From contig JACDBU010000087.1 of NCBI GenBank assembly GCA_013694745.1, positions 1 to 42,288 on the forward strand: a DNA stretch of 42,288 nucleotides, given 5' to 3'. How positions within the stretch are numbered: the first letter of the stretch is position 1; every line of letters starts with the position of its first letter. The notes below the pieces were generated by a model that was not told the origin of the DNA, did no database searches, and saw nothing but the letters and a program-made list of their open reading frames with translations. The position numbers were made by a program, and so were the translations under genes. Below, piece by piece: positions 1 to 42,288 of the stretch. The DNA comes from Chitinophagaceae bacterium (GTDB lineage Bacteria; Bacteroidota; Bacteroidia; Chitinophagales; Chitinophagaceae).

Positions 1-26
1 GATGTATAGAGCCCACTTCTTCATTT

Positions 27-53
27 TTTAAATTTTAAATTTTAAATTAAAAG
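27..53. repeat. AT-rich short tandem repeat
   Basis: Two and a half copies of the 7-base unit aaatttt lie downstream of the fumarase gene. It is a simple low-complexity tract with no gene and no clear hairpin. The rest of bases 1-99 shows nothing recognisable. Confidence 0.5.
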
Positions 54-99
54 CAGGCGGAGATCTATTTCAACAATTAAAATTCAACATTCAAAATAA

Positions 100-1503
100 T
101 CATGAAGGCAACTCACCCACCATATCTTTCGGGTTAACCCATTCGTCAAATTGTTCGGGGGTAACGTAGCCGAGTTTTACTGCCATCTCTTTTAGGGTGG
201 TGCCTTCTTTGTGTGCCTTCTGTGCAATTTCAGCGGCTTTGTAATAACCAATTTTTGTGTTGAGAGCGGTAACGAGCATGAGTGAATTATCTACATGCTT
301 TTTTATATTTTCCATAATGGGCTCCAGGCCAACGGCACATTTATCGTTGAAGCTTATGCAGCCATCGCCCAGCAAGCGTGCGCTGTGCAAAAAGTTATAG
401 ATCATCACGGGCTTAAAAACATTCAGCTCAAAATGCCCGGTGGCACCGCCAATGCTTATGGCAACATCATTGCCCATCACCTGCGCGGCTATCATGGTGA
501 GGGCTTCACATTGTGTGGGGTTTACTTTGCCCGGCATAATGGATGAGCCGGGTTCATTATCGGGAATGTGTATTTCGCCAATGCCACTTCGCGGACCGGA
601 AGAGAGCAGGCGGATGTCGTTGGCAATTTTCATAAGACTAACGGCAACTGTTTTCAACGCACCATGACTTTCAACAATGGCATCATGTGCAGCCAGCGCC
701 TCAAATTTATTTTCTGCGGTTACAAATGGAAGCCCGGTGAGTGCCGCAATTTGTTTGGCAACATTCACAGAATAATCCGGTGGCGTGTTGATGCCCGTGC
801 CTACTGCGGTTCCGCCGAGGGCAAGCTCTGCTAAATGCGGCAGGGTATTTTTTATAGCGCGCAGTCCATGTGCTAACTGTGACACATAACCACTGAATTC
901 CTGCCCTACGGTTAGGGGTGTTGCGTCCATACAATGCGTACGCCCGATTTTAACCACGTGCATGAATTCATGGCTCTTGGCAGCCAGGGTATCTTTTAAT
1001 TTTTCAATAGCAGGAATGGTAAGGTCGTGTAATATTTTATACGCCGCAATGTGCATTGCTGTGGGAAAAGTATCGTTGCTGCTCTGGCTTTTATTTACAT
1101 CATCGTTGGGGTGAAGAAATTTTTCTTTGTCGGTGAGTTTGCCACCGTTGAGCACATGACCACGGTAAGCGATCACTTCATTTACATTCATGTTGCTCTG
1201 TGTGCCGCTGCCCGTTTGCCATACTACGAGTGGAAAATATTCATCGAGTTTGCCTGCTAATATTTCGTCAGCAACTTTACCTACCATGTCGCTTTTTTCT
1301 TTGCTCAAAATTCCTGCATCAAGGTTTGTTAATGCTGCTGCTTTTTTTAAATAAGCAAAGGCTTTTATAATTTCTTTGGGCATCCGGTTGATGTCCTGCG
1401 CTATTTTAAAGTTGTCGATGCTGCGCTGGGTTTGCGCCCCGTAGTACGCATCCGCAGACACCTGCACTTCACCCATGGTATCTTTTTCAGTTCGGAATTC
1501 CAT
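100..1503 (-). CDS. fumC: Class II fumarate hydratase
   Basis: Catalyses reversible hydration of fumarate to L-malate in the TCA cycle, in the cytosol. The 467-residue length fits class II (iron-independent) fumarases. The N-terminus [22 protein letters not shown] is the usual family opening. The substrate region [13 protein letters not shown] is at about residues 98-110, the GRTH segment with the general-acid histidine is near 187-190, and the superfamily signature [11 protein letters not shown] is at 319-329. Class II rather than aspartase is inferred from the overall match; aspartase is the main alternative within the superfamily. The gene stands alone on the minus strand, diverging from the NlpC/P60 gene. 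A TAACTTTG -7 element lies about 40 bases upstream of its ATG. Confidence 0.96.
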
Positions 1504-1544
1504 ATGCTATTTTATAGTTTTGGGTTGTTGATTTTGCAACTATG

Positions 1545-1552
1545 CAAAGTTA
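1545..1552 (-). promoter_or_regulatory. Putative fumC -7 box (TAACTTTG)
   Basis: Read on the minus strand this is a perfect match to the Bacteroidota -7 consensus TAnnTTTG, 41 bases upstream of the fumC ATG. No TTTG -33 element is found at the usual ~20-base spacing, so the call rests on the -7 box alone. Confidence 0.45.
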
Positions 1553-1582
1553 TTGTAAAGTTAGCAAAGGGGTGTAAGCAGT

Positions 1583-1645
1583 ACCGCAAAGAAGGCAAAG
1601 GAATCGCAAATTTGCGCAAAGGATCTTAGCGTTCTTTGCGTTAAA
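1583..1645. repeat. Degenerate inverted GCAAAG-type intergenic repeat
   Basis: The fumC/NlpC intergenic region holds a string of GCAAAG units (accgcaaagaaggcaaagg) and, about 25 bases on, their approximate reverse complement (gcgttctttgcgttaa), around a central palindrome cgcaaatttgcg. The arms pair at roughly 16 of 19 positions by eye. The arms resemble those flanking the GxxExxY gene near 37.8 kb (accgcagagaa), so this may be a related element without its internal gene. Confidence 0.55.
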
Positions 1646-1679
1646 CTTCTTTCCTTTTCTTTTCTTTAAATTTACAAAC

Positions 1680-2297
1680 ATGACCAGGGCTCTATTTTGT
1701 ATAATGATCTTCACCAGTATCGGTTGCTCCGGTATATTCGACGATGGCTCAAAGCCGGTGAATGATGGTAGTGATTCAATGAGAACAACAGGAACAGATT
1801 CACTCAAAACTGCATCCTCTATACCCGCTGATACGCTTATCCAGTTTAAAAAAAATGAAAAAATATTAAAAGATTCTGTACCCTTCCCCCGGGTTTCAAC
1901 TGTAAATATGCCCGTTGATTCTATTGTCAGCTTTGCCGAAACCCTTATTGGTACCCACTATCAATACGGTTCCATAGATCCGGCCGTTGGTTTTGATTGC
2001 TCCGGTTTTATCACCTATGTTTACAATCACTTTAAAATTAAAGTGCCGCGCTCATCTATTGATTTTACAAATGTTGGCAAAGAGATACCCGTAGATTATT
2101 CCAAAAAAGGCGATCTTATTTTATTCACCGGCACCGACAGCACCGAACGCTTTGTTGGTCACATGGGCATTATCATTTCCAATGATGCCGGCAATATCCA
2201 GTTCATACATTCATCTTCCGGGAAAGCCAATGGCGTGGTGATAACCCCATTGAATAGTTATTATAAAGGAAGGTTTGTAAAAGTGATACGGATATGA
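1680..2297 (+). CDS. NlpC/P60 (C40) peptidase, probable lipoprotein
   Basis: Probable cell-wall peptidase that cleaves peptide crosslinks or stems in peptidoglycan, acting in the periplasm. The 205-residue protein opens with a short hydrophobic signal ending in a lipobox-like SIGC (Cys16), followed by a Ser/Asp-rich linker to about residue 75. The NlpC/P60 domain occupies the second half: DCSGF holds the catalytic Cys107, GHMGII holds His161, and His177 in FIHSSSG may be the third polar residue. The lipobox has serine at -3, so lipid attachment is likely but not certain. It converges on idi with only 7 bases between their stop codons. The exact peptide bond cleaved cannot be read from the sequence. 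Confidence 0.88.
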   Translation: MTRALFCIMIFTSIGCSGIFDDGSKPVNDGSDSMRTTGTDSLKTASSIPADTLIQFKKNEKILKDSVPFPRVSTVNMPVDSIVSFAETLIGTHYQYGSIDPAVGFDCSGFITYVYNHFKIKVPRSSIDFTNVGKEIPVDYSKKGDLILFTGTDSTERFVGHMGIIISNDAGNIQFIHSSSGKANGVVITPLNSYYKGRFVKVIRI

Positions 2298-2304
2298 ACA
2301 GTCT

Positions 2305-2823
2305 TTAGGTTTTATTTGAGACCTGTTCTTTAATTTTTGGAAAAGCGATCCTGAACCATTCTGTAAATGAGGTGGGTTGTGTTTGTAACAATGTCTCGAT
2401 GGCGGCCATTGTTCTGTATGAAAAATCCATCACTTCATTTTTATCAGCCTTTATCTCACCATCATACACGCCGGTAAACACATGATCAAATTCATGCTCC
2501 GTTAAACCATTGCCTACACTGGTTTTGTAAATAAACGTGAAGACCTCATTTATCGCGGTTTCAAAACCCATCTCTTCTTTTAATCTTCTTATGGCAGCGC
2601 TTTTATTTTCTTCGCCCGGCAGGGGATGACTGCAGCAGGTATTCGTCCACAAACCGCCGCTATGGTATTTATCCAAAGCACGCTGATGTAAAAGCATTTC
2701 GCCCTTGCTGTTAAAAATAAAAATGCTTAATGCCCTGTGCAGCACTCCTTTTTGATGCGCTTCCATTTTTTCCATCGTGCCCGCTGGCGTATCGTTTTCA
2801 TCAACTAGAATTACATCTGCCAA
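2305..2823 (-). CDS. idi: Isopentenyl-diphosphate delta-isomerase, type I
   Basis: Interconverts isopentenyl diphosphate and dimethylallyl diphosphate, supplying isoprenoid precursors, including undecaprenyl phosphate, the carrier used by glycan loci. The 172-residue length fits type I enzymes. The motif NTCCSHPLPGEE carries the catalytic cysteine (Cys64), GLTEHEFDHVF carries the catalytic and metal-binding glutamates, and a Nudix-like helix spans AAIRRLKEEMGF. The start codon is TTG at 2823: the conserved opening ADVILVDEND begins directly after it and no in-frame ATG lies between it and the preceding stop. The gene follows the PglA-like GT4 gene by 34 bases and closes the minus-strand glycan locus. 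Confidence 0.93.
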   Translation of the reverse strand: MADVILVDENDTPAGTMEKMEAHQKGVLHRALSIFIFNSKGEMLLHQRALDKYHSGGLWTNTCCSHPLPGEENKSAAIRRLKEEMGFETAINEVFTFIYKTSVGNGLTEHEFDHVFTGVYDGEIKADKNEVMDFSYRTMAAIETLLQTQPTSFTEWFRIAFPKIKEQVSNKT

Positions 2824-2857
2824 AACGGGGAATGATTAATGGTAATTAAATGCATGA

Positions 2858-4000
2858 TCAATTATGAGTAGTAAGGTATTGATCGGTTAAACCGGTGTAC
2901 ACTTTCAAAATTTCTTTTTCATCAAACTTTTCAATAGCAAATTTGCGGCTGTTATCTTTAAATTCTGTAAGCTTCTCATTCGTCATCACTATCATTTTTT
3001 CCATGGCCTTGTATAAATGATCAACATTTTTTACCGGCACCATAAATCCATTCCAGTTATCCACCACCGTTTCACGGCAACCCACATTGTCTGTTGTGAT
3101 AATGGCTTTGCCAAGCGCAAGGGCTTCAATTAAAAAACGCGGAATACCTTCACGGTAATACGATGGAAGCACCGCCACGTCGCAGCCACACAGGATCTTA
3201 CGAATATCCGGTATGGATCCCAAAAATTGTATGATGCCTGTTTTTTGCCATTCCTGCATGATGGATGAAGTAACACCTACACGCTCATTATCCTGCGTAT
3301 ATCCAACAATATAAAAGGTTGCCTGCGGGTATTTTTTCTTGATCCTTTCCGCAGCTTCATAATATTCGCGCACACCTTTTGTCCATAACAAGCGGGTTAT
3401 TAAAATAAATTTCAATTTACCCTCCATAGGTTGTACGGCCTGGCCATTGCAAATTTGCGGACTAAAAAGCTGGCAATCTATCCCAGACCCATTTACTAAA
3501 AATGCTTTTTTCTTAGCAACAATTTTTTTAGAAATAAAAATTTGCTGGTCATCCGCATTTTGAAAAATAACGGCCTTGGATTTATTACAGGCACGCCGGT
3601 ACAAAACAGAAACCATTTTAAATAATTTCTGGTTCTCATAAATTTGTCCCAGTCCGTTTACCGTCATAATAGATGGGATGTGCAGGCTGCTTGCCACAAG
3701 AGTGCCGTAAATATTGGGTTTAATAGTGTAATGAATTACAAAATCGGGGCGTATCTTTTTGTAATTGGTTTTGTATTCAAGGTATAATTTAACCTGCTCG
3801 ACAACAGAAGTCCCCTGGCGCTCAAGAGTATTTATCTCGTGGATCTTGTAACCTTCGGCCACGAGTGTATCAAAATATTCATCCCGTGCAGTTAAAACTT
3901 CAACCACATAGCCTTCATCTTCAAGGGCCTTTATCAGGCTTTTCCTAACCTTGATAATGTGCATACTTAAATTAGCAACAATCAACACTTTCTTTGGCAT
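2858..4000 (-). CDS. GT4 glycosyltransferase, PglA/WbpU-like
   Basis: Probable cytoplasmic-face glycosyltransferase that adds a sugar from a nucleotide donor to an undecaprenyl-linked acceptor. The 380 residues show a GT-B layout: an N-terminal acceptor domain (residues 1-180, with HYTIKPNIYG and MTVNGLGQIYENQ, a pattern seen in PglA-, WbpU- and CapM-type enzymes) and a C-terminal donor domain with KLKFILITRLLWTKGVREY and EGIPRFLIEALALGKAIITTD, the E-x7-E-type segment of GT4. It overlaps the upstream asnB by 29 bases, suggesting translational coupling. Family assignment is firm. HexNAc specificity is only suggested by the PglA resemblance. Confidence 0.9.
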   Translation of the reverse strand: MPKKVLIVANLSMHIIKVRKSLIKALEDEGYVVEVLTARDEYFDTLVAEGYKIHEINTLERQGTSVVEQVKLYLEYKTNYKKIRPDFVIHYTIKPNIYGTLVASSLHIPSIMTVNGLGQIYENQKLFKMVSVLYRRACNKSKAVIFQNADDQQIFISKKIVAKKKAFLVNGSGIDCQLFSPQICNGQAVQPMEGKLKFILITRLLWTKGVREYYEAAERIKKKYPQATFYIVGYTQDNERVGVTSSIMQEWQKTGIIQFLGSIPDIRKILCGCDVAVLPSYYREGIPRFLIEALALGKAIITTDNVGCRETVVDNWNGFMVPVKNVDHLYKAMEKMIVMTNEKLTEFKDNSRKFAIEKFDEKEILKVYTGLTDQYLTTHN

Positions 4001-5858
4001 AGGGCTCTTTGTGGGCGCAATTTAATACATGATTCTTATACCACGTTTCCGCGGTAAATAATTGCCATAAAATTTTAGACCGTTTCTCTGTTTCTATGTT
4101 TAATTTTTTATCTATAAGTCCCTCCAGGAACGGCTTTTCAAAAAAGAGTGACGACAGGGATCCCTCCTGTTGTATACTCCCGATGATCATATCTTTTAGT
4201 TCGTTATTTACCCAGGCATCCAATGGTATCTCGAATCCCCGCTTTGGCTGGTCTATCATTTCCGGCGGCAAATATTTTTTAGCCAGGTTCCGCAGCAAAT
4301 ATTTTGTAGTTACATTTTTTACCTTGAAACTATCATTTAAGCCTGGCGCATATTCCATAATTTCCTTTGAAAGAAACGGGCTGCGTGTTTCCAGCGAATG
4401 CGCCATGCTGCCAATATCCATTTTCTTCAACAGCATACCGGGTAAGATGGAAATGAAATCCAGCAGCATGATCTTATCGAGCCCCGAAAGTTTACTGCCT
4501 GCGATCCTGAGGAGATCTGTCTCAAAACCTGCATCATTTGTCTGCTCAAATAAAGCCGTTTGCTTAAAAACATCCATGCCCGCAATGGTATCGATAGTGG
4601 CAGCATTGTACAAATTGATGCCCTTTGCCGAAGCCAGCTTCATCAGCCTGAAAATATAATTGTATTTGGATTGTTTACCCTGCGGATTGGGCAACACCGA
4701 ACTAACGAGAGCGGATAATCTTCTAAATGAATTATTTGAAAAGAGATCCATTTTTGAAAACGGGACATAGCGCCGGTAGCCGCCAAAAAGTTCGTCGGCA
4801 CCATCTCCGTTGAGTACAACAGTGATGTACTTTTTGGCTTCTTTGCTAATGTAATAAGTAGGTATGGCCGAGCTGTCGTAAAACGGTTCACCATAATTGA
4901 TCAATATCTTTTCAATATCATTTTTAAGATTTGACAAAGAGATATCGATCAGCTGGTGGTGGGTGTTGTATTTTTTAGCAACCATGCCGGCATACATTGA
5001 TTCATCATAGCCTCCATCAAACTTTACTGTAAATGTTTTAAGGTTTTTATTGTACTCACTTGCGATGGCCGTTATGATGGTACTGTCAATTCCGCCGCTT
5101 AAAAAAACACCCACTTCCAGGTCGGAACTTTCCAGTCTTCTTTTAACAGCAGTGTGCAATAATGCATCAACTTTTTGCATTGCGGTCTCAAGATCATCAT
5201 TGCTTTTGGTGTGGTAATATTTTTCTATGTTCCACCATTCGTGTATTTTAAAAGAGCCATCATCAAGGCTTACATGCGCCGAACAACCCGGCGGTAACAG
5301 GTAAGTTGATTTATAAGGCGTTGCTGTTTTGTAGTTAAACCCATTTTGAAAATAAGTATACAACTGCTGGTAATTCACTTCCAATGGTAGCATTTTTTGT
5401 AAACCGTTTAATTCACTGCAAAAAACAAACTGGTCTTTTTCCTGGTAAAAATAAAGTGGTTTTTTCCCGGCACGGTCACGCAATAAAATTAATTCGTTTG
5501 TTGCGCGGTTTAAAATGGCGGCGGCAAACATGCCATCAACCTCATCTAAAATTTTTATCCCTTTCAATTCATAAAGCCGCAGCAAAACTTCTGTATCAGA
5601 ATTGGTATTGCACTTTAAATTATATTTAATTTTTAATTCGTCGTGGTTGTAAATTTCACCATTATAAATTATGGTAAGATCGTTGATGTGGATGGGTTGC
5701 ATGCCACAGGCAATGTCTTGTATGGCGAGGCGGAAATGAAATAAACTGAGGTTATTATACAAATAGGTAACTTGCTCATCAGGCCCGCGATGGTATAATT
5801 CTTTAAATAAAGCTGAATGATCAAAACTGAGATTAATACTTCCTGCAATACCACACAT
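3972..5858 (-). CDS. Asparagine synthase (glutamine-hydrolysing)-like amidotransferase 1
   Basis: Transfers ammonia from glutamine to an ATP-activated carboxylate. In free metabolism the product is asparagine; in glycan loci such proteins are suspected to amidate uronic acids or other acidic sugars. The 628-residue protein starts MCGIAGS, giving the N-terminal nucleophile Cys2. The glutaminase domain runs to about 200 (YNGEIYNHDEL near 65-75, RDRAGKKPLY near 128-137). The synthetase domain has the ATP pyrophosphatase loop SGGIDS at 254-259 and NGDGADELFGGYRRY further on. It heads a minus-strand run with the GT4 gene. Only 23 bases separate its ATG from that of the divergent membrane protein. 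The glycan-modifying role is inferred from context; ordinary AsnB is the alternative. Confidence 0.88.
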   Translation of the reverse strand: MCGIAGSINLSFDHSALFKELYHRGPDEQVTYLYNNLSLFHFRLAIQDIACGMQPIHINDLTIIYNGEIYNHDELKIKYNLKCNTNSDTEVLLRLYELKGIKILDEVDGMFAAAILNRATNELILLRDRAGKKPLYFYQEKDQFVFCSELNGLQKMLPLEVNYQQLYTYFQNGFNYKTATPYKSTYLLPPGCSAHVSLDDGSFKIHEWWNIEKYYHTKSNDDLETAMQKVDALLHTAVKRRLESSDLEVGVFLSGGIDSTIITAIASEYNKNLKTFTVKFDGGYDESMYAGMVAKKYNTHHQLIDISLSNLKNDIEKILINYGEPFYDSSAIPTYYISKEAKKYITVVLNGDGADELFGGYRRYVPFSKMDLFSNNSFRRLSALVSSVLPNPQGKQSKYNYIFRLMKLASAKGINLYNAATIDTIAGMDVFKQTALFEQTNDAGFETDLLRIAGSKLSGLDKIMLLDFISILPGMLLKKMDIGSMAHSLETRSPFLSKEIMEYAPGLNDSFKVKNVTTKYLLRNLAKKYLPPEMIDQPKRGFEIPLDAWVNNELKDMIIGSIQQEGSLSSLFFEKPFLEGLIDKKLNIETEKRSKILWQLFTAETWYKNHVLNCAHKEPYAKESVDCC

Positions 5859-5881
5859 AGTAGTCTTTTATAGTATATTTC

Positions 5882-7255
5882 ATGCAAGTTATAGCTTATT
5901 ACGATTATTTATTGTTAGTGCCTTACGGGCTGATATTTTTCTTTATTGCCCGGAGATATGTCAAAAAAACAGCAACGTCGCCATCAGAATATAAATTAAT
6001 AATGTTCGGCTGGTTTTTAAAAATGTTTGCCTGTATATTATATGCATGGCTTATCGTTTATTATTATGGATACGGTGATCCGCTGGGATATTATAATCTC
6101 GCGGGAGAATTGCGCAAGTCTGTTTTAAGCAACTTTTCGAATGTGAAGTTTTTCTTCCAGGATGCCGCAACATTTAAAGCATATATTTCTTCTTTCACCA
6201 ACGAGAACGAATATCTTTCCGGTTACAGTTATTACCTCGACAGCAATTTTATCATCCATAAAATTTGCTGCTTCATTTCATTTTTCACTTTCAACCGCTT
6301 TTTAGTAATAAGCTTTGTTTTTACCAATTTATCTTTTATTGGTTTTGTCATCATTTACAAAACGCTGAAAAAGATAATTGGAGGATATTACAAAGAGATA
6401 CTGCTGGCGTGTATCTTTATTCCATCCTGTATTTTCTGGAGCAGTGGCCTCGCAAAGGAACCAATATGTATGCTTGCGATGGGCGTGCTTTTCAGCAGGC
6501 TGACCGATCTCTTTATTTTTCGCCGTTTTTCATTTGCTTCTTTACTGCTCATCATTTTCTATGGATATATTTTACTCACCGCTAAAAATTATATTTTCAT
6601 TTGCCTCCTGTTGGGCATGGGCATCTGGATCTTTTATTCATCGATCAAAAGAATCATTAACAAAAACCCCATAAAAAAATTCTTCTTTTATTTTTTCATG
6701 ATCGTGGTACTGGTGGGTGGTGGTTATTTATTATCTGATACGGTTACCGGCATTGTGAAAGAGAATGTAGCAGACGTTATTTCGATCAATTTAAATAATT
6801 ACCGGTATATCGGCGAAAGCGGCGGTAGTTTAATTGATGTACAGAATATTGATGTAACCAGCATTGGAGGCATTCTAAAATTTATTCCGCAGGCGATGGC
6901 GAATGTATTTTTCAGGCCCTGGCCCTGGGAGATCTCGAATGTGCTGATGATATTTACTGTGCTGGAAAATCTTTTCTTCATGTTCCTTTTTGTAAAAGTT
7001 TTATTCAGAACACGGCTGTTTACAAGAAACCTGTTCATCAATAAAAATTTCCAGGTGTTTGCCATAATATTCAGTATCACTCTGGCTTTGATCATTGGCA
7101 TGACCACCTTTAATTTTGGCACCATGGTACGTTATAAAACACCATTCCTGCCTTTCTGGGCTGTTTTTTTACTTATTCTAAATAAAAAATTATCACAGAA
7201 AAAAGTAACTAAAAAAGTAATGGTGCAACAGGTGGCTGTTACAACAACTACATAA
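5882..7255 (+). CDS. Polytopic membrane protein, Wzy/EpsG-like polymerase candidate
   Basis: A 457-residue integral membrane protein with about ten hydrophobic segments, the first at residues 8-24 and others around 42-62, 120-160, 175-215, 218-250, 265-285 and in the C-terminal third, ending in a Lys/Thr-rich tail. It lacks clear catalytic motifs. A large hydrophilic stretch at about 65-115 (DPLGYYNLAGELRKS...) and LAKEPICM near 190-200 stand out. Wzy and EpsG polysaccharide polymerases share this general pattern, diverge fast and are usually recognised by topology and context. It is the only plus-strand gene within the glycan locus and converges on the GT4 gene at 7268 with a 12-base gap. 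Polymerase function is inferred; an acyltransferase or another transporter is possible. Confidence 0.55.
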   Translation: MQVIAYYDYLLLVPYGLIFFFIARRYVKKTATSPSEYKLIMFGWFLKMFACILYAWLIVYYYGYGDPLGYYNLAGELRKSVLSNFSNVKFFFQDAATFKAYISSFTNENEYLSGYSYYLDSNFIIHKICCFISFFTFNRFLVISFVFTNLSFIGFVIIYKTLKKIIGGYYKEILLACIFIPSCIFWSSGLAKEPICMLAMGVLFSRLTDLFIFRRFSFASLLLIIFYGYILLTAKNYIFICLLLGMGIWIFYSSIKRIINKNPIKKFFFYFFMIVVLVGGGYLLSDTVTGIVKENVADVISINLNNYRYIGESGGSLIDVQNIDVTSIGGILKFIPQAMANVFFRPWPWEISNVLMIFTVLENLFFMFLFVKVLFRTRLFTRNLFINKNFQVFAIIFSITLALIIGMTTFNFGTMVRYKTPFLPFWAVFLLILNKKLSQKKVTKKVMVQQVAVTTTT

Positions 7256-7267
7256 GCAACACCAGGA

Positions 7268-8392
7268 TTAGCCGGCTAAGATTTTTTTATAAAATGCATC
7301 ATAAGCAGCATACATAGCGTCGGCAGTAAAATGTTTTTTTACATACACATTTTGAGAGGCAACAAGTTTTTCACGCTCGCCGGGATTTTGCAATAGAAAA
7401 ATAATTTTTTTAGCAACTTCTTTCCCATCGGCATCAGACCATACCCAGTCGTTTTCATTAGCCTTATAATTTTCAATTAACTGTATGCCGACAACGGGGA
7501 TACCACACATGGCAGCTTCTATCATAGAAATTCCGGCGGTATCACCCACACTTACAGAAACATAAATAGTAAGTTGTGCAATTATATCAAGGGGGTTATT
7601 CACCAATCCCGGCATTGACACTTGCTCGGTAAGTCCGGATGCATTTACCTGGCTTTTAATATTTTCGAATTCACTTCCACCGCCCGCTAAAATAAAATGT
7701 ACCTCTTCTCCAAGTGCCTTGTAAATATCAAGGAAGATGGGAATGTATAAACCTGGTTTCCTGTCTGGCCGCAGCATACCCACCGTACCAACAACATATT
7801 TATAATTAGAGATGATATGTTCATCTTTGATCAGTGGCATGCCCCCGCTGTTATTTTGTGGTTGCATCACCTTGATCCCGTTTGGGATAATACCCGTTTT
7901 TGATGCCGGGTGTTTTGCCATAAATTTATCCCAAAATGGATCCTTTGCCATAAATGCAACGCCATTGTGAAACAACATCATACGGGAATGTATCCACCGG
8001 TCTATTTTTGGAATTTGCATTCCTACAGCATGATAGGTTTCAATAATTACCGGCTTTTTATTGCGGGAAAATTTTTTTAGGAGAATGCTTGCCATGGCTC
8101 CAAAAAATGCTCCGTAACTAAGATGACAATGCAGCACATCATTGCCAGATATCCATTTCCTGTTATTAATTATCCAGGGCGCAATATTTAAATAGGCAAG
8201 CTGTTTAGTTTTGGCAACAAACTTTATGTCAACTTTTGGATCAATATTTTTTTGTAAAAATTCAGGATCAACAGGCCAGCCAGCAATGATGCTAACCACA
8301 TCTCCATTTTGTGCAGCAGCATTTGCCAGTTCCACAGCAACCCTTTCCCCGCCTCCTTTTGTTAATCCCGACAGCACATGTATTATTTTCAT
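7268..8392 (-). CDS. GT4 glycosyltransferase
   Basis: Probable GT-B retaining glycosyltransferase for the surface glycan. The 374-residue protein opens with MKIIHVLSGLTKGGGERVA, the glycine-rich loop typical of the family, and has GIIPNGIKVM near the domain boundary, a donor domain starting YKYVVGTVGMLRPDRKPGL, and the segment GISMIEAAMCGIPVVGIQ that positions the nucleotide sugar. Length is usual for the family. It follows the GT4 gene at 8522 by 129 bases without a visible gene between them. Donor and acceptor cannot be told from sequence. Confidence 0.9.
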   Translation of the reverse strand: MKIIHVLSGLTKGGGERVAVELANAAAQNGDVVSIIAGWPVDPEFLQKNIDPKVDIKFVAKTKQLAYLNIAPWIINNRKWISGNDVLHCHLSYGAFFGAMASILLKKFSRNKKPVIIETYHAVGMQIPKIDRWIHSRMMLFHNGVAFMAKDPFWDKFMAKHPASKTGIIPNGIKVMQPQNNSGGMPLIKDEHIISNYKYVVGTVGMLRPDRKPGLYIPIFLDIYKALGEEVHFILAGGGSEFENIKSQVNASGLTEQVSMPGLVNNPLDIIAQLTIYVSVSVGDTAGISMIEAAMCGIPVVGIQLIENYKANENDWVWSDADGKEVAKKIIFLLQNPGEREKLVASQNVYVKKHFTADAMYAAYDAFYKKILAG

Positions 8393-8521
8393 TCGTGGAA
8401 TTTTTTGCTACGTACCGGTTAAATGTAAGGGAAAGAAAAATAGAAATTTAAATGCTGTGAAATAAATTTTGGCCAATGCCCGAACAAATTTATTTATTAT
8501 GCATCAAGGGCAACAAAAAAA

Positions 8522-9796
8522 TCAATCATGTTTTTTATTTCGCATTAGCAATGCATTGTATTCATCGATCTCGTGCTGATTTAATTTTCGAGGATCCAGC
8601 ATGTCAAAAGCTTTCTCTTTTAAAGCTGCTGCCATTTTTTCAGCGAAGGGTTTATCATCTAAAAACCGTTCTGTTGCATCACTGAATTCTTTTTGTTGCG
8701 GGTGCGGAATAAGTAAACCCGTTACTTCATTTTCTATCAGTTCGCTTTGCCAGTCGATATCGTATGCAACTACTGCAACACCCCCCAAAGCTGCTTCAGA
8801 CAAGGCCCTGCCGGTATGAGGGGATAACACAACTGCTGATAAAGGTATGATCCTTGAAAGCCATTCCTGGTTTTGATTTCCCGCAAAAACAACCTGGTCA
8901 GCCACATTATAACTTATAGCCAGTTGTTTTAATTCATCCAGCATTGCCCCATCTCCTACTAGCAAGGCTTTTACATCATGGCCGTTTTTTCTCACATCTG
9001 CCAACGTTTTTAAAACATGATCGGGATGTTTCACTTTTTCCAGCCGGCCAATATAAAGTAAAAAAGAATTTGGTTTTATACCGATGTCATTCAATAATCC
9101 CGTTCCATCTTTCCTGTTCTTAGGATCTGTAAAATGTCCTTCATACAAAAGATTTCCATAACGGAATATGGTACTGTTTTCTTTTCTTGCACCATTGGCC
9201 AACGCAAAATTGAGGTTATCATAATTAGCGCCGGCTACAAGGTTAGCGCGAGAAAAAACAAAATGCTCAACCCTTTTTTCAATATTGCGGTTAAAGAAAA
9301 GGCGTTTTTGCATAGGCCTGCCGGTTGTTTCAAAAACTTTGTCGTGGTTGCCGCCAACCCGCACCACCAATGGTATTTTACACACGCGCGCTAACAGCCA
9401 TCCAAACAACCCGAGGTATAATGGATCACCAACCCGTACAACTGAAATCTTTTCTTTTTTTATTAGGCGCCTTAATGTAAAAAACAAACCTGTTTGCGAG
9501 GCCAGGAAATTTAAAGGAAAAATATTTTTTAGCCATGCATACCGGCCGATCTTTCCTTCAATAAAAGTATGCCTTGCAGAAAGTGTATGCCATTGTGCTT
9601 TACCATATTTTGATGCCCATGCATCAGTAGTAATAATGGTAGCGAAAGGATGAACCGTCCAAACATGTTCAAAATATCCATCCAGGTCGCGGCAAGTAAC
9701 AGAATTTAAAATGCCCCGTTTCTCAATATCTTCCAGTGTATAGGAAGTATCGAGGGCAATTAATTTTTTAGGTAAACTTTTTTCCTGTGAAGACAT
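8522..9796 (-). CDS. GT4 glycosyltransferase
   Basis: A 424-residue predicted GT-B glycosyltransferase. The N-terminal half has an acceptor-type domain (KKEKISVVRVGDPLYLGLFG, VVRVGGNHDKVFE). The C-terminal half shows the donor-binding pattern: FLLYIGRLEKVKHPDHVLK, LLVGDGAMLDELKQLA, then GRALSEAALGGVAVVAYD with the conserved glutamate. It is longer than many relatives because of an extended N-terminus. It lies 25 bases downstream of the aminotransferase gene and is probably co-transcribed. Its role in extending the glycan repeat is inferred; sugar specificity is unknown. Confidence 0.88.
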   Translation of the reverse strand: MSSQEKSLPKKLIALDTSYTLEDIEKRGILNSVTCRDLDGYFEHVWTVHPFATIITTDAWASKYGKAQWHTLSARHTFIEGKIGRYAWLKNIFPLNFLASQTGLFFTLRRLIKKEKISVVRVGDPLYLGLFGWLLARVCKIPLVVRVGGNHDKVFETTGRPMQKRLFFNRNIEKRVEHFVFSRANLVAGANYDNLNFALANGARKENSTIFRYGNLLYEGHFTDPKNRKDGTGLLNDIGIKPNSFLLYIGRLEKVKHPDHVLKTLADVRKNGHDVKALLVGDGAMLDELKQLAISYNVADQVVFAGNQNQEWLSRIIPLSAVVLSPHTGRALSEAALGGVAVVAYDIDWQSELIENEVTGLLIPHPQQKEFSDATERFLDDKPFAEKMAAALKEKAFDMLDPRKLNQHEIDEYNALLMRNKKHD

Positions 9797-9821
9797 AGGT
9801 GGCCGGCAAAATCGTTCGTGA

Positions 9822-10931
9822 TCAATATTGATTTAAACAATTTATTACAGTGCTTACTTCATCATCTGTTAACTCTGCAAACATGGGCAGGGACACACAA
9901 TGCGCAGCGAGGTATTCAGCATTTGGGAAATCACCTTCTTTATATCCCAGGTTATCATAGGCTTTCTGCAAATGGCAGGGCACAGGATAATGTAAGGCAG
10001 GATAAATGTCGTGCTGATTTAAGTACTTCATAAATCCATCGCGGTCTTCAACGGTTACAACAAACAAATGATATACTGAGCCAGACCAGTCGGGCTGTGC
10101 CTGCATTTTTATTTTAGAATTATTTACTTCCTGCTGGTAAAGGGCTGCAATTTCTCTTCTCCTGTTATTCCATCCGCCCAGGTATTTTAATTTTACTTTC
10201 AGTGATGCCGCTTCCAGTCCGCCCATGCGCATATTAAATCCAATTTCATCATGGTAATAGCGAACCACTGAACCGTGGTTTCTTAAACTTTGCAAATGCG
10301 TATAATATTTTTCATTGTTGGTAGTGATACCACCTGCCTCTCCGCACGCTCCTAAATTTTTACCCGGGTAAAAACTAAAGCAGGCCATCTCTCCAAAACC
10401 CCCGACAGGTGTTCCTTTATACGTTGCACCCTGCGCCTGTGCTGCGTCTTCCAATAAATACAAGTTATGTTTTTCACAGAGTTTTTTTACACCATCAATG
10501 TCAAATGGTTGTCCGTATAAATGAACGCCGATTATGGCTTTTGTTTTTGAAGAGATTTTTTCTTCAATTTTAGCCGGGTCTATTTCCCAGGTATCGCTTG
10601 TACAATCAACAAATATAGGAATGGCCCCGGTATAGGATACGCCCCAGGCAGTTGCTATGAAAGTATTGGCAGGTATTATCACTTCATCTCCCACACCAAT
10701 TCCTAAACACAAAAGCGCAAGGTGTAAAGCGGAAGTTCCGTTATCAAGACCAACAGCATATTTTGTATGGCAAAAGGTTGCAAAGGGTTTTTCAAAATCC
10801 TCAACAAAAGAGCCTCCGGAAAAAGCGGTTTGGTCATACACTTTTTCGAAGGCTTCAAAAACTTCTTTCTTAATAAGCTGGTGTTGTTTTTTGAGATCAA
10901 GACAAGCTATTTTATTCTTAGTAAGTAACAT
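9822..10931 (-). CDS. DegT/DnrJ/EryC1 sugar aminotransferase (module 1)
   Basis: PLP-dependent enzyme that aminates a keto-sugar nucleotide, normally with glutamate as donor. The 369 residues include DNGTSALHLAL (cofactor phosphate region), EDAAQAQGA near 161-169 (PLP ring contacts) and [11 protein letters not shown] with the Schiff-base lysine at about 191. It follows the acyltransferase at 10943 by 11 bases, and the repeat evidence shows both once stood directly after the gfo gene now at 16589, so dehydrogenase, N-acyltransferase and aminotransferase would act on one sugar. WbpB/WbpE/WbpD-like chemistry (a UDP-2,3-diamino-uronate) is a reasonable guess. An FdtB/QdtB-type role is the alternative. 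Confidence 0.88.
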   Translation of the reverse strand: MLLTKNKIACLDLKKQHQLIKKEVFEAFEKVYDQTAFSGGSFVEDFEKPFATFCHTKYAVGLDNGTSALHLALLCLGIGVGDEVIIPANTFIATAWGVSYTGAIPIFVDCTSDTWEIDPAKIEEKISSKTKAIIGVHLYGQPFDIDGVKKLCEKHNLYLLEDAAQAQGATYKGTPVGGFGEMACFSFYPGKNLGACGEAGGITTNNEKYYTHLQSLRNHGSVVRYYHDEIGFNMRMGGLEAASLKVKLKYLGGWNNRRREIAALYQQEVNNSKIKMQAQPDWSGSVYHLFVVTVEDRDGFMKYLNQHDIYPALHYPVPCHLQKAYDNLGYKEGDFPNAEYLAAHCVSLPMFAELTDDEVSTVINCLNQY

Positions 10932-10942
10932 AAAAAATTATT

Positions 10943-11434
10943 TTAATCAACGTATTTAATAATGCGTGCGGGATTACCTGCCACCACTGCCTTTGAAGGC
11001 ACATCTTTTGTGACCATGGAACCCGCGCCCACAATGGCTTTTTTACCAATTGTGATGCCGCATAAAATAGTAACACTGGAACCGATGGATGCGCCTTCTT
11101 CAATATTTGTATCAACACATACCCAGTCATCTTCAGTTTGCAGGGCGTTATTTTCATTAGTTGCCCGCGGAAATTTATCATTGATGAAAGTAACATTGTG
11201 GCCGATAAAAACATTATCGGCAATATGTACGCCTTCACAAATAAAACTATGGCTTGAGATCTTACAGTTTTGTCCTATGCTGGCTCCTTTTTGAATTTCT
11301 ACAAAGGCGCCTACTTTGGAGTTGTTGCCAATGCTGCATCCATACGCATTCACAAAATCAAAAATTTTTACATTTTCGCCTACAGATACATTTTTCAGGC
11401 TCTGCTTCTCCGTTTGAACATTCAATATTTCCAT
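10943..11434 (-). CDS. Left-handed beta-helix sugar N-acyltransferase (module 1)
   Basis: Predicted trimeric hexapeptide-repeat acyltransferase that acetylates the amino group of a nucleotide amino sugar using acetyl-CoA. The 163-residue protein is almost wholly made of hexapeptide repeats from about residue 20 (VGENVKIFDFVNAYGCSIG, IGHNVTFINDKFPRA, IGSSVTILCGITIG) and ends VPSKAVVAGNPARIIKYVD, the common terminus of WbpD/FdtC-type enzymes. Its first ~52 codons are duplicated, in damaged form, at 16423-16579. It sits between a relic of the gfo gene's 3' end and the aminotransferase, 11 bases from the latter. Substrate is inferred from neighbours. Confidence 0.88.
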   Translation of the reverse strand: MEILNVQTEKQSLKNVSVGENVKIFDFVNAYGCSIGNNSKVGAFVEIQKGASIGQNCKISSHSFICEGVHIADNVFIGHNVTFINDKFPRATNENNALQTEDDWVCVDTNIEEGASIGSSVTILCGITIGKKAIVGAGSMVTKDVPSKAVVAGNPARIIKYVD

Positions 11435-11503
11435 TAATTTTTTTAATTAAGTTTTACTTCCATACCGTTATTTTTTATCGATTGTTGGGATGCCTCTAAT
11501 ATC
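11271..11503 (-). repeat. ~230-bp direct repeat, copy A
   Basis: This segment matches 16423-16650 in the same orientation. Aligned by eye there are about 13 mismatches in about 222 shared positions, plus three small indels (a 9-base segment present only here, and shorter T runs here by 2 and 1 bases). It spans the 5' third of the intact acyltransferase gene, the 8-base intergenic gap and the last 20 codons of a gfo-type gene. The match stops at 11503, where the AT-rich cassette begins. A is the copy with the intact acyltransferase and the truncated gfo. Confidence 0.92.
11443..11503 (-). pseudogene. 3' relic of the gfo dehydrogenase gene
   Basis: On the minus strand these bases encode EASQQSIKNNGMEVKLN and a stop. 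This is the C-terminus of the intact dehydrogenase at 16589 (EASEQSIKNNGIEVKLN) with two substitutions. Everything upstream of that tail is missing and replaced by unrelated AT-rich sequence. It lies 8 bases before the acyltransferase ATG, matching the 9-base spacing in the other copy, so it marks the original operon junction. Confidence 0.9.
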
Positions 11504-11838
11504 AAAGGATTTTATTTTTATAATCCTTTTAACTAAAAAATTAATTACTAAATCAGGCACCAATATCCATACCCTATAATACTTTTTTTGATCATAAAAA
11601 TTTTCGGCGAAGGTAAATAAACTTCCCTTGTTTACGCTCATAAGCAAAACAATATTTGAAAGCTTGAGAATATATCCAGAAACTACGCGATTCAATTTAA
11701 GACCGTGTTGTACTGAGCTAATCCCGAATTTTTTAATCAATCATTTCTTAAAATAAGAAATTGGGCAAGCTCATAAATGATTATTTCTTTTAAATCAGGA
11801 GATTTGTGAAAGCTTTTGAACGTGAACTATTATCAAGT
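11504..11838 (-). pseudogene. Unidentified decayed coding remnant at the cassette end
   Basis: This stretch between the GT4 gene and the gfo relic has no intact gene. Two short minus-strand reading segments in different frames look protein-like: one ending IIIYELAQFLILRND before a TGA near 11741, and one from 11740 containing FYDQKKYYRVWILVPDLV, which runs into the gfo relic out of frame and stops at 11468. They may be frame-shifted parts of one gene cut off by the cassette boundary. I do not recognise the family, and chance open frames in AT-rich DNA cannot be excluded. Confidence 0.35.
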
Positions 11839-13017
11839 TTATTTATGTCTGTACCCTTTTTTTAAAAAGAATTTTAATTGAATTCTGGTAGCTTCAAAAA
11901 GTAAAAGATCTAAAGTAGAAAATTTCAAAGTATCGTCAGCTCCCTTTTTAAATGCCTTTATGAATAGTTCTGCAACATTTTCAACTGCATAATAAGCAGC
12001 TTTCTTTAAAGATAATTCTCTTTCTCTTTGATATGCTTCGGGTGTAAGGTTGCAGAGATTGTATAAAGATTCCTCATAAGGTATGGTACGTAAATCTTCT
12101 CCGGGTTCACCTAAAATATTATTTGGCAATCTTCCAAGCAGATCATAACTATCATTTTCCTCATCAATAATAGCAACAAGTGATGGCAACCCAATACCTG
12201 CCGCCTCTCCAACGGTAGTACCCATTCCAATAAAGCAATATGCATCCTTTATGATATTATTTATTTCTGAATAGGGGATTGTTCCATAGAAAATTACGTT
12301 CTTCTGCATTTTTAAGTTTGCAACCAACTTTTTTAGCTTGTCATATTCATGGCCCTCTCCAATTATATGGTATGTAAGTTTTAAACCGGTGGTATCATTT
12401 AATTTTTTTATAGCTTTAACAACCCCGAAAGGGTAAGGCTTAAATGCCGTAATTCTGCCAACAGATACGATCTTATTTTTCTCATAGTTATCACTGAGCG
12501 GCTTTTTGTTAATGATCATTGGGAGAGGTATTATGGAAGAATCATCAAAATTTAAATTGTAATATTCATGATGAGATTTTCTACATGCATCATCCATAAA
12601 AATCAAATTAGCAGGGTGTGTATTTTTTATAATTTTTGTATAAAGATATTCCTGGTAATTGTTAATAAAATACGTAGGGATCATAAATTGCCTGGGATGA
12701 TATACCCCTATAAAAATTTTAGCTGTTTTAAAATATAATTTTTTTAACCGGTGGGCTGTAATTGCATCATAGCTTGTGAGGCAATATATAATATCAAAAT
12801 CAAGGTTTTTGTAAAATGATTCATATTCTTTTAAATTCCATTTATTAATGGGTAATATTTTATGCTTTGAACCATACGAATCTATAATTTCACTTTCGCC
12901 GTATTTTGAAAGATAACAATCATATCCATTGTTGTTAAAATAAGAAAAAAGACGACCCGCCAGTGTTACCGTGCCATGTATATTTGTTATAATTTCTTTT
13001 AGTAGTAAAATTTTCAT
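11839..13017 (-). CDS. GT4 glycosyltransferase (cassette)
   Basis: A 392-residue putative GT-B glycosyltransferase. The N-terminus MKILLLKEIITNIHGTVTLAGRL is the usual first strand-loop-helix. The donor domain starts at about 190 with NKIVSVGRITAFKPYPFGVV, continues with YHIIGEGHEYDKLKKLV, and has GTTVGEAAGIGLPSLVAI in the position of the E-x7-E segment. Codon use is markedly AT-rich, like the rest of the cassette. It follows the Wzx-like gene by 29 bases and is the last intact gene of the cassette. It probably transfers a sugar specific to the glycan encoded by the cassette; specificity is unknown. Confidence 0.82.
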   Translation of the reverse strand: MKILLLKEIITNIHGTVTLAGRLFSYFNNNGYDCYLSKYGESEIIDSYGSKHKILPINKWNLKEYESFYKNLDFDIIYCLTSYDAITAHRLKKLYFKTAKIFIGVYHPRQFMIPTYFINNYQEYLYTKIIKNTHPANLIFMDDACRKSHHEYYNLNFDDSSIIPLPMIINKKPLSDNYEKNKIVSVGRITAFKPYPFGVVKAIKKLNDTTGLKLTYHIIGEGHEYDKLKKLVANLKMQKNVIFYGTIPYSEINNIIKDAYCFIGMGTTVGEAAGIGLPSLVAIIDEENDSYDLLGRLPNNILGEPGEDLRTIPYEESLYNLCNLTPEAYQRERELSLKKAAYYAVENVAELFIKAFKKGADDTLKFSTLDLLLFEATRIQLKFFLKKGYRHK

Positions 13018-13046
13018 TCCAAAAAAAACTAAGGGTTTTTAAAAAA

Positions 13047-14291
13047 CTAAAATAAATATTTTCTCATAACCATGATCATCATAATCCAGTATAGAAGATA
13101 GTTCAATGCAAACGCATAAGAGCTGCCTATTAGCCCGAAATTATTTAAAAATAGCCTGGTGAATATTATAAGACTTATGGTAAATACCACTTCAGTAATT
13201 ATAAATGTTTTGATCATAGCTTTTGCAAGCATTAGGTAAGCTAATAACCAACTACCGATTTTAAAAAAATCTCCAAGCAATTGAAAGAGAAAAAGTTCCT
13301 TCATTGGTGTAAATGAATCTGTAAAAACAAGTTTTATAATTATAGCTCTGCACAAAAACATGCCAATTGCAAGGCAACCAACTATAGGTAAAACAATTTT
13401 ATATCCCCTTATTATTTCCTTTTTTATTTCATGGTTTTCTTTGAGGCTCGAGAGTGTGGGAAGGTAATAAACACCCAATATTGTGGTAATAAATAAAAGA
13501 TAGTAATCAGAAATCCTGGTCATAGCCTGCCAATATCCGGCCTGTGTAATACTTAAATGTTTGATGATGTAATCCCTGACAAAGAGTTGGCTTACAGGAC
13601 TTAAGGCGCCGCTTACAACATTCATTAATGTATAGGATAGCAATAGCAATAAAATAGGTTTATTAAAATGCTTTAATGATGGGTATATTGATAAACCATG
13701 AATCCTTTGAAACACGATCAGATTTATTACAAAAAGAGTTAACGCTGTAAAATTAGCAGCTATAAGAACTCCCGTTACACCCAATATATTAGCAAATGAA
13801 ACTGTAAATATTATACCTAGTAAGGCCCCGGATGTATTTACAATGGTAAGCTTTTTAATTTCTTTTATCCCGTTGAGAATTGAGGAAGAAAGAAGATTTA
13901 AAGAAATAAGTATTAAGAAGCTTCCGAATAAAACATAAACCTTCCAATAATCAGGACTATGAAATGCTTTTATTGAAAGGAAACGACTTAAAATAATAAC
14001 AATTATTCCGGTAAATAATGACGAAATAATAACCGTAGTAATTGCAGTTGTTATAACCTGCTGTCTTTTATAAACATCTTCTTTAAACTGGGCAAGGTAT
14101 TTTGTAACTCCTACCGTAATTGATGCTGTACCTGCGAGGGTAAAAAGTGCTGTTGTATTTTGAAATTGCCCCAACTGTGCTACGCCAGCCGGGCCTATTT
14201 TAATTGCAATAACCTTAATTAAAATAAAGCCACTTAAAAACGTAATTGCCGTTGATATAGAGGTATAAAACGAAGTTTTTATAAGGTTCAC
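13047..14291 (-). CDS. Wzx/WzxE-type lipid-linked oligosaccharide flippase
   Basis: Predicted inner-membrane flippase moving undecaprenyl-diphosphate-linked repeat units to the periplasm. The 414-residue protein is almost entirely hydrophobic, with about twelve predicted spans. Its opening LIKTSFYTSISTAITFLSGF followed by KIGPAGVAQLGQFQN is close in pattern to the WzxE/O-antigen translocase subfamily, which is often encoded beside Fuc4NAc or Fuc3NAc genes. The start codon is GTG at 14291, one base after the aminotransferase stop, so translation is probably coupled. Its position directly after the FdtA/C/B-like trio suggests it exports the glycan containing that sugar. Confidence 0.86.
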   Translation of the reverse strand: MNLIKTSFYTSISTAITFLSGFILIKVIAIKIGPAGVAQLGQFQNTTALFTLAGTASITVGVTKYLAQFKEDVYKRQQVITTAITTVIISSLFTGIIVIILSRFLSIKAFHSPDYWKVYVLFGSFLILISLNLLSSSILNGIKEIKKLTIVNTSGALLGIIFTVSFANILGVTGVLIAANFTALTLFVINLIVFQRIHGLSIYPSLKHFNKPILLLLLSYTLMNVVSGALSPVSQLFVRDYIIKHLSITQAGYWQAMTRISDYYLLFITTILGVYYLPTLSSLKENHEIKKEIIRGYKIVLPIVGCLAIGMFLCRAIIIKLVFTDSFTPMKELFLFQLLGDFFKIGSWLLAYLMLAKAMIKTFIITEVVFTISLIIFTRLFLNNFGLIGSSYAFALNYLLYWIMMIMVMRKYLF

Positions 14292-14292
14292 C

Positions 14293-15396
14293 TTATTGAT
14301 AAATGTTTAGCACCTTTATTATTTCTGAAACTTCGTCATGAGAAATAATATTACTTATAGGTAATGATAAAATTGTGGAATGTATTCTTTCGCTTAAAGG
14401 AAAGCTTTTGTCTTGCCAATAAGAATAAGCTTTTTGATGATGCGGCGGAATTGGATAATGTATCATTGTTTCAATTCCATTATTTTTTAAATACAATTGA
14501 AGCTCATCCCTTTTATTTGTGCGTATTGTAAATAAATGCCACACATGTGCATTGGGATGATATGCTTCAGGTAAAATAATTTTTTCGTTTTTTATCTCAG
14601 TAAGATATCTCTGTGCAATTTGCCGGCGGTATGCATTATCCTCGGTAAGGTGCTTAAGTTTTATTGAAAGCATCGGGGCCTGTAATTCATCTAACCTGCT
14701 GTTAATACCTATGTATAAGTTTTCATATTTTTTATGAGATCCATAATTCCTTAATGCTTTAATTATTTCCGCAAGTTCGTGGTCGTTTGTTGTAATGCCC
14801 CCTCCATCACCTAATGCCCCCAAATTTTTTCCCGGGTAAAAGCTGAAACCACTTGCATCTCCCAGGTTTCCACTTTTTTTACCATTAAAATATACTGCAC
14901 CATGAGATTGAGCACTGTCTTCTATAACTTTTAAATTATGCTTTTTAGCTATTGTATTTATTGCATCCATATCACAAAGCTGGCCGTAAAGATGTACAGG
15001 CAAAATTGCTTTTGTAAGGGAAGTTATTTTACTCTCAATCAATGTTGCATCTATAAGGTATGTTTTAATATTTGGCTCACACAAAACAGGAATAAGGCCT
15101 GCTTTTGATATGGCGATTATACTGGCGATGTAGGTATTAGAAGGTACAATTACTTCATCACCTTCTTTTATAACCCCCATTTGCTTATAACCTTCTAAAA
15201 TCAAAATAAGTGCGTCTAATCCATTGGCAGTTCCAATACAATATTTGGCACCACAATATTGAGCAAATTCACTTTCAAAAGCTTCTACCTCTTTACCAAG
15301 TATAAACCAGCCGCTTTTTAAAACCCTGTTGAATGCAGCAGTAAATTCTGCATTGTAAAATGCGTTTATCTTTTGTAAGTCGAGAAATTTTATCAT
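14293..15396 (-). CDS. DegT-family aminotransferase, FdtB/QdtB-like (cassette)
   Basis: Probable dTDP-3-keto-6-deoxyhexose 3-aminotransferase, PLP-dependent. The sequence includes [13 protein letters not shown] (phosphate-binding region), [11 protein letters not shown] and [17 protein letters not shown] with the PLP lysine, a pattern common in FdtB/QdtB enzymes. The ATG at 15396 gives 367 residues starting [15 protein letters not shown], the usual family opening; an in-frame TTG four codons earlier is a weaker start. It follows the acyltransferase at 15417 by 20 bases. Together with the FdtA-like gene it defines the dTDP-3-amino-3,6-dideoxyhexose route. Fuc3N versus Qui3N cannot be decided from sequence by eye. 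Confidence 0.87.
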
Positions 15397-15416
15397 GTTA
15401 CTATTCAACCGTTAAA

Positions 15417-15899
15417 TTAATATCTTTCAATAATATTCCCTTTATCATCAACTTTACCTTTTACCCTGCCCGGGTTACCAGAAATGCAAGCATAAGAAGG
15501 TACATTTCTAGTTACTACACTGCCTGCGCCTATCATAGCATATTCGCCAATTGTTATACCCCCAAGTATAGTGGCATTTGCGCCGATTGATGCACCCCTT
15601 GATATTATTGTAGATTGATATGCATCAGGATACTGTTTAGATTTGGGATATTTATCATTTGTAAAAGTTACATTAGGGCCTATAAAAACCTGATCTTCTA
15701 TCCTTATCCCATCCCATAAATACACACCACTTTTAATAGTTACATTATCACCAATAACAACATCGTTCTCAATAAAAGTATGGCAATTGATGTTGCAGTT
15801 TTTTCCGATAACAGCACCGGGTAATATTACAGCAAACTGCCATACAAAAGTACCGGTACCAATTTGAATAGATTGCACATCAGCAGTTGGATGTATCAT
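15417..15899 (-). CDS. Left-handed beta-helix N-acyltransferase, FdtC/QdtC-like (cassette)
   Basis: Predicted trimeric acyltransferase that acetylates the 3-amino group of the dTDP-amino sugar. The 160 residues are mostly hexapeptide repeats from residue 10 ([55 protein letters not shown]) and end [20 protein letters not shown]. Its start overlaps the upstream ketoisomerase stop by 4 bases. It is a paralogue of the acyltransferases at 10943 and 24470, which share the same fold and terminal GNP motif. Function is assigned from fold plus neighbours. Confidence 0.87.
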
Positions 15900-16291
15900 T
15901 TTATGGATTGAAATATTGTATAATCTCTGATATAATCATCTTCCCGGTAAGCCATATTTGCAATACACATTTGAACTGCATTATGGCTATACTTCATAAT
16001 ATGCCAGCAATATGGCGGAAGATATATTCCTTCATCTGCATTTTCTAAAATAAATCTTTGTTCATCTTCACCGGGCATTTGAGTAGTTACTATAATTTTC
16101 CCTGAAACGGCAATAAGAATTTGTGCAAGATCATGATGGGCATGGCCGCCTCTTTCAACATTTTCCGGTGTAAAGTATGTCCAGTAAATTCTTTTAACTT
16201 CAAAAGGCAAGTCATCATTTTCTGCAACAGAAATATATCCCTGGATGCTATTTCCAATTTTGGGGAATTTTATAATATGCGGCTTGTTCAT
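15896..16291 (-). CDS. FdtA/QdtA-like dTDP-4-keto-6-deoxyglucose 3,4-ketoisomerase
   Basis: Predicted cupin enzyme that moves the keto group of dTDP-4-keto-6-deoxyglucose from C4 to C3, the branch step towards Fuc3NAc or Qui3NAc. The 131-residue length matches FdtA. The motif [14 protein letters not shown] at about 46-59 supplies the conserved histidines of the family, and the Tyr/Trp-rich WTYFTPENV and [12 protein letters not shown] segments fit the cupin core. It is the first intact gene of the cassette, one base after an unidentified 3' remnant, and overlaps the acyltransferase by 4 bases. FdtA (galacto product) and QdtA (gluco product) differ subtly and are not separated here. Confidence 0.87.
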
Positions 16292-16292
16292 T

Positions 16293-16422
16293 TTATCCGG
16301 TTATTTGTGTTAAATATTCCCATATCAACTCTTTTTCAAACTCTCTGCCTGTTGCATTAATTGTTCTTATTGATGAAATCTATACGTCATGCAACTTCTT
16401 CAGGGCAGCTAATCTTAGATCC
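16293..16422 (-). pseudogene. Unidentified 3' gene remnant with in-frame amber
   Basis: From the repeat boundary a single minus-strand frame reads DLRLAALKKLHDV, a TAG at 16380-16382, then ISSIRTINATGREFEKELI and EYLTQITG, ending in TAA one base before the ketoisomerase ATG. The tight spacing looks like a normal operon junction, so this is probably the C-terminal end of a gene that once preceded the ketoisomerase. I do not recognise the family. The upstream part was lost at the junction with repeat copy B. Confidence 0.45.
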
Positions 16423-16579
16423 TGTCCTATGCCGGCTCCTTTTTTTGGATCTCTACAAAGGCGCCTACTTTGGTGTTGTTACCTAAGTTGCATCCATACG
16501 CATTCACTAAATCAAAAATTTTTACATCAGATACATTTTTCAGGCTCTGCTTCTCCGTTTGAACATTCAATATTTCCAT
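16423..16579 (-). pseudogene. 5' fragment of the module-1 acyltransferase gene
   Basis: Starting at the ATG (16579) this fragment repeats the opening of the intact gene at 10943-11434 (MEILNVQTEKQSLKNVS). It carries a 9-base in-frame deletion, and further on a T run lengthened by two bases (7 versus 5), which shifts the frame. It stops matching after ~52 codons, where unrelated sequence starts. It is not expected to make a working enzyme. Confidence 0.92.
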
Positions 16580-16650
16580 TAATTTTTTTTAATTAAGTTT
16601 TACTTCTATACCGTTATTTTTTATCGATTGTTCAGATGCCTCTAACATCT
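16423..16650 (-). repeat. ~230-bp direct repeat, copy B
   Basis: Partner of 11271-11503 in the same orientation, about 94% identical by eye. It comprises the 5' fragment of the acyltransferase gene, the 9-base gap and the last ~20 codons of the intact gfo gene. The match ends at 16650 inside gfo and at 16423 beside the unidentified remnant. Copies A and B are offset by about 5.15 kb. Confidence 0.92.
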
Positions 16651-17596
16651 TTACAATATCCATCCCAATTATGTAGGAAGACCTGGGAAAGGTATGCTGC
16701 GTAATGCCTGAGATAAAATCGTATGCAACTGAAGCAAGGGCTTCTTTGTTGCTTACTTTGGGCACAAAAATATCACCTACCCGGTAATCCACTAATATTT
16801 GTTTTTTATCCTCATCAGATGTTATCTGGTAGGCGGTGTCATAAATTTTTATTTTTTCAGTTGGTTCCACATCGTTGTAGATGATCATTTTTTTATCGCC
16901 GCCAATCATCATCATTCTTACTTTCACCGGGCTGCTCCATGAACAATTTAAATGGGCTATAAAGCCAGACTCATAATTGATAGTCATGAAGGCAATGTTC
17001 TCGATCCCGTTATGGGTGTGACTTACACCGGTTGCATTGATACTGTATGGTGTAGCATCATATAAATAACGCAAGATGGAAAGATCGTGAGGAGCAAGAT
17101 CCCAGAGTACATTTATATCCGGCTGAAACAACCCCAGGTTGATGCGGGTAGAATCGAGGTATTGAATTTTCCCCAACGTATTATCGTCTATGATCTCTTT
17201 TATTTTTTCAACAGCACCGGTGTACAAAAAAGTATGATCCACCATTAACACGAGGTTTTTCTGCAGGGAAAGCTCAATTAATTTTTCACATTCAGCAAGT
17301 GATGAGGCCATGGGTTTTTCCAGCAAAACATGTTTGCCATTTAGCAGGGCTTTCTGAGCCAGTTCAAAATGAGAATACACCGGGGTGGCTATGATAACCG
17401 CATCAATTTCCGGGTCGTTGATTATGGCCTCTGCATCATGCACTGCATTTATGGATGGATATGATTGTTTAAGAATATCTAAACGGTTTTGCCTCGCATC
17501 AGCAACAGCCTTAATGGTGCAGTCTTTTTGAATAAAAAAATTGCGCACTAGATTCGGCCCCCAGTATCCATACCCAATTATACCAACTTGAATCAT
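16589..17596 (-). CDS. Gfo/Idh/MocA sugar-nucleotide dehydrogenase
   Basis: NAD(P)-dependent oxidoreductase, probably oxidising a nucleotide sugar to a keto sugar for amination. The ATG at 17596 gives 335 residues starting MIQVGIIGYGYWGPNLV, with the Rossmann loop GYGYWG at 8-13. The family signature LLEKPMA follows near residue 95, and WDLAPHDLSILRYL around 180 carries the substrate-domain histidine. An in-frame ATG at 17674 would add 26 Lys/Arg/Ile-rich residues before the Rossmann fold and is unlikely. The acyltransferase and aminotransferase it once directly preceded are now at 10943 and 9822. WbpB/WlbA-like oxidation at C3 of a UDP-GlcNAc uronate is the best guess; other sugars are possible. 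Confidence 0.87.
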   Translation of the reverse strand: MIQVGIIGYGYWGPNLVRNFFIQKDCTIKAVADARQNRLDILKQSYPSINAVHDAEAIINDPEIDAVIIATPVYSHFELAQKALLNGKHVLLEKPMASSLAECEKLIELSLQKNLVLMVDHTFLYTGAVEKIKEIIDDNTLGKIQYLDSTRINLGLFQPDINVLWDLAPHDLSILRYLYDATPYSINATGVSHTHNGIENIAFMTINYESGFIAHLNCSWSSPVKVRMMMIGGDKKMIIYNDVEPTEKIKIYDTAYQITSDEDKKQILVDYRVGDIFVPKVSNKEALASVAYDFISGITQHTFPRSSYIIGMDIVKMLEASEQSIKNNGIEVKLN

Positions 17597-17715
17597 AAAA
17601 TTTTTTGCAAAATTAAATAAACTTCGCCTCTTTTCAATTAAGATATTCCTAATAATAATAATACGTGAGAACAATGTAAAAAGTTATGTATTTAAGCGTA
17701 AAGCAACGGGGATGC

Positions 17716-18678
17716 TTAAACAGGATGATCATGCACGGTAACTGTATACCACTCTACAAATTTTTTTAATCCCTCTTTTATAGTGACAGCAGGTTTATAA
17801 TGAAACAATGTTTGAGCGCGGCTTATATCTGCATAGGTGATATCTACATCTCCAGGCTGCATTCCGGTATTTTGAGAAATTATTTTTTTGCCGGTTATTT
17901 CTCCAAGAAGACTTACGAGGTCATTCAATTTTACAGGCAGGTTATTTCCCAGGTTCACTGTTTCAAAAATATTGGTATGGTCTATACTATAATTCATTGC
18001 ATTATAAACACCAGTAAGGATATCATCAATGAATGTATAATCCCTTGCTGATTTACCATCACCAAAGAGTATGATCTCTTCGTCATTTAATATTTTTCTC
18101 ACAAATTTATAAATGGCAAGATCAGGTCGTTGACGGGGACCGTACACCGTAAAAAAACGCAAATTGATCACGTCAATTTTATATAAATGATGATAGGTAT
18201 ACGTTAACAGCTCTGCCGATTTTTTGGTGGATGCATACGGCGAAATGGGATTATCCACGGGATCGCTTTCTGAAAAAGGTATTTTTTTATTGTTGCCATA
18301 CACAGATGACGACGATGCAAAAACCAGTTTTTTTATTCCACGCTCTTTCATGAAATTCAACACTTCCTGTGTTCCGTGGATGTTTGTTTCAATGTAACCC
18401 AGGGGGTTTTCAATTGATGGCCGCACGCCTGCCTTTGCTGCCATGTGTATCACGACATCTATTTTTTCGGCAATAACAGATAAGCCATTGCTGATATTTA
18501 ACTGGTAGAAAGTGAAGGAAGGATTTTTTAAAGCGTTGCTTAAATTTTTTTGTTTTATTTCCTTCGGATAAAAGGGATCAAAATTATCAATGCCAATTAT
18601 TTTGTGATCATGCAGCAATAGAAAATCCACTAAGGAGCTACCTATAAAACCTGCGCAACCTGTAACTAAAATATTCAT
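17716..18678 (-). CDS. NAD-dependent sugar-nucleotide epimerase, UDP-glucuronate 4-epimerase-like
   Basis: Short-chain dehydrogenase-type epimerase acting on a nucleotide sugar in the cytosol. The 320-residue protein opens with the NAD loop TGCAGFIGS at 6-14, has AAKAGVRPSIENPLGYIETN at 80-99 (a pattern characteristic of UDP-glucuronate 4-epimerases), SSSSVYG near 122-128, and the catalytic YASTK with Tyr148 and Lys152. Length fits GAE/CapI enzymes. It precedes the gfo gene by 119 bases. If the GAE assignment is right it makes UDP-galacturonate; other C4 epimerisations cannot be excluded. Confidence 0.85.
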   Translation of the reverse strand: MNILVTGCAGFIGSSLVDFLLLHDHKIIGIDNFDPFYPKEIKQKNLSNALKNPSFTFYQLNISNGLSVIAEKIDVVIHMAAKAGVRPSIENPLGYIETNIHGTQEVLNFMKERGIKKLVFASSSSVYGNNKKIPFSESDPVDNPISPYASTKKSAELLTYTYHHLYKIDVINLRFFTVYGPRQRPDLAIYKFVRKILNDEEIILFGDGKSARDYTFIDDILTGVYNAMNYSIDHTNIFETVNLGNNLPVKLNDLVSLLGEITGKKIISQNTGMQPGDVDITYADISRAQTLFHYKPAVTIKEGLKKFVEWYTVTVHDHPV

Positions 18679-18794
18679 ACCTTTTTTAAAAAATTACGTT
18701 CAAGTGTTTATTTTCTCTTTTATTTTTTTGCTTTTACATCTTCATTAAAATACTAAAGCTTTTTGAAGACTATTTTAATTCTTTAAAACACTAC

Positions 18795-20714
18795 TTACAT
18801 CCATTTTTCATACCACATCTGGAACATGAGAAAAAACCATAACTCCTGAATAACACTATCATCATTGTTATAATAACGGGCTTTCTTTTTTTGTACATAA
18901 TCAATATTCAGCAAATTGTGTTTTTGTAATGCCTCTTTACTCAGATAAATATCAAAATATTTCTTGAGATCTTTTTTAAACCAATTTATTATCGGTACCC
19001 CAAATCCCATTTTGGGGCGGTCCATCAATTCCTTCGGGATGTATTTATGGGTTATTTCTTTTAAAATATATTTTTGAACCCCGTTATAAATTTTCACATT
19101 CCCGGGCAGTTGCGCCATCCATTCTGCAACCCTGTGATCCAGTAAGGGTTCCCTTCCTTCAAGGCTTACACTCATTGATGCCCTGTCTACTTTAGTCAAA
19201 ATATCATCAGGCAAATAAGTTATGTATTCAATTGCGAGCATGGAATTTATATCATTGATATTCTTATCCAGCCTGTTGCTTTTGTTGAAATTGGTTTTGA
19301 TGGGAAATTTTATTACCGGGTTGATGATTGCACTCAATTGGCTAGGGGTATAATGAGATACAAGCCAGTAAAGCATTTCGCCCATATTACCGGATTGGAG
19401 GATCTTTGAAAGCTTATTAGCTTTTTTGCTTAAGCTGTTTTTGGTTGAGTTAGCAAATAAAATATCAGGTATTAATGTGTTCAGCACTTCACCAGAAAAT
19501 TGCCTGATGGTTTTAGGAAATTTAACCATTTTATCCGCTAAATTCATCACTACTTTATGACGTGTATATCCGCCAAACAATTCGTCACCGCCATCCGCAG
19601 AAAGCGCCACTTTTACCGATCCCCTGGCTACCTGGCTAACCAATATGGTTGGAATGGCAGAGCTGTCGCCAAAAGGTTCATCGTAGATCTCGGGCAACTG
19701 CGGCAATATGGTTAAGGCATCTTTATAGGTACAATAATATTCTGTGTGATCTGTTCCTAAATGCGCAGCAACTTTTTTTGCGGCGGGAGCTTCATTAAAA
19801 TTTTCTTCTTTGAAGCCAATGGTAAAGGTTTGTATTTTATTTGTTGTTTCTTTTTGCAATAACCCGGTTACCAGCGAACTGTCGTAACCACCGCTTAAAA
19901 AAACACCAACGGGTACATCGGCCACCATCCTGTAATTACAGGCCGATTGCAATAATTTTTCAGTTTTATCAATAATATCCTGCATTGGCATATTGCTGAT
20001 TACGGGCTTTCGATAATAATCTGTTACATCCCAATAAGTAACCTCTTCAACAGATTTTTTGCGCAGATCAATAACGAGGTAGTGCCCGGGTAAAACTTTA
20101 GTAGTGTGCTGGAAAATACTATGTGGCGCCGGAATGTAACCGAACTGAAAATAGAGCGCCATTGAATTGATATCAATTTCTTTTTTAAACAAGGGATGCT
20201 TGTGGAAGCATTTTAATTCTGATCCAAAAAGTATACAATTATTATGCTGGTAGCAATACAATGGTTTAACCCCAGCGCGGTCCCTGACGGCATACATCAA
20301 ATTCTCTTTTTTATCATACAATAAAAATGCAAACATGCCAATAAATTTGTGGAGGCAGGCCATTCCCCATTTGAGGTATGCCTGTATCACCACTTCAGTA
20401 TCGCTGTGTGTTCTAAACTGAACGCCTTCTGCCTGAAGTTCTTTTTTTACTTCTGCATAATTATATATTTCCCCATTAAAGGCAATAACGATATTTTCAT
20501 CAGCCGATAACATAGGCTGGTGGCCATTAATGGAAGTATCTATGATTGATAAGCGGCGATGACCGAGTGATACAGAACAATAATTATTTTGATGCTGGAA
20601 AGTGCCGCAATCGTCAGGGCCACCAATGGCCATGGTATCACGCATCCGGTTTATCAGTATTTCCGATTGTTGAACGGTATTATTAAAATCAATGATTCCT
20701 GTTATCCGGCACAT
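18795..20714 (-). CDS. Asparagine synthase (glutamine-hydrolysing)-like amidotransferase 2
   Basis: Second AsnB-family amidotransferase of the locus. The ATG at 20714 is chosen because it places Cys at position 2 (MCRITGIIDF), the nucleophile freed by Met removal; a longer frame from 20768 would bury it. The resulting 639-residue protein has GHRRLSIIDT and NGEIYNY in the glutaminase domain, RDRAGVKPLYCY near 144-155, and the ATP loop SGGYDS at 274-279 followed by SADGGDELFGGYTRHK. The usual HRGPDD is altered to IGGPDD, as in many locus-associated relatives. It lies between a flippase and an epimerase, which favours glycan amidation, but asparagine synthesis is possible. Confidence 0.87.
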   Translation of the reverse strand: MCRITGIIDFNNTVQQSEILINRMRDTMAIGGPDDCGTFQHQNNYCSVSLGHRRLSIIDTSINGHQPMLSADENIVIAFNGEIYNYAEVKKELQAEGVQFRTHSDTEVVIQAYLKWGMACLHKFIGMFAFLLYDKKENLMYAVRDRAGVKPLYCYQHNNCILFGSELKCFHKHPLFKKEIDINSMALYFQFGYIPAPHSIFQHTTKVLPGHYLVIDLRKKSVEEVTYWDVTDYYRKPVISNMPMQDIIDKTEKLLQSACNYRMVADVPVGVFLSGGYDSSLVTGLLQKETTNKIQTFTIGFKEENFNEAPAAKKVAAHLGTDHTEYYCTYKDALTILPQLPEIYDEPFGDSSAIPTILVSQVARGSVKVALSADGGDELFGGYTRHKVVMNLADKMVKFPKTIRQFSGEVLNTLIPDILFANSTKNSLSKKANKLSKILQSGNMGEMLYWLVSHYTPSQLSAIINPVIKFPIKTNFNKSNRLDKNINDINSMLAIEYITYLPDDILTKVDRASMSVSLEGREPLLDHRVAEWMAQLPGNVKIYNGVQKYILKEITHKYIPKELMDRPKMGFGVPIINWFKKDLKKYFDIYLSKEALQKHNLLNIDYVQKKKARYYNNDDSVIQELWFFLMFQMWYEKWM

Positions 20715-20920
20715 TGCGTTTAAATTTTTATACTTAAAAACTAATGGCTTTTTACCATTTACTTCCACCCCATTATCTCCGTGTTCGTTCCATGTATCAA
20801 CTTCCTCCAGTTTTTAAGATTATAGTTATCAGTTTTTTATTCCTGAAATTTTGTAATAATCGCTTAATATGTCGTGTATATCCAGCAATGCCATTCCATT
20901 CCAGTAAAAGTAGTTCGTAA

Positions 20921-22459
20921 TTAATTTTCATTGTGAGGTTTAAACACTTTTAATTTTAAAATATTTGATAAATGAAACGATGTTGCTCTGTTTATTTTAA
21001 TAAAATGATTAGCGATTACAATTATCAAATAATATGCAAAGGTAATTAAGATAAGAATGGGCACCGGCTGGTGTATACCAAAAATGAAATAATATATAAC
21101 AATAACGGGTATGTTAAACAACATAATGCCGGCGAAAGATTTAAGCACATTTTTATACATAATGAAAGGAACCAGCCACCGGAATAAAAAAATGCCGGCC
21201 ACGCATACATATATATAATACACCAGCAAGTAAGAAAAAATAAAACCATATTCCACATAATAACGGGTAGCCACCAATAATATGGCGAATAGTACTACAT
21301 TAAAACCTAACTGGAAATAAAAGGCCTCTCTAACTTTTTTTTGTGCAGTTATTATCTTACTTGTAAAAGAATCAATAGTAAGGCAAGGCACGAGGAAGAT
21401 CATGTATTTTAAAAACAGGGCTACTTTGTGTGCAGCTTCTGTAGTAAATCCGCCTCTTAAAAATAAAAAATTTACGATCACATCTGCATACAAATAAGTT
21501 ATGAAGCAAAATGGTATTATTAAAAAAAGCAGCAACCCTATACTTTCCTGGTATATTTTGTTCAGTTCAATATGAAGGTTACGCGAAGCAAGTTCATTAA
21601 ATTTTATACCCGCAACAGCAGCTGTTTGTGTAACTATAAATACTATTGGAACATTCACTACCTGCATGGTATAATTATAGGCCGAATAAGTACCCGGCGC
21701 CAGGCAGATCAATAAAACAATAACACCATAATTGAAAGCAAAAGATGCCAGGCTTCCAAGAAGCACGGTTAATAAATTTGTTTTAATTCTTTTTGAAAGA
21801 TCTTTTATTGATGAAGAGAATTTCCATTTAAGTTTTACAAACATAAATGCCAGCAGTAAAATAACATTCAATATGTAACCCGCTACCAGCCCGGTTAATG
21901 CAGCACTTATGCCGGCGATTTTGTGAAAAATAACGAGAGAAACGAGTGCCAGGATATAGGCGATGCCATTTGCAATTAAGGGAGCTGTAAAATATTTTAA
22001 AGTAGTTAGTACCGACGTTAAGTAATTTGATAAAATTAAAAAAAACGGCAGAGCACTGCTGATGGTTAATAAATAGCGATGCTGGTTTAGCACCTTGCTG
22101 TTGAAGGCTGAAACTGCAGTGAAGAGGGGTACCGAATAAAAGAATAGGACCAGGAATAATATAAAACCGAGTGCAAAAAATAATAATCCAAAAAAATTGT
22201 AAAACCGCATGGCTGCAACATGTCCCACTTTCTCTTCCAGGTGCATGCCTTCGGGAATGATCACACTCACCACGAGCCCATTAACCACAGCAGCAATTAA
22301 AGAAGCAGTGGAAAAGATATAAAAGTAGAGATCCGTTTCAACGTTTGCCCCTAAATAAAAAGCTATAACGATCGTGATAAAAAATGCAATGAATTTTGTA
22401 AAGATGTTTAGCGCTGTGGATTGTATTATCCCTTTTTTGTAGGACTCTGTTTTTAACAT
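20921..22459 (-). CDS. MurJ-like/MOP-superfamily flippase
   Basis: Predicted inner-membrane flippase of the MVF/MurJ branch. The 512-residue protein has roughly 13-14 hydrophobic spans, an N-terminal pattern IIQSTALNIFTKFIAFF followed by YLGANVETDLYFYIFSTASL (resembling the MurJ opening with acidic and polar residues in the first helices), and FLRGGFTTEAAHKVALFLKY around 340, a MurJ-like periplasmic-loop segment. MurJ-family members in glycan loci can stand in for Wzx. The gene follows rmlA by 38 bases. The 206 bases between it and the next gene (20715-20920) hold no recognisable gene. Cellular MurJ is presumably encoded elsewhere, so a role in glycan export is favoured. Confidence 0.85.
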   Translation of the reverse strand: MLKTESYKKGIIQSTALNIFTKFIAFFITIVIAFYLGANVETDLYFYIFSTASLIAAVVNGLVVSVIIPEGMHLEEKVGHVAAMRFYNFFGLLFFALGFILFLVLFFYSVPLFTAVSAFNSKVLNQHRYLLTISSALPFFLILSNYLTSVLTTLKYFTAPLIANGIAYILALVSLVIFHKIAGISAALTGLVAGYILNVILLLAFMFVKLKWKFSSSIKDLSKRIKTNLLTVLLGSLASFAFNYGVIVLLICLAPGTYSAYNYTMQVVNVPIVFIVTQTAAVAGIKFNELASRNLHIELNKIYQESIGLLLFLIIPFCFITYLYADVIVNFLFLRGGFTTEAAHKVALFLKYMIFLVPCLTIDSFTSKIITAQKKVREAFYFQLGFNVVLFAILLVATRYYVEYGFIFSYLLVYYIYVCVAGIFLFRWLVPFIMYKNVLKSFAGIMLFNIPVIVIYYFIFGIHQPVPILILITFAYYLIIVIANHFIKINRATSFHLSNILKLKVFKPHNEN

Positions 22460-22497
22460 TATTAATTAATAAAGCAACTTCCGTATGGTTTACCAGA

Positions 22498-23358
22498 TTA
22501 GTATGGTATGGTTTTTAAATATTCGCCATAACCGCTTTTATAAAGACTATTAGCCAGTTTCAGCAAAGCTTTTTTATCGATAAATTTCATCCTGTAAGCA
22601 ACTTCTTCGGGACAGCCAATTTTAAATGCCTGCCTTTTTTCTATCACCCTTACAAATTCTGAAGCATCATGAAGCGATTCGAAAGTACCGGTATCAAGCC
22701 AGGCAATGCCACGATTAAATACACAGACTTTTAATTTATTCTTCTCCAGGTATGCCCTGTTCACATCTGTTATTTCGTATTCACCTCTTGCACCCGGTTT
22801 TATTTTCTTTGCAATTTGCACAACATCATTGTTGTAAAAATACAATCCGGGAATGGCATATTTTGATTTGGGGTTGGCCGGTTTTTCTTCAATGCTGATG
22901 GCATTGAATTTTTCATCAAATTCAACAACACCATATCTTTCCGGATCGTTTACCTGGTAAGCGAATATGATCCCGCCTTCCGGTTCAATTGAATTTTGAA
23001 GCAAGGCTGAAAGCCCGCTGCCATGAAAAATATTATCTCCTAATATCAATGCTACACTATCTTTACCAATAAATTTTTCTCCAATAACAAATGCCTGTGC
23101 CAGGCCATTTGGCTTTTCCTGTTTTGCGTATTGCAGGCTGCAGCCCCATTGTGAGCCATCGCCCAACAATTTTTTAAATTGCTGCTGATCATCCGGGGTA
23201 GTAATTACCAGGATCTCTTTTATTCCCGCCAGCATTAATGTACTCACCGGGTAATAGATCATCGGCTTATCGTAAATAGGCATTAGCTGTTTACTGATTC
23301 CCATGGTAATGGGATACAGCCTTGTACCTGAGCCACCGGCTAAAATAATTCCTTTCAT
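22498..23358 (-). CDS. rmlA: Glucose-1-phosphate thymidylyltransferase
   Basis: Makes dTDP-glucose from glucose-1-phosphate and dTTP, the first step of dTDP-deoxysugar synthesis. The 286-residue length is typical. The N-terminus [20 protein letters not shown] holds the nucleotide-binding loop, followed by [28 protein letters not shown] and [14 protein letters not shown], all hallmark segments. It begins 3 bases after the rmlB stop, so the two are co-transcribed. No rmlC or rmlD is seen in the window, so the product is unlikely to be destined for dTDP-rhamnose by these neighbours. Confidence 0.97.
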
Positions 23359-23361
23359 GAT

Positions 23362-24423
23362 CTATCTTTTTTCATATTGCTCTTCATAATAACGCTGATA
23401 ATTACCGGTAGTAATATCCTCCATCCATTTTGTGTTGGCAATATACCAGTCAATTGTTTTTCCCAGGCCTTCTTCAAATTGCAATGAAGGTTGCCAGCCT
23501 AATTCTTCTTTTAATTTTGTTGCATCTATCGCGTAGCGCAGATCATGACCGGCACGGTCTTTCACAAAAGTTATGAGTTTTTCAGATTCGCCTTTCTGCC
23601 TTCCCAATTTTTCATCCATCTGCCGGCAAAGTTCTTTAATAATATCAATATTCTTCCATTCATTATGGCCACCGATATTATAGGTTTCACCAATTTTTCC
23701 TTTGTGAAAAATAATATCTATGGCTTTTACATGATCTTCCACATACAGCCAGTCTCTTACATTTTCGCCTTTGCCATAAACCGGCAGTGGTTTTTTTTGT
23801 AAAATATTATTGATGCACAGCGGTATCAGTTTTTCGGGAAAATGATAAGGGCCATAATTATTGGAGCAATTGGAAATAATTACAGGCAATTTATAAGTAT
23901 GATAAAATGCTCTTACAAAATGATCGGAAGATGCTTTGGAGGCGGAATAGGGGCTTCGTGGATCATACCTTGTTTCTTCGGTAAAAAATCCTTCTTCTCC
24001 CAGGGAGCCATACACCTCATCTGTTGAAATATGATAAAATAATTTATTGGCCAGGTCATCTTTCCAATATTCTTTTGCCGTTTGTAGTAATGAAACCGTA
24101 CCAAGCACATTTGTCTTTACAAACGACAATGGGTCTGAAATGGAACGGTCAACATGACTTTCGGCTGCACAATGTAAAACACCGGTAAAATGGTATTGCT
24201 CAAAAAGTTGTTTTAAAAGATCGATATCTGTTATGTCGCCTTTTACAAAAGTATAGTTAGGAGCACCTTCAATATCAACCAGGTTTTCCAGGTTGCCGGC
24301 GTAGGTAAGCTTATCAAGATTTACTATTTTTTGATCCGGGTATTTTATTACAAACAGCCTCGTAAGATGAGAACCTATAAATCCTGCGCCACCCGTTATT
24401 AATATGGTTTGTTGTATTGCCAA
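23362..24423 (-). CDS. rmlB: dTDP-glucose 4,6-dehydratase
   Basis: Converts dTDP-glucose to dTDP-4-keto-6-deoxyglucose using tightly bound NAD. The 353-residue protein has the Rossmann loop ITGGAGFIGSH at 9-19, the catalytic STDEVYG at 133-139 (Thr134-Asp135-Glu136), the YSASK dyad Tyr159/Lys163, and SNNYGPYHFPEKLIP. The start is TTG at 24423: the conserved strand TILITGG begins five codons later, and upstream ATGs are out of frame. It heads rmlA and follows the acyltransferase gene by 46 bases. Its product would feed the FdtA-like isomerase at 15896. Confidence 0.97.
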   Translation of the reverse strand: MAIQQTILITGGAGFIGSHLTRLFVIKYPDQKIVNLDKLTYAGNLENLVDIEGAPNYTFVKGDITDIDLLKQLFEQYHFTGVLHCAAESHVDRSISDPLSFVKTNVLGTVSLLQTAKEYWKDDLANKLFYHISTDEVYGSLGEEGFFTEETRYDPRSPYSASKASSDHFVRAFYHTYKLPVIISNCSNNYGPYHFPEKLIPLCINNILQKKPLPVYGKGENVRDWLYVEDHVKAIDIIFHKGKIGETYNIGGHNEWKNIDIIKELCRQMDEKLGRQKGESEKLITFVKDRAGHDLRYAIDATKLKEELGWQPSLQFEEGLGKTIDWYIANTKWMEDITTGNYQRYYEEQYEKR

Positions 24424-24469
24424 GCATTCATTTTAAGGGCGCAAAAATATAATTAAAAGCGTACACACC

Positions 24470-25045
24470 CTATAATTTAACAGCAATGTTGCTTTTTAAA
24501 ATATAAGTGTCTCCACCTTGTTCGCATATTGCTTTACCGGCTTCATCAAAAATGAGTTTGTTACCTTTTTCGCTTACCCAGCCAGTTAGTTTCGCGGGGT
24601 TGCCCGCCATTAATGCAAAGGCCGGAACATTTTTGGTAACAATTGCACCCGCACCAACAAGCGCATATTCACCAATTTCAACACCGCAAAGTATCGTTGC
24701 GTTTGCGCCTATGGTTGCGCCTTTTTTAATAACAGTGGATTGGAATTCATTTTTTCTTTCTATGAAACTACGTGGATTAATAACATTCGTGAAAACAACC
24801 GAGGGTCCAATGAACACATCTTCTTCAAGTACCACACCATTGTAAACAGAAACATTATTCTGAATTTTCACACCGTCACCAATTACCGTATTGTTATCAA
24901 TGAAAGCATTCTGCCCTATTATACAACTTTTTCCAATAATAGCGGTTGGCATAATATGACAAAAATGCCAGATATGAGTACCAGCCCCTATTTCAGCCCC
25001 TTCGTCCACAACTGAGGAAGCATGTATAAAATAATTTTTCTCCAT
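24470..25045 (-). CDS. Left-handed beta-helix N-acetyltransferase, WbpD/WlbB-like
   Basis: Predicted trimeric acetyltransferase acting on a nucleotide amino sugar. The 191-residue length matches WbpD/WlbB, which acetylate the 3-amino group of UDP-GlcNAc3NA. Hexapeptide repeats span residues 10-165 ([56 protein letters not shown]), and [19 protein letters not shown] is the usual ending before a short C-terminal domain. It is the first gene of the minus-strand glycan locus and has a -7 promoter box almost touching its ATG. It pairs logically with the Gfo dehydrogenase and one DegT enzyme. Substrate is inferred. Confidence 0.87.
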
Positions 25046-25049
25046 ATTT

Positions 25050-25057
25050 CAAAAATA
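25050..25057 (-). promoter_or_regulatory. Putative promoter -7 box for the glycan locus
   Basis: On the minus strand this reads TATTTTTG, a full match to TAnnTTTG, with a weaker TTTA (25077-25080) at 19-base spacing as a -33 candidate. The box ends only 4 bases before the acyltransferase ATG, so a start at the normal distance would give a leaderless or nearly leaderless message. Confidence 0.45.
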
Positions 25058-25109
25058 GTTTCTAAAGTATAACTTTTAAATTCTTAATTCTTAATTTTTA
25101 ATTAGCTGC

Positions 25110-25117
25110 TACCTTTG
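25110..25117 (+). promoter_or_regulatory. Putative promoter -7 box for the ABC-F gene
   Basis: TACCTTTG matches TAnnTTTG fully and ends 5 bases before the ABC-F ATG at 25123. No convincing TTTG lies ~20 bases upstream. Transcription starting at the usual distance would begin at about the start codon. Confidence 0.45.
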
Positions 25118-25122
25118 CCGCC

Positions 25123-27009
25123 ATGCATTATGCCTCGGTTGAAAATATCAGTAAATCTTTCGGAATTCGAACCCTTTTTAAAAATATCAGTTTTTATGTG
25201 GAGGAAGGAGATAAAATTGCATTTGTTGCAAGAAACGGAACCGGCAAATCCACCCTCCTAAAAATAATTGCCGGACTTGATACCACTGATACCGGAACGG
25301 TGTGGGTACACAAAGATGTAAAGGTTATCATGCTGCAGCAGGATACTGTATTTGATAATGATAAATCAATCTGGGATAATGTTTTGGGCATGGATAATCC
25401 CGTGGTAAAAGTGGTAAAGGAATATGAGATGTACCTGGAAGCCGGCGGCCATGATGAAGTGAAATTGAATACGCTCATAGATCAGCTGGGAGAACTGAAT
25501 GCCTGGAATTTTGAAAGTGATCTGAAACAAATATTAGGCAAACTCAACCTGCATCATTTGAACGAACCCGTAAAAAATTTGAGTGGCGGGCAAAGAAAGA
25601 GAGTAGCGCTGGCGCAGGCTTTGATAGAATCACAACTGCATGAAGGCCGGTGTTTACTTATCCTTGATGAACCAACGAATCACCTTGATGTTGAAATGAT
25701 AGAATGGCTGGAGAACTTTTTATCTTCCCAAAAAAGTACTTTACTGCTGGTAACCCATGACCGTTATTTTTTAGATACGGTTTGCAACGAGATCATAGAG
25801 ATTGATGATGAAAAATTGTACGTGTACACGGGGAATTATGATTATTTTTTGGAGCAAAAATCATTACGCCTCGAGGTACAACAAAGTGAGTTGCAAAAAG
25901 ATAAAAATATTTTCAGGAAAGAGCTGGAGTGGATGCGAAAGCAGCCAAAAGCAAGAACCACAAAATCAAAAAGCAGGCAGGACGCTTTTACACAGATAGA
26001 GGAAAGGGTAAGTCAGCAAAAAGATAACCTGGAAGTTTCCCTGCAGGTAAAAATGACGCGCCTGGGAGGAAAAGTTATAGAGCTGAAAAAAGTTTATAAA
26101 AGTTATGGCGATAAGCCCATCATCAAAGGGTTTGACTATACTTTTAAAAGAGGTGAGCGCATTGGTATCGTTGGCAAAAATGGTGTAGGCAAATCAACCT
26201 TTTTAAAGATTGCACTGGGAACAGAACCGCCTGACAGCGGGAAGATCAACCATGGTGATACCGTTGTGTTTGGCAATTTTGCACAGGAAGGTTTACAATA
26301 TAAAGAAGATAAAAGAGCGATAGAATATGTGAAAGATTTCGCCGAATTTTTTCCGCTGGCGGATGGCAGCAAGATCAGCGCTTCGCAGTTTATGGAAAAA
26401 TTTGGATTCAATGCACAACAACAATTTACCCCGCTGAGCAAATTGAGCGGCGGCGAAAAAAGAAGATTGCATCTTTTAAGCGTATTGTTTCTCAATCCAA
26501 ATTTTTTAATTCTTGATGAGCCTACGAACGATCTTGACCTGCAAACTTTAAGAACGCTGGAAGAATTTTTAAAAGATTTCCCCGGATGCATTTTGATCGT
26601 AAGTCACGATCGCTATTTTATGGATCGTGTAGTGGACCATTTATTTGCCTTTGAAGGCGATGGTATAATCAAAGATTTTCCCGGAAATTATTCTGAATAC
26701 AGGGAATGGAAAGAGAAAGAAGAAACAGGCAATGAGCAAGTGGCAATTAAGAAACAAAACATACAACCAGTTACAAAACCGGTAGTTGTAAATGAGAAAC
26801 CAAAGTTTTCATTCAAAGAAAAACAGGAGTTTGAAAAGCTGGAAAAAGAAATGCCGGCCCTGCAAAAAGAAAAAATAATGCTGGAGGAAAAAATGAATAC
26901 CGGCCTGGGTTATGATGCGTTACAAAAAGCTTCAGAAAGAATTAACGAGATCATTAAATTGATGGATGTAAAAGAAACGCGGTGGCTTGAACTGAGCGAA
27001 AAGATGTGA
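25123..27009 (+). CDS. ABC-F family ATPase
   Basis: Soluble twin-ATPase protein of the ABC-F family, whose members act on the ribosome in translation or antibiotic protection; there is no membrane domain. The 628 residues contain two ABC cassettes. The first has Walker A ARNGTGKST (36-44), signature LSGGQRKRVALAQAL and Walker B CLLILDEPTNHLD. The second has GKNGVGKST, LSGGEKRRLHLLSVL and FLILDEPTNDLD. The linker around 240-310 is charged (FRKELEWMRKQPKARTTKSKS), and the C-terminus from 560 is Lys/Glu-rich and likely coiled coil, as in Uup-type proteins. It diverges from the glycan locus. Uup-like versus another ABC-F subgroup is not settled. Confidence 0.94.
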   Translation: MHYASVENISKSFGIRTLFKNISFYVEEGDKIAFVARNGTGKSTLLKIIAGLDTTDTGTVWVHKDVKVIMLQQDTVFDNDKSIWDNVLGMDNPVVKVVKEYEMYLEAGGHDEVKLNTLIDQLGELNAWNFESDLKQILGKLNLHHLNEPVKNLSGGQRKRVALAQALIESQLHEGRCLLILDEPTNHLDVEMIEWLENFLSSQKSTLLLVTHDRYFLDTVCNEIIEIDDEKLYVYTGNYDYFLEQKSLRLEVQQSELQKDKNIFRKELEWMRKQPKARTTKSKSRQDAFTQIEERVSQQKDNLEVSLQVKMTRLGGKVIELKKVYKSYGDKPIIKGFDYTFKRGERIGIVGKNGVGKSTFLKIALGTEPPDSGKINHGDTVVFGNFAQEGLQYKEDKRAIEYVKDFAEFFPLADGSKISASQFMEKFGFNAQQQFTPLSKLSGGEKRRLHLLSVLFLNPNFLILDEPTNDLDLQTLRTLEEFLKDFPGCILIVSHDRYFMDRVVDHLFAFEGDGIIKDFPGNYSEYREWKEKEETGNEQVAIKKQNIQPVTKPVVVNEKPKFSFKEKQEFEKLEKEMPALQKEKIMLEEKMNTGLGYDALQKASERINEIIKLMDVKETRWLELSEKM

Positions 27010-27127
27010 GTGCTGAAATTAAAAGTTATGTGATAAGTAGCAAAGACTTTGCATTTTTATGCTGATTTTGTATATTGTATTCGCCAACCAATTAACCAAT
27101 TAACATACCTACATCTCAACCAAGCTC

Positions 27128-28321
27128 ATGAACCAGCGCTTTTATTCACTTGATGTTTTTCGGGGGGCAACGGTTGCATTAATGATACTCGTAAATAACC
27201 CGGGTTCGTGGGATCATATTTACACACCGCTTGAACATGCACCCTGGCACGGCTGCACACCCACAGATCTTGTATTTCCCTTTTTTTTATTCGCTGTTGG
27301 CAACGCGCTGGCCTTCGTGATGCCGCGGCTTGAAGTGGCAGGTAGTAAAATATTCTGGCAGAAGATCATCAAAAGAACCCTGCTCATTTTTTTTATTGGC
27401 CTGGCGTTAAACTGGATGCCTTTTATAAAATGGAATGCGGATGATCATATTGTTTTTAAACCCTGGCAATTTATCGATGCCGACGGAAACGCTGCAGGGG
27501 TAAGGATCCTGGGCGTATTACAACGTATTGCGCTGGCTTATTTTTTTGCATCGGTGATCATTTATTTTTTTAAGATACGCGGCGCCTTTGTTGCTGCCGG
27601 GGTAATATTATTAGGTTATTGGTTCCTGTGTGTTGCGGGCAACCCTGCAGATCCCTTCAGCCTTAACGGTTGGTTTGGAACTGCAGTTGACAGGAATATT
27701 TTGGGAGATGCACACATGTACCATGGCGAAATTGTAAATGGCAAAGCCGTGATTTTTGATCCCGAGGGATTGATGAGTTTATTCGCTGCAATTGTGCAGG
27801 TGATCTTTGGTTATTTTGCCGGCGATTACATCATCAAAAAAGGCAAGACACATGAAATGGTCAATGGTCTTTTTGTTGCAGGGTGTGTATTGATCTTTGC
27901 CGGTTATTGCTGGGATATGGTTTTCCCCATCAATAAAAAGATCTGGACCAGCTCCTACACCATCTACACAACAGGCCTGGCCTTACTAAGCCTGTCGGTT
28001 TTAATTTATATTATTGAATTTAAAAACTGGCGGGGATGGTGGAGTAAATTCTTTGATGTGTTTGGAAAAAACCCGTTGTTTATTTTTATGCTGAGCGGCA
28101 TATTGCCGAGGGTACTGGCGCTCATCCGCATCCCGAATGGATTGAACCCCGCCGGCAAGCCCGCATACCTTACTCCTTTTGGATGGTTTTACGATCACGT
28201 ATGCAAACCAGTTTCTGCTAACCCCAACAATGGTTCCCTGCTTTATGCAATTATAATGATAATGATGTACTGGGTTATTGTATGGTGGATGGACCGCAAA
28301 AAAATCTATGTGAAAGTTTAA
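27128..28321 (+). CDS. DUF5009/HGSNAT-like membrane acyltransferase
   Basis: Integral membrane protein of the family related to heparan-alpha-glucosaminide N-acetyltransferase and bacterial NagX. The 397 residues open with RFYSLDVFRGATVALMILVN and GCTPTDLVFPFFLFAVGNAL, the hallmark N-terminal segments, and contain about ten to eleven hydrophobic spans with RILGVLQRIALAYFF around 125-140. HGSNAT relatives move acetyl groups across the membrane to amino sugars; the bacterial substrate is not known. It stands alone, 118 bases after the ABC-F gene, and converges on the aldose epimerase gene with a 120-base gap that shows no gene. Confidence 0.87.
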   Translation: MNQRFYSLDVFRGATVALMILVNNPGSWDHIYTPLEHAPWHGCTPTDLVFPFFLFAVGNALAFVMPRLEVAGSKIFWQKIIKRTLLIFFIGLALNWMPFIKWNADDHIVFKPWQFIDADGNAAGVRILGVLQRIALAYFFASVIIYFFKIRGAFVAAGVILLGYWFLCVAGNPADPFSLNGWFGTAVDRNILGDAHMYHGEIVNGKAVIFDPEGLMSLFAAIVQVIFGYFAGDYIIKKGKTHEMVNGLFVAGCVLIFAGYCWDMVFPINKKIWTSSYTIYTTGLALLSLSVLIYIIEFKNWRGWWSKFFDVFGKNPLFIFMLSGILPRVLALIRIPNGLNPAGKPAYLTPFGWFYDHVCKPVSANPNNGSLLYAIIMIMMYWVIVWWMDRKKIYVKV

Positions 28322-28441
28322 TTTTGAAAATGTCCATTAACCTCTAGAAAAAATTGGTTTTAAAAAGATAACGGTAATGGATAATATTTTTTACGGAACA
28401 CGATTTTTAAAATGCAGAAAATATTTTTATGAACATACAAA

Positions 28442-29398
28442 TCAGGGCAGCAATTTTATTTTGTAGGCGGTTTTAAAGGTGACAGTTTCACGGGGAGATA
28501 AAACTTTCAAGCCCATCCCGTTATTAAATGCATCCGGCGCAGAACTTATATTTTCCAGGGCAATACTGTTGCGGTGGGGTGGGGTATAGATTTGTAAATA
28601 CGGATAAGATTCTTCAGGATGAATTTCTACTTCGATCTTTTTCAAGGGGTTTCTCAATACACACATAGGCTGGCATTCCGCGAAATTCAGGGTGTAGCAA
28701 TTATCAAGAAAAGTGTTGCTAACTAATTTCAATGAACCATATTCTTCAAAGCGTGTAAGCTTTCCCGTTGGTATCAGTTCACTGTCAAATTCAACCAGTT
28801 CTTTTGATTGAAATTCAAGCTGCAGGTCATCAATTTTATCACCCAAAGTAAAATAAGGATGCCAGCCATCCTGTATCGGGATAAGGCCTTCATCTCTATT
28901 GGCGGACTCTGTTATTACAGACAATTTATTTTCTTTTTCCAGCCGGTAAGTAACGGTGCAATCGTATTTAAACGGGTAACCCGGATCACTACCCCGGTAG
29001 TCATATTTCATGGAAACTGAGGCCTGCTGGTCATCTGCACCACATTGCGTAACGGTAAAAGACTGGTCGTACAATTCGCCATGCAGGGCATTATTTCCCA
29101 AATAAAATTTTTGGATCTGGTAATCCTTCTCCGCAAAATGGTATTTGCCTTTGTTGATCCTGCAAACAAATGGAGAGAGCTTGCATCCTAAAAATCCTTT
29201 TCCGGTAACATTTTTTTTAAAATCATCAGCGCTTACAAAACTATCTATCACATTTACTTTTTCCCCATTTTTTAAAACTACAAACGCATGAAGAATGCAG
29301 GCGCATGATGGAACTACTTCTGCATAAGTGCCGGTTGTATCATCTTTCAAAACAACTTTATCAAATCCATCTTCGGTTATATTTTGAACACTGAACAT
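28442..29398 (-). CDS. Aldose 1-epimerase (galactose mutarotase-like)
   Basis: Predicted to interconvert alpha and beta anomers of an aldose. The 318-residue protein fits the galactose mutarotase-like beta-sandwich family: GNNALHGELYDQ (first conserved His region), DGWHPYFTLGDKIDD near 180 (second His), and ENISSAPDAFNNGMGL near the C-terminus in place of the usual E-x-MT-x-PPNAF segment. There is no signal peptide, so it acts in the cytosol. It is monocistronic by appearance. Substrate sugar is not apparent. Confidence 0.85.
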   Translation of the reverse strand: MFSVQNITEDGFDKVVLKDDTTGTYAEVVPSCACILHAFVVLKNGEKVNVIDSFVSADDFKKNVTGKGFLGCKLSPFVCRINKGKYHFAEKDYQIQKFYLGNNALHGELYDQSFTVTQCGADDQQASVSMKYDYRGSDPGYPFKYDCTVTYRLEKENKLSVITESANRDEGLIPIQDGWHPYFTLGDKIDDLQLEFQSKELVEFDSELIPTGKLTRFEEYGSLKLVSNTFLDNCYTLNFAECQPMCVLRNPLKKIEVEIHPEESYPYLQIYTPPHRNSIALENISSAPDAFNNGMGLKVLSPRETVTFKTAYKIKLLP

Positions 29399-29458
29399 TC
29401 TCAGGATTTAGGTTTGAAAACTAAAAGTACACAACCGGCCTGGTATTAACATGTTCTT

Positions 29459-30568
29459 TTACAAGGGAACTTTGGAAGGCGCGGATTCCAGGATCTTCAT
29501 AACCATTTTTTCTTCCGTTGTAAGATCCGCTTTGTTATCATCGGTTAAAATTTCATCCAGCTTTTCCGTATATTTTTCAAGATTTTTGCTTTCGTACAAA
29601 GATAAAATAAGGGGATGCACATAATATTTTTTACATACCGTGCGGGTATTACCTAATTGTTCTGAAACCATATCTAGGGCTTCTACTATGCGTTTCTTTG
29701 TTTCTGTAACCGTATCGCAACAACCTACTGATTTCAACGCAAGAAATGCCTGCACCGTACCACCCCATGTTCTGAAATCTTTTGCGGTAAAATCGCCGGA
29801 GCTCAGCCTCCGTATGTATTCATTCACCATTCCGGAATCGATGGAATGCCGGTTACCGGCGGCATCAAAATATTGAAACAATTCTTTGCCGGGGATATCC
29901 CTGCATTTTTTTACAATATTGGAAAGCTTTTTATTTTTTATACTGATATCGTGTGGCACACCTTTCTTGCCGATAAAAGAAAATCGCAATTTATTGCCTT
30001 CAAATTTTACGTGTTTATCTTTTAGCGTAGTTAAACCATAAGAACCATACAGTTTTTCATAAAAATTATTACCAACGCGTATGTTGGTACGTTCCATTAA
30101 ACTAACTACGGCTGCCAAAACTTTTTCCTGAGGAAGCTCGGGTAAGGAAAGATCTTTTTCTATTTGCAAACGTATAGCAGGCAGGGCTTTCCCAAAATCA
30201 TGGAGGCGATAAAATTTCGTATGATTTCTCAGCTTGTTCCAGTCAGCATGGTATTTATATTGTTTTCTTTCTTTTATATCAAGCCCGGTAACCTGCAAAT
30301 GACCATTCTCTTTTGGGCATATCCATACATTTGTCCACGCAGGCGGAATTACCAAATGCTTTATCCGCAATAATTCTTCATCATCATCAACTTTTTTATC
30401 CTTAAAAAAATATTGGAATTTCTCCCCGCTCTTTACCCGGGTTATGCCGGGTTCGGTATCACTCACATAAACAAGGTTAACAGCCCTGGCGCTTTTTTCT
30501 GCATCATGGACAATACTTTCCAGTTTTTTCTTTGATAATTGTAAAGGTTCACCAGGGGCTACGGTCAT
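29459..30568 (-). CDS. Type IB DNA topoisomerase (poxvirus-like)
   Basis: Relaxes supercoiled DNA through a transient 3'-phosphotyrosyl nick. The ATG at 30568 gives 369 residues; a TTG two codons earlier is less likely. The N-terminal domain covers about residues 30-115 (KHLVIPPAWTNVWICPKENGH). The catalytic domain has RTNIRVGNNFYEKLYGSYG, KGVPHDI, and DFRTWGGTVQAFLAL with a catalytic arginine. The probable active-site tyrosine is in CKKYYVHPLIL near 325. Bacterial TopIB enzymes of this size are patchily distributed. No integrase or mobile genes are adjacent, so this copy looks resident. Confidence 0.93.
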   Translation of the reverse strand: MTVAPGEPLQLSKKKLESIVHDAEKSARAVNLVYVSDTEPGITRVKSGEKFQYFFKDKKVDDDEELLRIKHLVIPPAWTNVWICPKENGHLQVTGLDIKERKQYKYHADWNKLRNHTKFYRLHDFGKALPAIRLQIEKDLSLPELPQEKVLAAVVSLMERTNIRVGNNFYEKLYGSYGLTTLKDKHVKFEGNKLRFSFIGKKGVPHDISIKNKKLSNIVKKCRDIPGKELFQYFDAAGNRHSIDSGMVNEYIRRLSSGDFTAKDFRTWGGTVQAFLALKSVGCCDTVTETKKRIVEALDMVSEQLGNTRTVCKKYYVHPLILSLYESKNLEKYTEKLDEILTDDNKADLTTEEKMVMKILESAPSKVPL

Positions 30569-30739
30569 AATCAACTTTTATCTTAATGTAATTTATAATT
30601 ATATAGAAAGTATTGTGCCTGATTGAATTCATTTATATTTTGCAGGCATTTTTTTCTTACAACACATGGTAAAATTTTGATTGAGGAAATAATTCTACAG
30701 GATATTTAAAAATCTTACTTTACCTGCTACTTTTATAAC

Positions 30740-31336
30740 ATGAATTATCTCGCTCATGCTTACCTTTCTTTCCACCAGCCGGAAATTCTTGTAGGCAATA
30801 TGATAAGCGATCACGTTAAAGGGAAAAAGAAATTTGATTATTCTGCCGGCGTGCAAAAAGGCATTTCACTGCACCGCGCCATTGATGAATTTACTGACAA
30901 CCATCCCGCCACGCATTTTGCAAAACAATATTACAGACCTGCATACCGCTTGTATGCCGGCGCTTTTATTGATGTGGTATATGATTATTTTTTAGCCTGT
31001 GATAACAATGTTTTTCCAACAGAAAATGTTTTAGAAGATTTTGCACGGGAAGTTTACCAGGTTTTAGAAGATCATTATAGTGTTTTACCCGAACGGTTTC
31101 AAAAAATGTTCCCTTACATGAAAAAGCATGACTGGCTTTATAATTACCGGCTAAAGGAAGGCCTGGAAAAAAGTTTCGGTGGCCTGGTTTACCGTGCGGC
31201 GTACCTGCATGATTCTGCAACAGCTTTTGATATATTTAATACAAATTATCCAGCGCTGAAAAAAGCATACGAAAGTTTTTTCCCCGACCTGAAAATATAT
31301 TCTTTAGACCGCCTTGACAACCTTATGCATGGTTGA
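30740..31336 (+). CDS. ACP phosphodiesterase (AcpH/DUF479 family)
   Basis: Predicted to remove 4'-phosphopantetheine from acyl carrier protein. The 198-residue length matches AcpH. The opening MNYLAHAYLSF, followed by LVGNMISDHVKG and GISLHRAIDEFTDNHP, is the diagnostic family pattern: its His/Asp residues form the metal-dependent site of an HD-like helical fold. DVVYDYFLACD near residue 80 supplies further conserved aspartates. It stands upstream of the DUF2911 gene with 32 bases between stop and the chosen ATG. The physiological need for ACP turnover in this organism is not shown by context. Confidence 0.9.
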   Translation: MNYLAHAYLSFHQPEILVGNMISDHVKGKKKFDYSAGVQKGISLHRAIDEFTDNHPATHFAKQYYRPAYRLYAGAFIDVVYDYFLACDNNVFPTENVLEDFAREVYQVLEDHYSVLPERFQKMFPYMKKHDWLYNYRLKEGLEKSFGGLVYRAAYLHDSATAFDIFNTNYPALKKAYESFFPDLKIYSLDRLDNLMHG

Positions 31337-31343
31337 ATCGATC

Positions 31344-31351
31344 TATCTTTG
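31344..31351 (+). promoter_or_regulatory. Putative -7 box (TATCTTTG) before the DUF2911 gene
   Basis: A full TAnnTTTG match 17 bases upstream of the chosen ATG at 31369. There is no TTTG at 19-21 bases upstream. It supports the ATG at 31369 over an in-frame start at 31333 that precedes the box. Confidence 0.35.
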
Positions 31352-31368
31352 TTATACAATTTGAAATC

Positions 31369-31938
31369 ATGAAAAGAATTATCACGTTTGCGTTATTAGC
31401 AATTAGCCTGAATACAATTGCACAATTACCTGCTTCCAAGCTGCCTCCATTAGACAAGTCTCCCATGGACATGAGCTACTATCCGGCGAATTATCCTTTG
31501 CTTAAGATACAGGATAAAATAACGGAGCCACTTGTGATGCGTTTAATATACAGCAGGCCACAACTTAATGGCCGCCGGGTTTTTGGCGAATTGCAGGAAT
31601 ATGGTAAAGTATGGCGGCTTGGTGCAAACGAAGCTACCGAAATTGAATTTTTTAAAGACGTGAGGATCTCCGGAAAAAAAATAAAAAAAGGGCGCTATAC
31701 CCTGGATTGTATCCCGTACCCGGAGAAGTGGACAATAATACTTAACAAGGAAACGGATACTTGGGGAAGTTTTAAGTATGAACAATCAAAAGATATTTTG
31801 CGTACAGATGTGCCGGTAATTAAAAATGAGAACAATGAAGCTCTTACAATAGTTTTTGAAAAATCGGCCACCGGCGCAATTATGCTTATGTATTGGGATG
31901 ATGTTAAAACCGTTTTACCGATAGAATTCAAAAATTAA
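31369..31938 (+). CDS. Secreted DUF2911 protein
   Basis: A 189-residue exported protein of unknown function, common in Bacteroidota. The ATG at 31369 is chosen because it starts a clean signal peptide (MKRIITFALLAISLNTIAQ), which the longer frame from 31333 would block. The mature part has the DUF2911 features: RPQLNGRRVFGELQEYGKVWR near 60-80, LGANEATEIEF, then GRYTLDCIPYPEKWTIILN and DTWGSFKYEQSKDILR. The fold is probably all-beta. No function is assigned to the family. Confidence 0.88.
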   Translation: MKRIITFALLAISLNTIAQLPASKLPPLDKSPMDMSYYPANYPLLKIQDKITEPLVMRLIYSRPQLNGRRVFGELQEYGKVWRLGANEATEIEFFKDVRISGKKIKKGRYTLDCIPYPEKWTIILNKETDTWGSFKYEQSKDILRTDVPVIKNENNEALTIVFEKSATGAIMLMYWDDVKTVLPIEFKN

Positions 31939-32040
31939 CGCTTCTTAGCACACTTCTAAGCCGTTATTCTATAAAACTTAGAAATTATTTGTGACCTTTG
32001 TAATTGCACACTACAAACCACAAACTACAAACTTTTAAAT

Positions 32041-33234
32041 ATGAAGATCGCAACAAAACTTATTCATTCAGGCGTAGAACCAGATCCATCGACGGGTGCT
32101 ATCATGACCCCGATTTTTCAGACTTCAACATACGTTCAATCTTCGCCCGGAGATCATAAAGGTTACGAATATGCTCGAACACAAAATCCAACACGCAATG
32201 CATTGCAAAATGCGCTTGCAGCGATAGAAAATGGAAAATTCGGCTTGTGTTTCAGCAGTGGAATGGCAGCTACCGATGCCGTGATAAAATTATTGAACCC
32301 GGGAGATGAGGTGATCGCAGCAAGTGATATGTATGGCGGCACCTATCGCCTGTTTACAAAGATCTTTGAAAAATATGGATTGAAATTTCATTTCATTGAT
32401 ATGCAGTATCCTAATAATATAAAAAATTATATCAATCTAAATACAAAACTCATCTGGACAGAAACGCCCACCAACCCAATGATGAATATTACGGATATCG
32501 CCGCCGTTTCATCTATTGCAAAGGAACACAAGATCATGCTATGTGTTGATAATACATTTGCTTCCCCCTACCTGCAAAACCCACTGGATATGGGCGCCGA
32601 CATTGTTTTACATTCTGCCACAAAATATTTAGGCGGGCACAGTGATGTGGTGCATGGATGTTTAATGCTTAACGATGCTGGGCTTAATGAAAAATTACAA
32701 TTTATCCAAAACAGTTGCGGTGCCGTACCCGGTCCGCAGGATTGTTTCCTGGTTTTACGCGGATTAAAAACACTGCACCTGCGCATGCAACGGCACTGTG
32801 AGAATGGAGAAAAGATCGCACAATGGCTCCGTAAAAATCCAATGGTTGAAAACGTTTACTGGTGCGGGTTTCCTGATCATCCAAACCATGCTGTAGCAAA
32901 AAAACAAATGCGCGGTTTTGGTGGTATGATGAGTTTTACGTTAACGGATAACAGCATGGAAGCCGCAATGAAAGTGCTTTCCTCTACAAAACTTTTTTCA
33001 CTTGCCGAAAGTCTGGGCGGCGTAGAAAGTCTTATAGGCCACCCGGCGAGCATGACACACGCGAGTATTCCTAAAGAAGAAAGAATAAAAACGGGGCTCG
33101 TTGATTCATTGATACGATTGAGCGTAGGCGTTGAAGACGTTGATGACCTGATCGAAGATCTTGACCAGGCCATAGGGAAAAATGAAAGCACAGCAGTGAG
33201 TAAAAAAATTCAAAGAGAACCGGCCACTGTTTAA
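32041..33234 (+). CDS. Cys/Met metabolism PLP enzyme (cystathionine gamma-synthase/lyase type)
   Basis: PLP enzyme of the transsulfuration family, interconverting cysteine, homocysteine and cystathionine. The 397 residues include YEYARTQNPTRNALQ near 42-56 (Tyr/Arg of the neighbouring subunit), CFSSGMAATDAVI at 70-82, ETPTNPMMNITDI, and HSATKYLGGHSDV with the PLP-binding Lys195. SLAESLGGVESLIGHPASMTH near 320-340 is the substrate carboxylate-binding segment. Synthase (MetB) and lyase (Mgl/CGL) functions differ by few residues and are not separated here. The next gene begins 1 base after its stop, so they are co-transcribed. Confidence 0.93.
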   Translation: MKIATKLIHSGVEPDPSTGAIMTPIFQTSTYVQSSPGDHKGYEYARTQNPTRNALQNALAAIENGKFGLCFSSGMAATDAVIKLLNPGDEVIAASDMYGGTYRLFTKIFEKYGLKFHFIDMQYPNNIKNYINLNTKLIWTETPTNPMMNITDIAAVSSIAKEHKIMLCVDNTFASPYLQNPLDMGADIVLHSATKYLGGHSDVVHGCLMLNDAGLNEKLQFIQNSCGAVPGPQDCFLVLRGLKTLHLRMQRHCENGEKIAQWLRKNPMVENVYWCGFPDHPNHAVAKKQMRGFGGMMSFTLTDNSMEAAMKVLSSTKLFSLAESLGGVESLIGHPASMTHASIPKEERIKTGLVDSLIRLSVGVEDVDDLIEDLDQAIGKNESTAVSKKIQREPATV

Positions 33235-33235
33235 T

Positions 33236-34027
33236 ATGGAGTTCAATGCTTCAATTGATAAGGGATTAAAAAAATTTCTGGATAAAAAAGTTGACGAATA
33301 TAACCAGCCGGCATTTATTGTTAACGATCCTATCAGCATTCCCCATAGGTTCCATAAAAAACAGGATATTGAAATTGCCGGTTTTTTTGCCGCCATATTT
33401 TCATGGGGTAACCGCACCACTATTATCAATAAAAGCAAAGAGCTGCTGCATTTGATGGATAATGCGCCTTATCAATTTTGCCGTCAACATGAATCAGCTG
33501 ATCTGAAAAAACTGCTGGAATTTAAACACCGAACTTTCAATACAACTGACCTGTTATACTTCATTTCGTTTCTGAAACATCATTACACCTCCAACAGATC
33601 TTTGGAATCTGCATTTTTTAATTCTACCATTGAACAATCAAACCAGGTTGTAGAAAATGGGCTAAATCATTTTTACAACTATTTCTTTTCATTAGCCGAT
33701 GCGCCAAAAAGAACATACAAACATATTGCATCGCCTCAAAAAAATTCAAGCTGCAAAAGGTTGAATATGTATTTGCGATGGATGATACGAAAAGATGATA
33801 ATGGTGTTGATTTCGGGCTTTGGAAAAGTATTTCGCCTGCTGCCTTGATATGCCCAGTAGATGTTCACGTGGCACGGGTGGCAAAGCATTTTAAATTGCT
33901 GGAACGCAGGCAGGTTGATTGGCAGGCGGCTTTAGAGCTAACAAATAATCTTCGTAAATTAGACAGCCATGATCCCGCAAAATATGATTTTGCATTGTTT
34001 GGCCTGGGGGTAATTGAAAAATTTTAG
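33236..34027 (+). CDS. TIGR02757/DUF2400 family protein
   Basis: A 263-residue predicted cytosolic protein of a conserved family found widely in Bacteroidota. Hallmarks are YNQPAFIVNDPISIPHRF near 17-34, EIAGFFAAIFSWGNRTTIINK, KRLNMYLRWMIRKDDNGVDFGLW around 175-197, and PVDVHVARVAKHFKLLERR. The MYLRWM...VDFG and PVDVH segments recall helix-hairpin-helix DNA glycosylase folds, and some annotations note that distant likeness, but no catalytic role is known. Translation is probably coupled to the PLP enzyme (1-base gap). Confidence 0.88.
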   Translation: MEFNASIDKGLKKFLDKKVDEYNQPAFIVNDPISIPHRFHKKQDIEIAGFFAAIFSWGNRTTIINKSKELLHLMDNAPYQFCRQHESADLKKLLEFKHRTFNTTDLLYFISFLKHHYTSNRSLESAFFNSTIEQSNQVVENGLNHFYNYFFSLADAPKRTYKHIASPQKNSSCKRLNMYLRWMIRKDDNGVDFGLWKSISPAALICPVDVHVARVAKHFKLLERRQVDWQAALELTNNLRKLDSHDPAKYDFALFGLGVIEKF

Positions 34028-34046
34028 GAGCCTAAAAATTATTTGT

Positions 34047-34480
34047 ATGAACCTGACTGATAACATTGCGCAGCATATAATTGACGTGCATGCAGGAATT
34101 AACTGGACAGATGTAAATATTAAAAACACTGTACAAAATATTACTTATTCAGAAGCCTCAACCCATACTGATGCATCTGCCAATTCGATAGCAGCATTGC
34201 TGCACCACATCACTTTTTACAATGAAGTGGTATTAAAACGTATAAATGGAAATGACCCTGCAATCAATGCTGCCAATGGATTTGATGTAAATCTTCCCGC
34301 TAAGAGCTTGCTAACGCCGTAAAAAATTTCCCGGAAGAAAAATTATTTCTTCCTCTCCTGCCTGGTTCCTCAACAGCATACAAAACTTTTCATGGCGTTG
34401 TTGAACATGCGCATTACCACCTTGGACAAATAGTGATATTAAAAAATCTCATCCGGAACAAGAAACAAAATGGCAGTTAA
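34047..34480 (+). pseudogene. Broken DinB-family gene
   Basis: The first frame starts MNLTDNIAQHIIDVHAGINW, contains SIAALLHHITFYNEVVLKRI (the DinB helix with a metal-ligand His), and stops at 34320-34322 after PAKSLLTP. A second frame, entered just before that stop, reads ELANAVKNFPEEKL and then FHGVVEHAHYHLGQIVILK, which is the conserved DinB C-terminal helix with two further His ligands, ending at 34480. Intact relatives normally have some 15-20 more residues between these parts, so a small deletion with frameshift is the likely cause. It overlaps the next ATG by 11 bases. Confidence 0.85.
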
Positions 34481-34793
34481 CGAAATACAAATTCAAAAAG
34501 AAGTTATAGAAATTATTAACGATGGGCTTCTTGAAGAATCATCACTTGCAACTTTTACGAAAAACCTGGAAAATTATATCAGCGATCTCATAAATAATGA
34601 TTTTCAAAAACTGGTCTTAATCTTATACAAAGTTGATGTAGATGAACATGAATTAAAAAATTTATTACCCTTGAAAGAAAATGAAAACACTGCTGCATTG
34701 ATCGCTGAGCTTATTATTACACGGCAATTAAAGAAAATAGAAACCCGCAAACAGTTCAATTCAACTACTCCGTCTGCCGAAGAAAAGTGGTGA
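34470..34793 (+). CDS. Small conserved-type hypothetical protein
   Basis: A 107-residue, acidic, mostly helical predicted protein (QKEVIEIINDGLLEES, FQKLVLILYKVDVDEHELKN, ALIAELIITRQLKKIETR) with no signal peptide, membrane span or catalytic motif that I recognise. Coding character is good: the ATG overlaps the broken DinB gene by 11 bases and the frame stays open across the gap before the GNAT-like gene. Function unknown. Confidence 0.7.
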   Translation: MAVNEIQIQKEVIEIINDGLLEESSLATFTKNLENYISDLINNDFQKLVLILYKVDVDEHELKNLLPLKENENTAALIAELIITRQLKKIETRKQFNSTTPSAEEKW

Positions 34794-34845
34794 TTATCAT
34801 TCATTTTCCTTACCGATTTTGTATCTTAGTCCCTAGTGCCATTGT

Positions 34846-35970
34846 ATGGAAATAATAGAAGTAACCGATAAAAAAACTGCAGACTTATTTATATCATATC
34901 CCCGCAAGCTGTATAAAAATGATCCTAATTTTATTTCGCCCTTAGATAAAGAGATCAAAGCGATCTTTGACCCAAAGCTTAACAATTTTCATGAGCATGG
35001 CATACGCAAGAGGTGGGTGGCAAAAGATACTAATGGAGCAATAACCGGCCGCATAGCGGCTTTCATAAATTTTGAAAAGAATAAGGATCCCGAATTTATA
35101 ATTGGGGGAATTGGTTTTTTTGAAAGCATTGCTGACGAAAAAAATGCCTTTGCCCTTTTTAACACTGCGAAAAAATGGTTGCATCAGCAAGGCGCTAAAG
35201 CAATGGATGGCCCGGTTAATTTTGGCGAAAACGATAAATTCTGGGGCTTGCTCGTTGAGGGTTTTGTTTCACCGAGCCTGGGAATGAATTACAACCAGCC
35301 GCATTATATAAAATTTTTTGAGGACTACGGTTTTGAAAAACAATACGATCAGTATACGAATGTGCTGCAGGTTGCCAACCCACTACCCGACCGGTTTAAA
35401 AAGATAGCTGATTGGATAGCAAATAAACCGGAATATAAATTCGTTCATTTTGATAACAGGTATTTTGAAAAGTTTGCTGCGGATTTTAAAGAGATCTACA
35501 ATGATGCATGGAGTGAATTTGAAGATTTTACGCCCATACAAATTGATACGATTAAACAATCATTCCGCGAAATGAAACCGATCGTTGATGAAAAAATAAT
35601 ATGGTTCACTTATTTTAATGAAGAGCCTATAGCTTTCATACTTGCATTGCCTGATATAAATGTGCTGTTAAAAACGTTCAATGGTAAAATGAATCTGTGG
35701 AATAAATTGAGATTTCTCTGGCTGAAAAAAACTACTACTATCCGCCGCATCCGGTTCATCGTTATGGGCTGCAAAAAGAAATACCAGAACAAGGGAATTG
35801 AAAGCGGTCTCATAAGAAAAATACAAATTGAAGTAGTACCGCGAAATACGATCACCCAGGTAGAACTGGCGTGGGTAGGGGATTTCAACAAAAAAATGAT
35901 AGCAATTCATGAAGCTACCGGTGCGCAAAAAGAAAAAGTACACCGTACTTACCGGTATGTTTTTCCCTAA
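34846..35970 (+). CDS. GNAT-fold N-acyltransferase-like protein
   Basis: A 374-residue predicted cytosolic protein resembling the long YghO-type GNAT proteins. An N-terminal part (IEVTDKKTADLFISYPRKLYKNDPNFISPL) is followed by GRIAAFINFEKNKDPEFIIGGIGFFESI around 65-92, which looks like the first GNAT half. GPVNFGENDKFWGLLVEGF near 120-140 is highly characteristic of the family. A second GNAT-like half lies at 250-370 (RIRFIVMGCKKKYQNKGIESGLIRKI), with an acyl-CoA-loop-like QNKGIESGL. Substrate unknown. Confidence 0.8.
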   Translation: MEIIEVTDKKTADLFISYPRKLYKNDPNFISPLDKEIKAIFDPKLNNFHEHGIRKRWVAKDTNGAITGRIAAFINFEKNKDPEFIIGGIGFFESIADEKNAFALFNTAKKWLHQQGAKAMDGPVNFGENDKFWGLLVEGFVSPSLGMNYNQPHYIKFFEDYGFEKQYDQYTNVLQVANPLPDRFKKIADWIANKPEYKFVHFDNRYFEKFAADFKEIYNDAWSEFEDFTPIQIDTIKQSFREMKPIVDEKIIWFTYFNEEPIAFILALPDINVLLKTFNGKMNLWNKLRFLWLKKTTTIRRIRFIVMGCKKKYQNKGIESGLIRKIQIEVVPRNTITQVELAWVGDFNKKMIAIHEATGAQKEKVHRTYRYVFP

Positions 35971-35993
35971 TCTGACAGGCAGTTTTATTAATT

Positions 35994-36647
35994 TCAGGTC
36001 ATGGGGTTTGCAGTATCATGCGCTTCTTTAACGGGCATATTATAAAAGCCCGTTCCAAATACCTTATCCCAAAAAGAAGTGCTTACACCAAAACCTCTTT
36101 CATCACTTTTATAATGATGCAAGTGGTGGTTACGCCACAATGGCTTCATAAATTTAAAAGGAGGGCTCCATGCATGAATTGCATAATGGATAGATCCGTA
36201 TAATAAATAGCCCAGCATAAATCCCGGAAAAAATGAAAAAGCATTTTTTTTCATGAACAAATACATGATACAAAATATGGTGGATGCAAGGATGATACTG
36301 GGTACGGGTGGCATAAAAAGCCGTTCTTTATCGCGCGGGTATTCGTGGTGATTACCATGCATCACATAAATAATTTTTCTTGCATTTCTATTTTCACTCA
36401 CCCAGTGAAATATAAACCGGTGCATTATGTATTCAAAAAATGTCCAGAAAAAAATGCCCGCAAAAAAATAAAAAGCTACCTGTGATACATCGAACCTGAA
36501 TTTATCGAGTGCATACCATGGCAAAAAAATTATTACCGGGAGATATATCGCCCAAATAACCAGGGGATGCGATTTAGTAAGATACTCTGCATAATAATTT
36601 TTGAAAAGCCGGGCCTGGCCTTTATTATGGATCTTTTCAAAATTCAT
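35994..36647 (-). CDS. Fatty acid hydroxylase-superfamily protein (FA2H-like)
   Basis: Predicted membrane di-iron hydroxylase. The ATG at 36647 gives 217 residues; an in-frame ATG at 36722 lies upstream of a well-formed promoter and adds 25 unlikely residues. Four hydrophobic segments accompany the histidine clusters HRFIFH, HGNHHEYPRDKERL and HHLHHYK, followed by RGFGVSTSFWDKVFGTGFY, the pattern of fatty acid 2-hydroxylases rather than sterol desaturases. Such enzymes hydroxylate the acyl chains of ceramides or other lipids, which suits Bacteroidota that make sphingolipids, although no sphingolipid gene is seen here. Confidence 0.88.
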   Translation of the reverse strand: MNFEKIHNKGQARLFKNYYAEYLTKSHPLVIWAIYLPVIIFLPWYALDKFRFDVSQVAFYFFAGIFFWTFFEYIMHRFIFHWVSENRNARKIIYVMHGNHHEYPRDKERLFMPPVPSIILASTIFCIMYLFMKKNAFSFFPGFMLGYLLYGSIHYAIHAWSPPFKFMKPLWRNHHLHHYKSDERGFGVSTSFWDKVFGTGFYNMPVKEAHDTANPMT

Positions 36648-36665
36648 GTTACTATTGTTCTTATA

Positions 36666-36697
36666 CGAAATTAATAAAACTGAAACATTGCCACAAA
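36666..36697 (-). promoter_or_regulatory. Putative promoter for the FA2H-like gene
   Basis: On the minus strand TTTG (36694-36697), a 20-base spacer and TAATTTCG (36666-36673, 7 of 8 to TAnnTTTG) form a standard Bacteroidota promoter. The predicted start lies about 14 bases before the ATG at 36647, which decides that start over the ATG at 36722. Confidence 0.6.
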
Positions 36698-36760
36698 CGC
36701 AGCCATAAATATATGGCGGCATATATTATCTTGCACACCATTTAAATAAAATAAAATACA

Positions 36761-37765
36761 ATGCAATTAGTGTCATATTTAAAAGAGGAGCAGGATCAGC
36801 TTGCCATATTAGTTGATGGAATGTTATACGATACAGACCTTATGCACCCGGATCTACCCGTTAGCATGAGTATGTTCCTGAATTACTGGGAAGATGTATA
36901 TCCACTTGCACTGGCGGTTGATATTTCGATCAAAGAGGGAAGATTAGCCAGGTTGCCAGGCATTCCGTATGACAGTGTGGAAATATTAGCGCCTGTACCT
37001 CATCCCACAAGTTGCAGGGATGCCTATGCCTTTCGGCAGCATGTTGCATCTGCAAGACGTAACCGCAAAGTTGATATGATCCCTGAATTTGATCAGTATC
37101 CCGTATTTTATTTTACCAATCACCATAGCATCCTTGGGCCGGGAGAAGTGATCTGCATGCCCGATCATTTTGAAAAACTTGATTTTGAATTAGAAGTTGC
37201 GATTGTTATTTGTAAACCCTGTAAAAATATAACTGCCGCAGAAGCTGATGAATACATTGGCGGTTATATGATCATGAATGATCTCAGCGCCCGGCGTTTA
37301 CAAATGGAAGAGATGATGTTGAACTTAGGACCGGCCAAAGGAAAAGATTTTGCAACCACTACCGGCCCGGTGCTGGTAACGCTCGAAGAGCTTGAACCGT
37401 ACCGGGTTGATTGTAAGCCAGGGCATACCGGTAATGCATACAATTTAACAATGAAATGTTTTGTGAACGAAGTGCAGGTTAGCGAAGGCAATTTAGCAGA
37501 TATGGACTGGACCTTTGCCGAGATCATTGAACGCGCCAGTTACGGTGTGCAATTATTTCCGGGCGATATTATTGGCAGCGGAACAGTTGGCACAGGTTGT
37601 TTCTTAGAACTGAATGGAACCGGGAAATTAAATGATCCTGCATATACCGAACAGTGGCTTAAAGAAGATGATGTGGTGGAAATGGAAATTGATGGCTTGG
37701 GCAAACTGAGTAATACCATAGCCAGGGATGAAAGTGATTTTTCAATTTTAGGGTTGAAGAAGTAA
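36761..37765 (+). CDS. Fumarylacetoacetate hydrolase family protein
   Basis: Metal-dependent hydrolase or decarboxylase of the FAH superfamily. The 334-residue protein has an N-terminal domain to about 75, then VEILAPVPHPTSCRDAYAF, YFTNHHSILGPGEVI, and LDFELEVAIVICKPCKNI carrying the two metal-ligand glutamates. GGYMIMNDLSARRLQ provides the conserved Asp/Ser/Arg, followed by GPAKGKDFATTTGPVLVT. YGVQLFPGDIIGSGTVGTGC near 260-280 is the terminal signature. Tyrosine breakdown (fumarylacetoacetase) is one option, but this form with an altered N-terminus often belongs to less defined aromatic pathways. Neighbours give no pathway. Confidence 0.88.
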   Translation: MQLVSYLKEEQDQLAILVDGMLYDTDLMHPDLPVSMSMFLNYWEDVYPLALAVDISIKEGRLARLPGIPYDSVEILAPVPHPTSCRDAYAFRQHVASARRNRKVDMIPEFDQYPVFYFTNHHSILGPGEVICMPDHFEKLDFELEVAIVICKPCKNITAAEADEYIGGYMIMNDLSARRLQMEEMMLNLGPAKGKDFATTTGPVLVTLEELEPYRVDCKPGHTGNAYNLTMKCFVNEVQVSEGNLADMDWTFAEIIERASYGVQLFPGDIIGSGTVGTGCFLELNGTGKLNDPAYTEQWLKEDDVVEMEIDGLGKLSNTIARDESDFSILGLKK

Positions 37766-37767
37766 TT

Positions 37768-37810
37768 TTTTACCGCAGAGAACATGAGTTAAAAGAGTTT
37801 ACGCAGAGGA
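37768..37810 (+). repeat. 43-bp inverted repeat, left arm
   Basis: This arm is the reverse complement of 38267-38309 with one mismatch in 43. It includes accgcagagaacatgagtt and ends acgcagagga directly beside the GxxExxY stop codon. The arms enclose 456 bases that are nearly all GxxExxY gene. Confidence 0.92.
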
Positions 37811-37811
37811 T

Positions 37812-38243
37812 TTAAAAATTATTTACAATTCTTTTAAAACCATTCTTTAAAAGTGGTACATTAAAATTAATGAGATAGCCTAAGACTTTATTATAGAGTT
37901 TAAGATACGTTATTACCTGGGCTGTAAAAATCGGGGATATCTCTTCGCAAGATTTGACCTCTACCAAAATTTCATCTTCCACCAAAAGATCAATTTCATA
38001 GCATTTATCCAGGTAAACATCTTTGTAAATTAGTTCAACAGGCACATGCATTCTAACAAAAAGATTTCTTAATTCTAATTCTCTTTTTAAGGCCAATCTC
38101 TAAGCAGATTCTAAAAGCCCTGGTCCTAATTCCCGATGAACTGTGATCGAAGCGTCCAAAATGATTCCACCCACTTCATTTAAATTCTCTTTATTCTTTA
38201 ATAAGCCGGGCATATCGGAAAATATAGTTGAAGATAATTTCAT
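37812..38243 (-). pseudogene. GxxExxY-family gene interrupted by an in-frame amber
   Basis: Read from the ATG at 38243, one frame gives MKLSSTIFSDMPGLL, then GGIILDASITVHRELGPGLL ESA, a TAG at 38100-38102 (codon 48), and continues RLALKRELELRNLF, DVYLDKCYEIDLLVEDEI, LVEVKSCEEISPIFTAQVITYLKL to a stop at 37812. This is the full length (143 codons) of a GxxExxY protein, and the stop falls exactly on the Y of the GxxExxY signature. A shorter product from the ATG at 38096 (94 residues) is possible but would lack the conserved N-terminal third. Family function is unknown; the fold resembles PD-(D/E)XK-like nucleases (DLLVEDEILVEVKS). Confidence 0.88.
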
Positions 38244-38266
38244 TTAAATCTTCTATTGTAGTATTT

Positions 38267-38309
38267 TCCTCTGCGTAAACTCTGTTAACTCATGTTCTCT
38301 GCGGTAAAA
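38267..38309 (-). repeat. 43-bp inverted repeat, right arm
   Basis: Reverse complement of 37768-37810 with a single mismatch (gttaacag versus gttaaaag). It lies 23 bases upstream of the GxxExxY ATG and 16 bases before the flavin reductase ATG at 38326, so the element fills the whole gap between the two plus-strand genes. Confidence 0.92.
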
Positions 38310-38325
38310 CCGGTAAAAAATAAAA

Positions 38326-39213
38326 ATGTTTAAATCAATAACCTTAAAAACCCTCTCCCCTGCTGCTGCACAGAATTTTCTGCAACATGCTATAGTACCC
38401 CGCCCCGTTTGTTTTGCCAGCACCATTGATGCAAAGGGTAATGTGAACTTAAGCCCGTTTAGTTTTTTTAATATTTTCAGTACCAACCCGCCTGTGGTAA
38501 TTTTTTCACCGGCCAGGCGGGTGCGCAATAATACCATAAAGCATACACTAGAAAATATCATGGAAGTACCCGAAGTGGTTGTCAATATCGTTAGCTACAA
38601 CATGGTTCATCAGGCCAGCCTCAGCAGTTGTGAATTTGAAAAGGGCACAGATGAATTTGTAAAAAGTGGTTTAACCAAAGAACCGTCACTGCTTATTAAG
38701 CCTCCGCGTGTAAAAGAAAGTCCTGTACAAATGGAATGTAAAGTGCTTGAAATAAAATCACTTGGCAATGAAGGCGGCGCAGGTAATTTAATTATAGCAG
38801 AAGTAATGCTAATGCATATCAATGAAAATATTTTAGATACCAATGGAAACATAGACCAGCAAAAGATGGATGTGATAGCCAGGCTTGGCGGAGACTGGTA
38901 CGCAAGAATAAATGCACAAAATATTTTTAAGGTGGCTAAGCCTAATACACAATTGGGAATTGGAGTGGATGCATTGCCTGAAAATATCCGCAACAGCACT
39001 ATTCTTACGAGTAATAATATCGCGCAGCTTGCTAACGTAAATGATTACCCCGTTATTGATCCGTCGTATGAAAATGACAGGCTTAAAAATATCTTCCAGT
39101 ATTATTCTATTGATCCGGCAGAAATGGAAACTGAGTTGCATTTGCTGGCTAAAGAATTATTGACCAATGGTTGTGTAAATGAAGCCTGGCAGGTATTGCT
39201 GGCGCTTAACTAA
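38326..39213 (+). CDS. Flavin reductase-like FMN-binding protein
   Basis: Predicted flavin-dependent oxidoreductase or flavin reductase with a split-barrel FMN-binding fold. The 295 residues start MFKSITLKTLSPAAAQNFLQ and contain IVPRPVCFASTIDAKGNVNLSPFSFFN near 28-54 and NPPVVIFSPARRVRNNTIKHT, the usual FMN-contacting segments. VNIVSYNMVHQASLSSCEF follows near 88-106, and PPRVKESPVQMECKVLEI is the barrel strand. It is longer than simple reductases because of a ~90-residue C-terminal helical extension from about 205 on. Substrate is unknown. The GxxExxY element sits directly upstream, so its promoter may lie inside that element. Confidence 0.88.
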   Translation: MFKSITLKTLSPAAAQNFLQHAIVPRPVCFASTIDAKGNVNLSPFSFFNIFSTNPPVVIFSPARRVRNNTIKHTLENIMEVPEVVVNIVSYNMVHQASLSSCEFEKGTDEFVKSGLTKEPSLLIKPPRVKESPVQMECKVLEIKSLGNEGGAGNLIIAEVMLMHINENILDTNGNIDQQKMDVIARLGGDWYARINAQNIFKVAKPNTQLGIGVDALPENIRNSTILTSNNIAQLANVNDYPVIDPSYENDRLKNIFQYYSIDPAEMETELHLLAKELLTNGCVNEAWQVLLALN

Positions 39214-39270
39214 GATCAAACCGTTGGTGCAAAAATGTAAATTATTCATCAGCCTCAACAGGCAAGTGCC

Positions 39271-39302
39271 TTTGCTCATCTCCCTTTCAAAAGTTACCTT
39301 TG
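39271..39302 (+). promoter_or_regulatory. Consensus promoter upstream of lysS
   Basis: TTTG at 39271-39274, a 20-base spacer and TACCTTTG at 39295-39302 match both Bacteroidota promoter elements without mismatch. The predicted start is about 48 bases before the lysS ATG at 39355. It is the best promoter seen in the window. Confidence 0.75.
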
Positions 39303-39354
39303 CCCAAAAATTAATGTTTGTTGTTTGAAATATTACAAACAGGAACTTTATACA

Positions 39355-40911
39355 ATGAGCGTACAACATCTTTCCGAACAACAGGTAATTCGCCGTGAAA
39401 AATTAGCGGAACTAAATAAAATGGGTATCGATGCCTACCCTGCCGCTTTATATCCCATAAATAGCAATTCCCTTTTTATAAAAGAAAATTATAAGGGCGA
39501 AGAAAATAAAAATGATTTTGCCGAAGTATGCCTGGCAGGCAGGTTAATGGGTATTCGCGATATGGGCAAGGCGAGTTTCGCCGTATTACAAGATAGTGTT
39601 GGCAAGATCCAGATCTATATTCGCAAGGATGATATATGTACCGGTGAGGATAAATCATTGTATGATATCGTTTGGAAAAAAATGATTGACATAGGTGATA
39701 TCATTGGGGTTAAAGGATATGTGTTCACCACCAAGACCGGTGAGACATCCATTCATGTAAAAGAATTTTCAATCTTAACAAAATCACTCCAGCCACTACC
39801 AGTAGTAAAAGAAAAAGATGGGGAAACTTTTGACGAAGTGACGGATACTGAATTCCGTTATCGCCAGCGCTATGCAGATCTTATCGTGAATCCGCATGTG
39901 AAAGAAACTTTTATTAAGCGCACCAGAATGATAAACGCTATTCGTGAATTCTTAAATGACCGAGGTGCGCTTGAAGTAGATACGCCCGTATTACAAAATA
40001 TCCCGGGAGGGGCTGCAGCACGGCCTTTTACAACACACCACAATGCCCTTGACGTTCCTTTTTACCTCAGGATTGCTAATGAGCTTTACCTGAAAAGGCT
40101 TATTGTTGGCGGGTTTGACTGGGTGTATGAATTCAGCCGGAATTTCCGGAACGAAGGCATGGACCGCACACATAATCCTGAATTTACCGTGCTGGAATTT
40201 TATGTGGCTTACAAAGATTATTTGTGGATGATGGAAACAACTGAACAATTACTTGAAAAAGTTGCTGTGGCAACAAACGGTTCTACCAAAGGATTGTCAG
40301 GTGAAAATGAAATCGAATTTAAAGCACCCTACCGGCGTATTACCATGTACGATGCCATAAAAGAATATACCGGTATTGATATTTCTGAAATGGATGAGAC
40401 TGCTTTACGCGAAGCATGCCAACGGTTAGGCATACACGCAGATAAAAGCATGGGACATGGGAAACTGGTAGATGAGATCTTTAGTGAAAAATGTGAACAC
40501 CAGTTCATACAACCTACATTTATTATTGATTACCCTATTGAGATGAGTCCCCTTACCAAAAAGCATCGCAGCAAACCCGGACTGGTAGAGCGTTTTGAGC
40601 TAATTATAAATGGGAAGGAAATTGCAAATGCCTATACCGAATTAAATGATCCGCTTGAACAGCGTGAGCGTTTTGAAGAGCAGGCTGCACTAATGGCACG
40701 TGGCGATGATGAAGCCATGTTCATTGACCATGATTTTTTGCGTGCCCTTGAATATGGTATGCCACCCACCAGCGGAATTGGTTTTGGTGTAGATCGTTTA
40801 TGCATGCTGCTTACCAATTCGCCATCCATACAGGATGTGCTTTTATTTCCCCAGATGCGGCCAGAAAAAATTGGAGAAGAACATCCATTGCAAAATGCAA
40901 AAGAGGATTAG
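39355..40911 (+). CDS. lysS: Lysyl-tRNA synthetase, class II
   Basis: Charges tRNA-Lys with lysine. The ATG at 39355 gives 518 residues starting [20 protein letters not shown], the usual opening; an upstream in-frame TTG is unnecessary. The OB-fold anticodon domain spans about 55-165 ([19 protein letters not shown]). The catalytic core has motif 1 around [22 protein letters not shown], motif 2 [20 protein letters not shown] near 260-280, and motif 3 [15 protein letters not shown] near 480-495. It ends normally with TAG. It is single, after a strong promoter, and followed by the S9 peptidase gene after 99 bases. Confidence 0.97.
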
Positions 40912-41010
40912 CTTAATCCGATCATCGTTGTACAAAAGCTTCTTTTAGCGCTTAGCCGTCTTTTCTCTCAAAAACAGTAACTTGTCTTCCAATTTTTAAA
41001 AATTTTTATC

Positions 41011-42288
41011 ATGTTGAATACTTCTTGTAAAACAGTATTTTTTATTTCCCTTGTTTCAATGATTTGCCTGAATGCGGTCTCTCAGAAAAAAGATCTTACA
41101 CAGGATCAAATGCTGAAAGGCAAACTGCCGGCAATTACGATCCCTCTTCCGGTAATAAGCTGGGATAAGGATGACAGGCTTGTGATTTCAAAAAGAATGC
41201 ACCCGGATTCTGCCGCAATGTTTTATTCTGAAGATCCAAAAACAGGTAAAGAACTTTTTTTACATGACTATAAAAGACCTGATCAGCCAAAAACAAAATC
41301 GGCTTTTCTAAAAGACAATGATGTTTTCTTTTCTGATGAAAAAGGAACTGAACTACGGCTTACCAATAATAAAGACAAAGAGGTTAATCCTACATTGTCG
41401 CCTGATAATAGTGCTGTAGCCTATACCAGGAATAATAATTTATTTGTATACGATATAAACAATAAAAAAGAAACACAACTTACTTCCGACGGGAACGACA
41501 GCATCATGAATGGCTATGCAAGCTGGGTGTATACCGAAGAGATCTTAGGTCGTGCCTCAACATACCGCACATTCTGGTGGAGCCCCAACAGCAAACAAAT
41601 TGCGTTTTTCAGAACGGATGACAGTCCTGTTCCTGTGCATATCATTACAGACGGAGCCGGCCAGCATGGCGTTGAGGAAAGAGAACGGTATCCAAAGGTG
41701 GGTGATAAAAACCCGGAGGTAAAAATTGGTATTGTGCATTTAAATGACAACCATATTTCATGGGCTGATTTTAATGCAAAGGACGACCAGTATTTCGGAA
41801 TGCCTTACTGGACGCCGGATGGCAGCGCTTTGTGGGTACAATGGATGAACCGCCTGCAGAATGATCTGAAAGTTTATTCCGTTGATCCCGGTACCGGATC
41901 AAAGAAAGAAGTGTATGATGAAAAACAAAAGACATGGGTTCAGCTGGAAGATGGTTTTGAGCGTTTACACTTTTTAAAAAACAACAGGAATTTTATCCTG
42001 GAAAGTGATAAAACCGGCTGGAACCAGTTGTATTTATATGATATGACCGGTCATCTTATTAACCCGGTAACAGAAGGAAAATTTACCATTACTAACGTTA
42101 ACTGGATAGACGAAAATAGTGAAACCATTTATTTTACAGCGCGCGGCCATGAAAACTCGGCACGCCTTGATTTTTACAGTGTAAGGTTTAATGGTAAAGA
42201 TTTTAAGCGTTTAACTTTCGGAGATTATTATAACATTGTTCAGATGTCGCCATCAGGCGCTTATTTTATTACAACGTATGGCAATTCC
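41011..42288 (+). CDS. S9 family peptidase, DPP-IV-like (runs off the window)
   Basis: Start of an exported dipeptidyl peptidase IV-type serine peptidase that removes X-Pro dipeptides from peptides in the periplasm. The visible 426 codons start with a signal peptide (MLNTSCKTVFFISLVSMICL, with probable cleavage after AVSQ) and then the beta-propeller domain: NPTLSPDNSAVAYTRNNNLF, GYASWVYTEEILGRASTYRTF (the DPP-IV glutamate pair that anchors the substrate amino end), FWWSPNSKQIAFFRTDD, and PYWTPDGSALWVQWMNR. The frame is open to the window edge. The catalytic Ser/Asp/His domain would lie outside, so activity cannot be judged. Confidence 0.92.
   Translation, partial: MLNTSCKTVFFISLVSMICLNAVSQKKDLTQDQMLKGKLPAITIPLPVISWDKDDRLVISKRMHPDSAAMFYSEDPKTGKELFLHDYKRPDQPKTKSAFLKDNDVFFSDEKGTELRLTNNKDKEVNPTLSPDNSAVAYTRNNNLFVYDINNKKETQLTSDGNDSIMNGYASWVYTEEILGRASTYRTFWWSPNSKQIAFFRTDDSPVPVHIITDGAGQHGVEERERYPKVGDKNPEVKIGIVHLNDNHISWADFNAKDDQYFGMPYWTPDGSALWVQWMNRLQNDLKVYSVDPGTGSKKEVYDEKQKTWVQLEDGFERLHFLKNNRNFILESDKTGWNQLYLYDMTGHLINPVTEGKFTITNVNWIDENSETIYFTARGHENSARLDFYSVRFNGKDFKRLTFGDYYNIVQMSPSGAYFITTYGNS

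Follow-up and report, generated by a model that had tools for sequence, protein, structure and literature searches.

A repeat-bracketed block within a resident operon

How did a block of sugar and flippase genes come to lie inside a gfo–acyltransferase–degT operon, with a copy of the same short sequence at each of its ends? The question is raised by a window of 42,288 nucleotides, the whole stretch analysed here, from a Chitinophagaceae bacterium (contig JACDBU010000087.1, assembly GCA_013694745.1); every feature described below is encoded on the minus strand. An initial annotation of the window had reported direct repeats of ~230 bp and ~94% identity around the cassette and had proposed their pairwise alignment as a check. 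The alignment bore this out: positions 11259–11503 and 16412–16649 share 219 of 235 aligned letters, and the local score of 188.5, against a maximum of 27.5 among 300 dinucleotide shuffles, places the similarity well beyond chance. Below position 16429, copy B aligns equally well with rmlA. When this junction zone was left out, the final bases of copy B being part of another gene, copies A (11259–11503) and B (16424–16649) were identical at 205 of 218 positions and differed by 16 events, counting substitutions and gap runs. The longest exact tract spans 62 nt, starting at 11383 and 16528. Searched against the 2.75-Mb assembly, positions 11271–11503 gave two matches, namely copies A and B.

Each copy joins the working part of one gene to the dead part of another. 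In copy A, the head of an intact 163-aa acyltransferase gene (10943–11434) is fused to the final ~18–20 codons of gfo, whereas in copy B the tail of an intact gfo (16592–17599) is fused to the first ~50 acyltransferase codons, in which 9 nt are deleted and a 2-nt insertion shifts the frame, both indels being absent from seven outgroups. The alignments agree with the original description of copy B as an intact gfo with a truncated acyltransferase head. The description of copy A as an intact acyltransferase joined to a gfo tail also stood, except for the claim that nothing but a tail is present: the adjoining positions 11524–11682 align with the start of gfo.

All three resident genes are intact. 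gfo encodes a Gfo/Idh/MocA oxidoreductase resembling UDP-GlcNAc 3-dehydrogenase (PF01408 and PF22725; NF040723 at 134.6 bits, below its cut-off of 450), its neighbor a hexapeptide acyltransferase that is WbpD-like by position (PF00132), and degT (9822–10931; PF01041, 386.1 bits) an aminotransferase that is WbpE-like by position. The gfo ortholog in the same-genus genome G008 matches at 84%, the acyltransferase at 84%, and DegT at 78–79%. We take the three genes to be a WbpB–WbpD–WbpE-like operon.

Comparison with sister genomes, likewise proposed at the outset, showed that gfo and the acyltransferase gene are adjacent in every one of the 20 close relatives with fetched loci (gfo identity of at least 61%; gap no larger than 63 nt, judged from tblastn ends), a same-genus genome included, and that degT follows next in 19 of the 20. 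G008 has gfo–acyltransferase–degT–glycosyltransferase–glycosyltransferase, the resident order, without the block; in the genome under study, this contiguity is interrupted by the block. The adjacency in all 20 relatives thus supports the view that an insert of ~4.9 kb split an older operon, as had been supposed. That a repeat-bracketed block splits the operon is confirmed.

Predicted functions of the inserted genes

Five ORFs of at least 110 aa lie between the repeats. All are sugar genes, and no transposase, integrase or plasmid gene is among them. fdtA (15896–16291; PF05523, 121.9 bits) encodes a dTDP-4-keto-6-deoxyhexose 3,4-ketoisomerase-like protein and is followed by an fdtC-like hexapeptide acetyltransferase gene (15417–15899; PF00132; 71% to its counterpart in genome G007, in the same order), an fdtB-like DegT aminotransferase gene (14293–15396; PF01041, 366 bits; 64% to its counterparts in G007 and G005), and a gene for a WzxE-like flippase, wzx (13047–14291; PF01943, 32.8 bits with a cut-off of 28.2; NF011679, 241 bits, below its cut-off of 325). 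These four genes lie in this order on one strand, all with Pfam matches above cut-off. Among 293 other family genomes, 25 have flippase relatives at E ≤ 1e-20, the best at 52%. The fifth gene encodes a GT4-like glycosyltransferase (GT; 11839–13017; PF00534) with no match at E ≤ 1e-30 among 393 other family genomes. An insertion by a transposon or integrase, which would leave a short target duplication, is not supported: neither a transposase nor an integrase gene is among these five ORFs, and the duplication here measures ~240 nt.

From the keto-sugar that the resident rmlAB genes make, the block genes probably produce a dTDP-3-acetamido-3,6-dideoxyhexose, which they would also put to use; the product, if the genes are expressed, is predicted to be dTDP-linked and of the Fuc3NAc or Qui3NAc type. 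Directly upstream, the block has no intact rmlB or rmlA, only a decayed rmlA 3′ end. Intact resident rmlA (22498–23358; PF00483, 250.1 bits) and rmlB (23362–24423; TIGR01181, 476.5 bits; of ten matches in the genome, the only one above the cut-off) lie ~6 kb upstream of the block in the same locus and are a possible source of the precursor that the fdt genes would need.

Four other genomes of the genus (G005, G006, G007 and G014) share the order fdtA–acetyltransferase–fdtB–wzx; in G005 and G014 the acetyltransferase is a different one. None of these four has a gfo match in the fetched stretch. An FdtA match (E ≤ 1e-10) was found on the gfo contig in none of 34 gfo-bearing family genomes, nearly all of which are many-contig drafts, and on another contig in four of the 34. 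No donor locus with rmlA, fdt, wzx, GT and gfo genes together was found among the family genomes searched. G+C content is 0.329 in the cassette vs 0.384–0.400 in gfo and in degT plus the acyltransferase gene, a low value that is not unique to the cassette, as positions 18001–19500 and 20501–22000 are also at 0.33–0.34.

Truncated genes at both edges and a proposed history

Each edge of the block carries a gene fragment. Beside copy B lies rmlA′ (16293–16427), the decayed 3′ end of a glucose-1-phosphate thymidylyltransferase gene, whose stop falls 1 nt before the start of fdtA. It has matches at 70–75% DNA identity in five genus genomes, four of which were reproduced in fetched loci with RmlA ORFs, and its alignment with the genome's own rmlA scores 40 against a maximum of 18.5 among 200 mononucleotide shuffles. 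The own rmlA is an unlikely source, being identical at 86 of 132 positions vs 88–90 of 132 in three genus rmlA genes and 81 of 132 in a fourth. At this join, acyltransferase codon ~53 meets rmlA′ near codon 244; the two genes are unrelated, and the letters common to both sides (up to 4 nt, by eye) are within chance.

Beside copy A lies gfo′ (11504–11682), a decayed fragment of a second gfo that comprises its 5′ end, with the upstream region and ~30 codons. Positions 11524–11682 align with the resident gfo start (17523–17682) with a score of 48.5 (at most 32 in 300 shuffles) and with 111 of 152 positions identical (about 73%). At the join, gfo′ ends at ~codon 31 and the resident gfo tail begins at ~codon 316. 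Outside its own genome, gfo′ is best matched by the gfo start of genome G348 (58 nt, E = 7.8e-6). At the threshold of E ≤ 0.1 used for this search, 224 of 394 genomes gave matches, most of them short A+T-rich stretches. A 30-nt match of genome G290 at another place in the query has almost the same E-value (9.4e-6); what counts for the G348 match is therefore its position and not its E-value. In a maximum-likelihood tree, gfo′ groups with the resident gfo on a very long branch, but the support of 89/93 is not decisive and the alternative grouping is not rejected (p-AU = 0.113). Parsimony disagrees: four quartets, counted as outside, with resident and with G008, gave 6:4:1, 9:1:1, 7:3:3 and 7:1:4, leaning towards a position outside the resident–G008 pair. 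The distance of gfo′ and rmlA′ from the resident genes is much greater than that between the two repeat copies, and this divergence suggests a foreign origin of the two edges.

The history that we favor, with a probability of roughly two in three, is that a foreign block inserted with duplication of native gfo-tail/acyltransferase-head sequence, followed by decay of the redundant halves. A block consisting of rmlA′ (3′ end)–fdtA–fdtC–fdtB–wzx–GT–gfo′ (5′ end) would have entered the resident gfo–acyltransferase–degT operon of a surface-glycan locus, duplicating ~240 bp of the gfo tail and acyltransferase head so that one copy came to lie at each end of the insert; the redundant halves would have decayed afterwards, with one working gfo, acyltransferase and degT retained. 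In the likeliest route, a linear donor piece would have integrated across two sister chromosomes, with one end anchored by gfo′/gfo homology and the rmlA′ end joined within the acyltransferase gene without homology. Because the codons at the copy A join do not match, a later deletion must be assumed for the homology-anchored end: the anchored copy may have subsequently lost ~0.86 kb of the gfo body, or the join itself may have been imprecise. The initial annotation had envisaged a donor carrying the cassette and a short piece of the gfo/acyltransferase junction. Of this proposal, the splitting of the operon by the cassette survives; as to the short junction piece, the block carries more than that, with the 3′ end of rmlA at one edge and the 5′ end of gfo at the other.

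gfo′ could instead be an older, fast-decaying duplicate. A tandem duplication of gfo–acyltransferase may have come first, with the block entering between the copies later and the redundant halves decaying, a history that we regard as possible but rather doubtful. It would make the 5′ piece beside copy A the remnant of the second gfo, is in line with the maximum-likelihood placement, and agrees with the decay of the dead halves described below. However, of 80 aligned coding positions, gfo′ differs from the resident gfo at 18, compared with 13 of 203 between the repeats (Fisher's exact test, p = 0.0002), a gap that one date of duplication would not predict unless the core was converted later.

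Decay of the redundant halves

We polarized the differences between copies A and B using G008 and G348. Thirteen sites differ outside the junction zone, of which eight were polarizable and five ambiguous. All eight substitutions lie in the dead halves, three in the gfo tail of copy A and five in the acyltransferase piece of copy B (p = 0.008), and none in the working halves; all five polarizable acyltransferase differences are thus derived in copy B. Together with the two coding indels of copy B, this pattern is consistent with a single native sequence that was duplicated and then decayed. The ~94% identity had originally been attributed to a donor from a related strain, an explanation that the concentration of these changes in the dead halves does not support; repeat divergence should not be taken as donor divergence, since its polarizable part here belongs to the redundant halves. 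Without the junction zone, the dead halves differ at 4 of 54 and 9 of 149 positions (6–7%), which suggests that the insert has long persisted. Codon positions of the differences were not discriminating (4 of 9 non-third vs 12 of 38 between copy A and G008; p = 0.47). In a control tree of the gfo tail and acyltransferase head built without the junction zone, A groups with B (96/96), and a grouping of B with G008 is also not rejected (p-AU = 0.143).

The same polarity bears on a Campbell-type single crossover, in which a circular molecule with the cassette and a gfo–acyltransferase piece would have recombined once with the operon. Such an event yields the same order of parts, a whole gfo with a truncated acyltransferase on one side and a whole acyltransferase on the other, and its donor-derived halves would correspond to today's dead halves. 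Yet two living lineages should split their differences about equally instead of accumulating every polarized one in the dead halves, the edge fragments are far more diverged than the repeats, and a plasmid or integrase gene is missing from the five insert ORFs. We therefore consider a single crossover unlikely, and insertion with duplication of native sequence remains our preferred reading.

Prospects for recombination between the repeats

It is very unlikely that the ~240-bp native copies are a live recombination pair and that cells with and without the block coexist in the species. Were this true, a population could acquire or lose the whole dTDP-sugar/flippase module with its resident aminosugar operon functional throughout, making the module an addition to the glycan and not a replacement. 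Still less probable is a reversible glycan switch, in which recombination between A and B would remove 5145 bp and restore the uninterrupted operon. At the level of sequence a switch is possible, as an in silico crossover in the 62-nt identical core leaves an intact gfo, 12 nt and an intact acyltransferase gene; the repeat center is also its most conserved part, although an identical run this long may still arise by chance (p = 0.038 when the junction zone is included, 0.073 when it is left out). Against a switch, none of gfo, the acyltransferase gene and degT is damaged while the block is present, so there is nothing to restore; moreover, the dead halves have diverged as described, the block has no recombinase, and the arrangement is known from a single genome. 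An assembly chimera of two strains is scarcely credible: the metagenome-assembled genome (MAG) comprises 261 contigs at 86.55% completeness and 3.92% contamination, but a misjoin would more likely fall between intact genes than produce a deletion and a frameshift in redundant halves next to decayed rmlA and gfo edges.

Comparison with known systems

At this locus, ordinary gene shuffling, an event of a familiar type, has left a scar that is well preserved and unusually readable, and that records growth of a surface-glycan locus by module addition. Because empty-site relatives, edge fragments and dead target halves all survive, the events can be put partly in order. The scar is known from one MAG. 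In the literature, searched at the level of titles and abstract openings, we found no glycan insert bracketed by repeats in this way, and we do not claim that such inserts are absent.

The O-antigen loci of S. enterica Pomona O28 and E. coli O103 have the order rmlB–rmlA–fdtA–fdtC–fdtB–wzx (PMC2905691). Our block shares the order from rmlA to wzx, the proximity of the rmlA end to the fdtA start, and the low G+C. It differs in that rmlB and most of rmlA are missing, that a GT without close family relatives and the gfo′ 5′ end follow wzx, and that the host belongs to the Bacteroidota. Homology-facilitated illegitimate recombination has been proposed for Vibrio T6SS effector–immunity arrays (PMC5361080), where a module is anchored at a homologous end and joined without homology at the other, with old genes displaced downstream, much as in the route proposed here; unlike in those arrays, the resident genes here are whole, a ~240-bp resident piece is duplicated, and one module is seen. 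Finally, transformation of Streptococcus pneumoniae produces merodiploids through unequal crossing-over and interchromatid integration (PMC3784515), a route resembling the one proposed here. Duplications there span ~100–900 kb, whereas ours measures ~0.24 kb, or perhaps ~1.1 kb originally if the gfo′ body was lost later.

An insert between direct repeats splits an older operon

The window is the entire 42,288-base contig C103, one of 261 in a 2.75-Mb assembly. Read in the direction of transcription, one strand carries rmlB, rmlA, genes for a MurJ-like flippase, an asparagine-synthase-like protein and an epimerase, and gfo. Beyond the insert, on the same strand, lie the acyltransferase gene, degT and two glycosyltransferase genes. 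Inserted between gfo and the acyltransferase gene are an acyltransferase fragment, a decayed rmlA end (rmlA′), fdtA, fdtC, fdtB, wzx, a glycosyltransferase gene, a decayed gfo start (gfo′) and a gfo tail. Reading frames are open in all five cassette ORFs and in the resident gfo, acyltransferase and degT genes, which we take to be WbpB/D/E-like.

The insert is bracketed by two repeats in the same orientation, copy A (11259–11503) and copy B (16412–16649). Pairwise alignment showed 219/235 identical letters, gap runs of 1, 9, 2 and 1 nt, and a longest identical core of 62 nt spanning the gfo end and the acyltransferase start. At its low end, 16412–16427, copy B fits rmlA and acyltransferase equally well, which puts the B boundary near 16424–16428; without this junction zone, identity is 205/218. 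The observation made in the initial annotation is confirmed and extended. Copy A as a query against the whole assembly returned only A and B, with no third copy.

A family search of 393 genomes identified a close gfo in 34 others, and gene order was inspected in 19 of these. Loci were available for 23 gfo matches in other genomes. gfo and acyltransferase were contiguous in all 20 loci with at least 61% gfo identity, of which 19 come from family genomes and one from a genome of the same order; at 40–45% identity they were contiguous in one of three. degT directly followed acyltransferase in 19 of the 20, and the same-genus genome G008 has gfo–acyltransferase–degT and two glycosyltransferase genes as in the window, with another gene upstream of gfo. 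In the exception, G396, ~680 nt separate the acyltransferase gene from degT (locus L166, about 7026–7706), perhaps because of another insertion in this operon.

Repeat copies appear to decay where redundant

Using G008 and the family genome G348 as outgroups, we polarized the A/B differences. In the gfo tail, 4 of 54 positions differ (three derived in A, none in B, one ambiguous); in the acyltransferase head, leaving out the junction zone, 9 of 149 do (five derived in B, none in A, four ambiguous). All eight polarized changes lie in the half that is redundant in its copy (two-sided binomial p = 0.008), and a 9-nt deletion and a 2-nt insertion in the redundant piece of B are missing from A and 7/7 outgroups. 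Since these changes and both indels lie in redundant halves, the repeats appear to be duplicates of a single resident sequence, each decaying where it is dispensable. The older operon proposed by the initial annotation is supported, but its reading of donor divergence from the repeats is not.

Diverged fragments mark the insert edges

The initial annotation described the repeats at both ends but overlooked two edge pieces. Preceding copy A on the minus strand, gfo′ (11682 down to 11504) comprises bases upstream of gfo and about 30 codons; it matches the resident gfo start with a score of 48.5 (maximum of 300 shuffles, 32) and 111/152 identical letters. Outside the own genome, the top match for 11504–11840 among 394 family genomes was the G348 gfo start (58 nt, 78%). 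Following copy B, rmlA′ (16427 down to 16293) stops 1 base ahead of the fdtA start. It is matched at 70–75% in five genus genomes, with four matches reproduced in fetched loci; in G019, G016 and G010, where ORFs are listed, the matching gene encodes a 286-aa protein resembling the window's RmlA. Identity is 86/132 to resident rmlA and 81–90/132 to four genus rmlA genes.

The gfo′ coding part differs at 18/80 aligned positions and the repeats at 13/203 (p = 0.0002, for regions picked after the alignment was seen). Because the edges are far more diverged than the repeat copies, we read them, from sequence comparison, as foreign in origin. Very fast decay, or later homogenization of the repeat core, may also account for this divergence, and tree methods place gfo′ in conflicting positions.

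A possible insertion route

Most economically, a linear stretch of foreign DNA with rmlA′ at one end and gfo′ at the other would have entered the operon and duplicated ~240 bp of the resident target; such a duplication would be expected if the insert ends had joined different sister chromosomes. The gfo′/gfo homology would provide a natural anchor at one end, while the opposite end would be a join between unrelated genes. The closest published parallels we found are Vibrio T6SS arrays, for which homology-facilitated illegitimate recombination was proposed (PMC5361080), and pneumococcus, in which transformation generates merodiploids (PMC3784515). Possibly, the operon segment was duplicated first and the block entered later, or the donor molecule was circular. 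That the repeats act as a switch, as also suggested initially, is very improbable: a crossover in the 62-nt core would remove 5145 bp and leave gfo and acyltransferase intact with 12 nt between them, which shows possibility only, but the resident genes are already intact, no recombinase is among the block genes, and the 6–7% divergence of the redundant halves points to long persistence, provided that the copies began identical.

The cassette resembles a standard fdt module

fdtA–acetyltransferase–fdtB–wzx is present in four other genus genomes (G007, G005, G006 and G014), with no gfo match in the fetched stretches around those blocks. The order rmlB–rmlA–fdtA–fdtC–fdtB–wzx is found in S. Pomona O28 and E. 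coli O103 (PMC2905691); the cassette shares fdtA–fdtC–fdtB–wzx with it but lacks rmlB and most of rmlA. Given these occurrences, the cassette looks like the standard module minus those genes, which would be redundant because intact rmlAB stand upstream. Genome G013 has fdtC, fdtB and two weak FdtA-type matches on a 5-kb contig. From known enzyme families, the predicted cassette product is presumably a dTDP-3-acetamido-3,6-dideoxyhexose.

The cassette glycosyltransferase (11839–13017) has no relative at E ≤ 1e-30 among 393 other family genomes; for the neighbouring flippase, 25/293 family genomes contain relatives at E ≤ 1e-20. The cassette acetyltransferase (15417–15899) and aminotransferase (14293–15408) are distantly paralogous (about 40%) to the resident acyltransferase (10943–11434) and degT (9822–10931), respectively, and these pairs share short DNA stretches at 72–75% identity. 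rmlB and rmlA are adjacent in the window, without an ORF between them. Three genus genomes carry a 124–131-aa ORF at this position (loci L177, 3470–3856; L178, 2161–2535; L179, 3068–3463), which resembles the four-helix 23S rRNA intervening-sequence family.
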